Shown: piece by piece, positions 1-64,000 of the stretch
How positions within the stretch are numbered: position 1 is the stretch's first letter
How the letters are laid out: every line of letters starts with the position of its first letter
NCBI GenBank assembly: GCA_015058955.1
Contig: SVBJ01000008.1
Location: 1 to 64,000, forward strand
DNA length: 64,000 nucleotides
Direction of reading: 5' to 3'
From: Erysipelotrichaceae bacterium
GTDB taxonomy: Bacteria > Bacillota_I > Bacilli_A > Erysipelotrichales > Erysipelotrichaceae
Position numbers and translations under genes: made by a program
The notes under the pieces: generated by a model
What the model was told of the DNA's origin: nothing
The model's database searches: none
The model's input: the letters and a program-made list of their open reading frames with translations, nothing else

Positions 1-18
1 GCAGCAGTTCTCTGCTGT
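1..18 (-). terminator. Possible terminator of the arc operon, cut by the window edge
   Basis: CAGCAG and CTGCTG arms with a 4-base loop lie about 35 bases downstream of the arcC stop. The U-run expected on the minus strand would fall outside the window, so the assignment is tentative. Confidence 0.35.
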
Positions 19-50
19 TTTAGTATGTTTTTTCCGAAATTCCTTCAGGT

Positions 51-986
51 TTATCTGTGAATTATGGTACCTGTCTCCCCTCTGAGGGCCTGTTTGGCCT
101 TGTGCAGTGAGGTGATCAGAGCCTGGCCGTCTTCGCTTTCCTCTACATAGGTAATGCAGGATTCAACCTTTGGCAGCATGCTGCCCGGAGCAAACTGCTT
201 TTCGGCAATCAGCTTTCTGGCCTGCTCAACGGACATTTCAGCCAGTTCCTGCTGGTCAGGTTTGTTGAAGTTGACACATACTCGGTCAACGGCAGTCAGG
301 ATCACCAGCATGTCGGCATGCAGATCCAATGCCAGTCGGCAGCTGGCTCTATCCTTATCGATTACTGCAGCCACCCCTTCATACCAGCCGTCAGCCTTCA
401 CTACCGGAATGCCGCCTCCGCCAACCGTAATGACGATGGCGCCGTTGCTTACCAGTTTTTCCACGACATCCAGTTCCACGATTGAAACGGGAATCGGAGA
501 TGGAACTACTCTGCGGTAGCCTCTGCCGGCGTCTTCTACAAAGGTATAGCCGGTTTCGGCGACGATCCTGTCAGCTTCTTCCTTACTGTAGAATGAGCCG
601 ATAGGCTTGGTCGGATTCTGGAAGGCCTTATCTTCCCTGGATACTTCCACCTGGGTAACGACCGTTGCAACCGGTCTGTTTATTCCTCTTTTTTTCAGTT
701 CACGGCCAATTGACTGCTGCAGGTGATAACCGATGTAGCCCTGCGTCATGGCTCCGCATTCCGGGAAAGGCATTTCCGGAGTTCCGCCGACCTTGTTATG
801 AGAGTTTTCAAACGCCAGGTTTACCATGCCGACCTGAGGTCCGTTTCCATGTCCCACGACAACGTCATAACCCTCTTCAACCAGGTCAACAATGGTACTG
901 GCGGTTTCCTTGACTAATTCCAGTTGCTCTTTAGGTGAATTGCCTAAGGCATTTCCGCCCAGAGCGATAACCAACCTTTTTCCCAT
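51..986 (-). CDS. arcC: Carbamate kinase (arginine deiminase pathway)
   Basis: Transfers the phosphate of carbamoyl phosphate to ADP, giving ATP, CO2 and ammonia: the energy-yielding last step of arginine fermentation in the cytoplasm. The 311-residue product has the family's usual length. It opens with MGKRLVIALGGNALG, the glycine-rich start of the amino-acid-kinase fold, and has a GGGGIPV loop near residue 188. It is the last gene of arcA-arcB-arcC and starts one base after the transcarbamylase stop. Only a weak GAAG precedes the ATG, so translational coupling is likely. The operon context excludes a purely biosynthetic role. Confidence 0.96.
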   Translation of the reverse strand: MGKRLVIALGGNALGNSPKEQLELVKETASTIVDLVEEGYDVVVGHGNGPQVGMVNLAFENSHNKVGGTPEMPFPECGAMTQGYIGYHLQQSIGRELKKRGINRPVATVVTQVEVSREDKAFQNPTKPIGSFYSKEEADRIVAETGYTFVEDAGRGYRRVVPSPIPVSIVELDVVEKLVSNGAIVITVGGGGIPVVKADGWYEGVAAVIDKDRASCRLALDLHADMLVILTAVDRVCVNFNKPDQQELAEMSVEQARKLIAEKQFAPGSMLPKVESCITYVEESEDGQALITSLHKAKQALRGETGTIIHR

Positions 987-987
987 A

Positions 988-1980
988 TTACTTCAGCGTT
1001 GCATACATGACTGCCTTGATCGTATGCATGCGGTTTTCAGCCTCATCAAATACCTTTGACTGAGCTGATTCAAATACTTCATCACTGACTTCCATTTCAG
1101 GCAGACCGAATTCCTCATAGATCTGTCTGCCGGTCGTAGTGTTAAGGTCATGGAATGAAGGCAGACAATGCAGGAAGATGCAGTCAGGATCAGCTTTCTT
1201 CATGACATCCTTGTTTACCTGATATGGAGCCAGCAGCTTGATTCTTTCCGCCCATAATTCCTTAGGTTCGCCCATTGATACCCAGATGTCGGTATAGATG
1301 ACATTGGCACCTTTGGCAGCCTTGTCGACATCATCAGTCAGAGTGATGGTGCAGTGATTTTCCTTAGCGATCTTCTTGCAGGTCTTTACCAGATCGTCAG
1401 CCGGCATGTTTTCCTTCGGCCCGCAGGCAACAAAGTTAATGCCCAATTTGGCACAGACTACCATCAGTGAGTTGGCCACATTGTTTCTGGCATCTCCGAA
1501 GAAGACCCACTTCAGTCCCTTATAGTACCCGAAATACTCATAGGCTGTCATTACGTCAGCCAACATCTGAGTCGGATGGAACTGGGTAGTCAGTCCGTTC
1601 CAGACCGGAACGCCTGAATATCTGGCCAGATCCTCAACGATCTGCTGATCAAAGCCGCGGTATTCAATGCCATCAAACATTCTGCCCAATACTCTGGCAG
1701 TATCGGCCAGGGATTCCTTATGGCCCATCTGTGATGAACCCGGATCCAGGTAGGTTACTCCCATGCCCAGATCGTGTCCGGCTACTTCAAAGGCACATCT
1801 GGTTCTGGTTGAGGTCTTTTCAAATAAAAGAACGATGTTCTTTCCATCAAGATATTTATGCGGGGTATTGGACAGTTTCAGATTCTTGAACTGTCTGGCA
1901 AGGTCCAGCAGATACTGGATCTCTTCCGTTGAAAAGTCTAACAGCTTTAAAAAGCTGCGTCCTGATAAGCTTCTTGGCAT
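988..1980 (-). CDS. arcB: Ornithine carbamoyltransferase, catabolic
   Basis: Splits citrulline with phosphate into ornithine and carbamoyl phosphate when running in the catabolic direction. The STRTR phosphate-binding motif lies near residue 55 and the HCLP ornithine-loop motif near residue 270; the 330-residue length is normal. The ATG at 1980 is chosen because GAAGGAG sits at the right distance before it. An in-frame start 27 bases upstream would overlap the arcA stop and has no ribosome site. Position between arcA and arcC supports the catabolic form. Sequence alone does not separate arcB from argF; the operon does. Confidence 0.95.
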
Positions 1981-1996
1981 TTTCTTTTCTCCTTCT

Positions 1997-3250
1997 CTAG
2001 TCTTCACGCCATAACGGCATGCTCATGCATCTCGGGCCTCCTCTGCCTCTTGACAGTTCAGCGCTTGGCATGGTCAGTACCTTCAAGCCCTTCTCACGCA
2101 AGATGGCATTGGTTATATCATTACGTTCGTAACAGATGATTACGCCCGGAGCGATGCATAATGTATTGGAACCGTCGTTCCACTGTTCTCTGGCTGCGGC
2201 AATCAGATCATCACCGCCGCAGTAGATCAGTTCTACTTTGTCAACACCCGTGTACTTTTCCAGAATGTGTTCCAGGGTGTCTTCCAGTTTTCTGACCTGC
2301 AGGTCATCGGGATTGTGCTTTTCACCTTCAGGAGGTGTTATTTCATAAACTTCCAGAGGTCCGATGATGGCCGGATGCACGGTATACTTGTCAACATCAA
2401 CTCTGGTAAAGACCGTATCAAGATGCATGAAGGCGCGTGATTCCGGAATCTTGAAGGCCAGAACCGTGCGGATCCTGCAGTCAGGGTCACTGAACAGGTT
2501 GATGGCTGCTGCTTCAATGGCATCAGGTGAGGTTCTCTGGGATATGCCGATGGCCAGAACCGTATCCGTCAGATTGAAGACATCGCCGCCTTCAATGGTG
2601 GCATGATAATCACGGTCATAATAACGTTTGACAAATCCGGCAAAATCCGGATGATATCTGAAGATGTAATCCGCATAGATCGTTTCACGGTTACGGGTCG
2701 GATAGCGCATTCTGTTAACAAAGGCACCCTCTCCCACTGAGGCAAACGGATCACGCTGGAAATAAAGATTCGGCATTGGAGCAACTATCAGATCGTCATT
2801 CGGTGCGATCCTGTCCTGCAGTGAATAGGCCTTGACCTTATCTCCCAGGTATTCCTGCATTTCCTTCAGGGTGATGCCTTCCATGGTCTTGAGAACCAGA
2901 TCCTTTCCCCTGAAACGGGTGATCATGTATCTGTACAGGATGTCACGCCATCTTTTGGTCTTGATATCACCTTCCGAGAGCCACTGATATACAAACGACT
3001 CAATGAGCTTTGGATGAAGAGTCAGTACTTCCGTCATCAGATCTTCCAGATACACTACTTCCACACCGTTGTCCTTAAGGATCCGGACAAAGGCATCATG
3101 CTCTTTCTGGGCATCCTTTAAAAACGGGATGTCATCAAAAAGCAGCTCCTGCAGGGTATCCGGTGTCAGATTCAGCAGTTCCCTTCCCGGACGGTGAACC
3201 AGCACTTTTCGCAGCGGCTTTATTTCACTTGTTACATGAATTCCCTTCAT
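1997..3250 (-). CDS. arcA: Arginine deiminase
   Basis: Hydrolyses arginine to citrulline and ammonia, the first step of the pathway. It is 417 residues long, typical of the family. The guanidino-modifying fold is marked by [16 protein letters not shown] and [10 protein letters not shown]. The C-terminal [10 protein letters not shown] carries the nucleophilic cysteine near residue 408. AAGGAG precedes the ATG. It is the first gene of the operon, with a leader of about 95 bases after a good sigma-A promoter. ADI confers ammonia production and acid tolerance in many fermentative Bacillota; that role here is inferred. Confidence 0.97.
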
Positions 3251-3352
3251 TTTCCGATATTATCTCCTTTCTTACAGGAGTGTCTTAAGCATCTTAATGA
3301 TACCTCTTCACCATTACTGTAAGTTAATTTATAAGCAGGTCATGCTTCTCTC

Positions 3353-3381
3353 ATTTTACTTAATATTCTATCTTTCGACAA
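3353..3381 (-). promoter_or_regulatory. Promoter of the arcABC operon
   Basis: On the minus strand TTGTCG (3376-3381), a 17-base spacer and TAAAAT (3353-3358) fit a sigma-A promoter. Transcription would start near 3346, giving a 95-base leader. No clear ArgR box was recognised. Confidence 0.7.
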
Positions 3382-3397
3382 CACTTTCGGCCAAATT

Positions 3398-3429
3398 AAA
3401 GGGATATCCTCTTAAGAAGATATCCCTTT
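3398..3429 (-). terminator. Terminator of the CWB2-anchored giant subtilase gene
   Basis: Eleven-base arms AAAGGGATATC (3398-3408) and GATATCCCTTT (3419-3429) with a 10-base loop, just after the stop at 3437. The tail on the minus strand is A/T-rich. Confidence 0.85.
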
Positions 3430-3436
3430 TGTCTTT

Positions 3437-6400
3437 TTACTTCTGATACAGTTCAATTGGTGAACTGCTGCTTAACCCATACAGTTTCCTGACCGTATCA
3501 TCGTCAATTCTGGCAGTACCGCCCAATACGACACCGTCAGTAATTCCCTGACTCTGCAGGTATTCTCTGGCTATGGAGGCTTTATCAGATCTGGTCAGGA
3601 TGACCGGAGCCTTCAGCATCTGAGCCAGCGGTCCGCCGCATAAGCCATCCGGGAAGTCATTGCTGAAAGCCAGTACTGCACACTTCGGTGCTTCAAACAG
3701 CTTCTCAGCGATCCTTACTGATGTTTCAAATCTGTTGGCACCGGCAATTCTTTCAACTGAGCCATATGTCTTCAGCTGGTTTTCAATGTCGCTGCTGACG
3801 GCTTTTTCACCGCCCAGGATGATGAATTTCCTGCCCCTGATATCTTTCAGGTATGACTTCTGAACATCGTCCAGAGCGTCCTTAACCAGCAGCAGAGGCA
3901 ATCCGGTGGCGGATGCAGAGAGTGAATCCGCAAAATCCTTACCCGTAGCTACCAGTATGACTTCAGAAGTCAGGTCAGAATCCTTCAAGATTTCCAGGTT
4001 GGTTCCGTATCTGTTATCGCCAGCCAGTCTGACAACGTTCTTAACGCTCTTTCTGACTTCCTTTTCAATTTCAGATGAGATGGCTGAAGTACCGCCCAGA
4101 ATGTAAACCTTACCGTCCGGATTCATTACAGTTTTCAGATATGCTTCAATTTCAGCAGCACTCTTATCATCGATCAGCATGATCGGACATTCATTGACTG
4201 CCGCCAGATAAGAACCTGATAAGGCATCGGCGAATTTTCCGCCGCAGGCCAGGACGATGGCATCAAGTTTTTCTTCCGCCTTGGCTTCCATGATGAAGTC
4301 AGTGATTGATTCAGCGGTCTTATATCTGTTGTCACCGGCAACTCTGACGATTCCTTCAATTACCGGTTCTTCAGAAGCCGTTACGGAATACTGGCCATGG
4401 CAGATTGCACAGGTGTAGGTCGTCGTATTGCCGACTGTCACACCTTCATCATACTGACACTTTTCAGTTTCCTTATGCGTTGGATCATTGCCACAGACAC
4501 GCGTATGTGTACCGACCTGTGCACCATCATAAATCCATTCACCATAGTCATGGCCCAGAGCATTTATCTCTCTGGTTTCCTTTTCATGACATCTTGAGCA
4601 TTCTCTTTCTTCCAGGCCCTTTTCCGTACAGGTTGCTGCCTTGGTGACAGTCCAGCTGTTCCAGTGGTGCCCAAGTGCTGCAATGACGAAGTGTTCGGAT
4701 GAAATGACTTCATTGCATACCGTGCATCTGACAACCTCATCATATGAGCCTGCAGACGTACAGGTAGCTGCGACTTCGTTTTCCCTGTGCTTTTCATCGG
4801 CTTTATGTCCGGTTGGTTCAACTCTGACGGTTTCTCTGCTCAGCTGTTCACCGCATTCACTGCAGTATATGACGATGTCATAAGAACCTTCCTTTATACA
4901 GGTTGGCTCTACCTTGTTTTCGATGACCTTGTCACCTTCCTTATGACCTGTAGTCGGAATGTTATCCAACTTTTTCTGCTGAGACATAAACATCTTGTTG
5001 GTAAAGGCGGCCGTATAGGTCGTTTCACCCATTTCGGTACAGGTTGGCTTTCTGGTCACTTCACTGCTGGTCTTAACGGTTTCGGTAATCTGATGAGCAT
5101 TATCGTTAAGACAGTGCACACTGGCAGTTGCCTGACTGTTGTCTTCAGACCAGCTGTATGTTATTTCACCCCAGTTATGACCAATGGCAGATAAAGTAAC
5201 CATCTTGGTTTCACTGTGCTGTTTGCCGTCATAGCTTTCTGTAGCACTGATGAATACTGTATATGTGACGGATCCATCTTCTGTACAGGTTGACGCAACA
5301 GTCACTTCCGTGCTGTTTACGGTAATGAATCTGGTTTTTCCTGACTCTTTATCGGTATAAACCGCATCAGCCTTTGAATAATCATCAGACCATCTGAATT
5401 CAGTGAACTCAAAATCATACCCCAGAGCCGGAAGAGTTATTTCCTTCTCATCCTGATATGTCTTGCCATCAGGACCGGTAACACTTACAGTGTAGGTTCT
5501 CTTGCCGTCAGTCTGATGTGTAGGAGAAGTCTCCTCAATTACAGCCTCAGCTGATCTGATGCTTTCCTGATGTGAGGCATCATTCCGGCAGGTAAATGTC
5601 GCTGTTGCATGCATGAAATCATTGTCCCAGCTCCAGACAGGTTCTCCCCAGCTGTGGCCGGTAGCCTTAATGATCAGCTCAGTGGTCATTACCGGCTGAC
5701 TGCAGACTTCATCAAGGAAAGATGTTCCGCATCTTGAACATGTATAGTGTGCCATCATGCCGTCCTGTGTACAGGTAGCAGGTATCTCGGCATGATAGCT
5801 GACATCGTGTCCCAGCATAGGTAAAGTGACATCCTTATGTTCCTGATGGCTCTGCTTATCCGGGCTGTTTTCCGCACTTATTTCAGCAGTATATCTGTCC
5901 AGACCGTTTACATCGCACAGCGGATCCTTCTGTCTTTCCACGGTTACCTTTGCATTGGCAGTTGTCTTATGCCGTGAATCATTAAAACAGGTGTATTCAG
6001 CCACGGCACTTTCATTGCCGGTCCAATTGAAGCTGGTAAAGTTCCACTTATGTCCTGTTGGATTAATATTGGCCACAACGCTGTTCTGATTTTCAAAAGC
6101 AGGATTTGTGAATACTGCGGTATATGTTGTCTCACCTGCTGTTTCACAGGTTGCCTGTTTTGTTACCCGGGATGTCGTACTGACGGTTTCAGTTTCAATG
6201 TGCCCAGGATCATTTGCACAGATCCTGCTGGCTGTGACCTTAGTGTTGTCAGCCGACCATTCATATGTAACTGTTTCCCAGTCATGTCCAGTTCCCTTAA
6301 CCGTAACCGTTGATGATTCATTCAGGGCAAGCTGAGTGTTTCTCTGAGAAGTAACGACGGTTACCTGACCGTCATCACAAGGTACCTCAAATCTGACGGT

Positions 6401-9400
6401 GGCAATTGCCGTATTGGCCTTGATTGAATTTCTGGCACCGTAGACGATCTTAATGGTTCCGGTTTCTTCATTGATATTGAATGATACGATTTCTGCCGCA
6501 CTTCCAACAGTAACTGTTGGATTGCTGAGGACTTCCGTATCGTAAGTTATTTCAAAAATGCCGTTTTCAGATGCACTGTCTTCTGACAGAGTTATGACAG
6601 CTGTACCTGATTCGGTAACGGAAACTCCATTAACCTTTTTAATAACCAGGTTGGCAGGTATTCTGTAAGCTTCGGTAGAACCGGTTACTTCATTTACCGC
6701 TTCTTCTGTTTCCGCAACTTCTTCCATTTCAGCAACATCACTGACGGAAACCGTGATGGCTCTTTCCATCTTTTCTGCTTCAGCATGGAAGCGGCTGAGC
6801 ACTTCATCCGTCATCATTTCTTCTCTGGTCATCTGTTTTGTCAGATTGAGTTCCAGCGGTTCCTCTATATCCATCGGTTCATCACCTGCAGAAGCCGGAG
6901 CTGCTGATCCCCTGACAAACAGTCCTGCTACCGGCCAGACATCTTTACCGAAGTCGCCGGCATGATACAGGGCACCCGTACCCGGATTAATGATGATCAA
7001 TTCTGTCTGTGAACCGTCACAGTGTGTCCAGTAAATGTATGTTCCGTCATAGTAAAGTGACTGATACAGAAAACTCGTGGAGATTCCGGTATCAATTACC
7101 TGTGTCGGAGTACTGAATGTCAGACCTGTTCTGGATGAATAGGTCAGATTTGTCTGCCAGATCTTTCCTGATTCATCAAGGTAATAGTAGGTTCCTGAAG
7201 TTGTACTTATCGTCTTGGCTGCAACACCGCAGATATAGGCGTCACCGCTGGTTTCAGAGATATCCAGCAATCCATATGGGAATCCTGAATATGTTCCCAG
7301 TTCATCATCAGTTTCCGGGCTCAGGTTTCCTATTACAAGGTAATTGGCAAAACCGTAGACATAATAATTATTGAAACTGCTGCTGGAAGGACCGCGGGTC
7401 GCATCAACTGCAACCACATAGTTTGTTCCCAGTTCAGTTAAGGCATAACTGGAGGAATTGACAGAATAAAGAATCGTTTCAGCACTGCCTGCATCAAGAG
7501 TTCCGGCATACAGCGCTGATGCTGTATTCTGGAAGGCTGAGTGCAAGTCCTTTTCCCGGCTTGAATCATGCAGTTTATTCCATGTCGGAAGACTGCTGGT
7601 ATTGAAGCCTGAGAAATAAACCTTTCCCTCTTCATCCCAGACAATACCGTTGAGGTTCTTATTGACAACGGTGACCCTGACACTACAGCTGGCCGTTACC
7701 GCATTATTAGAATTGGAGGTGGCAGTGATCGTAGCATTTCCTGAACCTACCGCCACAACATGTCCGTTCCGGTTAACAGTGGCAACAGAATTATTGCTGC
7801 TGCTCCAGCTGACCGTACGGTCTTCAGCAGTTAACGGAAGTACCCTGGCAACAAGATCAGTCTCATTGCCTTTATACAGGTCAAGTGATTCCGGTGTCAT
7901 CTTAATGGAAGTGACATTATATGGATCTACTTCCATCCTGATAACGGTTTTCTTATACAGATAAACACTGGCTGCCGAAGTACCCAGAGTGAAGGAGCTT
8001 CCTGAGTAGCCGAGATATCTCGAGTTATTTGTCAGCTGATGTGATGAGCTGTTCCAGCTCCATTGTGCTCTGCCTGTTGATGTGGCAAAGGTCAGCCGGT
8101 TGCTTGTGCTGCGTGCGGCATAATAGTTTCCGTTCTTGAAATACCAGCCTTCTGAGACTGTAAATATGGATGTAGCAGCAGCATCGGTACTGTCGATGTA
8201 TGGACTGCCAACTGTGCTGTTTGCAGCCCTGACAGTTACACTGCTGGTATTTGGAGTTGTATTTGTATGTCCCAGAGCAACACCGTTTCCTACTGTATTT
8301 CTGTTTACGATCAGATAATCCTCTTCAGCAGTAAGCGTATCTGTCAGAACATATACAGTTCTTTCTTCATAGTTGTTATCATTGACTTTTACGGCCTTAG
8401 CTGTTTCATTACCGGCATAGTCACCCGCAAATACAGCAACATATCCATGGGCATTGGCAATCGCTTCAGATGCATCAAAGGTAATTGAGTATTCGGAAGT
8501 TCCCGGTGCCTTTTCAGCATACTTTACTTCACCATCAAGTGACAGTACGGCAACATAAGCCAGTTTATAGTTATCTGAAGCAGTAACAGTCAGATTGCTG
8601 CCGCTTAAGACAGCCTTGGTTATGATTGGATCGGTATTGTCGATCAGGAAATCATAGCCAACGAAAGCACCCCTGCCCAGTTCATTCTTCATCAGCAGAG
8701 TTTCAAATCTGGCTGATGACAGTATGCCGGCATTGGCTGACGAGTAGTCATTGTTGACTTTCATGGCGTTGTATTCCGGAACAGCATAGAAGCCAATGCG
8801 GAACATTTCGCCTTCCTTCAATCCCTTATCAGACGGCTTGAAGTTTGACTGAATGAATTTGATACCGGTGTTCTGCCATGAACCCTGAGATTCATAATAC
8901 CAGATGCCTTCGACTTCATTGCCGATGACTCTGTTTTCCACGACATCGGTAACTTCACCGTCATAATCACTGATTTTTGAAACCGCAAAGCCGGTAGTTC
9001 CAGCGGAACGGATCAGGTTGTAAACGATCTTATTAATGGTTGAATAGCTGTTAATGGCCAGTTTGTCAGATGGGAAAGCGTCTTCAACCATGTAAGGGTT
9101 GCCTGTAAACTTGGTGTTGACACCGTTATATGTCAGTTCAATGTAATTTGTATTTGTATTGCCGGTATATGGGATCTTTTCTGTTCCATATACAGTATCC
9201 ACATATGAAGTATTGTCAAACATTGACGGATCAGTCCAGTTGCCGTAGAAACCTAATAATGGAATGGTATGTGTATGCTGATAGCTCTTTCCTTCACTGT
9301 CGGAAGTGATGCATTCAACTTTGGTAAAGCCTTCAATGTATGCTCCTGAAGGATAGTTATTGAGCTTACTGTCAGAAACACTTATTTCAACGGTGACCAT

Positions 9401-12076
9401 TCTGCTGCCGTGAGCAGGTACGGTATTTGCCGGTACACTTCCTCCTTCCGGCTGCCAGTTAAGAAGCAGATGGATGTCTCTGGAACTGATGGTGTCATCC
9501 TCATCCATGTCACCGGCTGACAGATCAAGAGAACTGCCATCAATGTTTCCGGCCAGGTGTTCTGCCAAAGCCCTGGCATCCTGCTGATCAGTCTGACCAT
9601 CTTTATTTACGTCGTGCTGAGGTCCGCTGACTTCCCCCATCTGCTGCCAGATGTAGTTTACGGAAGAATTAAGCGGTGTAGTTGTATAATCCATGAACCA
9701 TTCACCTTCATCAGAATATCTGTCCTGAGTGAAGATGTCCGTGCTCAGTCTGTATTCCAGATCAGTATTGCTCAGGTTATAGATGGTAAATGAATATGAA
9801 TAACTGCCTGTCTTTGCAGGATCATCGCCGAATTCGACCTTTACCTTGCCGTCAGCGGCAGAACCTGTTCTGGCGGTAAGAGTATCATCGTTTTCATTGA
9901 TCATGATGACCGAAGAGGCAGTAACAGCCTTTGAGACTTCAGCCAAACCTGAACCCTGCTGAAGAACTGATACGTAATTACCGTTATTCTTCATCGGTGT
10001 AGCCGTAGACATCAGAAGACTCTGAGTTACGGCACGCGTTGAATATTTTTCATTAAGTGCTTCATTTGAATCAGCTATCTTATTCTCTCTGAGATACTGG
10101 GCAACAACTGCTGCCAGACCGGTTACATGCGGAGCAGCCATGGAAGTACCGCTCATCAGTTCATACTGATCTGAACCTCCGGTTGTACTACCGCTGGTGG
10201 TCTTATTGGTTCCGAAAATGGAATAGATATCTCCGCCAGGTGCCGTAATCTCCGGTTTCATGATCAGAGAACCGGGAACACCCCAGGAGCTGAAATCCGT
10301 CATTTCAGCATCTTCTCTGGCAGTGATCTGTCCGTTAACAACGCTGCTGGTTACGGTTATGGTTCCGGTATAGTATGTATAATTTCCAGTCGTTTTCTTA
10401 GTTGAATTGTTCTTGATGTTTTCAGCGTCAGCCAGAGTAATTGAAACTACCGGGAATGAACCGGTAAAATCATCTAAGTCCATGCTGATGGCACCAGGCT
10501 GGTTATTGGCAATTATCAGTGCTTTCGGTTTGTAGCTGATGGAATTATTGGCCTTGTCAACGAAGGTATTACTGCCGCGGTTAACGATAACGATCTTGTC
10601 ATTCAGAGAGACAGCACTGTTAACGGCACTGTAATCATCAGCTTCACCCAGAGCATCAATGTATACAAATGAATATGAACCGGTAATTGAAGTCATGGCA
10701 GTCTTGCCGGTATCAGTGTAGTAAATGTCCTTACCGTTGAATTTCAGAGGAGCTCCAGTTGCTCCAATATTCTGAGCTGCCGCAACACCCAGACTGTTAA
10801 TGTATGTTCCAGGTGAACCGCCTGTATGCAGGCTGACATCGTCAATGTACAGATCTGTTTCCAGATACTGGGTCAGTGCATAGGAGTTGCCGGCTGAAAT
10901 GACAACAACCATTTTGTTATTGGCATTAGTTGACAGTTTATTAAGCATTTCCTGATAGGTATTGCCAAAGGTAAATCCAGGTGATCCGCCTCCAAGCGAC
11001 AGGTTGGCACTGTCACATCCCAGGGTAATGGCATCTTCAAGGGCTGCAAAGTAATCAGAATCATATGCTCCTCCTGCTGCGCCGAATACCTTCATTACCA
11101 ATATCTGAGCATCAGGAGCCATGCCTACCGCGTGAACTGTTGAAGCAGCGTCAACATAACTGTTTCCCTGCTTGATGAATCTGTTGGCGGCGGCAATGCC
11201 GGCAACATGTGAGCCATGTTCGCCTTCGGTATCATCAAGATGTGTTATTTTCTGATTTTTATCAACATAGTTATATGCATAAGGAATTTTTGCAGATATG
11301 TACCGGCCCTGTCCATTCAGATCCAGGTTACTGTAATCAGCCGCAGTCATCAGAGTTGGCTTGTTTTCCAGCTGATTAATGGCATAGTTAAAAGCATCTG
11401 CATTAACAGACTGATGTGTAGTGTCAAGTCCCGTATCAATTATGGCTATTCTGCTGCCCGCACCGGTATAACCGGCAGCCCAGGCTGCGGTTGCTCCTAC
11501 CATGCCGGTTGAAGTATTGGCAGTCAATGGATCAGATACGCTGTCATCCATCGCTTCATAACGGTTCTCCAGGAAAACTCTCTTAACACCGCTGATCATT
11601 CTGATCTTGTTGATGTCCCCGTATCTGACATTAGCGGAGATGATGTTGGCAGCCAGAGTAAGATTCCATTTGACATCCAGCGGTCTGTTCAGCTTCCGTT
11701 CAATGGTCTTTGTCATTGCCGCCTGCTGTTCAATAAGAGAATCACGGTAAGAAACCGCACTACGGTTCTTGGCAATGTTCTCCGTTGAATATCCGGCATC
11801 TATCGTTGAAGGCTTATCCAGTACAATGGAAACACGTACCACGTCATCCCGGTTGAAATCAAATGTTATTTCCTCTTCAGGTTCTTCCTGCTGTTCAACT
11901 TCTCCAAGTTTATGAATGTGGAGTGTTGATGGATCAAGTTCTTCCAGTTCCAGCTCAACCGGTTCCCCGTTTCCGTTATCCGGCAGGTCAGAAGTATCTG
12001 CGTATACCGGCAGAATATGTGAAACAGATATAGCCAGTGCCAATATCATTGTTATAAATTTTATGGTTTTTTTCAT
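3437..12076 (-). CDS. Giant cell-wall-bound subtilase with dockerin- and cohesin-like modules and CWB2 anchor
   Basis: Predicted secreted serine endopeptidase of family S8 (C5a peptidase/lactocepin-like layout), 2879 residues. Order: signal peptide (1-30); propeptide-like region (75-175); catalytic domain with Asp in AIIDTGLD (about 212), His in EHGSHVAG (about 287) and Ser in SGTSMAAP (about 645), with an inserted PA domain (about 470-560); Fn3-like region; dockerin-like module with two calcium loops, DVNKDGQTDQQD and DMDEDDTISSRD (about 825-880); Big_2 (about 1380-1470); a propeller-like stretch; cohesin-like beta-sandwich (about 1810-1930); ten GHxW modules with CxNDxxH or CxxC pairs (about 1930-2560); three CWB2 repeats marked RVAGDNRY, RLAGDNRY and RIAGANRF (2575-2879). 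The ATG at 12076 has AAGGGTGA before it; an upstream in-frame start has none. Substrate unknown. Confidence 0.93.
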   Translation of the reverse strand: MKKTIKFITMILALAISVSHILPVYADTSDLPDNGNGEPVELELEELDPSTLHIHKLGEVEQQEEPEEEITFDFNRDDVVRVSIVLDKPSTIDAGYSTENIAKNRSAVSYRDSLIEQQAAMTKTIERKLNRPLDVKWNLTLAANIISANVRYGDINKIRMISGVKRVFLENRYEAMDDSVSDPLTANTSTGMVGATAAWAAGYTGAGSRIAIIDTGLDTTHQSVNADAFNYAINQLENKPTLMTAADYSNLDLNGQGRYISAKIPYAYNYVDKNQKITHLDDTEGEHGSHVAGIAAANRFIKQGNSYVDAASTVHAVGMAPDAQILVMKVFGAAGGAYDSDYFAALEDAITLGCDSANLSLGGGSPGFTFGNTYQEMLNKLSTNANNKMVVVISAGNSYALTQYLETDLYIDDVSLHTGGSPGTYINSLGVAAAQNIGATGAPLKFNGKDIYYTDTGKTAMTSITGSYSFVYIDALGEADDYSAVNSAVSLNDKIVIVNRGSNTFVDKANNSISYKPKALIIANNQPGAISMDLDDFTGSFPVVSITLADAENIKNNSTKKTTGNYTYYTGTITVTSSVVNGQITAREDAEMTDFSSWGVPGSLIMKPEITAPGGDIYSIFGTNKTTSGSTTGGSDQYELMSGTSMAAPHVTGLAAVVAQYLRENKIADSNEALNEKYSTRAVTQSLLMSTATPMKNNGNYVSVLQQGSGLAEVSKAVTASSVIMINENDDTLTARTGSAADGKVKVEFGDDPAKTGSYSYSFTIYNLSNTDLEYRLSTDIFTQDRYSDEGEWFMDYTTTPLNSSVNYIWQQMGEVSGPQHDVNKDGQTDQQDARALAEHLAGNIDGSSLDLSAGDMDEDDTISSRDIHLLLNWQPEGGSVPANTVPAHGSRMVTVEISVSDSKLNNYPSGAYIEGFTKVECITSDSEGKSYQHTHTIPLLGFYGNWTDPSMFDNTSYVDTVYGTEKIPYTGNTNTNYIELTYNGVNTKFTGNPYMVEDAFPSDKLAINSYSTINKIVYNLIRSAGTTGFAVSKISDYDGEVTDVVENRVIGNEVEGIWYYESQGSWQNTGIKFIQSNFKPSDKGLKEGEMFRIGFYAVPEYNAMKVNNDYSSANAGILSSARFETLLMKNELGRGAFVGYDFLIDNTDPIITKAVLSGSNLTVTASDNYKLAYVAVLSLDGEVKYAEKAPGTSEYSITFDASEAIANAHGYVAVFAGDYAGNETAKAVKVNDNNYEERTVYVLTDTLTAEEDYLIVNRNTVGNGVALGHTNTTPNTSSVTVRAANSTVGSPYIDSTDAAATSIFTVSEGWYFKNGNYYAARSTSNRLTFATSTGRAQWSWNSSSHQLTNNSRYLGYSGSSFTLGTSAASVYLYKKTVIRMEVDPYNVTSIKMTPESLDLYKGNETDLVARVLPLTAEDRTVSWSSSNNSVATVNRNGHVVAVGSGNATITATSNSNNAVTASCSVRVTVVNKNLNGIVWDEEGKVYFSGFNTSSLPTWNKLHDSSREKDLHSAFQNTASALYAGTLDAGSAETILYSVNSSSYALTELGTNYVVAVDATRGPSSSSFNNYYVYGFANYLVIGNLSPETDDELGTYSGFPYGLLDISETSGDAYICGVAAKTISTTSGTYYYLDESGKIWQTNLTYSSRTGLTFSTPTQVIDTGISTSFLYQSLYYDGTYIYWTHCDGSQTELIIINPGTGALYHAGDFGKDVWPVAGLFVRGSAAPASAGDEPMDIEEPLELNLTKQMTREEMMTDEVLSRFHAEAEKMERAITVSVSDVAEMEEVAETEEAVNEVTGSTEAYRIPANLVIKKVNGVSVTESGTAVITLSEDSASENGIFEITYDTEVLSNPTVTVGSAAEIVSFNINEETGTIKIVYGARNSIKANTAIATVRFEVPCDDGQVTVVTSQRNTQLALNESSTVTVKGTGHDWETVTYEWSADNTKVTASRICANDPGHIETETVSTTSRVTKQATCETAGETTYTAVFTNPAFENQNSVVANINPTGHKWNFTSFNWTGNESAVAEYTCFNDSRHKTTANAKVTVERQKDPLCDVNGLDRYTAEISAENSPDKQSHQEHKDVTLPMLGHDVSYHAEIPATCTQDGMMAHYTCSRCGTSFLDEVCSQPVMTTELIIKATGHSWGEPVWSWDNDFMHATATFTCRNDASHQESIRSAEAVIEETSPTHQTDGKRTYTVSVTGPDGKTYQDEKEITLPALGYDFEFTEFRWSDDYSKADAVYTDKESGKTRFITVNSTEVTVASTCTEDGSVTYTVFISATESYDGKQHSETKMVTLSAIGHNWGEITYSWSEDNSQATASVHCLNDNAHQITETVKTSSEVTRKPTCTEMGETTYTAAFTNKMFMSQQKKLDNIPTTGHKEGDKVIENKVEPTCIKEGSYDIVIYCSECGEQLSRETVRVEPTGHKADEKHRENEVAATCTSAGSYDEVVRCTVCNEVISSEHFVIAALGHHWNSWTVTKAATCTEKGLEERECSRCHEKETREINALGHDYGEWIYDGAQVGTHTRVCGNDPTHKETEKCQYDEGVTVGNTTTYTCAICHGQYSVTASEEPVIEGIVRVAGDNRYKTAESITDFIMEAKAEEKLDAIVLACGGKFADALSGSYLAAVNECPIMLIDDKSAAEIEAYLKTVMNPDGKVYILGGTSAISSEIEKEVRKSVKNVVRLAGDNRYGTNLEILKDSDLTSEVILVATGKDFADSLSASATGLPLLLVKDALDDVQKSYLKDIRGRKFIILGGEKAVSSDIENQLKTYGSVERIAGANRFETSVRIAEKLFEAPKCAVLAFSNDFPDGLCGGPLAQMLKAPVILTRSDKASIAREYLQSQGITDGVVLGGTARIDDDTVRKLYGLSSSSPIELYQK

Positions 12077-12111
12077 AAAATCACCCTTAATTAAAAACAT
12101 AAACTGTTTTA

Positions 12112-12141
12112 ATTATATATTTTTGCACCCATGTTTTTCAA
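12112..12141 (-). promoter_or_regulatory. Promoter of the CWB2-anchored subtilase gene
   Basis: Minus-strand TTGAAA (12136-12141), an 18-base spacer and TATAAT (12112-12117). A dyad at 12135-12156 (TTTTC/AGAAC then GTTCT/GAAAA) overlaps the -35 box and could be an operator. Confidence 0.65.
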
Positions 12142-12156
12142 GAACTGTTCTGAAAA
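12135..12156. promoter_or_regulatory. Dyad overlapping the subtilase -35 box, candidate operator
   Basis: Outer arms TTTTC and GAAAA and inner arms AGAAC and GTTCT form a nearly perfect inverted repeat with a one-base bulge. It covers the -35 box of the giant subtilase, a typical place for a repressor. The regulator is unknown. Confidence 0.4.
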
Positions 12157-12235
12157 CTATCTGATGTTTTCACAGTCAATGAAAACTGCTTTCAAAAACA
12201 CAGTATCTGTCTTTTCTCAATCAGTCAAACTGTTA

Positions 12236-12241
12236 TATAAT
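12236..12241 (+). promoter_or_regulatory. -10 box upstream of the double flavodoxin-like gene
   Basis: TATAAT stands about 50 bases before the ATG at 12292. No good -35 box is seen 17 bases upstream; an overlapping TGTTATATA could serve as an extended -10. Confidence 0.45.
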
Positions 12242-12291
12242 TTAGTTACAAAGACAGACGATAATTGACTTGCTCTGAGAGGAGAACGACC

Positions 12292-13437
12292 ATGAACCTG
12301 CTGATACACGACCTATCACCTCAACAGTTCAGTAAGATAAGCAAGGATTATGAAGATTGGACAGTAATATCTGATAACGGAAAAATCCAGCCATGTCTGG
12401 GCTGTTTTTGTTGCTGGCATAAAACACCTGGTGAATGCATCCGCAAGGACGGCTATGAAAACATGGGTGCACTGGTCCATTATGCCCAGAAAGTCACCAT
12501 CATCAGCAGATATACCTATGGTGGGGTTTCCGGCTTCGTAAAAAACGTCTTAGATCGCTGTCTGGGTTACGTCCTGCCGCAGTTTGAAATAGTCAACGGT
12601 GAATCACATCATCAAAAAAGATATGACGATGACAAGCCTTTCACCTTCATCTTCTACGGCAACAACATAACTGAACAGGAAAAAGCTGAGGCAATCCGTT
12701 ATGCAAATGCAGTATGTGCAAATTTCAGATGTCATGTCAGACAAGTAGTTTTCCAGAAAACAGCTGAGCCGGAGAGGATTCCGGAAATAACGCCTGTTGA
12801 GGAATCCGGCAGAACCGTTTTCATTAACGGATCTCTGCGATATGAAAAAGGCAACTCTGCTGCCTTTGCATCAATACTGGCTGGAATGTTGAAAACAGAG
12901 CCTGAAATCATTGCGCTGCGGAAGCATCTTAACGATCTTTCCGGGCTGACAGCTTCTCTCAGGAACGCATCGACAATCGTCTTCTGTCTCCCGTTATACG
13001 TAGACGGCCTGCCTTCTCAGATAATAAGACTGCTGGAAACCTTCCAGAAAGAATACAGCGGGCCATCCAAGAGAATATATGTTCTGGCCAACATGGGATT
13101 ATATGAAAGCCAGCAGCTGGTCAACCTGTTTACGGCAGTCAGACAGTGGAGCAGTAAAATGGGATTTGATTACTGTGGCGGATTAGGCATCAGCGCCGGT
13201 GAAATGATAGGTCTGCTGGTACAGCAGCTTCCACAGGGTTTCTGGCCAACAAATAAGATATACAAGGGAATTAAAACTCTGGCTGACGCCATCAACAGAA
13301 ACGCCGGAATCGAAGACGTTTATGCTGAACCATTCCTTTTCCCTCGTTCCCTGTATCTGGGAATTGCCAACAGAAATTGGAATAACCTGGCCAGAAAAAA
13401 CGGCATAAAGCCGAAAGATCTATACAGAAAGCTCTGA
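12292..13437 (+). CDS. Tandem flavodoxin-like NAD(P)H-dependent oxidoreductase
   Basis: Cytoplasmic flavoprotein-like product of 381 residues that appears to contain two flavodoxin-fold (FMN reductase-like) halves. The N-terminal half has a cysteine-rich PCLGCFCCWHKTPGECIRKD segment near residues 35-55, as in the PF03358-type reductases, followed by TYGGVSGFVKNVLDR. The second half begins near residue 178 with VFINGSLRYEKGNS, a typical first strand and phosphate loop, and continues with LPLYVDGLPSQ. The ATG at 12292 follows GAGAGGAG; an upstream in-frame start lacks one. It is a single-gene unit divergent from the subtilase. Substrate unknown. Confidence 0.72.
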   Translation: MNLLIHDLSPQQFSKISKDYEDWTVISDNGKIQPCLGCFCCWHKTPGECIRKDGYENMGALVHYAQKVTIISRYTYGGVSGFVKNVLDRCLGYVLPQFEIVNGESHHQKRYDDDKPFTFIFYGNNITEQEKAEAIRYANAVCANFRCHVRQVVFQKTAEPERIPEITPVEESGRTVFINGSLRYEKGNSAAFASILAGMLKTEPEIIALRKHLNDLSGLTASLRNASTIVFCLPLYVDGLPSQIIRLLETFQKEYSGPSKRIYVLANMGLYESQQLVNLFTAVRQWSSKMGFDYCGGLGISAGEMIGLLVQQLPQGFWPTNKIYKGIKTLADAINRNAGIEDVYAEPFLFPRSLYLGIANRNWNNLARKNGIKPKDLYRKL

Positions 13438-13443
13438 ACACAA

Positions 13444-13469
13444 AAAAGTTCCTGAATTCAGGAACTTTT
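13444..13469. terminator. Bidirectional terminator
   Basis: A perfect 26-base palindrome (AAAAGTTCCTGAA and its complement) lies between two convergent genes. A/T tracts on both sides let it serve both the oxidoreductase (+) and the lipoprotein (-). Confidence 0.85.
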
Positions 13470-13470
13470 A

Positions 13471-14280
13471 TTATCTATCAGGCAATACAGTGCCACCGGA
13501 AGGTGTCATATCCTTCCGTTCATCAAGAATGGCACTTTCCACATAGTCCAGTTTCACAGCGTTGTCTGCCAGTATGGTTAATCTCTTGAAGCTGGCTGGT
13601 TCGATTTCAAAGACATAGATTCCGGCTGATTTTATCTGCGATCTGAGTTTACCACTGCAGAACCGTTCAAACCGAGTTACCTTGGAGTCGCTCTCACCAT
13701 CAGTAAACTTTACAACTATGCGTGAACTGCTGTACTTTTTACCTGTCTGAGGATCTGTTACCGTCTTTTCACTCTTAATCAGCATCCTGTCTTTTCCCAG
13801 ATCATTGGTCTTCTTGATTCTCTTTCTGACCTTGTCTGTCACTCTTTCATCTATTTTCACACTTGGTTCTCCGCCCATCACACAAACACCCTCTTCATCT
13901 ATTTTCACCAGCCTGCCATTATTTCTGATCAGCAGGTATTTTTCATCTGTTTCCAGAGTAGTTCTGACCATGTCTCTGGAAATGAGCTCTTCCAGTCCTT
14001 CAGTATGAATAATAAGGCATGCCAGCCTGTCATCCTCATAAACCGGATAGACATAGGAAACATAATCAAGAACCTTGCCTTCATCTGAGAGATTGTTTAT
14101 TTCAACCCCGGTTCCCATATAATAGAATCCTGTTCTTTCACCAAGAATGAGAGAGGCATACAAAACAACATCTGATGGGATTTCATCAGGGTCCATGTTC
14201 CTGTTCTCAATTACATCATCCGGCCTTGTACAGCCGCTTAAAAGCAGGCACAGAGCAATAAAGCACAATAATTTCTTCAT
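13471..14280 (-). CDS. Lipoprotein with C-terminal subtilase-prodomain-like segment
   Basis: A 269-residue predicted lipoprotein: positive start, hydrophobic stretch and LLSGC lipobox (Cys about 17), so anchored outside the membrane. The middle is not recognised. Residues about 185-262 (SSRIVVKFTDG ... GKLRSQIKSAGIYVFEIE ... LDYVESAILDE) resemble the fervidolysin/I9-type prodomain that folds and inhibits subtilases, but no catalytic domain follows. It lies between two giant subtilase genes, which suggests a trans-acting inhibitor or folding helper. A remnant of a protease that lost its catalytic part is the main alternative. The ATG at 14280 has no ribosome site; a -10 box ends seven bases before it, so the mRNA is probably leaderless. 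Longer in-frame starts fall in the promoter and are rejected. Confidence 0.75.
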   Translation of the reverse strand: MKKLLCFIALCLLLSGCTRPDDVIENRNMDPDEIPSDVVLYASLILGERTGFYYMGTGVEINNLSDEGKVLDYVSYVYPVYEDDRLACLIIHTEGLEELISRDMVRTTLETDEKYLLIRNNGRLVKIDEEGVCVMGGEPSVKIDERVTDKVRKRIKKTNDLGKDRMLIKSEKTVTDPQTGKKYSSSRIVVKFTDGESDSKVTRFERFCSGKLRSQIKSAGIYVFEIEPASFKRLTILADNAVKLDYVESAILDERKDMTPSGGTVLPDR

Positions 14281-14287
14281 TAAACAC

Positions 14288-14316
14288 ATTATCAAGTAAA
14301 AAGCCGAATTATTCAA
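14288..14316 (-). promoter_or_regulatory. Promoter of the prodomain-like lipoprotein, inside a terminator hairpin
   Basis: Minus-strand TTGAAT (14311-14316), a 17-base spacer and GATAAT (14288-14293). Only seven bases separate the -10 box from the ATG, so transcription should begin at or one base before it. The -35 box lies in the loop of the upstream terminator. Confidence 0.72.
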
Positions 14317-14331
14317 GTAATCCGGCTTTTT
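14298..14331 (-). terminator. Terminator of the sortase-anchored subtilase gene
   Basis: AAAAAGCCG and CGGCTTTTT arms, about 20 bases after the stop at 14352, with a T-run on the minus strand. The hairpin contains the -35 box of the next gene. Confidence 0.82.
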
Positions 14332-14351
14332 GAGTTATTGATCAGAAATTA

Positions 14352-17300
14352 TTATTTCTGGAAATAACCTTTCTTCTTCATTGTGAAGAATACATATGCA
14401 AGAGCACTCATGCTTCCTAAGAATGCAATCGTCCATGCAGTGATGTTGAGTGCATCTCCTGTTTCAGGAGCAGGTTCTGGCAGAGCAGGAATTACTTCTT
14501 CATACTCAGTGCTGTATTCCTTTCCGTCAGGTCCGGTTACGGTAACCTTGTATACTCTCTTGCCTTCCTTGCCAACTTCTGCAGGAACTTCTTCGGTGAT
14601 CTCAGACTTTTCAGTTACTTCTTCAACATGATCTTCATCATGCTTGCAAGTGAACTTGGCAGTGGCTTCACTGTGGTCATCATTCCATGTCCATTCAGGT
14701 TCGCCCCATTCATGTCCGACACCTTCAGCCTCAGTTTCCTCAGTAGCGATGACAGCCTCTTCACCGACTTCGTCATTGCTTTCAAGAGTTTCAATCTTGA
14801 CAGTTGCGTCATCGCATCCCTTCTTGAAGATGATGGTTGCGATAGTATCGCCTTCTTCAACACCTTCGAGATCAGCGAATGCAATCTTGATCATTCCTTC
14901 TTCAAGGTCATTTACTGAAGTGTATTCAAGTTCAGTCCTGGTCTCAACATACTCGAGTTTCTCTGGATCATAAGTGATTCTGTATAATCCGTTGTGTGAA
15001 AGATCCTTGGCTGTCAGAACAACTTCAAATGTATCAGCATTTTCTTCTTCTGCTGGTTCATCAGCAACCGGTTCGTCAGTTGCAGGTTCGCCTTCTTCTC
15101 TGTTGATTCTTACAGGGTTGCTTGTGAAGCCCTTAACGGCATTTGCCGTACCGGTTACTTCATTAGCAGCTTCTTCAGATTCTTCAACAGCAGCTGCAGG
15201 TTCAACTAACTGAACAAACTGTGCGTGGAACTTGGTTTCAAGCTTGTCTGTTCCGATAATTTCTTTTACCTTACCAGAACCTGTTTCAGGTGCGATATCT
15301 TCATATACCAATGCATCATATCCATCATTGAACAGAGATGACAGGTTGGTTGCACCATCTACGACACCGATGAACTGAGCATCAGCTTCACCATTGAAAT
15401 ATACTGACATGATATCAACATAGTAGATACCCTTTGAAGTATTATCACCAATGAATAATCCCCAGTCGTCGAAGTCCGGATTACCTTCTTCGTCAAAGAT
15501 ATGACCTGTGCTGCATGTCATTGTATAAGCAGTCAGATCATCACTGATCGTGATTCCATTTACCTTACCTAACAGCATTGAACCGCCGTCAACATCGATA
15601 CCGCTGTCTACTTCAATACCATATACATAGTAGAGATACAGTGATCCGTCAGCAGTCAACAATGCATAGTCAAACTCTGGGTCAGTTGGATCTTCCAGAT
15701 CATAGCCAATCAGTGCCATGGCAACGATGTCTTCGATATCAGTATCCAGATACCATAAGTTACCTGTATTAGTGTAGAATACCAGCTTGTTTGCAGCTGA
15801 TACACCGGCCGCAACATATGCATAGTCAAGTTCGCTGCCAGCTTCACTTACTCCTACCCAGTGAGGGATCATGGCACCGTCGATCATGACATACTGCTTA
15901 TCAACAGTTACTTCAAATTCACTGTCAATGGCAAATTCTTCAGCATCATATCTGTGGATGGTGTTACTCTTGTTGATTCCATATACATAGTTGCCTGAAC
16001 GGCCGCCATTGTATACTTCTTCAGCTTCGGCATATGGATATACGCTCATGTCAGTAAGGTCGATAGCACCATAATATACGCCATCGCCATCAGCAACCTG
16101 AGCATTGATGTAACCGTTGACAGGGCTTGCCTCAACAACGTTTACAACTGCCTGTGCAGCCATTTCAGGTGTCTGATTTGAAGTAGCAGTAATGGTTACC
16201 TGACCTACAGATACTGCTGTTACTAAGCCGTTTTCATCAACTGTAGCGATTGAAGGGTCAGATGATTCCCACTTGACACTCTTGTCTTCAACAGTGACAG
16301 GCTTGATAGTAACGTTGAACTGTCTTTCTTCATCAACACCCATGATCAGGGTAGTCTTGGTTGGATCAATTGTGATTTCGCCGACTTCTTCAGGATCTAT
16401 CGCTTCTACAAGCTCAGTCTTCTCATAAAGATAAACCGGCCCTGGTTCAGTTTGAGTGAAAAGGAAGTAAGTGTTGAAATATAACGCTCCAAACGGAACT
16501 GCTTCTCCTGTTTCCTCATCTATTGTCATATCAAACAGGATGTTATTAGAGTAGGTAAATCCGTCTGCATATGAAACATCACCCCAGTTTAGTAAAGGAT
16601 AGTCTAAACGATTTGCAACCAGAATTCCTCCATCACTCTTACTCTGGAAACCAACACCATATGGATTTTCAAAAGTATACCAGATAAATGTATCATCAGT
16701 ATCTTCTGCCAAAATATATGGAGCATTTTCGCCATCATCAGTAATTACAGTTTCTTCAACAAGCGTGTAATACTGAATACCCTGTGAATATAAAGCATTT
16801 GTCTTACCAGCTTTATTTGTGCTGGCAATAATATATTCACTGTCAGGATTTAATGTGTCTGTCAGCATGTAAACTGTCTGTTTAGTGATAACATCACCTT
16901 CCTGGAAACGGACAAGCTTTACCTGTTCATTTCTTGCATAGTCACCGACAAATAATGCTGCAGCATTTGGAAGATTCTTAATTCCGCTGACATCCAATGT
17001 AACGGTTACTTCCTGACCAGGAGCTGTCTGTTCAGGTACTTCACCGACTATTACGATTTCACCCTGAACATCCATCAGGCCGATGAATGCAATGTATTTG
17101 TCATCCTTGGCAGTTACTGTAACAGTTGTCTTGTCTTCAGAAACTTCGAACTTGCTGATTTCAGGAGCAGTGTTATCAATTGTAAACTGATAGCCTAAAG
17201 CTGCACCATCACCAACTTCACCGTTTTCAATGAATTCAAGTAACTGGTCTTCAGTAAGCTTGTTGCCCTTGCCTTCGTTGGCAATGACACCAAAGTATTC

Positions 17301-20300
17301 AGGAACTGTATATACATCAATTGAGAACTTGTCGCCCTCATCATATCCGAGTTCCTCAGCTGTGATGCCTACAGGAACCACATTGGCACCGGTGTAGACC
17401 CAGCCTGGTGTAGAAGACTGAGAGTTATAGTATGCACCAACGGTCGGAGTTGCATCAAAACCGAACTTGTCGATGATATTACCGTCTGCGTCTCTGATCA
17501 CAACGATCTGAGCTACAAAGTTTCTGTATGTTGTATAACGTGCATTCTTGATGACAGTTTTGCTGTTGATGGCAAATCTTTCTTCATCAATTTCAGGTTC
17601 AGCAATGTAAGGGTTGCCAGAGAACCATGCATTTCTGCCGTCAGCATATTTCAGCTGATAGCCGTTTGTATTTTCAGCACCCCAGTAAGATTCCTTTTCA
17701 CTTGAACCCATAGCCTGTTCAACATATGATACTGCATCATACATTGAAGGATCAGTCCAGCTGCCATAGTAACCTAATACAGGGATTGAATGCTGTACGT
17801 CGTCTTCGCTCTTAACGAATGTAAATCCTTCAACATAACCGCCGTTTTCACGTTCTTCAAGGATGGATCCTGAAACATTGATCGTTACGGTTACTGTAGC
17901 TGTCTGACCGGCTGCCAGATAGATGAAGTCTTCACCGATACCGTGTTCTTCTTCTAACCATGCCAGTAACAGATAAGCGTCTCTGGATGTAATTTCTTCA
18001 TCTTCGTCCATCATACCGGCTTCCAGATCACATTCTTCTTCTGCTCTTAATCCTGTGATATAGTCCAGAATTGCCTGAGCATCATCAGAATCAGTATCGC
18101 CGTCCTTGTCGAAGTCATGACCTTCAGCTCCGCCTACGATGTTATAGGTAACTTCACCTTCAACAGGTGCAGTCCAAGGAGCCAGGAATTCTTCATAGAT
18201 GTCCTGAGTAAACAGATCTGTGCTGAATTCATACTTGATTGTGTTTTCAGAGAAATTGGTGAGTTCAAATGTGTATTCAAATTCGCCGGTTCTTTCAGGA
18301 TCATGTCCTAATTCAGCCTTTACCTTGTAGTCAGCTGCTGCACCGGTGATGGCTGTCAGGTCATCGCCTTCTTCACTCATGTGAATGAATGACTTGGCGG
18401 TAACTGCTCTTTCAACATTGACCAGACCTGAACCCTGCTGTAATACAGGATAGTAGCAGTCTTCCTCATCCTTCAGAGGTTCTGAAGTTGACATCAGCAC
18501 GCTTAAAGCATACTGCCTTAAAGTTAAGCCGGTCTTGCCTTCAATGTCATTCTCTCTGTAATACTGGCCGATTGCGGCGATGATACCGGAAATCTGAGGA
18601 GCAGCCATTGATGTACCTGACATCAGTTCATACTCTTCGTGTCCGCCTAAGATATCATCACTGTCTTCAGCCATGTGTAAGCCATTTGCAGAGTAGATGT
18701 CTCCTCCTGGAGAAGTGATTTCCGGCTTCAGGACCAGAGAACCAGGAACACCCCAGCTGGAGAATTCACTCATTTTGTAATTAGGGCTATTGTATCCCTG
18801 ATGTTCAATTGAAGCACTGATGCCGATCTTACCTACATAGTATGTATATTCTTTTTTAGCTACGTCATCAATTTCACCTTCATCATCATAGATCAGTTCA
18901 TAACCGGTAAATGTGCCGCTGGAAGTAGCATTATCCTTGAAGAAATGACCGTCATCCAGCTGTACCAAAACGGCTGGTGCTGTAGCCAGATAGCCAGTAA
19001 GGTTCATGCCCATGTTTCCAGGCTGATTATTAACGATGATCGTAGCGATACCGCCGGCAATTACTGAACCGTTGGCTTTGGCAAAGAATGAGCTTGAACC
19101 ACGGTTACATACGCCGATCTTTCCTTCAAATCCAACTTCCTCAGGAAGTAATGCAAAGAGGTTGAGCGGTGTCCGTGCTGTATAATATCTATAATCTGCA
19201 TCTGCAGCATCACCATAAACATCACTAGGGTTGCAGATCATGCCCGGACCATCGATGTATACATATTCATATTCACCGGCAATTGAGCTGATTGGTGCGT
19301 TGCCATATGTAGCTGATTCGTTGAATGTGATCTTGTCTCCGCCAACATCAAGCAGCTGCCCGGTATAACCGTCGTTATCAACTGAGGCAACGGAGAAAGT
19401 GTTGATGTAGGTTCCAGGAGAACCGCCTGCACTGTAGTTGATGTCATCAGAATACAGAGTAGCCTGCTGGTCCCAGGATGAGTTGTTACCGGCTGAGAAG
19501 ACAACTACCATTGCCTTTTCGGTCAGAGAATCCAGAATTTCCTGATATGCATTTGGTGCATAGATGAAACCAGGATCAGCTGAACCGAGTGACAGATTAG
19601 CTGAATCTGCACCTAAGACGATGGCATCTTCAATTGCTGAGAAGTAATCTGAATCATAAGCGCCGCCGCCGACACCGAAGACCTTCATGACTAAGATCTG
19701 TGCATCCGGTGCCTGACCTACGGTAAACTTTGCTTCAGCAGCGTCAACGAATTCACCGTCAACCTTGACATATCTGTTGGCAGCTGCAATACCTGCTACG
19801 TGAGAGCCATGTTCGCTCTTATGGTCATGAATGTGTGAAACGTCAGTATTCTTATCAACATAGTTATAAGCATAAGGAACTTTTTCATTGACATAGATAC
19901 CAGGAACGTTCAGTGAATCCCGCAGTGCTGCCAGATCATCTTCTGTCATTAAGCTGTCAGCGAAACCGCCTTCTTCAGCAGAATGTGCCAGAGCGTCACC
20001 GGCAAAGGAAATGTGTTCAAGGTCAAGACCTGAGTCAATGATGGCTACCTTGCTTCCGGCACCGGTATACAGTGAGGAATTCTCGCCATTTGATTCAGTC
20101 ATGTCTCTTGAACTGATCATGTTAGGATCAGCACTGCTGCCGCCGGAAGTCTGTGACATTTCATATCTGTTTTCAATGAATACGTCCTTCACACCGTCCA
20201 GCAGTTTGATCTGATTGATCTTACCGTAAGGAACTTCTGCGGAAATGATGTTGGCTGCCAGCGTAAGATTCCACTTTACATTGAGCTGCTTTCCGCCAAG

Positions 20301-20672
20301 AACCTTTGAAGAAATCTGAGCAGCGATCTTGTCCTGCTGTTTCTTCAGGGAGTTACGGTAGGAAATAGCCTGTCTGTTAGTTCCAATGCCCTTTACGTCA
20401 TATCCTGCATCAATGGCAGAATTGCCTTCAAGAACAATAGAAACACGGACAGTCTGGTTTTGAGAGTATGGAAGTACAACATCAATGTCTTCCTCCTCAT
20501 CGAGTTCTCCCAAAATCGGTGCACTGAGCCCAGGCTGCTTTTCAACCTCAGTTACAGGTCCGAATTCAGAAGGTTTTTCATCTTCGGCAAAGACAGTGGT
20601 CACATGCAGATGTGAAACCATCAGAGTCAAAGCCAGAAGAATCGTGAACCATTTCTTAAAACTCTTCTTCAT
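14352..20672 (-). CDS. Giant sortase-anchored subtilase with dockerin- and cohesin-like modules
   Basis: Predicted surface serine endopeptidase of family S8, 2106 residues, a paralogue of the protease at 3437-12076. Order: signal peptide (1-30); propeptide-like region; catalytic Asp in AIIDSGLD (about 212), His in EHGSHVAG (about 288) and Ser in SGTSMAAP (about 688), with a PA insert (about 515-600); Fn3-like region; dockerin-like loops DFDKDGDTDSDD and MMDEDEEITSRD (about 850-910), the second missing its first acidic ligand; Big_2 (about 1430-1515); propeller-like stretch; cohesin-like domain (about 1875-1960); one GHxW module (about 1985-2065); PETGD, a membrane helix and KKK tail, a sortase signal. 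The ATG at 20672 follows AAAGGAG. The protein is strongly acidic. Anchoring differs from its paralogue: covalent here, CWB2 there. Confidence 0.93.
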   Translation of the reverse strand: MKKSFKKWFTILLALTLMVSHLHVTTVFAEDEKPSEFGPVTEVEKQPGLSAPILGELDEEEDIDVVLPYSQNQTVRVSIVLEGNSAIDAGYDVKGIGTNRQAISYRNSLKKQQDKIAAQISSKVLGGKQLNVKWNLTLAANIISAEVPYGKINQIKLLDGVKDVFIENRYEMSQTSGGSSADPNMISSRDMTESNGENSSLYTGAGSKVAIIDSGLDLEHISFAGDALAHSAEEGGFADSLMTEDDLAALRDSLNVPGIYVNEKVPYAYNYVDKNTDVSHIHDHKSEHGSHVAGIAAANRYVKVDGEFVDAAEAKFTVGQAPDAQILVMKVFGVGGGAYDSDYFSAIEDAIVLGADSANLSLGSADPGFIYAPNAYQEILDSLTEKAMVVVFSAGNNSSWDQQATLYSDDINYSAGGSPGTYINTFSVASVDNDGYTGQLLDVGGDKITFNESATYGNAPISSIAGEYEYVYIDGPGMICNPSDVYGDAADADYRYYTARTPLNLFALLPEEVGFEGKIGVCNRGSSSFFAKANGSVIAGGIATIIVNNQPGNMGMNLTGYLATAPAVLVQLDDGHFFKDNATSSGTFTGYELIYDDEGEIDDVAKKEYTYYVGKIGISASIEHQGYNSPNYKMSEFSSWGVPGSLVLKPEITSPGGDIYSANGLHMAEDSDDILGGHEEYELMSGTSMAAPQISGIIAAIGQYYRENDIEGKTGLTLRQYALSVLMSTSEPLKDEEDCYYPVLQQGSGLVNVERAVTAKSFIHMSEEGDDLTAITGAAADYKVKAELGHDPERTGEFEYTFELTNFSENTIKYEFSTDLFTQDIYEEFLAPWTAPVEGEVTYNIVGGAEGHDFDKDGDTDSDDAQAILDYITGLRAEEECDLEAGMMDEDEEITSRDAYLLLAWLEEEHGIGEDFIYLAAGQTATVTVTINVSGSILEERENGGYVEGFTFVKSEDDVQHSIPVLGYYGSWTDPSMYDAVSYVEQAMGSSEKESYWGAENTNGYQLKYADGRNAWFSGNPYIAEPEIDEERFAINSKTVIKNARYTTYRNFVAQIVVIRDADGNIIDKFGFDATPTVGAYYNSQSSTPGWVYTGANVVPVGITAEELGYDEGDKFSIDVYTVPEYFGVIANEGKGNKLTEDQLLEFIENGEVGDGAALGYQFTIDNTAPEISKFEVSEDKTTVTVTAKDDKYIAFIGLMDVQGEIVIVGEVPEQTAPGQEVTVTLDVSGIKNLPNAAALFVGDYARNEQVKLVRFQEGDVITKQTVYMLTDTLNPDSEYIIASTNKAGKTNALYSQGIQYYTLVEETVITDDGENAPYILAEDTDDTFIWYTFENPYGVGFQSKSDGGILVANRLDYPLLNWGDVSYADGFTYSNNILFDMTIDEETGEAVPFGALYFNTYFLFTQTEPGPVYLYEKTELVEAIDPEEVGEITIDPTKTTLIMGVDEERQFNVTIKPVTVEDKSVKWESSDPSIATVDENGLVTAVSVGQVTITATSNQTPEMAAQAVVNVVEASPVNGYINAQVADGDGVYYGAIDLTDMSVYPYAEAEEVYNGGRSGNYVYGINKSNTIHRYDAEEFAIDSEFEVTVDKQYVMIDGAMIPHWVGVSEAGSELDYAYVAAGVSAANKLVFYTNTGNLWYLDTDIEDIVAMALIGYDLEDPTDPEFDYALLTADGSLYLYYVYGIEVDSGIDVDGGSMLLGKVNGITISDDLTAYTMTCSTGHIFDEEGNPDFDDWGLFIGDNTSKGIYYVDIMSVYFNGEADAQFIGVVDGATNLSSLFNDGYDALVYEDIAPETGSGKVKEIIGTDKLETKFHAQFVQLVEPAAAVEESEEAANEVTGTANAVKGFTSNPVRINREEGEPATDEPVADEPAEEENADTFEVVLTAKDLSHNGLYRITYDPEKLEYVETRTELEYTSVNDLEEGMIKIAFADLEGVEEGDTIATIIFKKGCDDATVKIETLESNDEVGEEAVIATEETEAEGVGHEWGEPEWTWNDDHSEATAKFTCKHDEDHVEEVTEKSEITEEVPAEVGKEGKRVYKVTVTGPDGKEYSTEYEEVIPALPEPAPETGDALNITAWTIAFLGSMSALAYVFFTMKKKGYFQK

Positions 20673-20762
20673 AAAACTCCTTTCCATTCCCTTTCCACGC
20701 AATAAATCTTAATCGATTAATCGCACAAAAAAGTAAAAAAGATTTTTCCACCTATGGTTCTT

Positions 20763-20791
20763 ATTTTACCGCTTAATTTTCATACCATCAA
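20763..20791 (-). promoter_or_regulatory. Promoter of the sortase-anchored subtilase gene
   Basis: Minus-strand TTGATG (20786-20791), a 17-base spacer and TAAAAT (20763-20768). The leader would be about 85 bases. TTTTC...GAAAA arms at 20796-20815 lie immediately upstream of the -35 box, as in the paralogue's promoter region. Confidence 0.68.
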
Positions 20792-20825
20792 CGTTTTTTT
20801 CAGTTCTATTGAAAACTTTTTTTGG

Positions 20826-20844
20826 TTATGAAAATTTTTCATAA
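20826..20844. promoter_or_regulatory. Inverted repeat upstream of the subtilase promoter, candidate operator
   Basis: TTATGAAAA, one base, TTTTCATAA: perfect 9-base arms. It lies about 35 bases upstream of the subtilase -35 box. The binding protein is unknown. Confidence 0.4.
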
Positions 20845-20938
20845 AATCGAACCGAAAACAACGAAAATTGTGTTTTGTTCTGTTTTATATTCGAATGAAA
20901 ACAAATAATAGCACATTTGGTCAATGCAGATGTTTAGG

Positions 20939-20967
20939 TTGAAGATAAAGTACTTGTATATTATAAT
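20939..20967 (+). promoter_or_regulatory. Promoter of argS
   Basis: TTGAAG (20939-20944), a 17-base spacer and TATAAT (20962-20967). The start is near 20974, giving a 60-base leader, too short for a T-box. Confidence 0.8.
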
Positions 20968-21033
20968 ATTAAAGTTATGAGGATATCTTCCCCGTCATAG
21001 CAGCCGCGTATTGCAGGAAAAGAGGTAGAACAC

Positions 21034-22698
21034 ATGAAAATTGAAGACATTCTGATTACATCCATTAAGCAGACAGTTGAAAGTCTTTTCGGCATCGTTC
21101 CTGAAGACAAGATGGTCATGATTGAGATCCCTAAGGACAACTCAAACGGTGACTACTCTACCAACATTGCAATGCGTCTGACCAAGCTGCTGAAGAGAAG
21201 ACCGCAGGAAATCGCTGCCCTGATAACTGAAGATCTGCTGAAGAATGTAGCGGAAATTGACAAGGTTGAAGTTGCCGGTCCGGGATTCATCAATTTCTGG
21301 ATCAGAAAGAACGCCATGGCTGACATCATCAGCAGCGTCATCGAACAGAAAGATGACTATGGCCGTTCCAATACCGGCAAAGGCATCACCTATCTGGAAG
21401 AATATGTCAGTGCCAACCCTACCGGACCTTTACACTGCGGACATGCCCGCGGTGCCGTCTGGGGTGACAGCTGTGTCCGCATCCTGAAGGCTGCCGGATA
21501 TAACGCTGTCAGAGAGTACTACATCAACGATGCCGGCGCTCAGATCCATAATCTCGGCCTGTCATTATATGCCCGTATCAGAGAACTTCACGGTCTGGAC
21601 TTCACTCTTCCGGAAGACGGATATCATGGACCGGATGTAGTTGAAATAGCGAAAGAGATCGTTGCCGAGACCGGCGATCATTATCTGACGATTCCTGAAG
21701 AAGAAGCCGTTGAACAGCTTGCTGAATTGGGCCGCAACAAGGAACTTGACAGAATCAAGAAGGACCTGCGGTACTACGGCTGTGAGTTTGATTCCTGGAT
21801 CTCGGAAAAATGGATCGTTGCTCAGGGCATGGTCGAGGGTGTCGTAAAGGAAATGAAGGAAAAAGGGCTTACCTATGAAGAAGACGGTGCCTTATGGTTC
21901 AAGGCCACTGAATATGGCGATGAAAAGGACCGTGTCTTAAGAAAGTCAAACGGCTTATATACGTACCTGACTCCGGACATCGCCAACCATAAGTACAAAT
22001 ATGACAGAGGCTACCAATACCTCGTCAACATCTGGGGTGCTGACCATCACGGCTACATACCTCGTATGAAAGCCGCCATGAAAGCTCTGGGTTACAATTC
22101 AGACAATCTGCTGATCGATCTGTGTCAGATGGTCAGAATGGTTGAAAACGGTATTGAGGTCAAAATGAGCAAGCGTACCGGCAATGCCATTACCCTGCGC
22201 GAACTGATCGACGACATCGGACTTGATGCCGCCAGATACTTCTTCCTGTCCAAGGCCCTGGATTCTCATCTGGAATTCGATCTGGGGCTGGCCAGAAGCC
22301 AGACCAATGACAACCCGGTCTATTATGCTCAGTATGCCTATGCCCGTATCTGTTCCGTATTACGTCAGGCTGACAGGGCTCCGGAAAAACTGGAAAGCTA
22401 TTCACTGCTGACTTCCCAGAAGGAGATCGACATGCTGAAGCACATCAGCTCCTTCCCTGAAGTAGTGGCTGATGCTGCCGTTAACAGAGCCCCGAACCTC
22501 ATCTGCAATTACGTTCAGAAACTGGCAGCCTATTTCCATTCATTCTACGGCTCCTGCAAGGTAAATGACAGGGATAATCCAGAATTATCCGCTGAACGCT
22601 TAGCGCTGGTAGAAGCCACCAGAATCACTCTGAAGAACGCCTTATACCTGTTGGGTGTAAGTGCACCTGAGAAAATGGAAAAGACCGAATCAAAATAG
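21034..22698 (+). CDS. argS: Arginyl-tRNA synthetase
   Basis: Charges tRNA-Arg with arginine. The 554-residue class I synthetase has the HIGH-type motif in NPTGPLHCGHARG near residue 134 and the KMSKS-type motif as VKMSKRTGN near residue 376. The N-terminal Add-1-like domain and C-terminal anticodon-binding helices fill the normal length. AGAGGTAG precedes the ATG. It is a single-gene unit with its own promoter and terminator. Its last nine bases overlap the end of the acetyltransferase gene on the other strand. Confidence 0.98.
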   Translation: MKIEDILITSIKQTVESLFGIVPEDKMVMIEIPKDNSNGDYSTNIAMRLTKLLKRRPQEIAALITEDLLKNVAEIDKVEVAGPGFINFWIRKNAMADIISSVIEQKDDYGRSNTGKGITYLEEYVSANPTGPLHCGHARGAVWGDSCVRILKAAGYNAVREYYINDAGAQIHNLGLSLYARIRELHGLDFTLPEDGYHGPDVVEIAKEIVAETGDHYLTIPEEEAVEQLAELGRNKELDRIKKDLRYYGCEFDSWISEKWIVAQGMVEGVVKEMKEKGLTYEEDGALWFKATEYGDEKDRVLRKSNGLYTYLTPDIANHKYKYDRGYQYLVNIWGADHHGYIPRMKAAMKALGYNSDNLLIDLCQMVRMVENGIEVKMSKRTGNAITLRELIDDIGLDAARYFFLSKALDSHLEFDLGLARSQTNDNPVYYAQYAYARICSVLRQADRAPEKLESYSLLTSQKEIDMLKHISSFPEVVADAAVNRAPNLICNYVQKLAAYFHSFYGSCKVNDRDNPELSAERLALVEATRITLKNALYLLGVSAPEKMEKTESK

Positions 22699-23277
22699 GA
22701 AATGTCCAATAAAAACAAAGCTAATGGGAATACTACAAACTCCATTAGCTTTTTTATTTTCCAGATCAAATTCGTAAAGGTTTATCAGGCATTCTCCTAT
22801 GTCTTCATAATACGCTTCCAGATTACCGGAATACGTGAAGCCCCGCTTCAGATACAGCCTGCCAGCCGCAAGATTGCCATCCAGTACGTCCAAATGAATC
22901 ACCCTGGCCTTCTTGCCGGCCTGTTCTGTCAGATATTTCAGAAAAGACATTGCGGTTCCCTGTCCGCGATAACTCGGAGCCACAGCCAGCAGATGAATTA
23001 CTGCCACCTCTTCATCACTGACTCTTTTGCGCCAGTTCCCGGCTTTATACATGGGATCCTCGCCAAAGCACAGTACAGCCCGGCAGCCAAAGGCACCGTT
23101 GTCTTCCCCGGCATGAAACTCTCCCCTGCTACAGTGGGATATGTAATCCTGTTGGCAGGGATAAATGTCCCTGGTCCATTTAGGTCCATATTCATCAAAA
23201 GGCTGACGGTCAAGTACCTCATCGTACATTTCAGCCAGTTTTCCAACCTCATCCGGATTTACCTTACGAAATATCAT
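22690..23277 (-). CDS. GNAT-family N-acetyltransferase
   Basis: Predicted acetyl-CoA-dependent N-acetyltransferase of 195 residues, substrate unknown. The acetyl-CoA loop is visible as VAPSYRGQGTAMSFLKYL, followed by the beta5-alpha4 part LDVLDGNLAAGRLYLKRGF. A TATAAT box and GAGG precede the ATG. The last 20 or so codons run through the hairpin that terminates argS from the other side, and the stop overlaps argS. The C-terminal tail is therefore unlike other GNAT proteins. If the hairpin also works on this strand, the mRNA would end before the stop codon. Confidence 0.85.
   Translation of the reverse strand: MIFRKVNPDEVGKLAEMYDEVLDRQPFDEYGPKWTRDIYPCQQDYISHCSRGEFHAGEDNGAFGCRAVLCFGEDPMYKAGNWRKRVSDEEVAVIHLLAVAPSYRGQGTAMSFLKYLTEQAGKKARVIHLDVLDGNLAAGRLYLKRGFTYSGNLEAYYEDIGECLINLYEFDLENKKANGVCSIPISFVFIGHFLF
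22717..22755 (+). terminator. Terminator of argS, possibly bidirectional
   Basis: AAAGCTAATGG (22717-22727) and CCATTAGCTTT (22742-22752) followed by T's. The minus strand also has a U-rich tail (CTTTGTTTTTATT), yet this region is coding there. Confidence 0.85.
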
Positions 23278-23323
23278 GCAACAACCTCTTTGAAGGTATT
23301 ATATTCGAAATAAGGGCACAGAA

Positions 23324-23345
23324 AAAGTGCCCCTGCGGGCACTTT
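23324..23345 (-). terminator. Terminator of the DUF1508 gene
   Basis: AAAGTGCCC and GGGCACTTT with a CTGC loop, 11 bases after the stop at 23356, with five T's on the minus strand. Confidence 0.85.
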
Positions 23346-23355
23346 CCGTAATCAA

Positions 23356-23727
23356 TTATTCTGCCTTTACAACTGGGCTGTCAACGGCATTCTTTCTGAC
23401 GCTTTCAATACCGTTCTTGCAGCCGGCCTTCTGAGCATAACCTTCAGAAGCCAGAATGATTTCACCATTGCGGGCTTTCAGTCTGAATCTGAATTCTCCA
23501 GCCTTGTCAATGTACATTTCGAACTTAGGGTTCTTGACCTTTTCTACTTCTTCAACTGTCTGGTCTTCTACTGGTGCAATTGGAGCATTCTTTCTGACGC
23601 TGGCGATACCGTTTCTTAAACCTGATCTTGAAGCATAAACTTCAGAAACACCAATAACTTCTCCGTTACCGGCAACCAGATTGAATCTTCTGCCTGTATT
23701 GACTTCCTTAACTAAAAATTTTCCCAT
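23356..23727 (-). CDS. Tandem DUF1508 (YegP-like) protein
   Basis: A 123-residue protein made of two copies of the small DUF1508/YegP domain, about residues 3-50 and 67-117. Each copy has the pattern K-F-x-(L/R)-x-A-x-N-G-E-x-I followed by (S/A)-E-x-Y, then NGI-SVRKNA. No catalytic residues are evident; the family is small, cytoplasmic and often linked to stress, but its function is not established. AAGGAGG precedes the ATG. It is a single gene with its own terminator. Confidence 0.85.
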   Translation of the reverse strand: MGKFLVKEVNTGRRFNLVAGNGEVIGVSEVYASRSGLRNGIASVRKNAPIAPVEDQTVEEVEKVKNPKFEMYIDKAGEFRFRLKARNGEIILASEGYAQKAGCKNGIESVRKNAVDSPVVKAE

Positions 23728-23797
23728 ATTATCCTCCTTGGGTAAATTAACCTCTTATAGTTATTCTAATACAGTTTTTTTCATTTGTCTTGTTTTT

Positions 23798-24400
23798 TTA
23801 ACTGTCTGTTCTGCGTCTTGTTACCGCTGAAACATCCGGCTCTTCAAAATCTTCAAGATCATCCTCATCATAGTCGGTTTCAAACGGATGAATGCCATAT
23901 TCCCTGATAAGTTTCTGAGCAATGTTGAAGTTCTTGATGATTGGATCAAACAGGAGCAGGTCCAGATCCATCATGAAATCGTAACTTTCCTCACTTAAAA
24001 ACCAGACCGTATGCTTGCTGGCGGTAACATTCATCTTGATGCTGTCACTGACAAAGAACTCGCCGTCATCATCATACCCCATTATCGGTAGATCTATCTC
24101 CTTCAGTTGGTCCCAGATTTCCAGGTTTTCCTCATCTTCCTCGATTTCCGGATCAAATTCATAGTGTACCGTAATGGTAAGTGCCTTCAGAACAGGATTG
24201 GAATTCTCAATCTTAATGAAATCAGGAAGCAGTTCCCTCTTGAAGTCGATCTGACGGAAATGCTTGATGAACTGATAGGAATTGTACTCGTGGTTGTACA
24301 CAATGGCCCCGTATTTTCTGATTTCATGGTCAAATTCCCTGATGAATTCACAGTTAGGGTCCGTAATGTCAACGATCTGATTCAGATAAAGATCTCTCAT
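23798..24400 (-). CDS. Acidic protein of unknown function
   Basis: A 200-residue protein that I do not recognise. It is acidic, with no signal peptide or membrane helix, a stretch of glutamate/aspartate near residues 85-95 and a very acidic end (DYDEDDLEDFEEPD) followed by a basic tail. AAGGTGA precedes the ATG at 24400. It is divergent from the tRNA-Arg gene. Codon use matches its neighbours and the reading frame is intact, so it is probably a real cytoplasmic protein. Confidence 0.7.
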   Translation of the reverse strand: MRDLYLNQIVDITDPNCEFIREFDHEIRKYGAIVYNHEYNSYQFIKHFRQIDFKRELLPDFIKIENSNPVLKALTITVHYEFDPEIEEDEENLEIWDQLKEIDLPIMGYDDDGEFFVSDSIKMNVTASKHTVWFLSEESYDFMMDLDLLLFDPIIKNFNIAQKLIREYGIHPFETDYDEDDLEDFEEPDVSAVTRRRTDS

Positions 24401-24446
24401 AAAATATCACCTTCAATATTCTATCACAAATAAATACCATCTGTGC

Positions 24447-24452
24447 TATAAT
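24447..24452 (+). promoter_or_regulatory. Extended -10 promoter of tRNA-Arg
   Basis: TGC followed by TATAAT, 14 bases before the tRNA start. Confidence 0.65.
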
Positions 24453-24466
24453 GATTCATGGCACAG

Positions 24467-24543
24467 GTCCCCGTAGCTCACCAGGATAGAGCGACTCCCT
24501 CCTAAGGAGTAGGTAACAGGTTCGAGTCCTGCCGGGGACGCCA
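24467..24543 (+). tRNA. tRNA-Arg (anticodon CCU)
   Basis: Cloverleaf is readable: acceptor GTCCCCG pairs with CGGGGAC; D-arm GCTC/GAGC; anticodon stem ACTCC/GGAGT with loop CTCCTAA, anticodon CCU reading AGG; T-loop TTCGAGT. CCA is encoded. A T-run follows at once. The first T-stem pair is A-C. Confidence 0.95.
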
Positions 24544-24573
24544 TTTTTTTATTGCTTAGGCGAATGCATGTAA

Positions 24574-24598
24574 AAACTCAGGTAAAATGCCTGAGTTT
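24574..24598. terminator. Terminator between tRNA-Arg and the ROK kinase
   Basis: AAACTCAGG and CCTGAGTTT with a 7-base loop between two convergent units. Confidence 0.82.
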
Positions 24599-24616
24599 CT
24601 TTCGTTCAGATGAGTT

Positions 24617-25516
24617 TTAGTGTCCGAATGACTTTGGCAGCATGGCTGCACCGACGATTCCCGGTTCTTCCAGACTTGATACCACAAACGGTGTATCATG
24701 AACGGCCAGATGTGACATCTTCTTGTAATTTTCGATTACGCCAGGCATGAAGAGATCGGCACTCTTGGACATGCCGCCGCCGATGATGAAGATATCCGGG
24801 TCACAGACACAGGCAATTGTTGCGAACAGCTGACCAAGGTCTTCTTCCATGTCAGTGATGATCTTGATGGCATCAGGGTTTCCCTCTCTGGCCAGATCAA
24901 ATACCTTACGGGTATGATCAACTTCCTCACCGATGATCTGGCGACCCTTTCTGAAAATGGCTGTACCGCTGGCTTCGTTTTCAATAGCACCGACATTCAG
25001 ATAATTAACCTTTTCACGGTTGCGGTCAATGATGATGTTGGCGATCTCACCGCCAAAGCCATGCTTACCGGCAACGGTCTGTCCGTTAACTACCAGACAT
25101 CCGCCGATACCGGTTGAAATTGTGACATAGAATACGACGTTTTTGCCTCTTCCGGCACCAACCAGAGCTTCTGCCAGACCGGCAACATTGGCATCATTGT
25201 CAATGTAAGTCGGCAGCCAGAAAGTCTTTTCCAGTTCATCAGCCAGCGGATAACCGGTGAATCCCGGCAGGTTTGTTGACAGAACCATGGTTTTATCAAC
25301 CGTATTGACCGGTCCCGGAACACCGACACCGATGCCTGAGCAGTCTTCCCATCCCGGAATCTGACGGATCAGATCCTTGAGATTTGCCATAACCTTTTCA
25401 GGGCCTTCCTGTGCATATGACGGTCCCTTTACAACTGCCTGTACAGCACCGTCTTCCGTAACTTTTGCCACGCGGACATTTGTACCGCCCAAATCAATTC
25501 CAATGTAGGTTTTCAT
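24617..25516 (-). CDS. ROK-family sugar kinase (glucokinase-like)
   Basis: Predicted cytoplasmic sugar kinase, 299 residues, ATP-dependent 6-phosphorylation of glucose or a related hexose. Phosphate motif DLGGTN lies at residues 8-13, catalytic Asp in YIDNDANVAGLAEAL, and the ROK signature region in GKHGFGGEIANI. The CxCGxxGC zinc motif usual for bacterial ROK proteins is absent after this point. There is no DNA-binding domain, so it is a kinase and not a repressor. AGGAGA precedes the ATG. It is a single-gene unit with a TATAAT promoter and a terminator. The exact sugar is not known. Confidence 0.9.
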   Translation of the reverse strand: MKTYIGIDLGGTNVRVAKVTEDGAVQAVVKGPSYAQEGPEKVMANLKDLIRQIPGWEDCSGIGVGVPGPVNTVDKTMVLSTNLPGFTGYPLADELEKTFWLPTYIDNDANVAGLAEALVGAGRGKNVVFYVTISTGIGGCLVVNGQTVAGKHGFGGEIANIIIDRNREKVNYLNVGAIENEASGTAIFRKGRQIIGEEVDHTRKVFDLAREGNPDAIKIITDMEEDLGQLFATIACVCDPDIFIIGGGMSKSADLFMPGVIENYKKMSHLAVHDTPFVVSSLEEPGIVGAAMLPKSFGH

Positions 25517-25547
25517 TTTAATATCTCCTGATTTTTCTTTATTTATT

Positions 25548-25576
25548 ATTATACACCAGAAAGGAAATACTCTTAA
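25548..25576 (-). promoter_or_regulatory. Promoter of the ROK kinase gene
   Basis: Minus-strand TTAAGA (25571-25576), a 17-base spacer and TATAAT (25548-25553), about 32 bases before the ATG. Confidence 0.6.
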
Positions 25577-25602
25577 AGAGATTTGTTCAGTTCAAAAAGA
25601 AA

Positions 25603-25620
25603 GAACCCCGCGTGGGGTTC
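25603..25620 (-). terminator. Terminator of the phosphodiester glycosidase operon
   Basis: GAACCCC and GGGGTTC with a GCGT loop, then TTTCTTTTT on the minus strand, 16 bases after the stop. Confidence 0.9.
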
Positions 25621-25636
25621 ATTTTTGCTTTCTGCT

Positions 25637-26677
25637 TTATTTATAGATGATTGCGTTATATACGTGTCTTTCACCGGCACCCTGATAGGAAACAGGTTCA
25701 TTCATCAGTTCACCGTTGATTGCCAGCATCGTGCTTCCCCCGCCATCCAGGTTGGCTGCATTGATGCAGGAGTAACGGTCAAACAGTTCGGTCATCTCAC
25801 GGAAGTTGGCTCCGCGTGATCCGTTTCCTCCCCTGCCCTCAATGGTCATCAGCAGAACGATTCCGTCTGCCCTCTGACCAATTGCGGTACGAGGCTGCAG
25901 ACCGCCCGGGCTGCTGCCGGCACCGTACTGGGTCTTGACCCCGTTGACAATGAAGAACGGAGTGAAGAACAGTGCCCACTTGACATCATGAGTAGCCGCT
26001 TCCTGAATGGTAGTATTCAGTAACAGCAGTTTTCCCTCATTGGTCATGCATATCAGCATTTCCTTTTCGCCGGTATCCTTGAAGACCTTGCCGTCAAGAA
26101 TGATCGAGCCCAGATTGTATCTGGTATAGTCATCAGTCAGGTTGAAGCCTCCGCCGTTGATCGCAACCTTGGCATCATAGCGGTCGGAGAACTCAGTAAT
26201 GAATTCACCCTGAGCACTGTTGGTAACCACCAGGTTCAGTCTCTGCGGCTGATAGATTACCGTGATCCAGCCGTACATTCCATCCTCGTCAATGGTGATC
26301 AGCTTGTAGTCCTGATCAGGATCATGCTCCAGGATCTCTCTTTCATAGGCATTGGCATAAACGCCGGTATTGGGATTGTCAACGATGGTGATCATGTCTG
26401 GATCACTGGTACCGCCGGTATACATGATCCTGTTTTTGTTAATGACATCATCGATCTGTTCATTGTTATAGAAGATGTAAGCCAGGTACTTGTGCTGGCC
26501 GCTGGTAATGGCGGTCAGGATGTACCATTCTCTGATTTTCTCATAAGGTCCATAGACAACGAAGAAGCAGATGGCTGCACAGACATCGACCAGCAGTATC
26601 AGCTTGGTCAGCCAGTTCAGTTTCTTTCTTGGCTTTTTTTCCTTCTGGGTGAGGTTTGTGTTTTCGATTTCACTCAT
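25637..26677 (-). CDS. Membrane-anchored phosphodiester glycosidase (NAGPA-domain) protein
   Basis: A 346-residue protein with a short basic cytoplasmic tail, one membrane helix (about 22-42) and an outer domain of the NAGPA/EpsL type. Visible marks are AKVAINGGGFN, QPRTAIGQRADG, LLMTIEGRGGNGSRG and AANLDGGGSTMLAI. Enzymes of this family cleave sugar-1-phosphodiester bonds, for example in wall polymers or exopolysaccharide; the substrate here is unknown. Its ATG overlaps the stop of the upstream gene (TAATG), so translation is coupled and the two products likely work together at the cell surface. Confidence 0.88.
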   Translation of the reverse strand: MSEIENTNLTQKEKKPRKKLNWLTKLILLVDVCAAICFFVVYGPYEKIREWYILTAITSGQHKYLAYIFYNNEQIDDVINKNRIMYTGGTSDPDMITIVDNPNTGVYANAYEREILEHDPDQDYKLITIDEDGMYGWITVIYQPQRLNLVVTNSAQGEFITEFSDRYDAKVAINGGGFNLTDDYTRYNLGSIILDGKVFKDTGEKEMLICMTNEGKLLLLNTTIQEAATHDVKWALFFTPFFIVNGVKTQYGAGSSPGGLQPRTAIGQRADGIVLLMTIEGRGGNGSRGANFREMTELFDRYSCINAANLDGGGSTMLAINGELMNEPVSYQGAGERHVYNAIIYK

Positions 26678-28056
26678 TATTCATTCACCTCCACGATATA
26701 AGGATTATCCAGAGTTCCCTTGCCGGAAACGATTCCGACAGAGGCCTTCATGGCAATTAACGGTCTGACCTTGTAGGCAACCGTATCATAGTCACCAAAC
26801 AGTCTTCCCTCATTATCAATGACATAAATGGCATCGGTATTGTGAGCGTCGTAGTTTGACAGCAGGATACCGTTATATCCGCCTAAATAAGGTGTAGCCA
26901 GATTAGGTATGCCGACATAGCAGGTAGCAGACTTGTCAAAGCTGCTGCTGTAGTCAAAGTCGCTGGCCGTACCGGTCGGGCCATAATACCAGGCGTGTTC
27001 CGTCAGGAACTTTTCATATCTGTCCAGAGTCTTGACCCAGGTACCGTTGAGATACTTGCCGGCTCCGTTATCAGCGGAATAGGCTGAAGCAGTACCGTAG
27101 CTTACCTTTTTGGCTTCCCCATTTTCACTGGCATAGCCTTCCAGCATCAACACGGTTGCCTCTTCATCCTGAGAAACGACACGCCACAGCTGATCACTGT
27201 ATTTTACATAGTCGCCGGCATAGAGATTGGAAACAAACACTGCCGTTGCCTCACCGGAGAGAACAAACGGATCTGCTGCCGTTCCGGCTCCCTTTCCTAC
27301 CAGTACATCAGCACTGATGAAGATGACCGGTCTGATTCCCACCAGCTGAGTATTGAAATCGGATACTGAAAGCGATCCGTCTTCATTGACATACCAGAAC
27401 TGCTGCTCACTGTTATTGGAAGCCAGCCAGAATCTGGTACCGTTGTTCAGGAAACCCTTGGCACCGCCGGTTGAGAGATAGTCTTCCAGAGTCAGCATGG
27501 TTACGTTGACCTTTTCGGAATTGACGGTACAGGCAATCTGGGAAGCATCATCGACCTTATCGGTGCAGAATACACCGCCGGTGAGATACTTTTCGGTATT
27601 TCTCAGCGTCTTTTCAAAAATGCCGTCCTTTTCATTCTCTGAGGAATTGAGCCATCTGAATAGTGATGATCCGGTAAAGTCCTCATTCTTATTGAGAACG
27701 GAAATGCCCTGTACATCCACAGCTGCCATCTTTACGGTCTTGTCACTCAGAATTCTCAGAACTCTGAAGGTCCTTCCGGAATAAACGACATAGTTGTTTT
27801 CCGGATCGTTGATGTAATAGTGATCCCCATTGTCATCCTTGAAGACATTGAGGTCACCGTTGGCCTTTTCCAGCAGAGCATCAGCCAGAGTTGTTGCTTC
27901 ACCGGCCTGAGCCGTTGCCAGCTTGTCAAAATAGTCTTTATACGTATAAGCTCTGTAGGTGTATGTGCCCAGTATTGCCACTATCAGCAGTAAATTCACG
28001 ATCTGGAATATCTTTTCGCCTACACCAGCAGGCTGTCTTACTTTCTTTTCTTTCAT
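26677..28056 (-). CDS. Membrane-anchored protein with two DUF6273-like repeats
   Basis: A 459-residue protein: basic start, one membrane helix (about 15-33), then two outer repeats (about 65-265 and 270-455). Each resembles the DUF6273 / C-type-lectin-like pattern: GxxFRVLRI or DQLWRVVSQ at the start, F-R-W-L-N or K-Y-L-N-G-T-W, a W-Y-x-x-x-G section, G(I/V)RPVIF or KVRPLIA, then GKGT-x-x-(D/N)P(F/Y)(V/I). The function of this family is not established; binding of surface glycans is only a guess. It is coupled to the downstream phosphodiester glycosidase by a TAATG overlap. Confidence 0.75.
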   Translation of the reverse strand: MKEKKVRQPAGVGEKIFQIVNLLLIVAILGTYTYRAYTYKDYFDKLATAQAGEATTLADALLEKANGDLNVFKDDNGDHYYINDPENNYVVYSGRTFRVLRILSDKTVKMAAVDVQGISVLNKNEDFTGSSLFRWLNSSENEKDGIFEKTLRNTEKYLTGGVFCTDKVDDASQIACTVNSEKVNVTMLTLEDYLSTGGAKGFLNNGTRFWLASNNSEQQFWYVNEDGSLSVSDFNTQLVGIRPVIFISADVLVGKGAGTAADPFVLSGEATAVFVSNLYAGDYVKYSDQLWRVVSQDEEATVLMLEGYASENGEAKKVSYGTASAYSADNGAGKYLNGTWVKTLDRYEKFLTEHAWYYGPTGTASDFDYSSSFDKSATCYVGIPNLATPYLGGYNGILLSNYDAHNTDAIYVIDNEGRLFGDYDTVAYKVRPLIAMKASVGIVSGKGTLDNPYIVEVNE

Positions 28057-28181
28057 CGTTAAGTACCCTCACGCTTTTATGATTATATATCATTTGACCC
28101 GGCAATTCAAACCTTTACCGGGTTTTCACATAATATACTGAAATCATGATGCAGCTGCATTCAGACAGGATATAAAAGAAA

Positions 28182-28208
28182 ACGCCATCCGCTATTCCGG
28201 GATGACGT
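28182..28208 (-). terminator. Terminator of deoD
   Basis: ACGCCATCC and GGATGACGT (one wobble pair) with a 9-base loop, then TTTTCTTTTAT on the minus strand. Confidence 0.82.
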
Positions 28209-28228
28209 CCTGTGATTATTTGTTTCTT

Positions 28229-28939
28229 CTAATAGTTCTTGGCTGCTTCCAGAGCGATTTCCATCATCTTGGTGAATGATGTCTGTCTTTCTTCGGCAGT
28301 TGTTGCCTCATGGGTAACGATGGAGTCTGATACGGTCAGTAAGCAGGCTGCCTTCTTGCCCAGACGGGCGGCGTTATGGAACAGAGCGAATGATTCCATT
28401 TCAGCAGCTACGCAGCCTCTTTCCAGAGCGATCTTCTTTTCAGTCCAGTCATCGCCATAGAAAACATCTGATGAGTTGATCGGTGCATAAACTACCGGAT
28501 ATCCCAGCTTTTCAGCAGCTGCCAGGATCTTTTCATTCAGTTCAGGATCCGGATACTTTTCATCTGCTTCATCGCCGCTTTGAGTCTTTCCATATGATGA
28601 CATGCTGTAGGCGAACTTGGCCAGGATGATGTCATAGACGTGAACTTCCGGAACCATGGCACCGGTTGATCCGATTCTGATGATGGCTTCTACATCGTAT
28701 TCATTGAACAGTTCATATGAATAGATGCCGATGCTCGGCATGCCCATGCCTGAGCCCATGACTGAGATGCGGTGTCCCTGATAGTAGCCTGTATAGCCCA
28801 GCATACCTCTGACATGGTTGAATTCAACGATGTCTTCCAGATATGTCTCAGCGACGAACTTGGCTCTTAAAGGGTCTCCCGGCATTAAAACTATCTTAGC
28901 AATATCGCCTTTATTTGCGGCATTATGTGGTGTACTCAT
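28229..28939 (-). CDS. deoD: Purine-nucleoside phosphorylase, DeoD type
   Basis: Phosphorolysis of purine nucleosides to base and ribose-1-phosphate in nucleoside salvage. The 236-residue protein has the normal length of the hexameric DeoD type. It starts MSTPHNAANKGDIA and has MPGDPLRAKF near residue 20, GSGMGMPSIGIYSYEL, the AAEMESFALF nucleoside-binding motif and a TVSDSI ending region. AGGAGG stands before the ATG. It lies 59 bases after the sensor kinase stop and may have its own TATAAT promoter in that gap. Confidence 0.97.
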   Translation of the reverse strand: MSTPHNAANKGDIAKIVLMPGDPLRAKFVAETYLEDIVEFNHVRGMLGYTGYYQGHRISVMGSGMGMPSIGIYSYELFNEYDVEAIIRIGSTGAMVPEVHVYDIILAKFAYSMSSYGKTQSGDEADEKYPDPELNEKILAAAEKLGYPVVYAPINSSDVFYGDDWTEKKIALERGCVAAEMESFALFHNAARLGKKAACLLTVSDSIVTHEATTAEERQTSFTKMMEIALEAAKNY

Positions 28940-28998
28940 TCAATCTCCTCCTTTACCCGCATAATATTATAATCAATGCTTTATCTAACTATAAACTA

Positions 28999-30396
28999 TC
29001 ATAATCTGTCCTTTGATTCAATCGCTTTAGCCTCGTTAATCAGTTTGGACAGTTTGCTTTCCTTCTTGTTCTTGCGGGCATCAGTGATCCTGAATACCAC
29101 ACCTTTTTCCAGGTTTTCGGCTTCAATGTTATAGCCGTAAGCAACGCATACCTTGTGACAGATGCTCAAGCCCAGGCCGAACTTGCCATGAGTTCCCTTT
29201 TCAAAAGGTTTGAACAGACGGGCCATTCTTTCTTCCGAAATGGCCGGGCCGTCATTGCTTATGGCCATTTCATTAGGCTTGAGGGTGATCGTGATGTTGC
29301 TGGCGGCATAGCGTAAGGCATTGTCGATCAGGTTTTCGATCACGATTCTCCAGCTTTCATCATCACCGCGGAAAATCGTATTCTCCAGGGTGCAGTCGAT
29401 GCTGACATCCGGCCTGATCATCTTCAGCGACAGCAGAACTGTCTCAATGGTGGCCTTCATGTCGGTGATCTTGTCAGTCTCCTGTTCCTGCTCCATCATG
29501 TAATCCAGTCTGTTAAGGAACAGCAGACTGTATACCTTCTGCTCCAGACGGTTGGCATTGTCAATGATTACGTCAACGCTCTTCTCCAGCGTATCGTATG
29601 GGTAAATGCCGTCCTTGATGCTTTCCGCATAGGACTTGATGGTGGCGATCGGAGTCTTGAGGTCATGGGAGATGTTATGAATCATTTCTTCCTTGGTATC
29701 TTCCTGATGCTTCAGTTCTTCCTGAAGGGAAACAAGTTCCTCCGCCAGTTCCCCTATTTCATCAGAACGGTTGATCTTCAGGACGGCCTGTTCACCCTTG
29801 CGGGCCTTGTTTATGTAGCTGCGGATCTGCTGCAGAGGTGTGATGATGGAGAATGTCCAGATCATTATCAGCAGAAATACCATCATGATCGCGATGGCCG
29901 TGGTATTGGAAATGTTGGTCAGCAGCGTGCTTTCCATCTGCAGGCCGTAAACACCGGTCAGCAGCGATACGATCGTACGGTTGTTATCGATCCTGGTGCC
30001 CAGGTAGTAATAGGACTGATTCTGAATGACGATCATGCCCTTCAGCTCTTCCTGATCAATGCCTGCGGAGATCTTCTGTACTTCTTCCACGAAGTCGTTA
30101 TCAAAGGTTCCTTCGTAAACGCTCAGAATCAGTCGGTCACGGTTGAAGACGAAGTGCATGACATCAGCGTCAGCACCGACCTGTCTTCCGCCGGAAGCCT
30201 GGCTTTCCACAATGTTGATGACCTTGTTCTGCGAAATGGTCAGAATGTTCATGACCTGGTCATCAACGAAGCGGTTGATGTTGTTTCTCAGATAGACACT
30301 GAAAAACAGTATCAAAACAAAGCCGAACGTGAAGATTATCACGGTCAGCTGCTGAAACAGACTGAGATTTGTTATGGAACGAAGAAACTTGCGCAT
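28999..30396 (-). CDS. CssS-like sensor histidine kinase
   Basis: A 465-residue membrane sensor kinase. It has two membrane helices (about 15-35 and 165-185) around an outer sensing domain, HAMP region, phosphorylated His in HNISHDLKTP near residue 240, N box ENLIDNALRYA near 358 and G box KFGLGLSICHK. The SIKDGIYPYDTLEKSVDVI segment closely resembles the same part of Bacillus CssS, sensor of secretion and protein-misfolding stress; this comparison is from memory. The ATG overlaps the regulator stop (TAATG). With giant secreted proteases nearby, a secretion-stress role is plausible but not shown. Confidence 0.88.
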   Translation of the reverse strand: MRKFLRSITNLSLFQQLTVIIFTFGFVLILFFSVYLRNNINRFVDDQVMNILTISQNKVINIVESQASGGRQVGADADVMHFVFNRDRLILSVYEGTFDNDFVEEVQKISAGIDQEELKGMIVIQNQSYYYLGTRIDNNRTIVSLLTGVYGLQMESTLLTNISNTTAIAIMMVFLLIMIWTFSIITPLQQIRSYINKARKGEQAVLKINRSDEIGELAEELVSLQEELKHQEDTKEEMIHNISHDLKTPIATIKSYAESIKDGIYPYDTLEKSVDVIIDNANRLEQKVYSLLFLNRLDYMMEQEQETDKITDMKATIETVLLSLKMIRPDVSIDCTLENTIFRGDDESWRIVIENLIDNALRYAASNITITLKPNEMAISNDGPAISEERMARLFKPFEKGTHGKFGLGLSICHKVCVAYGYNIEAENLEKGVVFRITDARKNKKESKLSKLINEAKAIESKDRL

Positions 30397-31058
30397 TAAC
30401 CTAACCTGTAGCCAAACCCATACAGAGTATGAATACTCAGATCAGGCAGTTTCTTTCTTAATCTTCTTAATGTGTCGTCAACGACACGGTCACTTCCGAA
30501 ATAATCGGAACCCCAGACCTTGTTGAGGATCTCCTCACGGGAGAAGGCATTGCCCTTGTTGTGAACGAAGAGAACCAGCAGTTCAAACTCCTTGGTTGTC
30601 AGTTCAATGTCTGTCTCCAGCTTCGGAGAGGAAACCTTTCTCTGCTTTTCGTCGATCAGATAACCGTCAACTTCCAGCAGCATGTCTTCACGGTAGGCAC
30701 GTCTCATGATGTTATTGATGCGTAAGACAACTTCCTTCATGTTGAAAGGCTTGGTAATGTAGTCATCAGAGCCTTTTTCCAGACCGATGATGCGGTCAAA
30801 TTCCTTGTCACGGGCGCTGACAAAGACGACCGGTACTTCACGGCCCTGCTTCTTTATTATTTCAAAAAGATCAAATCCGCTCTTTTCATCGAGCATGATA
30901 TCCAGCATCCAGAGATGAATGTCCTCATCATTGACGTGCTTGAGAGCCTGTTCATAGGAATAGTAGGACTTAACTTCATAGCCTTCCTTTTCCAGGTAGC
31001 TCTTCATCAGCTCGTTGAGGTCCTTCTCATCGTCAACTATTGCTATTACTTTTTTCAT
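30396..31058 (-). CDS. CssR-like OmpR-family response regulator
   Basis: A 220-residue regulator: receiver domain with the phospho-acceptor Asp in LWMLDIMLDE near residue 55 and the conserved Lys in YITKPF near 105, then a winged-helix DNA-binding domain. SREEILNKVWGSDYFGSDRV and the LYGFGYRLG end closely resemble CssR of Bacillus (from memory). It is transcribed with the sensor and lies 25 bases after the DUF402 gene. AGAGGTGA precedes the ATG. Its targets could include quality-control proteases such as HtrA; none is in this window. Confidence 0.88.
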   Translation of the reverse strand: MKKVIAIVDDEKDLNELMKSYLEKEGYEVKSYYSYEQALKHVNDEDIHLWMLDIMLDEKSGFDLFEIIKKQGREVPVVFVSARDKEFDRIIGLEKGSDDYITKPFNMKEVVLRINNIMRRAYREDMLLEVDGYLIDEKQRKVSSPKLETDIELTTKEFELLVLFVHNKGNAFSREEILNKVWGSDYFGSDRVVDDTLRRLRKKLPDLSIHTLYGFGYRLG

Positions 31059-31083
31059 AGTTCACCTCTGTTATAATTTTAAC

Positions 31084-31614
31084 TCATTTTGACAGTATTT
31101 CCAAATACTGCCTGAACCTTTCCTCGTTGTCCTTATGGTCAAAGCATTCCCGCTTTTTTTCATAGAGATCAACGATCATCTTCATGTATTTTCTCAATAT
31201 CGGATCGATCTGTTCAGGATAATGCATCCTGCGACGGTGCAGCCGGTATTCGTTTTCATCCAGCAGCAATACCGTTCCGTCCGGATAGATCTTGTAGTCC
31301 AGGTCATAGTCAATGTACTTTACAGCCTTGCCGTCGTAAAGAACCGGTGAAGCGAGGTTGCAGTAATAGTATGTTCCGGTTTCTCTGAGCATCGCTATGA
31401 CATTGAACCAGCGGTCCGGATAGAAGTAACAGATGGCCGGTTCCCTGGTAAACCACTTATGTCCGTCATCATCTTCAACCCAGGTCTTATTGGTAACAAT
31501 GATGTATCTTTCATCACTGGCTTCCAGCACAAAACCCTGGTCCCAGCTGCGGCGGATGTGACCATCGTGTTTGTAACTGATGATGTTTACATAAGTGTTT
31601 TCCTCAGGAAGCAT
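31084..31614 (-). CDS. DUF402 protein, probable nucleoside tri-/diphosphatase
   Basis: A 176-residue cytoplasmic protein of the DUF402 (Ntdp/YgaC-like) family, some of whose members hydrolyse nucleoside tri- and diphosphates with divalent metal. Family marks are YKHDGHIRRSWDQGFVL near the start, FYPDRWFNVIAMLR, YYCNLASP near residue 85 and YIDYDLDYKIYPDG with its metal-binding aspartates. The length is the family's. It lies eight bases after thiT and 25 before the response regulator, so it is probably read from the same transcript. Confidence 0.88.
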   Translation of the reverse strand: MLPEENTYVNIISYKHDGHIRRSWDQGFVLEASDERYIIVTNKTWVEDDDGHKWFTREPAICYFYPDRWFNVIAMLRETGTYYYCNLASPVLYDGKAVKYIDYDLDYKIYPDGTVLLLDENEYRLHRRRMHYPEQIDPILRKYMKMIVDLYEKKRECFDHKDNEERFRQYLEILSK

Positions 31615-31622
31615 TGTTAATC

Positions 31623-32135
31623 CTACTTATTGATCAATGGTCTGATTCTGAAATACAGTAACGGTACAATGACCATGTCAGCTATCATTGTTGGAATGAT
31701 GTAGCCGGCATTATAAACGAATGATGCACCCCAAGGTGATCCGAAGGCAGCTACACCTGAATAAGTTGAACAGGCCAGTCTGAACAGGCTTGTAATGAGA
31801 ATGCCGGTGAAGAAATACTTCACGTTCGGGAACCGGCTGGCAAAGCCATATCCCGTATAGGCAATGATATAGTCAAAAAATAAACTGATGACACTGCCGT
31901 AGAAATTCATCGAACCGGTGATGTAGAGCAGGAAATTGCTGAACAGACAGACAATTGCTCCCTTCTTCCAGCCCAGATGATAGCTGGCCAGTAAAAGGGC
32001 TATGGTTCCCAATCCAAGATGGCCTCCCTGCGGCATGGCAAGCAGGTTGAAGGTATTGGTCACAAAGTCCAATGCAACAAATAACGCGGCATATAATGCC
32101 ATGTAAACCAGATCTCTCGTATTACTATTTTTCAT
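31623..32135 (-). CDS. thiT: ECF thiamine transporter substrate-binding subunit ThiT
   Basis: Membrane S component that binds thiamine and needs the shared ECF energizing module (EcfA, EcfA', EcfT), not present in this window. The 170-residue protein has about six membrane helices. It starts with the S-component stretch RDLVYMALYAALFVALDF and contains MPQGGHLGLGTIALLLASY and the later helix with YSGVAAFGSPWG. The identification is fixed by the TPP riboswitch directly upstream. AGGAGGTG precedes the ATG. Confidence 0.93.
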   Translation of the reverse strand: MKNSNTRDLVYMALYAALFVALDFVTNTFNLLAMPQGGHLGLGTIALLLASYHLGWKKGAIVCLFSNFLLYITGSMNFYGSVISLFFDYIIAYTGYGFASRFPNVKYFFTGILITSLFRLACSTYSGVAAFGSPWGASFVYNAGYIIPTMIADMVIVPLLYFRIRPLINK

Positions 32136-32162
32136 AAAAAAACACCTCCTGTGGGGGTTACA

Positions 32163-32231
32163 AGGAACTCCCTACGCTAGTACTAACTAGATCAGGTACT
32201 AAGGGTAACTCTCAGCTTACGCACCCCTGTC
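32163..32231 (-). ncRNA. TPP riboswitch (THI element)
   Basis: On the minus strand the thi-box parts are in order: GGGGTGC, GCTGAGAG, ACCCTTAGTACCTGATCTAG, then TAGTACTAGCGTAGGGA. It lies about 30 bases upstream of thiT. No clear terminator follows, and a CCCCC run lies close to the AGGAGG site, so control of translation initiation is likely. A TATAAT box at 32240-32245 would start the RNA just before the aptamer. Confidence 0.95.
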
Positions 32232-32239
32232 CACATTTA

Positions 32240-32245
32240 ATTATA
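32240..32245 (-). promoter_or_regulatory. -10 box of the thiT unit
   Basis: TATAAT on the minus strand, start predicted near 32233. The -35 region is weak. It is back to back with the msrC promoter. Confidence 0.6.
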
Positions 32246-32284
32246 CAATCACAGTCAAATATTTCCACTGAAAAAAACTGGTTG

Positions 32285-32293
32285 TGATATAAT
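32285..32293 (+). promoter_or_regulatory. Extended -10 promoter of msrC giving a leaderless mRNA
   Basis: TGA plus TATAAT (32288-32293). Six bases then lead straight to the ATG at 32300, so the A of the start codon is the expected +1. No ribosome site is possible. Confidence 0.72.
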
Positions 32294-32299
32294 TCAGTC

Positions 32300-32773
32300 A
32301 TGAAAAACGAAACATATGAAAACCTCATTATGCAGTTTGAAGGACTGATGAGCGATCAGAAATATCTGATCACCCTTCTTTCCAACGCCTCAGCCTTGCT
32401 GATGGACAATCTGGATGACCTCAACTGGTCAGGCTTTTATCTTTACCGTGACGGCAGACTGATCTTAGGCCCTTTCCAGGGCAAGGTAGCCTGCGAAATA
32501 ATTGAAATGGGCAAGGGAGTCTGCGGTACCAGCGCGACTAAGGATGAAACTGTTCTGGTCAGAAACGTTCATGAATTTCCGGGACACATCGCCTGTGACA
32601 GTGCCTCCAATTCCGAAATCGTCATCCCATTACATGTCAATGGCAGGCTGTTTGGCGTACTGGACATCGACTCTCCGAAACTGGAACGTTTTGATGAAAC
32701 CGACAGAAAGAATCTTGAAATCATCGCCCGCATAATTGAAAAGTCAATTGAGAACACTGATTACTGCAAGTAA
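32300..32773 (+). CDS. msrC: Free methionine-(R)-sulfoxide reductase (GAF domain)
   Basis: Reduces free methionine-R-sulfoxide, a repair enzyme against oxidative damage in the cytoplasm. The 157-residue GAF-fold protein matches the fRMsr family along its length: LSNASALLMDNLDDLNWSGF, GPFQGKVAC, GKGVCGT, NVHEFPGHIACDS and SEIVIPLHVNG. The three cysteines (VAC, GVCG, IACD) used in the family's thiol chemistry are all present. The start at 32300 is supported by alignment with the family N-terminus, although it has no ribosome site; the mRNA is predicted to be leaderless. Confidence 0.95.
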   Translation: MKNETYENLIMQFEGLMSDQKYLITLLSNASALLMDNLDDLNWSGFYLYRDGRLILGPFQGKVACEIIEMGKGVCGTSATKDETVLVRNVHEFPGHIACDSASNSEIVIPLHVNGRLFGVLDIDSPKLERFDETDRKNLEIIARIIEKSIENTDYCK

Positions 32774-32795
32774 AAAATGGCCCGAAGGCCATTTT
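32774..32795. terminator. Bidirectional terminator after msrC
   Basis: AAAATGGCC, loop CGAA, GGCCATTTT, between convergent genes. Confidence 0.9.
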
Positions 32796-32805
32796 CATTT
32801 TCCGG

Positions 32806-33753
32806 CTAGTTATCCTTTGAATGACGTTCACCGATCTGATATTCGCTGTTATTGGCGAACATTTCCCTGACAGTGATCGGCTTGTCACCGGTCAGCTTTT
32901 CAAAGTCATCAGTCCAGATGTCCATCTTTCCTTCTCTGATGGCCTGGGCAAAGGTTACCATGCCGTCAGAAGAGAACGGTGCTTCGCTTCCCTTCAGGAA
33001 TACGCCATCAGTTGTTCTAGGAACACCCATGGCATCAAAAATCTGATAGTTTTCCTCATCAGTAACAAACTGATACCCTACATTATTGCCGGTTTCTTCA
33101 TTGCCGATCTCACAGAAACGGGTGATCGTCATTAATTCAGGTCCGTTGATGTTCAGTGTGGCATGATCGTACTGAGGTTCAAATGCTCTGTGTAAGGCAT
33201 AGGCAACTGCCTTGGCACAGTCCTTGCGGGAAATGTAAGCCATTAAGCCGTCACCCTGGGAGTTGGTCAGAGGTCCGCCCATCTTTACATAGGTAAAGTA
33301 GTTGGTGATCATGGCTTCAGCATACTGGGAGTTTCTCAGGAAGATATGATCCAGTCCCTGTTCGATGATGTATCTTTCCGTATAGATATGGTCTTTCTTT
33401 TCAACAGAAGGATTTGTTTCATCACCGGCATTTACCAGTGAAGTGTAAATGATCTTCTTAACGCCGGCTGCCTTGGCGGCATCAACGCAGTTCTTATGAG
33501 CATTCTGTCTCTTTGGTCCGACAAACGGCATGGAGATCAGAGCCAGAGCATCAGCACCCTTAAAGGCTTCAACCAGACCTTCAGGATTATTGAAGTTGGT
33601 TACATGTGTTTCAACACCCATTTCTGCATACTTCCGTAAGGAAGCAGGATTGTATCCGCAGAAAACCAGGTTTTCCTTAGGTTCAAGAGTCAGCAGGACC
33701 TCAGCAGCTGCTGAGCCCAGGTTACCGTCTACACCAGTCAGTAATAATTTCAT
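32806..33753 (-). CDS. NmrA-like NAD(P)-binding protein
   Basis: A 315-residue cytoplasmic protein with an N-terminal Rossmann fold: LLTGVDGNLGSAAAEVLL is the dinucleotide-binding start, and KKIIYTSLVNAG corresponds to the strand before the active site. It is an atypical short-chain dehydrogenase of the NmrA/QorB group, which may be a quinone reductase, a redox sensor or an epimerase. The canonical YxxxK pair is not obvious (DHIYTERYI). AAAGGAG precedes the ATG. It is a single gene between two terminators. Substrate unknown. Confidence 0.85.
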   Translation of the reverse strand: MKLLLTGVDGNLGSAAAEVLLTLEPKENLVFCGYNPASLRKYAEMGVETHVTNFNNPEGLVEAFKGADALALISMPFVGPKRQNAHKNCVDAAKAAGVKKIIYTSLVNAGDETNPSVEKKDHIYTERYIIEQGLDHIFLRNSQYAEAMITNYFTYVKMGGPLTNSQGDGLMAYISRKDCAKAVAYALHRAFEPQYDHATLNINGPELMTITRFCEIGNEETGNNVGYQFVTDEENYQIFDAMGVPRTTDGVFLKGSEAPFSSDGMVTFAQAIREGKMDIWTDDFEKLTGDKPITVREMFANNSEYQIGERHSKDN

Positions 33754-33786
33754 GATTGTAATTCTCCTTTAAACCATTATAACAAA

Positions 33787-33812
33787 AAATACAGGCTGAT
33801 TTTCCTGTATTT
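33787..33812 (-). terminator. Terminator of the thioredoxin-lipoprotein/psuK/AAC(3) operon
   Basis: AAATACAGG and CCTGTATTT with an 8-base loop, followed on the minus strand by A/T-rich sequence, 13 bases after the stop. Confidence 0.83.
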
Positions 33813-33824
33813 TTTTATAACTGT

Positions 33825-34628
33825 TCAGTCAACATACTTCTGTTTCAGATATTCCGCCGTGAAATCCACTGCTTCGATCAGCGAGAACAGTCTGGCCTCA
33901 CTGTTACCTATTCTGCCCTTCTTAACTTCAATAAAGGCTTCCATGCGTTTGCCGATTTCAGTGAATTCATCTGAGTTCAGTCTTAACTCCAGATAGCTGA
34001 CCCATTTGCGGTAGCCGTTCTCCTCTATGGCTCCTCCCTGCAGTTCAACCGGACGGGCATTGGAACGGTATTCACCCAGATGCATGGCCGTGCAGTTATC
34101 GTATCCCACGCCTAATAACAGAACATAGCTTGGCAGCTGATATAAGGCCGCCAGAGGGCTTTTTTCACCAAGTCCGAAATTCAGTTCATGCTGGTGAGTA
34201 ATCAGCTTGGCGTACTTTCCATAGGCCACAAAGCTGCAGCATGGATGATACGAACGGTAGGCCCCGGGACGGCGGTTGAGGTTTTCCGCTACGGCTCCCA
34301 TCAGGCGAAACTGTGACTCATCAGGCTTGAAGGCTGGCATGTTATCACGGACCGTCTGCCACAGATTACGGCTGATCGGCGGGTCGATCCAGAAAGAAGG
34401 TTCGGTATTGTCCCCTGCCTGAATAGTCATGACCACGGTTCCGCCATATCCGACCGTTTCCAGCAGAGCATCAACGACAGTCTGACTGCCGCCGATCACA
34501 TAACCAAAAGTGTGCATTGCACAATGCACCTCCAGTACCATTCCTTCTCTGACTCCCAGCTCCTTAAGCTGTTTTATCAGGTCCTTTTTGGTCAGTGCTT
34601 CCGTGATCTTAGTCTGAGATTGCTCCAT
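33825..34628 (-). CDS. AAC(3)-family N-acetyltransferase
   Basis: A 267-residue protein of the antibiotic acetyltransferase fold (PF02522). Family marks are LEVHCAMHTFGYVIGGSQTV, GYGGTVVMTIQAGDNTEPSF, YHPCCSFVAYGKYA and LLLGVGYDNCTAMHLGEY, which contains the catalytic-region His. Many chromosomal members of this family act on small molecules other than aminoglycosides, for example as YokD/FrbF-like enzymes. Resistance should not be assumed. Its start lies inside the end of the thioredoxin-like gene (20-base overlap) after AAAGGA. It is the last gene of the operon. Confidence 0.85.
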   Translation of the reverse strand: MEQSQTKITEALTKKDLIKQLKELGVREGMVLEVHCAMHTFGYVIGGSQTVVDALLETVGYGGTVVMTIQAGDNTEPSFWIDPPISRNLWQTVRDNMPAFKPDESQFRLMGAVAENLNRRPGAYRSYHPCCSFVAYGKYAKLITHQHELNFGLGEKSPLAALYQLPSYVLLLGVGYDNCTAMHLGEYRSNARPVELQGGAIEENGYRKWVSYLELRLNSDEFTEIGKRMEAFIEVKKGRIGNSEARLFSLIEAVDFTAEYLKQKYVD

Positions 34629-35028
34629 TGTCCTTTAACCATATCTTCAGTGAACCAACGTGCATCAGAGAATTGTTTTCGTTCTCATTGAGGTTGACGA
34701 CCTTGCCGTTTTCCACGATGTACATAGTCGGTGTCCACTGCAGCTTATATAAATAATTATATATCAGATTTTTCACATCTTCATCTTCATAATCATCTGC
34801 CAGCAGATAGTAAACTGTCAGATCATAGTCATTAAGTACCTGTCCCAGAATATCGCGGAATTCATCACAGGTCCCGCAGTTGCTGGTGCCGGCATACATG
34901 ACAAAAGACTGTCCGTCATCGAACATTTTTATTAATTCAGAAGCAGTTTTGTCAACGATCCTGCCCTTTGAACACCCTGACAGCAGCACTAAGGCCATCA
35001 GTGCGATGATCAGAATTCTTTTCTTCAT
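34609..35028 (-). CDS. Thioredoxin-like lipoprotein (CGTC)
   Basis: A 139-residue lipoprotein: short signal with lipobox LLSGC (Cys 19), then a thioredoxin fold with the redox pair in TSNCGTCDEF and a cis-proline-type TPTMYIVENGK. It probably acts outside the membrane in disulphide exchange or redox transfer. No ribosome site is seen. Its ATG is three bases after the psuK stop, which points to translational reinitiation. It is related in layout to the lipoprotein at 35969-36523, on the other side of psuK. Confidence 0.87.
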   Translation of the reverse strand: MKKRILIIALMALVLLSGCSKGRIVDKTASELIKMFDDGQSFVMYAGTSNCGTCDEFRDILGQVLNDYDLTVYYLLADDYEDEDVKNLIYNYLYKLQWTPTMYIVENGKVVNLNENENNSLMHVGSLKIWLKDNGAISD

Positions 35029-35031
35029 GCT

Positions 35032-35976
35032 TTATTTTATTTCCGTTACCACAGATTCCTTCTTTATCTTTTCATAAAACTGCTTCAAAAGTTCTTCACT
35101 TATTTCACTGCTGACCGTATCACTGCTTCTTATCGCAATGGCACTGGCCGCCAGAGCATAACGCAGTGAATCCAGGAAAGAGTGCTGATGATACTGACCG
35201 TAGATGTATCCGGCCATAAAGGCATCCCCTGCACCGGTAGTATTGACGATTTCAATGTCAGCGTTGGAAAGATGATAGGCCTGTTCACCCTTACGTCCGA
35301 TGACACCTCTGGCACCCATGCTGATGACGATGCTGCCGCTGCCCTGTTCAATAAACCAGTCAAGCACTTTCCTATAATCCTTTTCCTCTTCCAGTTTCAG
35401 TCCCGACATGATTTCAGCCTCATAATTGTTGGGTTTGAGCATCTCTAACCTGTCCAGATGATCCATTATTCTGACTGATTTGGCAATGCTGATTGGATCA
35501 GCATAGATTCGGCAATGGGACAGTTCAATGATTCGGGAGATCTGCACTTCCGTAAGATTGGTATCAATTACCAGCAGATCATCGTGATCAAGCCGGGAAA
35601 GAACGTCAGCCAGTCTTTCAATGTCCAGTCTGGACAGTATTTCCATGTCGGCAATGGCAACCTTCATTTCACCGTCAGGCTCCACTACCGCCAGATACAG
35701 CGAGGTCCCTTCTTCCGGGATTATCTGACTATGCTCAATAGAGATGCCTCGGTTAATGCACTCATCCTGCAGCAGATCACCCCAGTTATCGGTTGAAAAA
35801 GCGGTGATGTATTCCACCGGCAGACCATAACCGGCCATGTTGGCGGCAATGTTATGAGCTACTCCGCCAAAACTGTAGGAGACCTTGCCGGGATTGGAAT
35901 CGTATTCTCTTAAAGGTTGATAGGATCTGGCGGAAATGTCGACGTTGGCACCGCCTATAACATAAACTCTATTCAT
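35032..35976 (-). CDS. psuK: PfkB-family kinase, probable pseudouridine kinase
   Basis: Predicted to phosphorylate pseudouridine to its 5'-phosphate for breakdown of modified RNA nucleosides. The 314-residue ribokinase-fold protein starts with GGANVDISARS and has SNPGKVSYSFGGVAHNIAAN, as in PsuK, an LKPNNYEAEIMSG stretch and the anion-hole/catalytic motif NTTGAGDAFMAGY. The partner glycosidase PsuG is not nearby, so the assignment rests on sequence only; another nucleoside or sugar is possible. It overlaps the upstream lipoprotein gene by eight bases. Confidence 0.82.
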   Translation of the reverse strand: MNRVYVIGGANVDISARSYQPLREYDSNPGKVSYSFGGVAHNIAANMAGYGLPVEYITAFSTDNWGDLLQDECINRGISIEHSQIIPEEGTSLYLAVVEPDGEMKVAIADMEILSRLDIERLADVLSRLDHDDLLVIDTNLTEVQISRIIELSHCRIYADPISIAKSVRIMDHLDRLEMLKPNNYEAEIMSGLKLEEEKDYRKVLDWFIEQGSGSIVISMGARGVIGRKGEQAYHLSNADIEIVNTTGAGDAFMAGYIYGQYHQHSFLDSLRYALAASAIAIRSSDTVSSEISEELLKQFYEKIKKESVVTEIK

Positions 35977-36523
35977 ATCGGCCTAACAGCGTTTCAAATT
36001 CCCTGCGCAGGTTGAAACGGAGTCTTTCTACCTCCCTTTCCGTCATCTTTCTTTCACGGGCATTATGTGAATTGACCGTTCCCTCATGAAGAACAACCGG
36101 CTTGCCATACTGCAGGAATATGATCGTCGGTGAGTAAAGTATCGGCTTGCCTTCACTGTCGGTTTCCAGCAGCTCCTTTACGGTATCTTCGATTATCTGC
36201 AGGTTTTCAGCACTGCCGTTTTCACCCAGTTCAATGTCATAGTAATATGCTCTGAACTCATATTCCCGCAGAAACTCATCAAGGATCGGACACAGTTCCC
36301 GGCACCACGGACAGTTTTCATATCCGAGATAAACTATTGTCGTCTTTCCATCAGCTACCAGCTGCTGAAAAACGGTAATGTCACAGTACCGGAAATTATC
36401 ATTGGAAATGCCATACCAGCTCATGTCAGCTGCTTCTCCTTCAGCCTGATCATAGACGATCTCCTTACGGTGGCATCCTGAAAGCGTCAGCAGACACAGC
36501 AGACATATAAACAGTTTCTTCAT
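35969..36523 (-). CDS. Thioredoxin-like lipoprotein (CPWC)
   Basis: A 184-residue lipoprotein: signal peptide with lipobox TLSGC (Cys 17), then a thioredoxin-fold domain with redox motif GYENCPWCRELCP near residue 73 and a YSPTIIFLQYGK cis-proline segment. It probably works outside the membrane. It is the first gene of a four-gene operon. A TGC-TAAAAT extended -10 ends six bases before the ATG, so the +1 is the A of the start codon and the mRNA is predicted to be leaderless; the nearest purine-rich stretch (GGGAG) would lie upstream of the RNA start. Confidence 0.87.
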   Translation of the reverse strand: MKKLFICLLCLLTLSGCHRKEIVYDQAEGEAADMSWYGISNDNFRYCDITVFQQLVADGKTTIVYLGYENCPWCRELCPILDEFLREYEFRAYYYDIELGENGSAENLQIIEDTVKELLETDSEGKPILYSPTIIFLQYGKPVVLHEGTVNSHNARERKMTEREVERLRFNLRREFETLLGRYE

Positions 36524-36529
36524 AAAATC

Positions 36530-36538
36530 ATTTTAGCA
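36530..36538 (-). promoter_or_regulatory. Extended -10 promoter giving a leaderless thioredoxin-lipoprotein mRNA
   Basis: On the minus strand TGC then TAAAAT (36530-36535), six bases, then ATG at 36523. This is the same geometry as msrC. Confidence 0.68.
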
Positions 36539-36564
36539 CTATCTCCCTTTTTTGAAAAACGGTG

Positions 36565-36593
36565 TTGACAGTCACTTTTTCATCAGATAAAAT
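36565..36593 (+). promoter_or_regulatory. Consensus promoter of a candidate small RNA
   Basis: TTGACA (36565-36570), exactly 17 bases, TAAAAT (36588-36593). It points away from both neighbouring genes into a region with no ORF of size. Confidence 0.8.
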
Positions 36594-36599
36594 AGTCTT

Positions 36600-36706
36600 A
36601 GTTAGCATACGCTAACTTGGCCAACGCTTATTGTCATTTTGTCTGTATTTCTTTCCTTTTTAAAGACATATGATCTGGGATACCCGTCAGTCATGACGGG
36701 TTTTTC
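36600..36706 (+). ncRNA. Candidate small RNA of about 105 nt
   Basis: Transcription from the consensus promoter would start near 36600 and end at the terminator at 36682-36705. The 5' end can form an AGTTAGC/GCTAACT hairpin (36600-36617). The middle is U/C-rich (TTTCTTTCCTTTTT) and could pair with Shine-Dalgarno sequences. The only ATG (36671) would encode eight residues and has no ribosome site. No known RNA family was recognised. Confidence 0.6.
36682..36705 (+). terminator. Terminator of the candidate small RNA
   Basis: ACCCGTCA, loop GTCA, TGACGGGT followed by TTTTC on the plus strand. No T-run exists on the minus strand, so it serves a plus-strand transcript. Confidence 0.85.
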
Positions 36707-36716
36707 AGTGCACAGA

Positions 36717-36740
36717 AAAGAGCCTGACCGGCAGGCTCTG
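36717..36740 (-). terminator. Terminator of the EF-G paralogue operon
   Basis: AGAGCCTG and CAGGCTCT arms, then TTTTCTG on the minus strand, about 20 bases after the stop at 36760. Confidence 0.85.
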
Positions 36741-36759
36741 ATTTCTTGACTGAGATGGA

Positions 36760-38814
36760 TTAGTCTTCGTCGTCTTCGATCTTGGCTTCAGCAATTACCT
36801 TATCAGCTACCATCTGCGGAGCATAGTCGTATCTGATGAATTCCTGAACATAAGAACCGTTACCCTGAGTCATTGAACGTAACTCAGTAGCATAGTTGAC
36901 CATTTCACCCATTGGTACTTCAGCAACGATGACTGTTGTTTCATCATCGATGGCTCTGTTATCCATGATCATGCCTCTTCTCTTGGAGAAGTCGCCGTAA
37001 ATGGTTCCGACATATTCACTTGGAATTGTTACTTCAGCCTTGATGATTGGTTCCAGCAACGCCGGCTTAGCCTTTGGCATGCCAGCCTTGTAAGCCAGAC
37101 GTGCTGCTGACTTGAAGGCGATTTCCTTGGAGTCAACCGGATGGAATGAACCATCGAATAATGTAGCCTTGACATGAACTACCTTGTAGCCTGCCAGAAC
37201 GCCTCTGTTCATGGCTTCTCTTAAGCCAGCTTCAACAGCCGGGAAGTACTGCTTAGGAACAGCACCGCCGACAACGGCTTCTTCGAAGACCATTTCTTCT
37301 GATTCTTCGCATGGTTCGAATCTGATCCATACGTCACCATACTGTCCGGCACCGCCGGTCTGCTTCTTATGCTTACCTTCAACTTCCACGGTTCCGCGGA
37401 TGGTTTCACGGTACTGTACCTTTGGTTCGGTCAGTTCGACTTCGACTTTGTATCTGTTCTTTAACTTGTTGACGATTACGTCAATGTGCTGGTCACCGAT
37501 ACCGTATAATACCAGTTCTCTGGTTTCGGTATTGTTGACAACCTGGCAGGACAGATCTTCTTCACGGATCTTGGCCAGACCTGAAGACATCTTGTCTTCA
37601 TCGTTCTTTGACTTAGGCCAGATAGCCTTGCCCAGCATGCCGCTTGGGAAGACGATCTTAGGCATTTCGATTGGATTTGCCTTGGTAGCCAGAGTTTCGT
37701 TTGTTTCAGTGTACTGGAGCTTTAATAAGGCACCAATGTCACCGGCACATAATCTGTTGACCTTTTCCTGGTTCTTGCCTCTGATGACAACGATTGAGCC
37801 GATCTTTTCGTTTTCGCCCTGGTTGACGTTGAAGGCCGGTGTTTCAGGTGTCAGAACACCGGAAATGACCTTGATTAAAGAGATCTGAGCAAAGGAGTCA
37901 TTGATTGTCTTGAAGACGAATGCTGCGAATGGTCCGTTTGGATCAACCTTGACTTCAATGTCTGCGCCCTTGCCGTCCTTTGCCTTGTAGGTAACCTTGT
38001 CAGCTGCCAGAGCATAGTCAACGATGGCGTCAAGTAATGTATCAATGCCGACATACTTTGTGGCAGTGCCGCATAAGATAGGTGTAATGGTTCCATGACG
38101 TAAACCGTTTCCAAGACCCTGGATGATTTCCTCGTCAGTGAATGGTTCTTCCATTAAGAACTTTTCTGTTAAGGCATCATCAGTCATGGCAACTGCTTCG
38201 GTTAAGATCATGTAGGCTTCTTCAACCTTATCAACAAGATTAGCCGGGATTTCAGCTTCCTTGCCGTTGATGATTGCCTTCTTTGACAGAACATGAACAA
38301 TGCCTGTCACCTTACCGCCTTCAATTACCGGTAATACTACTGGAACGGCCTTGCAGCGTCTTTCCAGTTCAGAAATGACCTTGTCGTAATCAGCGTTTTC
38401 TTCATCAACTCTGGTGACAAAGAAGAATAACGGCATGTGCTTTTCCGTTACTGAACGGTAAGCCTTCATGGTGCCTGATTCAACACCGTCCTTGGCAGAG
38501 ACAACGATCATGGCATTGTCAGCTACTGCCATTGCTGCAGTCTGTTCACCTGAGAAGTCCAGATAACCCGGGGTATCCAGGAAGTTGATCTTCTGGCCTT
38601 TCCATTCAACAGGAACTACATGTGAGTAAACTGACATTCCACGCTTTACTTCTTCGCTATCACTATCAATAATACTGTTACCATCTACTGATTTGCCAAA
38701 ACGGTCAGTGATCTTATTATTGAAAAGGATTGATTCCAGAACTTCAGTTTTTCCTGAACCTGTATGTCCTAAGACAACAACGTTCTTAATGTTTTTTGTT
38801 TCGTAATCTTTCAT
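36760..38814 (-). CDS. Elongation factor G-like paralogue
   Basis: A 684-residue translational GTPase with the full EF-G domain set (G, II, III, IV, V). G1 is GHTGSGKT near residue 16 and G3 is DTPGYLDF near residue 78. The G4 motif, NKxD in true EF-G, reads TRVD (FVTRVDEENADYD), as in the 'EF-G-like' FusA2 group. Domain IV has GAGQYGDVWIRFEP. These paralogues do not replace EF-G and their role is unclear; ribosome rescue, recycling or stress tolerance are suggested. It lies 13 bases after an ankyrin gene in one operon behind a leader ORF and terminator. AGAAGGAG precedes the ATG. Confidence 0.93.
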   Translation of the reverse strand: MKDYETKNIKNVVVLGHTGSGKTEVLESILFNNKITDRFGKSVDGNSIIDSDSEEVKRGMSVYSHVVPVEWKGQKINFLDTPGYLDFSGEQTAAMAVADNAMIVVSAKDGVESGTMKAYRSVTEKHMPLFFFVTRVDEENADYDKVISELERRCKAVPVVLPVIEGGKVTGIVHVLSKKAIINGKEAEIPANLVDKVEEAYMILTEAVAMTDDALTEKFLMEEPFTDEEIIQGLGNGLRHGTITPILCGTATKYVGIDTLLDAIVDYALAADKVTYKAKDGKGADIEVKVDPNGPFAAFVFKTINDSFAQISLIKVISGVLTPETPAFNVNQGENEKIGSIVVIRGKNQEKVNRLCAGDIGALLKLQYTETNETLATKANPIEMPKIVFPSGMLGKAIWPKSKNDEDKMSSGLAKIREEDLSCQVVNNTETRELVLYGIGDQHIDVIVNKLKNRYKVEVELTEPKVQYRETIRGTVEVEGKHKKQTGGAGQYGDVWIRFEPCEESEEMVFEEAVVGGAVPKQYFPAVEAGLREAMNRGVLAGYKVVHVKATLFDGSFHPVDSKEIAFKSAARLAYKAGMPKAKPALLEPIIKAEVTIPSEYVGTIYGDFSKRRGMIMDNRAIDDETTVIVAEVPMGEMVNYATELRSMTQGNGSYVQEFIRYDYAPQMVADKVIAEAKIEDDED

Positions 38815-38827
38815 TTTCCTTCTCCTT

Positions 38828-39499
38828 CTATCTCAATTGATCTTCTATATCAGGATTGTGATGTCTGGTCACATAGTAGTCATATGCTCTCCTGCCATCA
38901 CTATCTGTTATATCCTTATCCGCGCCATGCTGCATTAACTGCTGCACAAGGATGTCGTAGCCGGCATAGGCTACTCTCATCAGGGCTGTACAGCCCATTC
39001 TGTCCTGGACATTGACATCAGCCTTACGGGCCAGCAGTACGTCAATTACATTGATCGCTCCGGCACTGCAGGCTTCCATCAGGGCAGTTCTGCCCTTGAT
39101 GTCCTGCTGATTGATGTTAGCTCCGTTTCTCAACAGAGTTCTGACGATTCCTTCATAGCCCATGAATGCTGCTCTCATCAGGGAAGTGCTTCCCTCTTCA
39201 TCAGCTGCATTGACATCGGCACCGGCGTCTATCAGCATTTCCACGACTTCCTCATGGCCTTTCTTGGCCGCTCCCATGATCGGAGTCTTGAGGTTTTCGT
39301 CAACGGCATTGACATCTGCTCCCGCATCCAGCAGTAACTGGGTTACCTGCTTGCGCCCTCTTCTGGTACAGCGCATCAGGGCGGTTCTGTTCTCTTCATT
39401 TCTTACGTCTACATCGATTCCCTCTGCCAGCATCTTCTTTACGACGTTGACGTCACCGACTGTTGCGGCTTCAAGGAATCTTTTCTCTAACTGACCCAT
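38828..39499 (-). CDS. Ankyrin-repeat protein
   Basis: A 223-residue cytoplasmic protein composed almost wholly of about six 33-residue ankyrin repeats, each with the pattern DVN-x-x-(D/N)-x-x-x-(R/K)T-A-L-M-x-A/R ... G. It is a protein-binding scaffold. The ATG at 39499 lies nine bases after AGGAGG; an in-frame TTG at 39508 touches that site and is rejected. Being co-transcribed with the EF-G paralogue, 13 bases away, suggests that it binds or regulates that GTPase, which is inference. Confidence 0.88.
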   Translation of the reverse strand: MGQLEKRFLEAATVGDVNVVKKMLAEGIDVDVRNEENRTALMRCTRRGRKQVTQLLLDAGADVNAVDENLKTPIMGAAKKGHEEVVEMLIDAGADVNAADEEGSTSLMRAAFMGYEGIVRTLLRNGANINQQDIKGRTALMEACSAGAINVIDVLLARKADVNVQDRMGCTALMRVAYAGYDILVQQLMQHGADKDITDSDGRRAYDYYVTRHHNPDIEDQLR

Positions 39500-39538
39500 G
39501 ATGATCAACCTCCTGTCTTGGATCGTTAAGTTATAAAA

Positions 39539-39562
39539 AGGTGCTCACAAAAAAGCACCTGA
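39539..39562 (-). terminator. Terminator/attenuator upstream of the ankyrin/EF-G-like operon
   Basis: AGGTGCT and AGCACCT with a U-rich loop and a TTTTTAT tail on the minus strand. It lies six bases after the small ORF and 40 before the ankyrin ATG. No promoter is evident between it and the ankyrin gene. Confidence 0.75.
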
Positions 39563-39567
39563 GAATT

Positions 39568-39663
39568 TCATGATATTAAATTAACCACCATCAAGGTGGC
39601 AAGATCCCCCAAAACATTACTGTTTTCGGATACATGTGTTTCAGTGATAAAAATCTTCTTCAT
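39568..39663 (-). CDS. Possible 31-residue leader peptide
   Basis: A small ORF starting MKKIFITETHVSENS and ending NLIS, stop at 39568. An AGGT lies seven bases before its ATG. It fills the RNA between a predicted promoter (39708-39736) and the hairpin terminator, the layout of a ribosome-controlled attenuator. No homologue is recognised. Alternatively it is part of an untranslated regulatory leader. Confidence 0.4.
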   Translation of the reverse strand: MKKIFITETHVSENSNVLGDLATLMVVNLIS

Positions 39664-39707
39664 AACGTATTACCTGTCGATTAATCTGCTGAAAAATCCT
39701 CACCAAT

Positions 39708-39736
39708 ATTCTACTCATTTTTACTGTTTCGTGCAA
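39708..39736 (-). promoter_or_regulatory. Promoter of the leader/ankyrin/EF-G-like operon
   Basis: Minus-strand TTGCAC (39731-39736), a 17-base spacer and TAGAAT (39708-39713). Leader of about 160 bases to the terminator. It faces the nucleotidyltransferase promoter. Confidence 0.55.
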
Positions 39737-39745
39737 CCCTTATTA

Positions 39746-39775
39746 TTGATTATTTCCGGCTAATACTGATACAAT
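39746..39775 (+). promoter_or_regulatory. Promoter of the nucleotidyltransferase gene
   Basis: TTGATT (39746-39751), an 18-base spacer and TACAAT (39770-39775) preceded by TGA (extended -10), about 31 bases before the ATG. Confidence 0.7.
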
Positions 39776-39806
39776 ATAGGTAATAAAAACGGAGGTATTA
39801 ATAACA

Positions 39807-40709
39807 ATGACTAGTCCTGTTCTGGTAATTTTAGCTGCCGGTTTAGGCAGCAGATACGGCGGTCTGAAACAGATCGACGTCGTAGGTAACAATGGTGAAA
39901 GCATCATCGATTTCTCCATGTTCGATGCCATGAGAGCCGGCTTCAAGAAGGTCGTTCTGATCATCAGACCTGAACACGAAGAACTCTTTGACATCCAGAT
40001 TGCCAACAAGATCAGACCGTTCATGGAAGTTGAATATGCTTTCCAGAGCGTTACTGACTTGCCTGAAGGCTTCAGCTGTCCGGAAGGAAGAACCAAACCT
40101 TGGGGAACTGTCCATGCCCTTCTGGCAACCAGAGGACATGTCAATGAACCATTTGCCATCATCAACGCTGACGACTTCTATGGCCGTGAAGCATTTGAGA
40201 TCATGTACAAGTTCCTGACTGAAAAGGTCGAAGACAACAAGTTCTCAATGGTCGGCTATCAGCTGTCCAATACCCTGACTGAAAACGGCACCGTAACCAG
40301 AGGTGTCTGTGATCTGGAAAACGGCTTCCTCTCCAAGATCGTGGAAACCAAGCAGATCAAGAAGGTCGGCGACGATGCCTATTCTGTAGATGATGAAGGA
40401 AATGAAACTCTGCTTCCTCCTGGATATGTTTCAATGAACTTCTGGGGCTTCACTCCTGGAATCTATGATCTGATGGACGAAAAGTTCGTCAAGTTCCTGG
40501 AAGGAAACGTTGATGTTCCAAAGTCAGAATACGTCATTCCTACTGCCATCGGCGAACTGATCAACGAAGGCAGAATCACTGTCGAAGTTCTGGGAACCGA
40601 TGCTGAATGGTTCGGTGTAACCTATCCTCAGGATAAGGAAAATGTCATCAGAAAGATCGCATCCTATAAGGTTCAGGGCGAATACCCATACGATCTCTGG
40701 AAGAAATAA
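39807..40709 (+). CDS. Sugar-phosphate nucleotidyltransferase
   Basis: A 300-residue GT-A-fold enzyme that joins a sugar or related phosphate to a nucleotide. The N-terminal NTP loop LAAGLGSRYGGLKQID is diagnostic, followed by GTVHALLATRG and the metal-binding INADDFYG near residue 117. The substrate cannot be read from sequence; the RYGGLKQ form is seen in uncharacterised Bacillota proteins rather than in the glucose-1-phosphate UTP (GalU) or dTTP (RmlA) enzymes. GGAGG precedes the ATG. It is a single-gene unit with promoter and terminator. Confidence 0.88.
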   Translation: MTSPVLVILAAGLGSRYGGLKQIDVVGNNGESIIDFSMFDAMRAGFKKVVLIIRPEHEELFDIQIANKIRPFMEVEYAFQSVTDLPEGFSCPEGRTKPWGTVHALLATRGHVNEPFAIINADDFYGREAFEIMYKFLTEKVEDNKFSMVGYQLSNTLTENGTVTRGVCDLENGFLSKIVETKQIKKVGDDAYSVDDEGNETLLPPGYVSMNFWGFTPGIYDLMDEKFVKFLEGNVDVPKSEYVIPTAIGELINEGRITVEVLGTDAEWFGVTYPQDKENVIRKIASYKVQGEYPYDLWKK

Positions 40710-40722
40710 TACAGACCAGTTG

Positions 40723-40744
40723 AAAAGCTCCGCGAGGAGCTTTT
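40723..40744. terminator. Bidirectional terminator
   Basis: AAAAGCTCC, loop GCGA, GGAGCTTTT between the convergent nucleotidyltransferase and aminopeptidase genes. Confidence 0.9.
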
Positions 40745-40754
40745 TTCTTTTGTG

Positions 40755-42059
40755 TTAATCCAGAATAACGATCTTATCGCCATCCAGTACGACAGCACAG
40801 CTGTAGAACCGTTTCAGGGCATTTATCATGTAGTCAACATCCTTGCTGCCTCCTGTTTCAAAGCAGGAATGCATGGCCAGCTGCGGCAGGCCGATGTCAA
40901 CAGCCATGGACGGAATGTTGAAACTGGCAATTGATGCCTGAGTGCCCCCGCCCCTGACATCGGAGCGGTTGGCGAAGAACTGATACGGAGCCTTGCCTCT
41001 TTCGCACATTTCCTTCATGACGGCTTCAGATACGGCATCGGTAACATAGCTCTGAGCAGCATGTCTTTTGATCACGATGCCCCTGTTCATGTAGCAGCGG
41101 TTACCCTGATCGTAGTATTCAGGATGATTCGGATGAACGGCATGAGCATTGTCGGCACTTACCATGAAGGAGTTTGACAGAATGGCTCTGGTCTGTGCAT
41201 CACTGCAGCCAAATGATCCGAAGATTCTGGTAATGACATCCTGCAGGAAGGTTGAGCCCATTCCCTGTCTGGTCCTGCTGCCGACTTCCTCGTTATCGAA
41301 TACGGCAAAAATATTTACGGCTCTGGCAGATCCGGCTTTCTTAAATGCCTGTAAGGATGTGTAGGCACAGGCCAGGTCATCCAGACGCGGAGCACTGATA
41401 AATTCCTGATCCTGACCCCAGACGTAACCAGGTTCACGCAGATACATAAACAGGTCATAGCTGATCACGTCTTTCCTGTCAATTCCCAGTTTTTCCGCAA
41501 TCTTTCCGTTCAGGAAATCAGGTCCCTTTTCCAAGCCAACCAGCGGGATCATGTCAACCTGCGGATTCCATTTGTAACCGTTATTGATTTCGCGATTCTG
41601 ATGAATGGCCACATTAGGAATCATGGCAAGATTTTCATCAAAGTCGATCAGTTTGCTGGTCAGGACACCGTTTTCTCTGACGATCACTCTTCCGGCAGCA
41701 GACAGAGGTCTGTCCAGCCACACCGGTAAAATGGCACCGCCATATACTTCAACGTTCAGCCTGCTGTAGTTAGGATCGGTAAGATCGGCTACCGGCTTGA
41801 TCTTGAAAGTCGGGGAATCGGAATGGGAAGCTACGATGTTGATCGATCTTATCTGCTCCTTTTCCGGAACCTTGAAGGCTATGATACTGGTATTGTTTCT
41901 CTTTACGTAATAGCAGCGGTTTGATTCAACAGTCCAGTCTTCATTTTCAAACAGTTCAGTGAACCCTTCTTCCTGCAGCTGTTTCTCCATTAAGGCAACT
42001 GCATGGAAAACACTGTGACATCCGTTAAGGAACTTTACCATCTTTTCAGCATTACTCAT
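40755..42059 (-). CDS. apeB: M18-family aspartyl-type aminopeptidase
   Basis: Cytoplasmic metallo-aminopeptidase of 434 residues that removes N-terminal, usually acidic, residues from peptides. Zinc-binding parts are visible: ASHSDSPTFKIKP near residue 80, RLDDLACAY, VFDNEEVGSRTRQGMGS with the catalytic glutamate, and the final MHSCFETGGSKDVDYM. The ATG at 42059 follows AAAGGAG. It overlaps the methyltransferase stop by eight bases and is the last gene of a four-gene operon. It could process peptides produced by the surface proteases, which is inference. Confidence 0.94.
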   Translation of the reverse strand: MSNAEKMVKFLNGCHSVFHAVALMEKQLQEEGFTELFENEDWTVESNRCYYVKRNNTSIIAFKVPEKEQIRSINIVASHSDSPTFKIKPVADLTDPNYSRLNVEVYGGAILPVWLDRPLSAAGRVIVRENGVLTSKLIDFDENLAMIPNVAIHQNREINNGYKWNPQVDMIPLVGLEKGPDFLNGKIAEKLGIDRKDVISYDLFMYLREPGYVWGQDQEFISAPRLDDLACAYTSLQAFKKAGSARAVNIFAVFDNEEVGSRTRQGMGSTFLQDVITRIFGSFGCSDAQTRAILSNSFMVSADNAHAVHPNHPEYYDQGNRCYMNRGIVIKRHAAQSYVTDAVSEAVMKEMCERGKAPYQFFANRSDVRGGGTQASIASFNIPSMAVDIGLPQLAMHSCFETGGSKDVDYMINALKRFYSCAVVLDGDKIVILD

Positions 42060-42672
42060 CTGTTTTCTCCTTTCGGGCGGCAACAAGCACGCCATCTCCT
42101 ATCTTAAGATAACTGCACCGGTAATCCGGATTGCTCATCATGTTCTTTACAAATTCATCAAGTTTCTCGACCAGTGGTTTCAGACGGCGAGATCTGATCA
42201 GTTCCGGGTGTTCAATGAAGCCATGGAACCAGACATCATCAATGATGAAATAACCTTTTGACTCAAGATTCTTTTCAAATCTTTCAAACAGCTGCTGATT
42301 GTGAGCCTTGGGGCCATCCAGAAAGATGACATCAAATTTTTCCTCAGTTTCATATTCCCTGGCATTGGTAAGTACCGCTGATATTCTGTCAGACAATCTG
42401 CATCTTTTGATGTTTTCAACTGCCTGATGATATCTTTCCTCATCCTGTTCCAGGGTAAGGATTTTCAGCTGCGGGTTGTGAAAAGCCATCATGATGGAAC
42501 TGTAGCCCACGGCGGTTCCGACTTCCAGCAGTGTTCTTATCTGATGTTTCTGCAGGAATTCACACAGAAACTGCAGTCCCTCATCTTCCATGATGGGTAC
42601 CCTGTCCTGCAAAGCTTTCCGCTTTATTTCCGCAATGGTCTGTTCAACGGTCATGTCTGTATTGTATACCAT
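42052..42672 (-). CDS. O-methyltransferase family protein
   Basis: A 206-residue SAM-dependent methyltransferase of the family-3 type (TrmR/YrrM-like). The SAM-binding motif is LLEVGTAVGYSSIMMAF near residue 57, followed by ILTLEQDEERYHQA and the metal-binding FDVIFLDGPKAHNQQ and FIIDDVWFHG. In Bacillus the related TrmR methylates 5-hydroxyuridine in tRNA; that role is plausible but unproven here. The ATG at 42672 has GAGAGGA before it. Longer in-frame starts run into ybaK and are rejected. Confidence 0.85.
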   Translation of the reverse strand: MVYNTDMTVEQTIAEIKRKALQDRVPIMEDEGLQFLCEFLQKHQIRTLLEVGTAVGYSSIMMAFHNPQLKILTLEQDEERYHQAVENIKRCRLSDRISAVLTNAREYETEEKFDVIFLDGPKAHNQQLFERFEKNLESKGYFIIDDVWFHGFIEHPELIRSRRLKPLVEKLDEFVKNMMSNPDYRCSYLKIGDGVLVAARKEKTDE

Positions 42673-42694
42673 ATCTGCTTTTCCTCTCAAATGT

Positions 42695-43168
42695 TCAGCC
42701 CGTAAGTTCTGCCAGGCTGAAATCAATGGCTTTATGTAATTCATCAAGGGAGATCTCAACCTGAAAGCCGATTTTTCCGGCGGAGAAGATAATGGCATCA
42801 TACAGGATGGCTGATTCATCTATCGTGGTAATGAAAAACTTCTTCATTCCTATCGGCGAACATCCGCCATGAATGTATCCGGTCAAAGGCAGCAGTTCCC
42901 TGCTCTTGATCATTTCAATGCTCTTTTCCCCTACGGCCTTTGCCGCTTTTTTCAGGTTCAGTTCACTGTTTACGGGTATGACAAAGACATAGTGTTCATG
43001 ACTGGCACCTACTGTTACCAGCGTCTTGAACACTCTTCCCGGATCTTCTCCGATCAGTTCAGCCACCTGAGTTCCGCTTAAGGCCGTATCAGCAGGATAT
43101 GTGTGTTCCTTAAACTGTACCTCCAGGGAATCAAGCAGGCGCATGACATTGGTTCTTTCCTTCTTCAT
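42695..43168 (-). CDS. ybaK: Cys-tRNA(Pro) deacylase YbaK/EbsC
   Basis: Hydrolyses Cys-tRNA-Pro mischarged by prolyl-tRNA synthetase, a trans-editing quality-control step. The 157-residue protein spans the whole YbaK domain: VFKTLVTVGASHEHYVFVIP, LKKAAKAVGEKSIEMI with the catalytic-region lysine, and GYIHGGCSPIGMKK. The length and order fit the family. It overlaps the acetyltransferase stop by four bases (ATGA type). Confidence 0.94.
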   Translation of the reverse strand: MKKERTNVMRLLDSLEVQFKEHTYPADTALSGTQVAELIGEDPGRVFKTLVTVGASHEHYVFVIPVNSELNLKKAAKAVGEKSIEMIKSRELLPLTGYIHGGCSPIGMKKFFITTIDESAILYDAIIFSAGKIGFQVEISLDELHKAIDFSLAELTG

Positions 43169-43671
43169 CTTATTTTCACCCTTGTGTAGTATATCTCTTC
43201 ATCTTCATGATCGATCCAGGCCCCGTTAGCCAGCATCACCTTCAGGGAAGCTTCATTATAACGGAAGCAGGACATGTAAACCGTATCCTCCCTGACAATT
43301 TCCCCGGCTTTTTCCAAAGCCAGTTTCAGTCCCATGGATCCATAATGACGGTTGCGGAATTCTCTGATGATACCAAACCCGATATGACCACTTCCCTCTC
43401 TGAGAACCTCGTTAAGATAATGCCTGATCTTGAACAGACCAACAATGGTATCGTCAGCCCACAGGAAGAAATAACTCTGGGGAACATGTCCGGGCTTCAG
43501 ATTGATACCTCGTCCTTCATCCTGCATTCTGGTAATTCCCGTCTGGCAGAACTGCCGGTAGCTCATCAGAGCAAAGCGGTTTTCAAAGCCATTCTCAAAA
43601 AGAGGCATTTTTCTTATTGCCTCATACAGCTTTTCTCTGTCATCGTAACACGGTTCCTTAAGTACGAGCAT
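43165..43671 (-). CDS. GNAT-family N-acetyltransferase
   Basis: A 168-residue acetyltransferase, substrate unknown. GHIGFGIIREFRNRHYGSMG is the acetyl-CoA-binding stretch (Q/R-x-x-G-x-G/A type, here R-N-R-H-Y-G), followed by MSCFRYNEASLKVMLANGA. It is the first gene of the operon with ybaK, the methyltransferase and apeB. GGGAGAAAGGA precedes the ATG. Confidence 0.88.
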   Translation of the reverse strand: MLVLKEPCYDDREKLYEAIRKMPLFENGFENRFALMSYRQFCQTGITRMQDEGRGINLKPGHVPQSYFFLWADDTIVGLFKIRHYLNEVLREGSGHIGFGIIREFRNRHYGSMGLKLALEKAGEIVREDTVYMSCFRYNEASLKVMLANGAWIDHEDEEIYYTRVKIR

Positions 43672-43713
43672 TTCCTTTCTCCCTAATCCATTCTAAACCA
43701 AAACAGAAAAAAG

Positions 43714-43730
43714 CGACAGTCAGTCTGCCG
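43714..43730 (-). terminator. Terminator of the LacI-family regulator gene
   Basis: CGACAG and CTGCCG (one G-U pair) followed by TTTTTTC on the minus strand, about 30 bases after the stop at 43763. Confidence 0.65.
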
Positions 43731-43762
43731 TTTCATCTTTTGTGATCGTAATAACTCATTTT

Positions 43763-44746
43763 TTACTTTATGACGCTCTGGTAATGGATGTACCCTGTTT
43801 CATAAGGCAGGGTAACCTCACGTCCTTTTTCCCCGGATCTTAATCTGACGATCTCATCAATTGCCCGGGCACCCAGCCGGTAGAAATTCTGTCTGACTGT
43901 CAGAACGGAACTGCTGACATAGCCCAGCAGCCTTATGCCGTCAAAACCGGAAATACGGCGTTTGATGCCCAGTCTCTGGCAGGCTTTTCTGACACCTATT
44001 GCCATCAGGTCACTGGCACATACAAACGTATCACAGTCATCTGCATACTTCAGTGCTGCCTCATAGGCTTTAGATTCAGAGAAGTCACACTGAACGACCT
44101 GCAGTCGGAAATCTCTTTCTTTCTGCAGATCCATGATTCCCTGCAGTCGCAGATCAGTTATGTAGCCGTTGGCCTTACCGGACAGATAAACAACACGGTC
44201 GTGATCTCTGATTATCTGATCTGCCACATCATGCTGGGCTTTTCTGTGATCAATGGAAACACTGGAAATGTTATCCCTGACGATAGGTGCATCGATCACG
44301 GCGAAACTGAAGCCCTCATCCTCCATAAGGTCAAGCATTCTCTTATCGTCTTTGTTCAGTCCGAATACCGCAATTGAATCAACGGAAAGAGACTTGAAAA
44401 AGACACGGCTGTCCAGTCCCTTCTGAGCATCCAGAGTTTCATTGTATACCGTTACTGCTCCGATTCTCAGCCGGCGGGCTCTGTCCAGGGCTCCCAGAAC
44501 ATAAAGCATGTTGATCTCGTCAATCTGCTGGAACTTGTCATTAATGTAAAGATAAATGGCAATCTTCCTCGGCCCCTTGCTGGATAAGGTGCTGGCAGCA
44601 CTGTTTGGTATGTAGCCCAGTTCCCTTACCGCTTCCAGAACCTTGTTTCTGGTTGCTTCGGATATGCTGCCATACCCTTTCAGAACCTTCGATACCGTAC
44701 CGGCCGATACTCCTGCCTTAGCAGCTACATCCTTAATACTAGTCAA
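43763..44746 (-). CDS. LacI-family transcription regulator (MalR-like)
   Basis: A 327-residue repressor with a LacI helix-turn-helix at the N-terminus (SIKDVAAKAGVSAGTVSKVL, residues 3-22), the hinge with NSAASTLSS, and a periplasmic-binding-protein-like effector domain. The start codon is TTG at 44746, six bases after AGAGGTGA; no ATG is usable. It lies just downstream of malQ. CG-centred palindromes occur in front of itself (44815-44826) and of malQ (46421-46430), suggesting self-control and control of maltodextrin use. The effector is not known. Confidence 0.88.
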   Translation of the reverse strand: MTSIKDVAAKAGVSAGTVSKVLKGYGSISEATRNKVLEAVRELGYIPNSAASTLSSKGPRKIAIYLYINDKFQQIDEINMLYVLGALDRARRLRIGAVTVYNETLDAQKGLDSRVFFKSLSVDSIAVFGLNKDDKRMLDLMEDEGFSFAVIDAPIVRDNISSVSIDHRKAQHDVADQIIRDHDRVVYLSGKANGYITDLRLQGIMDLQKERDFRLQVVQCDFSESKAYEAALKYADDCDTFVCASDLMAIGVRKACQRLGIKRRISGFDGIRLLGYVSSSVLTVRQNFYRLGARAIDEIVRLRSGEKGREVTLPYETGYIHYQSVIK

Positions 44747-44814
44747 CTAATGTCACCTCTGTTCAAAAAAACTATCAAATACTGAAAAGATCTGCATTAT
44801 TACGTTATTATAAA

Positions 44815-44826
44815 GAAAACGATTTC
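44815..44826. promoter_or_regulatory. Candidate LacI-type operator before the regulator gene
   Basis: GAAAACGATTTC, a near palindrome with a central CG. It lies just downstream of a TTGATT-16-TAGAAT promoter on the minus strand, where a bound repressor would block transcription. Confidence 0.5.
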
Positions 44827-44896
44827 CTTAATATTATTCTATCACTTAGAACAGAATAATCAACCTGTTAACCATATTTATTTGTATAAAAAGAAA

Positions 44897-44925
44897 ATGA
44901 ACAGTACTTTTTATGCACTGTTCAT
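44897..44925 (-). terminator. Terminator of malQ
   Basis: ATGAACAGT and ACTGTTCAT with an 11-base loop and TTTTCTTTTTAT on the minus strand. Confidence 0.87.
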
Positions 44926-44930
44926 GTTAT

Positions 44931-46349
44931 TCAGCGGTTTGCTGCCTTAATCATTTCCTTTATTTTCTTAAGTCTGGTACTTAAGCCACGGAAACCGGTA
45001 ATCTTGTATTCCCAGTTTGGAGAGCCGATCGTGCCCGGCAGATTGATCCTGCGGTAGTCATGGAGAATGTCATTGACTGATAGCACTGCAATTTCACATC
45101 TGGAATCCAGACAGTACTGCAGGAAACGGTCCAGTCCCCTGATCTTTGGATATTTCCTACATATGAAGCGGGATACGGCATATTTTTCCTTAGGCTCCAT
45201 GTCCCTGTACCATTTTCTCAACGACTCATTGTCGTGAGTGCCGATGTAGCAGATCTGATGTTCCCTGGTTTCATCAAAGAAATTGAATTCCTGTACCAGC
45301 ATGCCCATCAGATTGAAGTCATCTCTGAGCTTTCCAACTTCCGGGCGCAGATCGCCAAGGTCCTCGGCAATGATGTTGATGTCAGGATACTTGCGGTAGA
45401 AACGGCGGAAGAAATCATGGCCGTTGTTGACGATCCACTCACCGTTGATGGCTGTTTCTTCGGAACTGTGGATCTTCCAGTATGTATCAAATGCCCTGAA
45501 ATGGTCAATTCTGACAATGTCATAGATCTTCGCTGCATCAGCAATCCTTTCAAACCAGAAATCGTATTTGTTTCTTCTCAGATGATCCCAGTCGTAAAGA
45601 GGATTGCCCCATCTCTGCCCGGTGGCAGAGAAATAATCAGGCGGTACACCGGCGATCCATTCCGGTCGTCCGTCATCATACAGCAGGAAATAATCGCGGT
45701 TGTAGTATACATCATCGGAGTCAATACCCACATAGAAAGGCATGTCTCCCATGATCTCTATGCCCTTCTCATTGGCATATTTCTTAAGGGCATTGAACTG
45801 CCGGTACAGCTGATACTGTACATAGCAGTGGAACCGTATGGTCTCGGCAAACTGTTCCTGCAGCCAGTTTTCGTGAGTTTCAGGATAGTTCTTGAATTCA
45901 TCAGGCCACTCTACCCAGCAGCGGTTATCATTATGTTCCTTGAAGGTAATGAAGACCGCATAATCTCTTACCCATTTCTGAGAAACGAAATCAGCGTAAT
46001 CCAGTGTACCTTTAAACCGTCTGTAGCTTTTCCAGAGATATTCCCTTTTGATCAGCTGAGATGACTGGTAATCAATGGTGTCCGTGCGCTGACTTTCAGG
46101 CAGTTCAGTAAGCAGTCCCTCATCCCTTAACTGCTCAAGCGAAACGTATCTTTCGTCCAGAGCACGGGAAGAATATGCCTGATAAGGTGAGTTTCCATAA
46201 CCTAAAGGATTAAGTGGAAGTATCTGCCACAGTTTGAAACCAGCTTCGGTGATCATGTCCACAAAGCGGTAAGCTTCCTTTCCGAAATCACCTACGCCAT
46301 GAGGTCCCGGCAATGAAGCAACCGGCATCAGAATACCTGCTTTTCTCAT
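44931..46349 (-). CDS. malQ: 4-alpha-glucanotransferase (amylomaltase)
   Basis: Transfers alpha-1,4-glucan chains between maltodextrins in the cytoplasm, releasing glucose. The 472-residue protein belongs to GH77: it starts with GILMPVASLPGPHGVGDFG and has FWLILPLNP-like KLWQILPLNPLGYGNSPYQA, the catalytic nucleophile region IVRIDHFRAF, acid/base IIAEDLG and third Asp in GTHDNES. The ATG at 46349 lies nine bases after GGAG; an in-frame TTG at 46364 overlaps that site. It is a single gene with a good promoter and a CG-centred operator upstream. Confidence 0.96.
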   Translation of the reverse strand: MRKAGILMPVASLPGPHGVGDFGKEAYRFVDMITEAGFKLWQILPLNPLGYGNSPYQAYSSRALDERYVSLEQLRDEGLLTELPESQRTDTIDYQSSQLIKREYLWKSYRRFKGTLDYADFVSQKWVRDYAVFITFKEHNDNRCWVEWPDEFKNYPETHENWLQEQFAETIRFHCYVQYQLYRQFNALKKYANEKGIEIMGDMPFYVGIDSDDVYYNRDYFLLYDDGRPEWIAGVPPDYFSATGQRWGNPLYDWDHLRRNKYDFWFERIADAAKIYDIVRIDHFRAFDTYWKIHSSEETAINGEWIVNNGHDFFRRFYRKYPDINIIAEDLGDLRPEVGKLRDDFNLMGMLVQEFNFFDETREHQICYIGTHDNESLRKWYRDMEPKEKYAVSRFICRKYPKIRGLDRFLQYCLDSRCEIAVLSVNDILHDYRRINLPGTIGSPNWEYKITGFRGLSTRLKKIKEMIKAANR

Positions 46350-46380
46350 TATCATCATCTCCAATTTATCTGTTAACTTT

Positions 46381-46409
46381 ATTGTAAAACAACCCTAAAT
46401 AGATGTAAA
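46381..46409 (-). promoter_or_regulatory. Promoter of malQ
   Basis: Minus-strand TTTACA (46404-46409), a 17-base spacer and TACAAT (46381-46386). Confidence 0.72.
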
Positions 46410-46420
46410 CCGAATTAAGG

Positions 46421-46430
46421 AAAACGTTTT
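46421..46430. promoter_or_regulatory. Candidate LacI-type operator before malQ
   Basis: AAAACGTTTT, a perfect palindrome with a central CG, 12 bases upstream of the malQ -35 box. It matches the core of the site in front of the LacI-family gene. Confidence 0.5.
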
Positions 46431-46439
46431 TTGTGCCAT

Positions 46440-46457
46440 TTGTGAAAAAATTAACAT
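46440..46457. promoter_or_regulatory. Candidate Rex-binding site before fucO
   Basis: TTGTGAAAAAATTAACAT compares with the Rex consensus TTGTGAA-N4-TTCACAA: the left half is exact and the right half matches five of seven. Rex controls NADH-dependent fermentation dehydrogenases in Bacillota. Confidence 0.4.
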
Positions 46458-46480
46458 TATTATCATAGAGAATCATTTCA

Positions 46481-46494
46481 ATGGTTTAGACCAT
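46481..46494. promoter_or_regulatory. Inverted repeat upstream of fucO
   Basis: ATGGT, loop TTAG, ACCAT, close to the expected -35 region of the dehydrogenase gene (a TAAAAT lies at about 46505). Regulator unknown. Confidence 0.3.
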
Positions 46495-46545
46495 ATCTTT
46501 TAGATTAAAATATAAGAGTAAAAAGTGTCATTAAAAGGAGGAAAT

Positions 46546-47697
46546 ATGGCAAACAGATTTGTCTTGAATGAAACTTCATACCATGGCGCAGGTGCCATTA
46601 AGGAAATCGTAACTGAATTTAAGAACCGCGGTTTCAAGAAAGCATTTGTCGCTTCTGACCCTGGCTTACTGCAGTTCGGCATTACTGCCAAGGTAACTGA
46701 TCTGCTTGATGCAGCCAAGATCCCTTATGAGATCTACTCAAACATTCAGCCTAACCCTACCATTGAAAACGTTCAGACCGGCGTTGAGGCTTTCAAAAAG
46801 TCCGGTGCTGATATGATCATCGCCATCGGCGGCGGATCATCAATGGATACTTCCAAGGCCATCGGTATCATCAACACCAACCCTGAGTTCGCTGATGTAC
46901 GTTCTCTGGAAGGCGTTGCTCCTACCAAGAAGCCTTGCACTCCGATCTTCGCCGTACCTACTACTGCCGGTACCGCTGCTGAAGTAACGATCAACTATGT
47001 CATCACTGACCCGGAAAACAAGAGAAAGTTCGTCTGTGTCGACGTTCATGACATTCCGGTAGTTGCCTTTGTTGACCCGGAAATGATGTCATCAATGCCT
47101 GCCGGCTTAACCGCTGCCACCGGCATGGATGCCCTCACCCACGCAATTGAAGGTTATATCACCGGCGGTGCCTGGGCACTGTCAGACATGTTCCACATCA
47201 CAGCCATTCGCATGATCGCCAAGAACTTAAGAGGCGCTGTCAGGAATGAGCCAGCCGGCAGAGAAGCCATGGCTTTAGCTCAGTATGTCGCCGGCATGGG
47301 ATTCTCCAACGTCGGTCTGGGTGTTGACCACTCAATGGCTCATACCTTAAGTGCCTACTACAACATGCCTCACGGCAAGGCCTGCGCCACATTGCTGCCA
47401 ACTGTTATGGCTTACAATGCTCCTGTAACAGGCGAAAAGTACAGAGACATCGCAGATGCCTTCGGTGTTGAAGGAGCCTATACAATGCCTCTGGAAGAAG
47501 CCAGAGCTGCAGCCGTAGCCGCCGTAAAGAAACTCGGTGAAGATGTCGGCATTGAAATGTCATTGAAGAATGTCGTTCCAATGGAAGACGTAGATGCCCT
47601 TTCCGCTGACGCCTTAAAGGATGCCTGCACACCGGGTAACCCAAGACCTGTCACTGTTGAAGACATTAAGGAAATGTTCCTGTCATTAATGAAATAA
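46546..47697 (+). CDS. fucO: Iron-containing alcohol dehydrogenase, lactaldehyde reductase type
   Basis: Reduces lactaldehyde to 1,2-propanediol with NADH (fucose/rhamnose fermentation), or a related aldehyde. The 383-residue group III dehydrogenase resembles E. coli FucO along its length: MANRFVLNETSYHGAGAI, GGGSSMDTSKAIG, NPEFADVRSLEG, TAGTAAEVTINYVITD. The metal ligands are visible in MDALTHAIEGYI, DHSMAHTL and NMPHGKA. The ATG at 46546 follows AAAAGGAGG; an in-frame GTG upstream is rejected. No fucose or rhamnose genes are nearby. A Rex-like site upstream suggests control by NADH/NAD. Confidence 0.92.
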   Translation: MANRFVLNETSYHGAGAIKEIVTEFKNRGFKKAFVASDPGLLQFGITAKVTDLLDAAKIPYEIYSNIQPNPTIENVQTGVEAFKKSGADMIIAIGGGSSMDTSKAIGIINTNPEFADVRSLEGVAPTKKPCTPIFAVPTTAGTAAEVTINYVITDPENKRKFVCVDVHDIPVVAFVDPEMMSSMPAGLTAATGMDALTHAIEGYITGGAWALSDMFHITAIRMIAKNLRGAVRNEPAGREAMALAQYVAGMGFSNVGLGVDHSMAHTLSAYYNMPHGKACATLLPTVMAYNAPVTGEKYRDIADAFGVEGAYTMPLEEARAAAVAAVKKLGEDVGIEMSLKNVVPMEDVDALSADALKDACTPGNPRPVTVEDIKEMFLSLMK

Positions 47698-47706
47698 GGC
47701 AGAATG

Positions 47707-47732
47707 AAGGCCGGGGATCCCCGGTCTTTTTT
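47707..47732. terminator. Terminator between fucO and the esterase
   Basis: CCGGGG and CCCCGG (47711-47724) in a longer stem, followed by TCTTTTTTA on the plus strand; the convergent gene ends at 47737. Confidence 0.87.
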
Positions 47733-47736
47733 ATGC

Positions 47737-48618
47737 TTACTTCATGTACTTTCTGAAGAATTCACATTCCTCATCATTGCACAGCGCTGCATCGGCAGTC
47801 TTTATGTTGCAGTGGAATACATGGCCCAGCCTGTTATTTTGATCGCCATAGAATCTGAAGGTAAACGGCACATCATTTCTGATCAGATCAGGGATCAGTT
47901 TTTCCGGCTGATCCTTCAGCATGTCCCCTACTGAGGTCATTATGAAGCAAGGCGGGAAATCAGGGGTGACATTGCCCACACAGTCAAGCTTGTTAAGATC
48001 TTTTCCACTCCAGTCTGCCGGTAATACCTCTCCCATCAATGAGTTAGAGAGACTCTCAGTCTCTTTCGGATCGCCCCGGTAACGGCCGCAGTTAAGTCCG
48101 ATGGCATTGAAACGGAACTTCTTCGGCAGTTTCAGGCCATATTCTTCCGCAAACTTCGGATTGGTCAGTATGGCACTGTATACTGAAAGTATCTGTCCGC
48201 CGGCGGAATCGCCGACCGCGAAGACATTGTTGAGATCAAAGCCGTATTCTTCATCATGCTTCAGGACCCACTTAACGACCTTATTGGTGTCTTCCACACA
48301 GGCCGGATAATGGTATTCCGGAGCCAGACGGTAAGTAAAGTTGACTACTGCAAAGCCTCTCTGAGCCAGATTCATGCAGTAGAACTGATATACTTCCTTG
48401 CTACCATACACCCAGCCCCCACCATGCACGCTGATTATGACCGGCAGTTTTCCTTCAACCCCTTTCGGTCTGTAGACATCCAGAATCTGCCACTTGCGGC
48501 TTCTCCCGTAAACAATATCATCATAACGCACTACATTTTCAGGAGTAGTTAATCCGGCATCTCTCTTCCGGTCCCCTTCGCCAAATCTCTTTCTGATCAT
48601 CTTACTGATTGCTGACAT
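47737..48618 (-). CDS. Alpha/beta-hydrolase fold esterase
   Basis: Predicted cytoplasmic carboxylesterase of 293 residues, HSL/BD-FAE type. The oxyanion-hole motif SVHGGGWVYGSK lies near residue 65 and the nucleophile elbow GDSAGGQ near residue 148. An aspartate in the SVGDMLKDQ region and a His in GHVFH near the C-terminus complete a likely triad. There is no signal peptide. AAAGGAAG precedes the ATG. It is a single gene, divergent from the ROK kinase. Natural substrate unknown. Confidence 0.9.
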   Translation of the reverse strand: MSAISKMIRKRFGEGDRKRDAGLTTPENVVRYDDIVYGRSRKWQILDVYRPKGVEGKLPVIISVHGGGWVYGSKEVYQFYCMNLAQRGFAVVNFTYRLAPEYHYPACVEDTNKVVKWVLKHDEEYGFDLNNVFAVGDSAGGQILSVYSAILTNPKFAEEYGLKLPKKFRFNAIGLNCGRYRGDPKETESLSNSLMGEVLPADWSGKDLNKLDCVGNVTPDFPPCFIMTSVGDMLKDQPEKLIPDLIRNDVPFTFRFYGDQNNRLGHVFHCNIKTADAALCNDEECEFFRKYMK

Positions 48619-48675
48619 AATATTATTCTTCCTTTTCTTACTTACATTGTACCCGAAACACCCTTACTTTTGGTA

Positions 48676-48681
48676 TATAAT
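48676..48681 (+). promoter_or_regulatory. -10 box of the second ROK kinase gene
   Basis: TATAAT preceded by TGG-TA, 26 bases before the ATG. The -35 region is weak. Confidence 0.5.
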
Positions 48682-48707
48682 GAAAGCAGAAAAGGAAACT
48701 GACAATT

Positions 48708-49616
48708 ATGAAACTGATGACTTTTGACGTGGGCGGAACCGAAATCAAGTATGCCCTGATGGATGAACAGTTCAACATTTATGAACGCGGTTATGTTCCA
48801 ACCCCTATGGACACCTTCGAACATTTCCGTGACGCCATTGACGGTATCTACAAACCTCATGCTGATGAAGTTGAGGGAATTGCCATGTCCCTGCCGGGAT
48901 TCATTGACACTGAAAACGGCAAGGTCTTAGGCAGCGGAGCCTTAAAATATAACTGGCGCCGTCCGGTGGGCGTACAGCTTGCTGAATACTGCGGCTGTCC
49001 GGTCATTCTGGAGAATGACGGCAAGGCGGCAGCACAGGCGGAATTCAGCTGCGGTTCCCTGCAGGGCTGTACCAATGCCGCAGTGTTTGTCATCGGTACC
49101 GGTGTTGGCGGTGGACTGATAATAGATAAGAAGATCGTCCGCGGCATTCATGCCTGTGCCGGAGAATTCAGTTTCATCAATGCCAATGCCAACATGTTTG
49201 ACAACTTCGACGGCTTTGTCGGCAATGCCTGCTCTACAACCGGCTTACTGAATACCTATGCCCGTCTTAAGGGAACTGATGAACTTATCGATGGCCGTGA
49301 GCTGTTCGCCAGACTGCCGGAAGATAAGGAAGCACAGCAGGCCCTGGATATCCTGGCAACCAATATTGCCATGCAGATTTACAATCTGTTCTGGCTGCTG
49401 GATGTTGAAAAGGTTGCCATTGGCGGAGGCATCAGTCGCCAGCCGATCGTAACCGAGAAGATAAATGAAAAGTTCAGGGAGATACTGAATAAGCATCCTA
49501 TGCCGAGAATAATGGATAACGTAAAAGTTGAGATAGTTCCGGCCACCTTCAGCAATGACGCCAACCTTATTGGAGCCTTCATGACATATGTCAACCTGAA
49601 GGATATCATCAGATAA
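48708..49616 (+). CDS. ROK-family sugar kinase (BglK-like)
   Basis: A 302-residue ROK kinase without a DNA-binding domain. DVGGTEIKYALMD is the phosphate loop, PVILENDGKAAAQAE the catalytic-Asp region and GIHACAGEF the ROK signature. The usual CxCGxxGC zinc motif is missing, as in some beta-glucoside kinases; a role in phosphorylating a disaccharide or amino sugar is possible. AAAAGGA precedes the ATG with longish spacing. It shares about one quarter of its sequence features with the kinase at 24617-25516 but is clearly a different subgroup. Confidence 0.88.
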   Translation: MKLMTFDVGGTEIKYALMDEQFNIYERGYVPTPMDTFEHFRDAIDGIYKPHADEVEGIAMSLPGFIDTENGKVLGSGALKYNWRRPVGVQLAEYCGCPVILENDGKAAAQAEFSCGSLQGCTNAAVFVIGTGVGGGLIIDKKIVRGIHACAGEFSFINANANMFDNFDGFVGNACSTTGLLNTYARLKGTDELIDGRELFARLPEDKEAQQALDILATNIAMQIYNLFWLLDVEKVAIGGGISRQPIVTEKINEKFREILNKHPMPRIMDNVKVEIVPATFSNDANLIGAFMTYVNLKDIIR

Positions 49617-49632
49617 CACAGTCAACGGGGAA

Positions 49633-49661
49633 AAAAAGATTGGATCCAATCCAATCTTTTT
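49633..49661. terminator. Bidirectional terminator
   Basis: AAAAAGATTGG and CCAATCTTTTT with a 7-base loop, between the convergent ROK and ABC genes. Confidence 0.9.
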
Positions 49662-49663
49662 TT

Positions 49664-51511
49664 CTAAATAGCTGCACCTTCAGTGAACTGAGAGTTCCAC
49701 AGTTCAGCATAGAAACCGTTGGCTTCCAGCAGTTCACGGTGATTACCGGTTTCCACAATGTCGCCATCTTTCATGACAAGTATTATGTCAGCATCTCTGA
49801 TGGTAGAAAGTCTGTGAGCAATGGTAAATGATGTTCTGCCTTCTGTCAGCTTGTTCATGGCATTCTGTACCATCTGTTCAGTTCTGGTATCAACTGATGA
49901 TGTTGCTTCATCCAGTATCAGCAGCGGTGCATTGGTGATCATGGCACGGGCAATGGTCATTAACTGTCTCTGCCCTACCGACATGTTGGAATCATCATTC
50001 AGAACAGTGTCATAACCCTGAGGCAGTGACATGATGTAATGATGGATACCTACAGACTTGCAGGCATTTATGATTTCTTCATCACTGACATGTTCCTTGC
50101 CAAAGGCCAGATTGTCTCTTACGGTACCATTGAACAGCCAGGTGTCCTGCAGAACCATGCAGAACTGGGAGTGAACACATTCCCTGCTCATGTCTGATGT
50201 CTTAACTCCGCCAATTGAAATAGACCCGCTGTTGAGCTCATAGAAACGCATCAGCAGATTTACCAGGGTTGTCTTACCGGCACCTGTCGGTCCGACAATG
50301 GCAACATGATGGCCCGGATAAACCGTGAAGTTGAAATCATTGATTACCGTTTTTTCCGGTGTATAACCGAAGTTGACGTGATCAAATACCACATCAGCCT
50401 TCTCGACATTGTCGATATGCTGGATCTTGTCGCTTTCATCTTCCATTTCTGGTTCTCTGAACAGCTGGAATATTCTTTCCGCAGCCGCTGCTGCAGTCTG
50501 TAATGAAGTAGTTCCCTCGGCTACCTGAGTCAGAGGCATCGTGAACATCTTGACGTAGACAATAAACGCAATTACTACCCCGAATTCTATCTCGCCTCTG
50601 GCTACCAGATAGGCCCCGTAAACACAGACGGCAACATATCCCCGATTGCTGACAAGTTCCATGATTGGCATCATCAGACCGCTGAGGAACTGAGATTTCC
50701 AGTTTGTCTCATAGAGTTTTTCATTAATTGCACTGAAGACCTCTTCTGATTCATCCTCCCCATTGAAGCCTCTGACAATGATGTGTCCGGCATACATTTC
50801 TTCGATATGGCCATTAAGCATGCCAAGGAATTTTGAACGGTTAGTAAAGAACGGCTGGGAATACTTTATGATGTATCTCATTGCCACAAAACCCAATGCT
50901 GCAAACAGCAGTGCTGTCAGGGCAAGACGGTAATCGGTTATCAGCATCATTACTGCACATCCCACGAAAGTAATTACAGCAGCCACCATCTCAGCAATGG
51001 TCCTGTCCAAAGCCAGGTTAAGCGTATCTACATCATTGGTGACGCGGCTTAACAGGTCACCGAAACTGGAAGAATCCGTACGGGAAAGCGGGATCTTATT
51101 CAGCTTTCGTGAGATGTCATTACGCATCTGCTGGGTCAGGCGGGCAGAATAAGTCGTCATTGTATAGGATTCAACATAAATAATGACCGCACTGAACAGA
51201 TAAATAACACCCAGTCTTATGGTTAGAGTTACTATAAGGTTAAGGTCCATGCTGCCTGTTTTCATTCCGGAAGAAATCAGATTGGTTATCTGCTTTAAGG
51301 TATCAGGCCCAAACAGGGTCAGAATGACACTTATTATTGCACAGCTTATTCCCAATATGATCATCGGCAGCTGTTTACGGCTGTATTTCAGGACCATTGA
51401 CCAGGCATTGGCAAAACTCTTCGGTTTTTCAGCAGCATTCATGCCGCCGCGGCGTCCGCCTCCGCTTGTTTTCATTTCTACCTGTCCCAGGTTGTAACTG
51501 TCTTTTGCCAT
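49664..51511 (-). CDS. ABC exporter half-transporter (consensus ATP site)
   Basis: A 615-residue half-transporter: six-helix membrane domain (about 50-340) followed by the ATPase domain, with Walker A GPTGAGKTT near residue 407, signature MSVGQRQ near 510, and Walker B plus catalytic Glu LLILDEATS. It pairs with the gene ending one base upstream. Such heterodimeric exporters (LmrCD/BmrCD type) remove drugs, lipids or peptides. Its glycine/arginine-rich N-terminal extension (GGGRRGG) is cytoplasmic. Together with the MarR gene it forms a drug-response operon. Confidence 0.93.
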   Translation of the reverse strand: MAKDSYNLGQVEMKTSGGGRRGGMNAAEKPKSFANAWSMVLKYSRKQLPMIILGISCAIISVILTLFGPDTLKQITNLISSGMKTGSMDLNLIVTLTIRLGVIYLFSAVIIYVESYTMTTYSARLTQQMRNDISRKLNKIPLSRTDSSSFGDLLSRVTNDVDTLNLALDRTIAEMVAAVITFVGCAVMMLITDYRLALTALLFAALGFVAMRYIIKYSQPFFTNRSKFLGMLNGHIEEMYAGHIIVRGFNGEDESEEVFSAINEKLYETNWKSQFLSGLMMPIMELVSNRGYVAVCVYGAYLVARGEIEFGVVIAFIVYVKMFTMPLTQVAEGTTSLQTAAAAAERIFQLFREPEMEDESDKIQHIDNVEKADVVFDHVNFGYTPEKTVINDFNFTVYPGHHVAIVGPTGAGKTTLVNLLMRFYELNSGSISIGGVKTSDMSRECVHSQFCMVLQDTWLFNGTVRDNLAFGKEHVSDEEIINACKSVGIHHYIMSLPQGYDTVLNDDSNMSVGQRQLMTIARAMITNAPLLILDEATSSVDTRTEQMVQNAMNKLTEGRTSFTIAHRLSTIRDADIILVMKDGDIVETGNHRELLEANGFYAELWNSQFTEGAAI

Positions 51512-51512
51512 A

Positions 51513-53252
51513 CTATCCTAATTCCTCCTGAGATAACTGGGTGCGGGCTATTTCGCGGTATATCTCACAGTTTTTCATCAGTTCACTGTGTGTACCCTCA
51601 CCTACTATCTTTCCTTCATCAAGAACGATTATCTTGTCTGCATCTCTGATCGTACCGATTCGCTGAGCTACGATCAAAGTGGTTACTCCGGCAGTTTCCT
51701 TTTTCAGGGCAGCGCGGAGTATGCGGTCTGTCTTGTAGTCCAAAGCACTGAAGGTATCGTCAAAAATGTAGAATTCCGGCTCACGGTAAATGGCACGGGC
51801 AATCGAAAGACGCTGTTTCTGCCCGCCGGAAACGTTTGCACCACCTCTGGCAATCGGGGCATTTATTTCACCGTCCATATGGGAAACAAATTCTTCAGCC
51901 TGGGCTATTCTTACGGCATCACGGACTTTTTCCTCAACATCTTCAGCAGCGTATGAAACATTACTTCTGACGGTTCCGGTAAACAGAACAGCCTGCTGCG
52001 GTGCAAAGCCTATCTTTTCACGCAGTGCCTGCTGTGTATAGTCTCTGACATCAGTACCGTCAACCAGTACGCGGCCCTGGGTAGCGTCAAAGAAACGCAT
52101 GACCAGATTTGTAAGGGTTGACTTTCCTGAGCCGGTAGCACCGATAAAGGCAACTGTCTGCCCTTTTTCAGCAGTAAAGGAAATATTGCTGAGAGCTTCA
52201 CTTCCGGCTCCCGGATAGGTAAATGAGACATTTTCAAATCTTAATGTACCCTTTTCGCCTTTTTCTCTGGTCAGCTGACCGTCAGTAATGGACGGTTCGG
52301 TATCCAGTATTGCATTGATACGTTCAGCTGAAACAGAAGCACGGGGTATCATGTTGAAGATCATGTTAAGACCCATGAAAGCTCTGACGATACGGGCAGC
52401 ATAGGTAGAGAATACCACCATTTCCGAGAATATCTCCAGCTGCTCAGCAGAACCGGCAGAGGCGATCATGAAGGCACCGATGCAGTAGATGCCGACATTC
52501 ATCTCATTGTTGATGAATCTGGTTGCCGGCTGCATGAGCCCCATGGCTCTTCTGGCCTTCAAGGCGTTATCAGTAAGCTCATCATTGGCTTTTCTGAATT
52601 TATTCTGTTCATAGTTTTCTGCATTATATGCTCTGATGACTCTCATACCGGTCATGTTTTCACGGGTGACCTGGTTCAGATTATCGGTATACCGCTGCAT
52701 CTTTCTGAAGCGCGGATGAGCATAGATGATCAGAAATATCAGCAGTACAAACAGCACCGATACTGCTGCTGCGGTAAAGACCAGCCACTGCCAGTAACGG
52801 GTGGAGATCTTAAACAGAGCATATCCGGCCATGATCGGTACTCTGATCAGCTGATTAAGACCTCTGGAAATGACATTCTGGATCTGAGTACAGTCGTTTG
52901 TTGAACGGGTAATCAGAGAGGCTGTGGAAAAACGGTCGATCTCCTCCATGGAGAAAGCTTCAACACGGTGAAATATCTTGCTTCTGAGATGCTGAGAGAA
53001 TGAAGCAGCCAGTCTGGAAGAATAGTATTTCGAAATAATGGAAGAAACAAATGCCAGCACAGAAAACAGTATCATCATTTTCCCGCAGGCCCAGATATCT
53101 TCCATGCTGCCGGAAGTATTGACCAGTTTGGTAATGTCTGACATGTAATCAGGAACGGTCAGTTCCATTACCACCTGAGCAGCAATGAATATGATCAGAC
53201 CAAGCATGTAGTAGACATGCTTACCGGTCATGTGTCTGAATACTCTGATCAT
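51513..53252 (-). CDS. ABC exporter half-transporter (degenerate ATP site)
   Basis: A 579-residue half-transporter with a membrane domain and an ATPase domain: Walker A GATGSGKST near residue 371, signature VSGGQKQ, and Walker B FYIFDDTFSALD, in which the catalytic Glu is replaced by Asp. That is the usual asymmetry of heterodimeric LmrCD/BmrCD-like pumps, where one site hydrolyses poorly. The ATG at 53252 follows AGGAGG, while longer in-frame starts run into the MarR gene. It overlaps the end of that gene by 32 bases and is one base from its partner. Confidence 0.93.
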   Translation of the reverse strand: MIRVFRHMTGKHVYYMLGLIIFIAAQVVMELTVPDYMSDITKLVNTSGSMEDIWACGKMMILFSVLAFVSSIISKYYSSRLAASFSQHLRSKIFHRVEAFSMEEIDRFSTASLITRSTNDCTQIQNVISRGLNQLIRVPIMAGYALFKISTRYWQWLVFTAAAVSVLFVLLIFLIIYAHPRFRKMQRYTDNLNQVTRENMTGMRVIRAYNAENYEQNKFRKANDELTDNALKARRAMGLMQPATRFINNEMNVGIYCIGAFMIASAGSAEQLEIFSEMVVFSTYAARIVRAFMGLNMIFNMIPRASVSAERINAILDTEPSITDGQLTREKGEKGTLRFENVSFTYPGAGSEALSNISFTAEKGQTVAFIGATGSGKSTLTNLVMRFFDATQGRVLVDGTDVRDYTQQALREKIGFAPQQAVLFTGTVRSNVSYAAEDVEEKVRDAVRIAQAEEFVSHMDGEINAPIARGGANVSGGQKQRLSIARAIYREPEFYIFDDTFSALDYKTDRILRAALKKETAGVTTLIVAQRIGTIRDADKIIVLDEGKIVGEGTHSELMKNCEIYREIARTQLSQEELG

Positions 53253-53679
53253 AGGTTTCCTCCTTTCTTCTTTCCCCGTCCAATACTTTTTCAATCAGAC
53301 GGTACAGTTCTTTCTTTTCCTCACTGTCCAGAACCGAAAACATCTCTTCGGCTCTTTCCTGAAAGACTGCCTTCATTGCTGAACAGCATTCTTCCCCTTT
53401 TTCCGTAATATGCAGGGTGATGACACGGCGGTCATTTTCATTTCTTTTTCTGACAATTAATCCTGCCAGTTCCAGTTCACTAAGCACTCTGGTGAGTGAC
53501 TGTGGTCTGATTTCCAGTCTGTCAGCGAGCTGAGACTGGGTCAGGCCATCCTGTCGGCGGATGTTTCGCAGAATGCGGTTTTTACTGTTATCCCCATCCG
53601 TTCTGCTCATAACCCTTTTGACTGAATTATGCAGAGAACGCATTTTGTGGAGGATTTCCATTTCCAGATTATTCTCCAT
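53221..53679 (-). CDS. MarR-family transcription regulator
   Basis: A 152-residue winged-helix regulator: the recognition region is LTQSQLADRLEIRPQSLTRV and the wing carries RKRNENDRRVITLHIT. It is the first gene of an operon with two ABC exporter genes, so it most likely represses the pump and responds to toxic compounds. Two dyads in front of the ATG (53707-53719, covering the -10 box, and 53726-53739) are candidate operators. AGGAGGG precedes the ATG at 53679. Confidence 0.92.
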   Translation of the reverse strand: MENNLEMEILHKMRSLHNSVKRVMSRTDGDNSKNRILRNIRRQDGLTQSQLADRLEIRPQSLTRVLSELELAGLIVRKRNENDRRVITLHITEKGEECCSAMKAVFQERAEEMFSVLDSEEKKELYRLIEKVLDGERRKEETYDQSIQTHDR

Positions 53680-53706
53680 AAATCCCTCCTGTTTATTTCT
53701 AAGCAA

Positions 53707-53719
53707 TCTTATTATAAGA
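53707..53719. promoter_or_regulatory. Candidate MarR operator covering the -10 box
   Basis: TCTTAT-T-ATAAGA, perfect 6-base arms. Read on the minus strand it contains TATAAT (53711-53716), the likely -10 box of the operon. Confidence 0.55.
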
Positions 53720-53725
53720 CATCTT

Positions 53726-53739
53726 ACTATTATTATAGT
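53726..53739. promoter_or_regulatory. Second dyad upstream of the MarR gene
   Basis: ACTAT, TATT, ATAGT: perfect 5-base arms one helical turn and a half from the first dyad. Confidence 0.4.
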
Positions 53740-53764
53740 TTCATCTTTTGCTCTTAATAAAGGA

Positions 53765-53793
53765 AAAAGCTGACTGGTGCAGAGTCAGCTTTT
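53765..53793 (-). terminator. Terminator of the MATE gene
   Basis: AAAAGCTGACT and AGTCAGCTTTT, with TTTTTCC on the minus strand, about 43 bases after the stop. Confidence 0.85.
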
Positions 53794-53835
53794 CCATAGC
53801 AAACATAATTAATAAAAGGAGATTCTAATTTATGT

Positions 53836-55197
53836 TTATTCCTGTGTCTGATTAGTGAGCCGGTTAACCTCTTTTTTAACTACCAGCTCGTAATATACGA
53901 ATCCGATGATGCCCGCACACGCCCAGGTAAGCGGATAACACCAGAAGATGTTCTGAATGACATGATCATGTGCCAGAGAGATGGCCAGCCACCGCTGTCT
54001 GACAATTACCATGCTGAAGATGTTGTTTATCATATCGAAGGTTGCCTTGTGGAAACCTTTATTTATGCCTGAGAACAGCTGATGCATTCCCATAAAGCCA
54101 TACAGCGGCATTACGGTATGCAGGAAGCTGACAATTACCTTGATGATCTCCTCATCCGGTGTGAAGATGCGGGCCAGCTGCGGTGCAAAGATGTAAACAA
54201 TGAATCCAGGGATAATGGTTAATGCCATTACCAGAATGGCGGTTATTCTGACACCCTTGACAGCACGGTCATATTTTCTGGCACCGATGTTCTGAGCAAT
54301 GAAAGTTGGAATTGCCAGACCGACCCCCTTGCAGGCCAGCTGAGCAAACTGGTCGATTTTCTGACCTGTCGGCAGACCAGCTGTAGCTGCCTTACCGAAA
54401 CCGTTGATGTAACGGTGAGTGAAGATGTTTCCGATTGAAGTGATGCTTGACTGAATGGCTGCCGGTAATCCCATGGAGAGGACTTCCTTAAGAGCCTGCC
54501 AGTTGATATGAAGATCCTTCAGATCCAAAGCATATTCGCTGTCCATTAACTGCATTCTTCTGAATACCAGTACTACTGATATAAACTGAGCGATGATGGT
54601 TGCCCATCCTACCCCGTTAACTCCCATCCTGAACACTGCTACAAACAGCAGGTCCAGAATGATATTGGCAACACTGCTGATGACCAGATGCCAGAACGGA
54701 CTGACCGAGTCACCAGTGCTTCTTACTACTGAAGCACCGACGTTGTATATAGCGGTAAACAACACACCGAACATGTATATGCGCAGATAGGAAGCCGAAG
54801 CATCCATGATATCAGGATCAACCTTAAGCAGTGTCAGCATTCCCCTGGCGAAGATTACACCCAGCAATGCTACTGAGACACCGGCAATCAGGGTAAATGT
54901 CATTGTTGTCTGGATCGATTCATGCAGATCCTTATAATTCTTAGCCCCGAAATGATGGGCAAAAACCACACCTACACCGGCGGATAATCCGGTAAAGAAT
55001 CCTACCAGAGTGTTGCACAGACTGGTAGAGGCGTTTACAGCTGCCAGAGCATCCCCGTTGATGAAATTACCGACAACGATGGAGTCAACGCTGTGATACA
55101 GTGTCTGGAACAGCTGACCGATGAAAAGAGGTACCGCAAATGCGATTATGACCTTGACAATATTTCCTTCAGTAAGATCAATATTCTTACGGTTCAT
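53836..55197 (-). CDS. MATE-family efflux transporter
   Basis: A 453-residue membrane protein with about twelve helices in two MatE halves. Starts with the cytoplasmic NRKNIDLTEGNIVKVIIAF and has LFQTLYHSVDSIVVGNFING, typical of the DinF/NorM-like Na+/H+-coupled drug exporters of Bacillota, and GLPTGQKIDQFAQLACKGVG in the second half. It could export drugs or metabolites; the substrate is unknown. GGGGAGGT precedes the ATG. It is a single gene, next to but not part of the MarR/ABC operon. Confidence 0.93.
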   Translation of the reverse strand: MNRKNIDLTEGNIVKVIIAFAVPLFIGQLFQTLYHSVDSIVVGNFINGDALAAVNASTSLCNTLVGFFTGLSAGVGVVFAHHFGAKNYKDLHESIQTTMTFTLIAGVSVALLGVIFARGMLTLLKVDPDIMDASASYLRIYMFGVLFTAIYNVGASVVRSTGDSVSPFWHLVISSVANIILDLLFVAVFRMGVNGVGWATIIAQFISVVLVFRRMQLMDSEYALDLKDLHINWQALKEVLSMGLPAAIQSSITSIGNIFTHRYINGFGKAATAGLPTGQKIDQFAQLACKGVGLAIPTFIAQNIGARKYDRAVKGVRITAILVMALTIIPGFIVYIFAPQLARIFTPDEEIIKVIVSFLHTVMPLYGFMGMHQLFSGINKGFHKATFDMINNIFSMVIVRQRWLAISLAHDHVIQNIFWCYPLTWACAGIIGFVYYELVVKKEVNRLTNQTQE

Positions 55198-55294
55198 GTC
55201 ATTACCTCCCCTTCTTACAGCATCATTATATTAAAGAAGTCTGAAAACTTAATTGCTTAATATTCCTTCATAAAAAGTAAAATCAGACAGAAAA

Positions 55295-55316
55295 AAAGCG
55301 TTAAATCTAACGCTTT
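55295..55316 (-). terminator. Terminator of the Nif3-like gene
   Basis: AAAGCGTTA, loop AATC, TAACGCTTT; on the minus strand followed by TTTTTTTCTG. The stop codon of the gene lies inside the stem. Confidence 0.88.
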
Positions 55317-56158
55317 CTTAACTGATAGTCAAAAGTATCACCGGACTGAATGTAAACAACCTTGAACTGATTGCCAAAAAACTCCGGCAGCAGCTTAACC
55401 AGGTATTTCATTCCGAGTTCCTCAGCGGTAAAATGCCCCATCTCAAACATGACCTTGTTTTGTCCCATAAAGGCTGCATCTCTGACATACTGTGTCAGAG
55501 TATAGTCAACTATTTCAAACGGAATGATGCAGTCAGCTTTTCGGCAGGCATCGATCTTGGGAATATCAAACTTATTGAATTCACTGGCAATGACATGTTC
55601 AGCAAAGAAGACTGTTTTTATTACGGCATTTCTGTTACCGACAATACGCAGACCATTGAGATTCCACTTTTCCATCAGTTCATCTGCCAGCTGTTCAGCC
55701 GTAGTTTCCGGAATTTCAAACCACAGAGGCTTCTTTGGGTCAGAAACGCAATATGGTTTCCAGCCCAGTTCTTCCATGGTGCCATAGAAAATCATGTCGT
55801 TTCTTAATCTTTCCGTAACATGAGGGCCTCCGCTTCCATGCATGTGGTCATGGTCACGCCAGATGCAGAGATCATTATCCCTTATGTACTTCAGTTTTGC
55901 CTGCAGGACATCATTGTCAACTTCATCGACGTCATACAGTTTTTCATAGTTATAGGTAATTCCCTCATGTGAAATGATCAGGTTTACCCCTTCCTTGACA
56001 GCTTTCTGCAGCACATCAAAGTTTGCAGTAGCCGTAACGGCAATACCAGTACACTGCTGATTTGCATTACCGTATAAAATCTTGTCTCTTGTTTTCTTTC
56101 CCTCAGTGTATGGCTGATGGAATTCATGCATTTTTTCTATAACTTCACTTATTTTCAT
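55307..56158 (-). CDS. Nif3-like dinuclear metal protein
   Basis: A 283-residue cytoplasmic protein of the NIF3/YqfO fold, which binds a pair of metals and has an unclear hydrolase role. The N-terminal half has VNLIISHEGITYN (metal His) and LCIWRDHDHMHGSG, and the C-terminal half has MGHFTAEELGMKYL (His and Glu ligands). The order fits the family, though the spacing is somewhat unusual. The start at 56158 has GGTGA six bases before it; an in-frame ATG at 56170 has no site. Overlap of the upstream stop with this region points to translational coupling to the nitroreductase. Confidence 0.85.
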   Translation of the reverse strand: MKISEVIEKMHEFHQPYTEGKKTRDKILYGNANQQCTGIAVTATANFDVLQKAVKEGVNLIISHEGITYNYEKLYDVDEVDNDVLQAKLKYIRDNDLCIWRDHDHMHGSGGPHVTERLRNDMIFYGTMEELGWKPYCVSDPKKPLWFEIPETTAEQLADELMEKWNLNGLRIVGNRNAVIKTVFFAEHVIASEFNKFDIPKIDACRKADCIIPFEIVDYTLTQYVRDAAFMGQNKVMFEMGHFTAEELGMKYLVKLLPEFFGNQFKVVYIQSGDTFDYQLRKR

Positions 56159-56163
56159 ATTCT

Positions 56164-56691
56164 TCACCATTTATTGAAGTGAACACGGTCTTCTTCATAG
56201 TCTTTATGCGGGGTATCGCTTCTGTCTTCATCCGGATAGCCAAAAGCTATTACTGAATGAGGCGTAACCGAATCAGGCAGTCCAAAGTATTCCTTCTGGG
56301 CCTGTACTTTTTCCTGCTGCGGCCAGATTCCAAGCCAGACTGAACCCAAACCCAGACTTTCAGCTGCCAGGATCATGTTCTGCCCGGCAATTGAGCCGTT
56401 TATGATCCGGTATTCAGGAGCACGGCTGAAGGCTCTTTCTCCATCAGCACAGATCAGTACTGAAAAGGCACTGCCAGCTACGATCTTTTCTGCTCTGCCG
56501 CAGGCTTTGGCCCATTTCTGCAGTTCTTCCGGATCATCAACAACCACAAAACTCCAGTCTCTGGCATTTACGGCACTTGGTCCGCTCATTCCGCAGGCCA
56601 GTACGGTTCTGATCGTTTCTTCATCAGCTTTCTGATCAGTATATTTTCGGATCGATCTTCTCTTAAGTATTGTCTTTACTGTTTCAGTCAT
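56164..56691 (-). CDS. Nitroreductase-family protein
   Basis: A 175-residue FMN-dependent oxidoreductase that uses NAD(P)H to reduce nitro compounds, quinones or related substrates. TILKRRSIRKYTDQKAD is the N-terminal FMN-binding motif, GPSAVNARDWSFVVVDD the second, and LAAESLGLGSVWLGIWPQQE and VIAFGYPDED complete the fold. The ATG at 56691 follows CGGAGG. It is the first gene of a two-gene operon with the Nif3-like gene. A 7-base-arm dyad at 56717-56736 upstream is a candidate operator. Confidence 0.92.
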   Translation of the reverse strand: MTETVKTILKRRSIRKYTDQKADEETIRTVLACGMSGPSAVNARDWSFVVVDDPEELQKWAKACGRAEKIVAGSAFSVLICADGERAFSRAPEYRIINGSIAGQNMILAAESLGLGSVWLGIWPQQEKVQAQKEYFGLPDSVTPHSVIAFGYPDEDRSDTPHKDYEEDRVHFNKW

Positions 56692-56716
56692 TATAAATAC
56701 CTCCGTTTTCAATTAA

Positions 56717-56736
56717 ATGATAATATCTCTTATCAT
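56717..56736. promoter_or_regulatory. Dyad upstream of the nitroreductase gene
   Basis: ATGATAA, TATCTC, TTATCAT: perfect 7-base arms about 26 bases upstream of the ATG. Regulator unknown. Confidence 0.4.
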
Positions 56737-56770
56737 GAACTTCTCCTCTGTTTTTACCTTTAATAAAAGA

Positions 56771-56789
56771 AAAAATGACATTACTGTCA
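56771..56789 (-). terminator. Terminator of the mannose-family PTS unit
   Basis: AATGACA, TTAC, TGTCATT with TTTTTTCTTTTATT on the minus strand. The stop codon of the deacetylase gene falls inside the stem. Confidence 0.87.
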
Positions 56790-57656
56790 TTCTTCTGTCA
56801 TGTTTCCTATCCATAAAGGTGAATTGATTTCCTTCAGATGCTGCTGGAACTCATCAGTACCATACAGTGCATCACGGAAATTGATAAGCTCTACATGGTT
56901 TTCAATGATCCATTTTTTGAATTCTTCACTGACGGCTGCTTCATGTTCCTTGCAGCGGTGCAGATTACAGCGTGATTCAGCCATGATATGGGCATCACAG
57001 AAACCAGGATGCCAGCCATAGAAATAAATCTCTTCTTTTTCCGTCCACTTCAGATTGATCATCTTTGACAGTGGATCATATTCATCAAAGTATTTCAGGT
57101 CAAAACCCTTATCCTTATCCGGCTGAATGTGAACGGAGATGATGTTCTTATCTGCCCATTTAGGATCTGCCTTGCGTACACGCGGAGTTTTGTCATCCGT
57201 TGAAAAAATGTTATAGGCCGGAATGTACTTCTTAACAACCTCGTTATAGGCTTTTTCCATTGGCAGATCACTGTCCATCAGTGATGCTATGTCAGGGTAA
57301 CGTCCCAGATACTTGTAACAAAGCCGCATTTCAGCTTCAAATTCCCGCAGGGCATCTTCATATGTAACATCCTTACGGAATTCATTATGTCTGTGACGCC
57401 ATTTGAAACGGCCTTCCTCATCCACCATGCTCGGCACCTTATCTCCCAGTACCGGTGATTCCCACAGATGTCTGTGCCAGCCAATTGAAAGCCATGGCTT
57501 TTCCTTTAATATCTTCAGTTCTTCAATTACATGCGGTGCATCGAACATTACATCAGCACTGCAGCCGGTTCCGGCATCAAAAACAAGATTTACTCCCATG
57601 TCATAGGCAGGAGTATATCCAACATCATCAACACGGTAAATTAGTCTCTTTCTCAT
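56787..57656 (-). CDS. ChbG/HpnK-family deacetylase
   Basis: A 289-residue cytoplasmic protein of the YdjC/ChbG/HpnK fold, enzymes that remove acetyl or related groups from N-acetylated sugars such as chitobiose. The metal-binding Asp pair lies in YRVDDVGYT, with His ligands in IGWHRHLWESP (near residue 60) and in YGWHPGFCDAH (near residue 220). Its place at the end of a PTS operon fits deacetylation of an imported amino sugar phosphate. Its ATG overlaps the stop of the upstream gene (TAATG). Confidence 0.86.
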   Translation of the reverse strand: MRKRLIYRVDDVGYTPAYDMGVNLVFDAGTGCSADVMFDAPHVIEELKILKEKPWLSIGWHRHLWESPVLGDKVPSMVDEEGRFKWRHRHNEFRKDVTYEDALREFEAEMRLCYKYLGRYPDIASLMDSDLPMEKAYNEVVKKYIPAYNIFSTDDKTPRVRKADPKWADKNIISVHIQPDKDKGFDLKYFDEYDPLSKMINLKWTEKEEIYFYGWHPGFCDAHIMAESRCNLHRCKEHEAAVSEEFKKWIIENHVELINFRDALYGTDEFQQHLKEINSPLWIGNMTEE

Positions 57657-58135
57657 TACTTGTCTCCTTTTTTCAGTTTCGTTCTAAGCTTTTCCATTAA
57701 GGAAGGTTCACACTTATCCGGAATCAGTTTGATCAGCGTATCATACGCTTTCAGATAGCGGGAATTATTCACACTGATGACGCTGTCATCCGTCAGTGTA
57801 AAGTAAACTCTGTTATTAGCAGAATCAACTGACCACATTTTCAGATCTTCATACCGGATCCTGCAGACCTTTGACTGATCTGTTTCATCATATACAACGA
57901 CTGCTTCGTCATATATGTCCATTACCGGTACGTCCTTAATGATGAAATAACCGGCAATTGCGATCAGAATGAAGAATGCTCCGGCAATTATCGTGAGTTT
58001 TGTGTGCAGCAGACACAGAACAACTCCGATGCCTGCCCGCAGTATTATCCGGGCAACAGGCTTCAGCGATATCTTTTCCTTCAGCTTTCCGGTAATTTCA
58101 ATCTCACCTGCATTAACATATTCTGTTTTGTTCAT
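57656..58135 (-). CDS. Membrane protein of unknown function, PH-like
   Basis: A 159-residue protein with two adjacent membrane helices (about 35-65) and a soluble C-terminal part (DIYDEAVVVYDETDQ ... LKMWSVDSANNRVYFTLTDD) resembling a bacterial PH-like domain. It has no clear family assignment and no catalytic motif. AAGGAG precedes the ATG at 58135. It lies between the ceramidase-like and deacetylase genes and overlaps the latter by one base, so it belongs to the PTS unit. It resembles the 163-residue membrane protein at 60918-61409 in layout. Confidence 0.65.
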   Translation of the reverse strand: MNKTEYVNAGEIEITGKLKEKISLKPVARIILRAGIGVVLCLLHTKLTIIAGAFFILIAIAGYFIIKDVPVMDIYDEAVVVYDETDQSKVCRIRYEDLKMWSVDSANNRVYFTLTDDSVISVNNSRYLKAYDTLIKLIPDKCEPSLMEKLRTKLKKGDK

Positions 58136-58146
58136 GGTTCTCCTTG

Positions 58147-59364
58147 TCATACGATCGTCATGATCTTATCGATGTACTGCTGTACTTCAGAAGCAGGAAC
58201 TCCCGAAGATATTGTTTCAAATGTCATTCCATACAGTTCTTCCGGGAACAGATATCCGGCCTTGCCGTTGGTATATCCGAATATCAGACAGCACTCTGCC
58301 TTGCTGGCCTGCTTGATCTGCAAACCGAATTTGGAAGCCAGTTCTGCCGGTGTAACAATTATCTGCAGATCACCAAGTCTTATGGAATCTGCAAACCAGT
58401 CAACGACTACCCTGTCCAGACTCAGAAGCTTATTAAGTGCCGGCATCATTGATTTAAGGACCTTGATACGGTCAAAGTTCGTTGCCGTCTTCAGTTCTTC
58501 TTCAGCATCAGCTATCTTCTTTCTGACATCATCATGATCAACCGTAACGTCAACATGATGAGTTATCGTTCTGATGTCATTGAAATCAAGTTCAAGCTGC
58601 TTATTTACCGAAATGGCTGCCATTTCTTCAGCCATGCCCCTGGAAATGCGCTCCAGTTCGGCAAAGTCATTACCCTGTCTGGTATTACGGGTTGAACAGT
58701 CACCGGCTGCTCCCACTATCATGTGAGGACAGTATCCCTTCAGCCGCTGGTATTTCCGGGCTGTGTTACCGGCAAATTCACTGGTCAGCAGAGCATTTTC
58801 CGGTGTTATGGCCGTTGAATGAACTGCCCAATTGCAGATGGCAGATACTACTTCGTCATTTTCATCCCTGAATTCCACCAGAATGACTTCATTATCTGCC
58901 AGGGTATTCTCCAGTACACGGCTGGCATAATATCCTGTTATGACTTTTTTGCCATAGAATGCCTTTACTTCCTTCAGATTGTCAAGACCTTTTCTGAAGG
59001 ATTCAATTCCCATTTCAATCAGCCAGTCATAATACTTCTGATTGAAATGTTCATTCTGCTTCATCTGATCGCCAACTGACTGGTGGTTATGAGTAGCACT
59101 TACCAGTACCAGTTTTCTGTCAATTCCGAACTCTTCATTAAGTCTGCTGCTTAACTCCTGGTAAAAGCCTTCTTCTATGCTGATCCAGTCAGTTGAATAA
59201 AGAAACATCAGCGTACCATTAATGTCCAGAAGTGACATCTGTACATATATGTCATCGTGAACACCTTCAGCCGGCAGTTTTCTTAACGGTGATTTATACC
59301 CTGTTAAATAAAAAGGAGTATAATCCGGAGTTACACACTTTCTTTCAGTATATGCTCTGATCAT
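58147..59364 (-). CDS. Neutral ceramidase-like hydrolase without signal peptide
   Basis: A 405-residue protein resembling the N-terminal domain of neutral/alkaline ceramidases (PF04734). Marks are LVSATHNHQSVGD near residue 93, ICNWAVHSTAITPENALLTSEFAG (the region of the metal His and nucleophile) and VGAAGDCSTRNT. There is no signal peptide, so it should act inside the cell. Bacterial cytoplasmic members are not proven ceramidases; an amide or ester of an imported sugar is a reasonable alternative. It is the fourth enzyme of the PTS unit. GGGAGGA precedes the ATG. Confidence 0.78.
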   Translation of the reverse strand: MIRAYTERKCVTPDYTPFYLTGYKSPLRKLPAEGVHDDIYVQMSLLDINGTLMFLYSTDWISIEEGFYQELSSRLNEEFGIDRKLVLVSATHNHQSVGDQMKQNEHFNQKYYDWLIEMGIESFRKGLDNLKEVKAFYGKKVITGYYASRVLENTLADNEVILVEFRDENDEVVSAICNWAVHSTAITPENALLTSEFAGNTARKYQRLKGYCPHMIVGAAGDCSTRNTRQGNDFAELERISRGMAEEMAAISVNKQLELDFNDIRTITHHVDVTVDHDDVRKKIADAEEELKTATNFDRIKVLKSMMPALNKLLSLDRVVVDWFADSIRLGDLQIIVTPAELASKFGLQIKQASKAECCLIFGYTNGKAGYLFPEELYGMTFETISSGVPASEVQQYIDKIMTIV

Positions 59365-59376
59365 ACTTCCTCCCTG

Positions 59377-59793
59377 TTAATCGTCGTCTTCTGTATCTTC
59401 CGTGGCTGCCAGCAGATTCTTGGCATTTACTATGCCATGCTGTCCGACAGCAGCTATATGATCAATGTCAATGACTGAATACTCTCTGGTTGCCAGTAAT
59501 TCCATGATCATGGCCAGATTCATTCCGGCAATGAGATCAACCTTATCACCAACCAGCAGAGCTGACTGATTGAACGGTGTACCGCCTAACAGATCGGCAA
59601 ATATTATTACACCATCATCGCACATTAGTTCATTGACCTTTTCTTTCAGCTTTTCACCGAACTCATCTGCTCCCATGTCGGATGCCAGTGAAAGAGTATC
59701 AAACTGAGCCAGGTCCTTTCCAAAAAACATGGAAATTGAATCACGGACACCTGCTGCCATACCGCCATGGCTGACTAATAAAATACTCTGCAT
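59377..59793 (-). CDS. PTS system mannose-family EIIA component
   Basis: Cytoplasmic phosphocarrier that passes phosphate from HPr to EIIB. The 138-residue EIIA has the active His in LVSHGGMA (His 9) and the GGTPFNQS region near residue 70, and a very acidic tail. It is separated from EIIB, EIIC and EIID by two genes but reads in the same direction with gaps of 2 to 45 bases, so it probably belongs to the same transcript and transporter. Confidence 0.94.
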   Translation of the reverse strand: MQSILLVSHGGMAAGVRDSISMFFGKDLAQFDTLSLASDMGADEFGEKLKEKVNELMCDDGVIIFADLLGGTPFNQSALLVGDKVDLIAGMNLAMIMELLATREYSVIDIDHIAAVGQHGIVNAKNLLAATEDTEDDD

Positions 59794-59795
59794 AA

Positions 59796-60872
59796 TTACT
59801 TCTCCTCGTCTTCTCTTACCTGTCTCTTGAACACCATGTCAGGATTGTATCTTAATGCTGTCCACTGATGAATGTTCTTGGTCGCCTGTTTCATCAGTTT
59901 ACCGTTTCTTTCAATTTCCTTGAAAGTATCATAATTGTAAGGATCCTTCATGATGGCACACGTTGTCTCATAAAGATTTCTCAGGCAGATAGGATGCAGA
60001 TCCCATGGACCATGTCCCGGGAAGATACCGCTGAATTCCGCCAGGTGCGGCTGCAGTTTTTCCAGCTCATCATGCATGGCTTCTACCGTACACATTTCTC
60101 TGAATGGTGCTCCCTTTGGCTTGCCGCCAACGCCCGTTACGTCACCAACGAAGAAGCATCCGGTCTGATGGTCATAATATCCGCACTGTCCGGCGGTATG
60201 GCCTGGAATCAGAATGGCTTCTACAATGTATCCCTGCCCCAGATCAAATTCATAATGGTTAGGAATACCGACTATTTCATATGGATGATATTCAATAACA
60301 TCCTTTGGATCAAATTCCGTATAAAGAGGCTGACCTGGCGCTACTTCCTCACCGGCTACCATGACCGGGTGATCAGTCTGATTGAACAGATAATCCCAGA
60401 TATGAGGATTGTTTTTAGTCTCCATGTCAGGTACTTCATATTCATGGCAGTAAATCTTTTCAAACTGTGCATTACCATAGGCATGGTCAAAATGAGCGTG
60501 AGTATTTACAACAACTATTTCCTTGTCCCCAACCAGATGCCTTATTAAACCCTTCAGATCTCCCACACCAAATGATGTATCAACGATCATGCACTTTTCC
60601 GGTCCGTCAATCAGATACATCCAGACTGCACCGGCACCGTCAAAGGTGTCATTGTATAAAGCCCAGGTATTGTCCCTGACTTTATAGCACTCCGTATATG
60701 GATTTATCTCAGGATAGAACTCCTTGAGCGTGCTGTATTCTCTTAATATTTTCATGAATGACCATCTGAACGGATGTTCAGGTTCACGGATCCTTTCACG
60801 TGATTTCAGATCACTCCTGATTGGTCTTGGTATTGAGTTAATGTCATTTCCGTTAAAAAGTTTTCCAGGCAT
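59796..60872 (-). CDS. Metallo-beta-lactamase-fold hydrolase
   Basis: A 358-residue metal-dependent hydrolase. The motif NTHAHFDHAYGN near residue 124 gives the first zinc site, LIPGHTAGQCGYYDH and FVGDVTG the following ligands, and GIFPGHGP the last His. The N-terminal extension of about 75 residues is unusual. It is encoded between EIIA and a membrane protein in the PTS unit, so it may act on the imported compound; glyoxalase-II- or lactonase-like chemistry are possible. AAAGGAGG precedes the ATG. Confidence 0.9.
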   Translation of the reverse strand: MPGKLFNGNDINSIPRPIRSDLKSRERIREPEHPFRWSFMKILREYSTLKEFYPEINPYTECYKVRDNTWALYNDTFDGAGAVWMYLIDGPEKCMIVDTSFGVGDLKGLIRHLVGDKEIVVVNTHAHFDHAYGNAQFEKIYCHEYEVPDMETKNNPHIWDYLFNQTDHPVMVAGEEVAPGQPLYTEFDPKDVIEYHPYEIVGIPNHYEFDLGQGYIVEAILIPGHTAGQCGYYDHQTGCFFVGDVTGVGGKPKGAPFREMCTVEAMHDELEKLQPHLAEFSGIFPGHGPWDLHPICLRNLYETTCAIMKDPYNYDTFKEIERNGKLMKQATKNIHQWTALRYNPDMVFKRQVREDEEK

Positions 60873-60917
60873 GTCTTACCTCCTTTATCTCATAGACAGT
60901 ATGTCTTTGTTTTCCTA

Positions 60918-61409
60918 TTAATCCACACTTCTGACCAGATATGTCATCAGTGCTTCCATCGTCTGTTCATTACCTCTGAATGCGTGCTCCGGAATGATCA
61001 GGTTGGTGCCATCCTCGAAAGCAACGATCATCAGGTCGTAGTAGGTTACAAACGTCTGCGGTTTCTTCACTTCTCCGTTAACCGTCAGAATATCATCGGA
61101 CATTTTTAGTTCAATGTCCCTGAATTCAAATTTATCTTTCTGCAGCTTTCTTCTGGCTGCAGTTTTGGTTACGTCCCGGAACAGCATCGGTGCCAGGAAC
61201 ACGATCCACAAAATGGAAAGGAAGACAGTTACACCTATCCATAATACAGAACCGTAAAGTCTGAACGCTATTAGCAGCGCTATAAGGAATGCCGGTCCCC
61301 AGAAAAATGCGAAGAATCTGGCGATTGCTGTTTCCCTGGCCTTGGTTCCTATCATCTGATAGTACCTGACGGCGTCATCTTCTGTAAGTCTGTATCTGAG
61401 ATTGATCAT
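60918..61409 (-). CDS. Membrane protein with YcxB-like C-terminal region
   Basis: A 163-residue protein with two adjacent membrane helices (about 32-75) and a C-terminal region (FRDIELKMSDDILTVNG ... NLIIPEHAFRG) resembling the YcxB-like family. Function is unknown. AAGGAAG precedes the ATG. It lies 26 bases after EIID and before the metallo-hydrolase gene, so it should be in the PTS unit. Confidence 0.72.
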   Translation of the reverse strand: MINLRYRLTEDDAVRYYQMIGTKARETAIARFFAFFWGPAFLIALLIAFRLYGSVLWIGVTVFLSILWIVFLAPMLFRDVTKTAARRKLQKDKFEFRDIELKMSDDILTVNGEVKKPQTFVTYYDLMIVAFEDGTNLIIPEHAFRGNEQTMEALMTYLVRSVD

Positions 61410-61435
61410 ATCTGTCTTCCTTTAAATAACTGAAA

Positions 61436-62278
61436 TTAAGCTAAAATCTTTGTCAGGAAACCGACGATGGCAACTGGGATCATCCATAACATGATCTTGG
61501 TAGCTGACCACTTCTTCTCCTTAACCAGATAGTATACGATGAAGCATACTACTAATGATAAGAACTTAGGGAAGAAAGCATCAAGTACCTGTTCCTGAAT
61601 GTTGACAACTGTTTCGCCAGCCTTGGCAACTAAAGCAGTCTTAACGTTCATGATACCAGCTAATACACCACCGATAACAGTGATACCTAAAGCTTCAAAT
61701 GCCGGAATTGCGCGGTCTTTCAGATCTGAAGAGATAAGCATTTCAGCACCCTGTATACCTGACTTGTAACCGAGCTTGAATAAGCCATATGATAAGGCAG
61801 CGTTAACTGCTGTATAAGCTACGAACATGAATAACGGACCCATGATTGAGCCGGTACCTGTTGATAAGCCAATACCGATGGAAATGATGATTGGTGTTAA
61901 CAGAGCCTGGATCAGGGAGTCACCTAAACCAGCTAATGGGCCTGCTAACGCCTGTTTTACTGACTGAATTAATTCGTTAGTGATGGTTTCGTCCTTGGCT
62001 CTTTCAACTTCCATACCTAAGACGATGCCCCATACTACGGCACCTAAACCCTGCTGAGTATTGAAGAATACTTCATGGTTACGGCATAATTCTTTCTGCT
62101 TTTCAACATCACTTGGATAGATCTGATCGGCAACCTTTGCCAGAGTGCTGACCATTGAGCAACCTAACATACGCTCACGGGTGAAACACATTGGAACTGA
62201 CCAGTTGTAACCCCAGAATGCGTCGTTAACAAACTTGTTGTTGTCCTTTAAGGAATTTAATCTTTCTAATTCTGACAT
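61436..62278 (-). CDS. PTS system mannose-family EIID component
   Basis: Membrane subunit of a mannose-family PTS, 280 residues. It starts cytoplasmic with FVNDAFWGYNWSVPMCFTRE and has GCSMVSTLAKVADQIYP, EVFFNTQQGLGAVVWGIVLG and GPLAGLGDSLIQALLTPI, the EIID signature. It works with EIIC in sugar translocation. The ATG overlaps the EIIC stop (TAATG), and the codons for the EIIC tail provide the GAGGAGG ribosome site. Confidence 0.96.
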   Translation of the reverse strand: MSELERLNSLKDNNKFVNDAFWGYNWSVPMCFTRERMLGCSMVSTLAKVADQIYPSDVEKQKELCRNHEVFFNTQQGLGAVVWGIVLGMEVERAKDETITNELIQSVKQALAGPLAGLGDSLIQALLTPIIISIGIGLSTGTGSIMGPLFMFVAYTAVNAALSYGLFKLGYKSGIQGAEMLISSDLKDRAIPAFEALGITVIGGVLAGIMNVKTALVAKAGETVVNIQEQVLDAFFPKFLSLVVCFIVYYLVKEKKWSATKIMLWMIPVAIVGFLTKILA

Positions 62279-63075
62279 TAGTCGTCATCCTCCTCTGCTA
62301 TAGCAACCTGCTTGCTGCCAGTGAACTGGAATACCAGATAAGCTACCAGGCATGCAACTACTGTAAGAGCGATAGTGCTCCACTTTAAACCTGCAACGGC
62401 GATAAATCCGAAGAAGAAGTAGATCCACTGTAATGGTTCATGAATAAGAGTAACCATCAGGATCATGAAGCCAATTGCCGGTAACAGACCTGTGAATGTT
62501 GACATGATTCCGTTTACCTGAGGTGGAACCTTGGCAACGATATCAAGAACGATCTTAGAGCCTGCCAGACAGAATACTGGAACTGTCAGCATACTGTAAG
62601 CGAATGTCCAGACATGGCTTAATACAGGGAACCACCAAGCCTTCTTGATCTGTCCCTTTTCGATTAAGTCGTCCTGCTTGTGCAGGAAGGCAACCTTAAC
62701 CATGTTACCAACTGTCTGAGTGATGCTCTGAACAGGTGCGAATGCCAGGGCGATTGTCAGTGCTTCTGCTGCAACTGTTTCAGGATTAGTCTGTCCGGAA
62801 ACAAGTGCCAACGGCAGTGCGAACCATAAAGCTGTGTTGATGTTAGGTAATGTTGAAACACCACCGATGCTCATCTGACCAATGTAAGCAGCCTGGATGA
62901 TGACACCTGCCAATAAAGCTTCCTTGGTCTTGCCCATGATAATACCGATAAACATACAGGCAATCAGAGGTTTGCTCATAATGTTCTGGCTCAGCCATCC
63001 TAATGGGAACATGCTGGTAGAAATTAAGAAGCAGAAGAATCCGAGCAATAATGCCTGAATTACTGTAATTTGCAT
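62278..63075 (-). CDS. PTS system mannose-family EIIC component
   Basis: Membrane channel subunit, 265 residues, with about eight helices. Typical stretches are QALLLGFFCFLISTSMFP, IMGKTKEALLAGVIIQAAYI and GVSTLPNINTALWFALPLAL. GAGAGGAGG precedes the ATG. It is translated together with EIID. The sugar specificity (mannose, N-acetylhexosamine, sorbose, fructose) cannot be read from the sequence; the deacetylase in the unit hints at an N-acetylated sugar. Confidence 0.95.
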   Translation of the reverse strand: MQITVIQALLLGFFCFLISTSMFPLGWLSQNIMSKPLIACMFIGIIMGKTKEALLAGVIIQAAYIGQMSIGGVSTLPNINTALWFALPLALVSGQTNPETVAAEALTIALAFAPVQSITQTVGNMVKVAFLHKQDDLIEKGQIKKAWWFPVLSHVWTFAYSMLTVPVFCLAGSKIVLDIVAKVPPQVNGIMSTFTGLLPAIGFMILMVTLIHEPLQWIYFFFGFIAVAGLKWSTIALTVVACLVAYLVFQFTGSKQVAIAEEDDD

Positions 63076-63127
63076 AAGTACTTTTCCTCCTCTCTATTTT
63101 CTTTAAATAGTAAAATACTCTGCATTT

Positions 63128-63616
63128 TTAGTATTTATCCTTAACGTTTTTCCAATACAGCGGATCTGCCCCGTCTCCAGGGAACTGCTGGAAATAAACG
63201 TTAACACCTAATTTGTCTAATTCCTTGATGGCAGCTAACTGTTCAGGATCGATCCAGATATCCTTGCGGATCAGGAATCCTTCGCCTTCCCGAGGGATAT
63301 TGGCTACGTTAACTTCCTTGTATAAATCAGGGAATTTTTCATAAAGTTTTAACAGGGTTGAAGGTCTTCTGGCAATGATAAGAGTTCTCTTGTCATTGAC
63401 CATGCATTTTGAAATCGGTGTTAAGGCATCTTCAAAGGTATGAACGGTAACCTTGACGCCCTGTGGAGCGGCCATTTCAAAGATCCTCTTCAGCATCGGA
63501 TTCTTAGCTGTTGGATCATCAACACCAATGACACGGTTGATCTTGTTCATTGGAATTATCTTTGTCTGACACTGACCATGAATCAGACGGTCATCTGAAC
63601 GGATAAATGTAATCAT
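63128..63616 (-). CDS. PTS system mannose-family EIIB component
   Basis: Phosphorylates the sugar during import. The 162-residue EIIB has the active His in FIRSDDRLIHGQ (His 13 from the chosen start) and DDPTAKNPMLKRIFEMAAP. The ATG at 63616 is preferred since AAAGGA lies seven bases before it and the protein then begins like other EIIB subunits; an ATG at 63622 is possible, and longer in-frame starts lack a site. It is the first gene of the unit. Confidence 0.94.
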   Translation of the reverse strand: MITFIRSDDRLIHGQCQTKIIPMNKINRVIGVDDPTAKNPMLKRIFEMAAPQGVKVTVHTFEDALTPISKCMVNDKRTLIIARRPSTLLKLYEKFPDLYKEVNVANIPREGEGFLIRKDIWIDPEQLAAIKELDKLGVNVYFQQFPGDGADPLYWKNVKDKY

Positions 63617-63685
63617 ATTCATGTCCTTTCCTTTATTTTCATCTACTTCTATACTATCTTTCGCAAAATCAATCATCTGTTCATT

Positions 63686-63708
63686 AATTTCCTTTATTTA
63701 AGGAAATT
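63686..63708. promoter_or_regulatory. Hairpin between the MFS gene and the PTS unit
   Basis: AATTTCCTT, TATTT, AAGGAAATT: perfect 9-base arms. The T-run lies on the plus strand, so it is a poor terminator for the minus-strand MFS gene. It may be an operator or processing site. Confidence 0.35.
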
Positions 63709-63710
63709 TT

Positions 63711-63724
63711 TGAAACCGCTTAAC
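63711..63724. promoter_or_regulatory. Possible cre (CcpA) site
   Basis: TGAAACCGCTTAAC matches the cre consensus at 12 of 14 positions, about 100 bases upstream of EIIB and across the MFS stop codon. CcpA control of a PTS operon would be usual. Confidence 0.3.
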
Positions 63725-64000
63725 CTACTTTGCCGGAAGCAAAATCCTCTTCTATTCGGTTCAGTTTTCTGCTGAATAATACGACACATACCACTGCAGC
63801 AAATACAGGAATTGCCATTACGGTCCACATTGTCGGAACATATCCCAATGCCTTGGCTACATGCCCGCACACCGCCGGACCTAACAGGGTCGCAGAATCC
63901 AGAGCGATGTAATTCGTACTGGAAGCTGATCCTCGGCGGGAAGCAGGTACGCATTTCATGCACATTGACTGCAGGGCCGGCTGCACAGCACCGTAACCGA
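63720..64000 (-). CDS. MFS transporter, C-terminal part (gene runs off the window)
   Basis: The frame is open to the window edge and holds the last 93 residues of a major-facilitator transporter. GYGAVQPALQSMCMKCVPAS followed by RRGSASSTNYIALDSATLLG is the typical loop and helix in the second half of drug/sugar MFS proteins. One more membrane helix and a short basic cytoplasmic end follow. The N-terminal part and the true start lie outside the window. It reads toward the PTS unit with about 100 bases between them. Substrate unknown. Confidence 0.85.
   Translation of the reverse strand, partial: GYGAVQPALQSMCMKCVPASRRGSASSTNYIALDSATLLGPAVCGHVAKALGYVPTMWTVMAIPVFAAVVCVVLFSRKLNRIEEDFASGKVG

Follow-up and report, generated by a model that had tools for sequence, protein, structure and literature searches.

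Two large, secreted subtilases, proteases A and B, are encoded close together in the genome of an Erysipelotrichaceae bacterium, and each carries both a dockerin and a cohesin. Dockerin and cohesin are a known pair, the one the plug and the other the socket. The findings that follow directly support both modules with their folds, the position of the dockerin inside a fibronectin-type (Fn3) domain, the surface anchors, the joint retention of the modules among relatives, and the conservation of their recognition positions. On comparison of these sequences, we propose that the dockerin and cohesin of A and B form a self-type coupling system that would link the wall proteases without a scaffoldin, and we regard the chances of this as about evenly balanced. 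If the modules do pair within the family, then cohesin–dockerin coupling would serve wall proteases of common gut and rumen bacteria in the absence of a scaffoldin; self-assembly would be coded in a single gene; and the finding would bear on how wall proteolysis is organized in these bacteria. The dockerin works here as a nested, mobile insert, and the family offers a compact system for comparing self with cross recognition.

Architecture of the two proteases

The window, the whole stretch of 64,000 nucleotides that was analysed, is part of one contig (C29) of a draft genome of 1.78 Mb. Of the publicly named relatives, the nearest are MAGs from gut and rumen that carry the label Erysipelotrichaceae (L056). 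The features of the two proteases are as follows, in coordinates of the window.

3437–12100, minus strand: protein A, 2887 aa; a secreted S8 subtilase that bears a nested dockerin, a Big_2 domain, a cohesin, repeats in its tail and, as wall anchor, CWB2
9989–11464, minus strand: A, peptidase S8 domain with PA insert; triad D222, H298, S653; oxyanion N405
9665–9883, minus strand: A, first half of the C5a-peptidase-type Fn3 domain
9455–9616, minus strand: A, type I dockerin, inserted within Fn3; calcium loops DVNKDGQTDQQD and DMDEDDTISSRD, both intact
9230–9445, minus strand: A, second half of the C5a-peptidase-type Fn3 domain
7694–7915, minus strand: A, Big_2 domain
6332–6688, minus strand: A, cohesin module; conserved Asn1846, seven residues ahead of the Tyr in YD
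3461–4348, minus strand: A, three CWB2 (cell-wall-binding 2) repeats
14352–20702, minus strand: protein B, 2116 aa; paralogue of A with a sortase-type C-terminus
18516–20063, minus strand: B, peptidase S8 domain with PA insert; triad D223, H301, S698; oxyanion N406
17958–18119, minus strand: B, dockerin, inserted within Fn3; Met at position 1 of the second loop
17751–17951, minus strand: B, second half of the Fn3 domain (fn3_5)
16170–16385, minus strand: B, Big_2 domain
14769–15158, minus strand: B, cohesin module; conserved Asn1904; AlphaFold2 core pLDDT about 95
14355–14471, minus strand: B, sortase-type anchor (APETGD, hydrophobic stretch, KKK tail)

A and B are C5a-peptidase/SpyCEP-like subtilases: each has an S8 domain with a PA insert, an intact Asp/His/Ser triad and a C5a-type Fn3 domain. 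Against NCBIfam NF040553 (the SGO_0316/SGO_0317 LPXTG-anchored serine peptidases) they score 163 (A) and 133 (B) bits, below the subfamily cut-off of 1400. Both begin with a signal peptide, judged by eye. They differ in wall anchor: A ends in CWB2 repeats, B in APETGD followed by a hydrophobic tail. One sortase is encoded in the genome. From the end of the dockerin to the start of the cohesin there are 924 residues in A and 935 in B.

Between the cohesin and the CWB2 repeats, the tail of A (4376–6289) consists of degenerate repeats of ~70–80 residues with the motifs GH.W ... C.ND..H and C..C; these have no Pfam match above cut-off. B has one copy of this repeat. An ORF of 281 aa (13471–14316), also without a Pfam match, lies between the two protease genes. 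The pair is flanked on one side by an arginine deiminase gene set (51–3250), comprising an amino acid kinase family gene, ornithine carbamoyltransferase and arginine deiminase, and on the other by an arginyl-tRNA synthetase-like ORF (21034–22698). Going by these neighbours, the wall proteases might feed arginine catabolism.

The dockerin and cohesin modules

Dockerin-like loops had been read at about 9440–9600 and 17940–18120, and profile searches place the modules there. In A, Pfam PF00404 (cut-off 22.9 bits) matches residues 829–879 (9464–9616) with 26.6 bits in the whole protein, 33.3 in the isolated segment and 34.6 in the genome scan. In B, it matches residues 862–912 (17967–18119) with 13.4, 18.2 and 19.7 bits, respectively, all below the cut-off. 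A profile built from the family dockerins gives 65 bits for A and 83 for B, B itself being a row of that profile. The Fn3–dockerin region of A was modelled with AlphaFold2 at a mean pLDDT of 88.5; residues 85–146 of the model match solved dockerins (6kg9: Z 8.7, rmsd 2.9, 61 residues aligned), and its Fn3 halves align with SpyCEP at Z 10.9. In profile alignments to solved structures, streptococcal C5a peptidases cover both Fn3 halves with few residues between them; at this same gap the A/B family holds ~60 extra residues, and these match solved dockerins. The dockerin is thus nested inside the Fn3 domain. This refines its earlier placement after the ‘catalytic/Fn3 region’: the insert interrupts the Fn3 domain instead of following it. 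Empty sites occur in nature, too: in the family alignment, the Fn3 domain of three relatives (L072, L080 and L083) is uninterrupted. A ‘serine protease’ chain in the PDB (8x39), on which no paper was found in the open-licence literature, also matches the profile weakly in its dockerin part.

The cohesins had been called by fold-level pattern recognition alone, at about 6290–6640 and 14790–15050, and the call proves stronger than that. In the genome scan, PF00963 (curated cut-off 24.1 bits) matches both above cut-off, A with 26.5 bits at 6299–6652 and B with 29.0 bits at 14817–15035; the scores are modest. When hmmscan was used, neither cohesin was detected in the full-length proteins, and of the isolated segments B matched PF00963 (29.2 bits) and A did not. 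The genome scan and the family profile find what hmmscan misses, so these misses are probably due to HMMER's speed filters. The family-cohesin profile finds both cohesins at E < 1e-40, with the proviso that both are rows of it, and a profile of 29 family cohesins matches cellulosomal cohesins in the PDB (4ums, E 4e-5). The AlphaFold2 model of the B module has cohesins as its top structural matches, the best being X82 of Clostridium perfringens (Z 12.4, rmsd 2.2, 105 residues aligned). Predicted structures therefore agree with both calls, cohesin for the B module and dockerin for the A insert; the A cohesin probably has the same fold, judging from its Pfam score and the alignment (A4) that it shares with B.

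Recognition positions were compared in 55 proteins. In the second dockerin repeat, position 10 is Ser or Thr in all 55 and position 11 is mostly Tyr (Arg in A and B); in the first repeat, both positions vary. The cohesins share one invariant Asn (55/55; residue 1846 in A and 1904 in B), which precedes the YD tyrosine by seven residues. Cohesin-2 of CipA (1ohz) has the same register, Asn37 lying seven residues before Tyr44, and Asn37 is among the residues that touch the dockerin's Ser/Thr motif, a known contact code (PMC5772552). From the ungapped alignment, rather than from superposition, the family Asn is probably equivalent to Asn37. The putative recognition positions that are conserved are ones that calcium binding does not need.

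Retention and relocation of the modules among relatives

Relatives were sought in ~930 genomes with a profile (A2) built without either module. A first locus scan had used two patterns, and was biased because one of them sits in the dockerin; the rerun with A2 gave the same result. The family has about 75 members, from gut and rumen Bacillota. Fifty-eight are complete (57 distinct, L153 being a duplicate of L079); this count leaves out two fragments that run off contig ends (L080 and L144), which are without the dockerin and in which no cohesin was seen. Both modules are present in 53 of the 58 (52 distinct), neither in four, and the dockerin alone in one; none of the 58 has the cohesin alone. 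The sole dockerin-only member (L165) is short, its dockerin is weak, and paralogues in its genome have cohesins. Fisher's test gives p 1e-5 for co-occurrence, ignoring kinship, and since there are few independent events on the tree, the count by itself is suggestive. An independent-pairs test yields 2 to 3 pairs, with median sign-test p of 0.25 and 0.5, too few for significance.

Changes in individual lineages weigh more, in our judgement, than this count. Four lineages at separate places on the tree (L083, L152, L168 and L169) have an Fn3 domain free of the dockerin, which has shifted downstream to a site past the Fn3 region and ahead of the cohesin; the cohesin is retained in all four. In L154, the nested dockerin and the cohesin are both gone, and the Big_2 domain and surrounding beta-rich stretches remain (by eye); L072 has neither module. 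The C-terminus of L154 bears a different, canonical dockerin (by eye), and additional dockerins occur at or near the C-termini of L063, L065, L073 and L157 as well, as if docked to a further partner. Other relatives end in SLH-like or sortase-type anchors. Two paralogues lying near each other are common (the window, L056, L061, L064 and L082). A mirror-tree comparison of dockerins with cohesins gives a weak signal (partial r of 0.075 with p 0.09, against controls close to 0).

Candidate partners and known systems

The earlier assumption that the two modules are ‘normally’ found on separate proteins is too strict. Both occur on one chain in adaptor scaffoldins, in Amy4 of Ruminococcus bromii, and in the peptidase-bearing ScaO/ScaP (PMC11557425, PMC5814915, PMC5590126). 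The dockerin of Ruminococcus flavefaciens ScaH recognizes its own cohesin (PMC5301203). Amy4 (Sca1), of the R. bromii amylosome, resembles A and B in being a catalytic enzyme with dockerin and cohesin on one chain, and a potential to self-aggregate has been proposed for it; it differs in being an amylase rather than a protease, in having dedicated scaffoldins, Sca2–Sca5, as partners and, in the part of the paper available, in that no nested dockerin is reported (PMC5814915). ScaO/ScaP of Pseudobacteroides cellulosolvens likewise combine a peptidase, a single cohesin and a dockerin in one chain (PMC5590126), and Acetivibrio cellulolyticus has peptidase-bearing ScaO/ScaP together with an S8-bearing scaffoldin (PMC5590126, PMC3413522). 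Unlike A and B, these belong to cellulosome producers with dozens of cohesins and have PPC modules, and neither nesting in a C5a-peptidase Fn3 domain nor a protease family based on the pair is described in the accessible text. C. perfringens X82 has the closest cohesin fold (2jh2, 2w1n, 2vo8; Z 12.4–11.6) and is similar in that single cohesins are carried by enzymes and a classical scaffoldin is absent. Its cohesins occur on glycoside hydrolases instead of proteases, however, and same-chain pairing is not reported in the available portion of the source (PMC12997984). SpyCEP and the C5a peptidases (ScpA, ScpB) share the S8 protease and C5a-type Fn3 of A and B, without the dockerin between the Fn3 halves. 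Enzymes with both modules are already known; what appears to be new is a protease family outside cellulosomes that is based on the pair, and a dockerin that is nested and mobile. Neither a C5a-peptidase-like family of this kind nor a relocating, Fn3-nested dockerin was found in the open-licence literature, an absence that is weak evidence.

In the coupling that we favour, the dockerin would be held on an Fn3 loop beside the catalytic unit and, in calcium, would bind the cohesin near the wall end of a further copy, or that of the neighbouring paralogue, so that wall proteases would be joined into chains or clusters with no need of a scaffoldin. The draft genome has single-cohesin proteins only and no multi-cohesin scaffoldin such as a cellulosome has, so few other partners exist for the modules of A and B. 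Because the modules are real by sequence and fold and are retained together in the family, they support a partnership within the protein or among paralogues. This much of the earlier proposal of head-to-tail or cross assembly, or an intramolecular clamp, is upheld; no one form is singled out. We infer that the modules would bind each other, mainly between molecules. Counted against self-type coupling are the few independent co-retention events, the weak mirror-tree signal, the imperfect second calcium loop of the B dockerin, and the modest Pfam scores of the cohesins. A larger proposal, that a widespread family of gut-bacterial wall proteases self-polymerizes, each subunit contributing plug and socket to a scaffoldin-free chain or lattice and the dockerin being mobile in evolution, we advance tentatively and consider rather doubtful.

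The same partnership could be closed within one chain, the dockerin gripping its own cohesin so that the stalk folds back and holds the catalytic unit fast close to the wall, or the unit is stiffened by calcium. The modules nearly always share a chain, and relocated dockerins stay on it; and only one family gene was found in several genus relatives (G002, G005 and G007, drafts 75–95% complete), whose coupling would thus involve a single gene product. Both spacing and site should be constrained in a fixed clamp, yet the dockerin-to-cohesin distance ranges from 419 to 1953 residues in the family, which a flexible or between-molecule contact fits better, and more than one nesting site is in use. 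With paralogues lying near each other also being common, we think such a clamp unlikely. Slightly less likely still is that the dockerins plug other surface cohesins and the cohesins accept other dockerin proteins, in a small mixed complex such as that of C. perfringens, whose X82 cohesins are the best structural matches. Candidates for this exist in the same genome, namely a dockerin protein encoded beside a weakly cohesin-like membrane protein (L039) and another membrane protein with a cohesin-like domain (L038), and the dockerin-only member, L165, has cohesins available on paralogues; left unexplained are the pairing of the modules on one chain and the retention of the cohesin when the dockerin moves. 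That neither module docks, the dockerin being an insert with a structural role, stabilized by calcium, and the cohesin no more than a beta-sandwich spacer, is improbable. Cohesin-like folds do appear as stalk or pilin domains among the lower-ranked structural matches, and the imperfect second calcium loop of B speaks for this reading, but the four relocations with the cohesin kept, the lack of both modules in L154 and L072, and the conservation of the recognition positions all speak against it.

Of the two other loci in the same genome, L038 (contig C7, 2515–3525) encodes a protein of 337 aa that is conserved in genus relatives (L037 and L046) and whose cohesin-like domain scores 20–24 bits, below the Pfam cut-off. 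L039 (contig C1, 2175–5371) encodes a secreted glucosaminidase-like protein that ends in a type I dockerin, followed by the membrane protein, in which a Cadherin-like domain accompanies an N-terminal domain with weak likeness to cohesin (BatD/DUF11). This gene pair recurs in two relatives (L053 and L054), and may be a second cell-surface docking pair.

Follow-up and report, generated by a model that had tools for sequence, protein, structure and literature searches.

Gene organization at the locus

The window is the whole stretch of DNA that was analysed, with a length of 64,000 nucleotides, from a gut bacterium. It contains a lipoprotein gene on the minus strand, which lies between the genes for two giant S8 (subtilase) proteases on the same strand. 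The features of the locus are as follows.

13471..14280, minus strand: candidate orphan-prodomain lipoprotein gene, an ATG frame of 269 aa plus stop
14230..14280, minus strand: lipoprotein signal peptide ending in the lipobox Cys17 (LLSGC); a hydrophobic leader followed by Cys is present in 17/17 complete copies of the family
13786..14208, minus strand: N-terminal domain, residues 25-165, with a predicted fold nearest to the prostaphopain B proregion
13510..13740, minus strand: C-terminal domain, residues 181-257, with a predicted S8-type prodomain fold
13474..13521, minus strand: C-terminal tail after the acidic residue D253 (acidic in 17/18 alignment rows), variable in sequence
14352..20702, minus strand: giant S8 protease directly 5' of the lipoprotein gene, 2116 residues, with S8, PA and Big_2 domains (PF00082, E 2.5e-38)
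20148-20462, minus strand: own prodomain of this protease
3437..12100, minus strand: second giant S8 protease, 2887 residues, with S8, PA, dockerin-like, Big_2 and CWB2 domains (PF00082, E 2.7e-39)
11537-11851, minus strand: own prodomain of the second protease
12265-13437, plus strand: FMN_red-type (FMN-reductase-type) gene (PF03358, E 7e-7)
14298..14331, minus strand: stem-loop of 14 pairs in the gap between protease and lipoprotein genes
14288..14316, minus strand: weak promoter-like site, TTGAAT-17-GATAAT, just 5' of the ATG (9/12 matches)
13444..13469, minus strand: terminator-like stem-loop after the lipoprotein gene

The first-pass annotation had placed the lipoprotein gene at 13471-14280 and between two subtilase genes, and both statements are correct. 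The protein has a clear lipoprotein leader, MKKLLCFIALCLLLSGC, with a typical lipobox. On the 3' side, the FMN_red-type gene on the plus strand comes first and the second S8 protease follows. The C-terminal end of the lipoprotein reads SSSRIVVKFTDG...AGIYVFEIE...LDYVESAILDERKD, and then the frame stops. The protein ends ahead of any catalytic domain, as had been claimed.

A strong stem-loop is observed in 9/9 gaps between S8 and lipoprotein genes, a raw count without shuffled controls. Promoter-like sites amounted to 3 against 2.2 expected. The stem-loop and the weak promoter-like site together suggest, at the level of sequence, that the lipoprotein may be expressed separately from the protease or at a lower level.

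In both proteases the catalytic region is followed by a dockerin-like stretch (PF00404, with E 7e-6 for the protease at 3437-12100 and 0.09 in the one at 14352-20702), and the protease of a related locus, L033, has it too (E 7e-5). One of the two proteases ends with CWB2 repeats, and the other with a PETGD-like sorting end, a motif recognized by eye. The protease cluster is flanked by genes of the arginine deiminase pathway (ADI, OTC and amino acid kinase) and arginyl-tRNA synthetase, at 51-3250 and 21034-22698. The window also contains a tRNA-Arg at 24467-24543 and a TPP riboswitch at 32152-32238 on the minus strand.

The C-terminal domain

The C-terminus had been read earlier as a fervidolysin-type prodomain, and profile comparison and structure prediction both support this reading. 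The Pfam scan places a PF22148 (Fervidolysin_NPro-like) match on residues 172-234, with E 0.028; its 15.2 bits fall short of the curated threshold of 21. The same gene reaches 17.8 bits in the six-frame search of its own genome, still under the 21-bit cut-off, and no other PF22148 match at E<=1 was found anywhere in that genome. Six of the 18 family members are matched at E<=1, the best at E 0.0068. Among 295 genomes of the phylum, PF22148 matches are under E 1e-4 in 2 genomes.

The profile of the C-terminal domain was compared with three S8 prodomains of PF22148 type, from true S8 proteases in two genomes of the same order. It aligned end to end, over 77 of 82 columns, with a score of 23.3, against a mean of 10.0, a standard deviation of 1.9 and a maximum of 16.0 in 100 column-shuffled controls. 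Sequence searches of solved structures with the lipoprotein and with the whole-family and per-domain profiles returned nothing relevant, and the NCBIfam scans returned only lipoprotein-leader-type and chance matches.

The AF2 model of the lipoprotein, built from 11 sequences, has pLDDT values mostly of 92-97 in the C-terminal domain. The predicted order of elements, E182-192, H197-208, E211-216, E221-225, H231-242 and E247-254, is the strand-helix-strand-strand-helix-strand order of the prodomain. The top three structural matches are the prodomains of PC1/3, an S8 protease (Z 8.9, 8.5 and 8.4), followed among others by fervidolysin (Z 7.2) and the subtilisin BPN' prosegment (Z 7.1). ACT domains and ribosomal S6 also reach Z ~7; ferredoxin-like folds are common. 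Since a Z below 8 may reflect merely a common arrangement, weight was put on sequence, fold and genetics jointly. The model indicates that the C-terminus of the lipoprotein is an S8-type prodomain fold.

The frequency of this fold among unrelated proteins at Z ~7 leaves room for another reading, in which the protein is a binding or sensing lipoprotein, with a C-terminal domain that derives from a prodomain, or is simply ferredoxin-like, and no longer meets any protease. The variable tail would suit this reading, as would the four relatives located away from S8 genes, which are described below. The three best structural matches are nevertheless all S8 prodomains, the sequence profile matches such prodomains above the null, and the genes are linked to and co-occur with S8. 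We consider a binding or sensing role rather unlikely.

Relation to the prodomains of the neighbouring proteases

The own prodomain of the giant proteases is strongly conserved, in 9/9 aligned sequences, with the motif VRVSIVL...WNLTLAANIIS...E.RYE. When the C-terminal domain of the lipoprotein was compared with this prodomain, the profile score was 14.2, not above the null, whose maximum was 17.8. Weak alignments (best E 0.42) fall on the last strand and the tail, where each has an acidic residue. The origin of the C-terminal domain as a copy of the neighbour's prodomain is thus unsupported. The first-pass annotation had stated that the neighbouring proteases carry a different propeptide type and that the lipoprotein is not a simple copy; both statements agree with this score.

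Distribution of the family and its C-terminal end

A copy of the lipoprotein under E 1e-15 is present in 16/315 genomes of the order, the window's own genome included. The whole-protein profile matches 214/315 genomes at E<=0.01, but nearly all of these matches cover the leader end only, so that only matches under E 1e-15 were counted. One weaker candidate, G100:C109, is lost through this cut-off; it matches at E 9.6e-12 over positions 1-149 of 271. An alignment-based search of contigs, which is known to miss relatives, found 8 loci via one peptide pattern; a contig scan with the single protein and a tblastn search against plasmids found no relatives of the lipoprotein.

The family consists of 17 complete copies of 253-286 residues, that of the window included, and one partial copy in the alignment. 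The complete copies come from Erysipelotrichaceae-type genomes, and most of the counterparts with a name are gut assemblies of Erysipelotrichaceae, with goat, sheep and roe deer among the hosts. The partial copy (L032), which has only the N-terminal domain and lies at a contig end, counts as one of the 17 readable loci and not as a complete copy. One locus (L101) was excluded as a duplicate of L035 in another assembly, and two at contig edges (L039 and L110), where the upstream side is unreadable, were excluded from the locus counts. The C-terminal domain is better conserved than the N-terminal domain, with a median identity to the window sequence of 0.35 versus 0.22.

A protein that consists of a prodomain without a protease could result from a truncated subtilase gene or an assembly artefact, and nothing except this architecture speaks for it. 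All 17 complete copies share the same C-terminal end point, and the lipoprotein gene has its own terminator-like stem-loop. Among 21 C-domain matches in 314 genomes, none continues into an S8 catalytic domain; homologues that did so were what the first-pass annotation had named as a sign of truncation. Three weak C-domain matches (E 0.0015 to 0.0098) were inspected by eye and are not S8. Because the complete relatives end alike and no fused C-terminal domain exists among these genomes, the gene is not considered truncated; we regard truncation as highly improbable. As judged from the sequences, the prodomain is an orphan by design.

The N-terminal domain

The N-terminal domain alone is most similar in predicted structure to the proregion of prostaphopain B (1x9y), with a Foldseek E of 1.1e-3 and a probability of 1.00. 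The matched part of the 1x9y chain is residues 46-211, which we take to be the proregion. The VIA comparison gave Z 7.4, which is below 8, over 133 residues with ~10% identity, and the next match listed was at 5.1. Within the whole model, the same domain matched prostaphopain B at Z 7.0 over 136 residues. Further matches include several of monellin and cystatin type at Z ~4. The N-terminal domain has no convincing match to a Pfam propeptide or another sequence family. The earlier account of the lipoprotein thus stands for the C-terminal prodomain, and the likeness of the N-terminal domain to prostaphopain B was absent from it. On the basis of the models, the protein may consist of two propeptide-like domains on a lipid anchor; a match to protease propeptides in both halves of a single lipoprotein is notable.

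This similarity, which extends over the whole length of the N-terminal domain, raises the idea of a double-headed guard, with the N-terminal domain acting on papain-like enzymes and the C-terminal domain on subtilases. In two carrier genomes there are genes for giant proteins that match C1 papain strongly, and one of these genes is directly 3' of an S8 gene. One relative of the lipoprotein gene lies directly 3' of the gene for a transglutaminase-like surface protein. The window's own genome, however, has no C1, C47 or transglutaminase-core match, which reduces the double-headed inhibitor to a bare possibility, and the N-terminal domain stays at Z below 8. We judge this activity improbable for the lipoprotein. 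The broader proposal is a new class of bacterial envelope protein, in which a lipid anchor carries two domains like zymogen propeptides, one of staphopain-proregion type and one of subtilase-prodomain type, that would guard the membrane against the papain-fold and subtilase surface enzymes of the same clusters; it is likewise doubtful.

A giant papain-domain protein is encoded at L118 (7226-13501, G182:C58). It is a surface protein with C1 papain, Lectin_like and DUF285 domains and, at the end, a PnrA-like (Bmp) substrate-binding domain. It is directly 3' of an S8 gene and may be an odd fusion or an assembly join.

Gene neighbourhood and co-occurrence with S8 proteases

The question of whether the gene stays beside S8 genes in relatives had been raised in the first-pass annotation, and at many loci it does. 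The gene directly 5' of the lipoprotein gene encodes an S8 protease of a single subfamily, in some cases seen only as a cut C-terminal end, at 9/17 readable loci, or at 9/16 without the partial L032. These nine are the window, L033, L034, L035, L038, L040, L104, the second copy of L105, and L108. In one genome (G023) the lipoprotein gene stands between two S8 genes and the FMN-reductase gene is absent. At three further loci, another giant surface protein is encoded directly 5'. The 5' neighbour has Flg_new repeats at the first copy of L105 and at L109, where it is cut by the contig end. At L107 it is the transglutaminase-like surface protein, and two genes of the S8 subfamily lie farther 5'.

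No S8 gene is present in the stretch around L031, L036, L037 and L041, which come from four genomes of the same genus, or in that around the partial copy L032. The first four form a separate branch beside sugar-kinase-like and glucanotransferase-like genes (names assigned by eye). In this S8-distant branch, near the sugar-metabolism genes, the lipoprotein gene is 3' of a gene for a small membrane protein of ~200 aa.

The S8 subfamily was scored in 314 genomes of the order with the profile of the giant proteases' own prodomain. It is present at E<=1e-6 in 45/314 genomes, namely in 14/16 carriers of the lipoprotein versus 31/298 others (Fisher p 2e-11, which is not a true probability because the genomes are related and not independent). 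In G297, one of the two exceptions among the carriers, the contig breaks off within a gene next to that of the lipoprotein, and the C-terminus that can be read there is S8-like. The 31 genomes that have the S8 subfamily but lack the lipoprotein (21 of them at E<1e-20) indicate that the lipoprotein is an optional partner, not generally needed by these proteases.

In two genomes, G098 and G151 (L130 and L131), the S8-subfamily gene is split near its start, into 182 + 1889 aa and 250 + 1861 aa. Only the S8-distant lipoprotein branch was found in these genomes.

The gene linkage and the common compartment are also consistent with a folding helper. In that case, the tethered prodomain would template the folding of the giant proteases at their exit from the membrane, a job similar to that of PrtM but with a different fold. 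Propeptides of mesophilic bacterial subtilases are described as both chaperone and inhibitor (PMC10580911), and PrtM is reported to increase the activity of a lactococcal S8 envelope protease (PMC13374181). The giant proteases, however, have their own strongly conserved prodomain, and many genomes have the S8 subfamily without the lipoprotein. We consider a folding helper unlikely.

Last strand and tail of the prodomain

In SUB1-ProM and BPN', as described in PMC6993865, protease helices are capped by residues close to where the last strand ends. At one such place, an acidic residue (D/E) is present in 17/18 rows of the lipoprotein alignment; the place is one of two in BPN' and was assigned through an alignment by eye, not from a complex. 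Beyond the acidic residue, 18/18 rows have a tail of 7-23 residues, long enough to reach the active site.

The tail of the lipoprotein was compared with the adjacent protease's own tail for mimicry, and the result was negative, with 946/5040 permutations as good as the real pairing. All-against-all tail similarity is barely above that of shuffled tails (0.017). A mirror tree of 7 pairs gave a Pearson correlation of 0.79 and a Spearman correlation of 0.27, with 35/5040 permutations as high, and is driven by the close pair of the window and L033.

Proposed role

The lipoprotein probably serves the giant surface proteases as a separate brake or folding helper. An inhibitor that guards the membrane is more likely than a folding helper, and we infer that it acts on the giant proteases. 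In its full form, our proposal is a lipid-anchored, stand-alone regulator or inhibitor of propeptide type, directed against the cell's own envelope subtilases. The predicted fold, the lack of a catalytic domain, the lipobox, the conservation, and the linkage to and co-occurrence with the S8 subfamily are established here, and binding, inhibition, direction of effect and target are inferred; we put the proposal forward tentatively, as a reading that falls a little short of an even chance. Several points speak against it: the adjacent proteases have another prodomain type, the tail varies and does not resemble that of the neighbour, the mirror-tree signal depends on one close pair, four relatives are distant from S8 genes, the S8 subfamily often occurs without the lipoprotein, ferredoxin-like folds are common, and the PF22148 score is below its cut-off.

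In this mechanism, the signal peptide and Cys17 would tether the lipoprotein at the outer face of the membrane, and the N-terminal domain and the linker would hold up the folded S8-type prodomain. The prodomain would bind the catalytic domains of the giant S8 proteases in trans, with the face of its sheet on the protease helices and its tail toward the active site. Inhibition would take place during the passage of the proteases out of the membrane or ahead of their arrival at the wall, and lipoproteins and the secretion machinery would thereby be protected.

If the lipoprotein does inhibit or fold the giant proteases in trans, stand-alone subtilase propeptides would occur in bacteria too, and they would sit at the membrane, the site of greatest danger from a freshly exported protease. 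This would show how a cell that makes several giant envelope subtilases spares its own lipoproteins, and it would provide tethered inhibitors of natural origin against giant S8 envelope proteases. Each domain of the lipoprotein can be expressed and tested on its own.

Comparison with known systems

Stand-alone subtilase propeptides are described from fungi, plants and apicomplexans (PMC6993865). The stand-alone inhibitors of MEROPS family I9 (from Pleurotus ostreatus, yeast and Arabidopsis), TgMIC5 and Plasmodium SUB1-ProM are likewise prodomain folds without a protease. The SUB1-ProM gene, like the lipoprotein gene, is reported to adjoin subtilisin genes (PMC6993865). Unlike the I9 examples, the lipoprotein is bacterial and lipid-anchored, has an extra domain of ~140 residues in front, is nearest to fervidolysin-type prodomains, and is a candidate inhibitor. 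Such propeptides are known in eukaryotes, and the lipoprotein is a bacterial, lipid-anchored, two-domain form. A search of the open-licence literature yielded no description of an orphan subtilase prodomain on a bacterial lipoprotein, which is weak evidence.

In SpeB-Spi, staphopain-staphostatin and Bacteroides Bfp-Bfi, the gene for a secreted protease has an inhibitor gene beside it, and the inhibitor is propeptide-like or of another kind; the arrangement here is similar. Predicted lipoprotein signals are reported for some of the Bfi inhibitors (PMC2873492). The proteases in these pairs are cysteine proteases, whereas the neighbours of the lipoprotein are S8. An inhibitor of the SpeB-Spi type resembles the propeptide of its neighbour and is adjacent to the protease gene. 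The lipoprotein shows the adjacency (9/17 readable loci) but not the resemblance (14.2 versus a null maximum of 17.8). The cysteine protease pairs are described as co-transcribed (PMC2873492), whereas a stem-loop stands between the genes here.

With PrtM/PrsA of lactic acid bacteria, as here, a giant S8 envelope protease has a lipoprotein linked to it (PMC13374181). PrtM is described as a peptidyl-prolyl isomerase, whereas the Pfam and NCBIfam scans found no PPIase family in the lipoprotein. The fervidolysin prodomain of PF22148 shares its topology and an end-to-end profile alignment with the C-terminal domain, but the lipoprotein scores below the cut-off of that family (15.2 versus 21 bits) and no catalytic domain follows. 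For the N-terminal domain, the prostaphopain B proregion is the best match in fold over the full domain, but with ~10% identity and no match at the sequence level.
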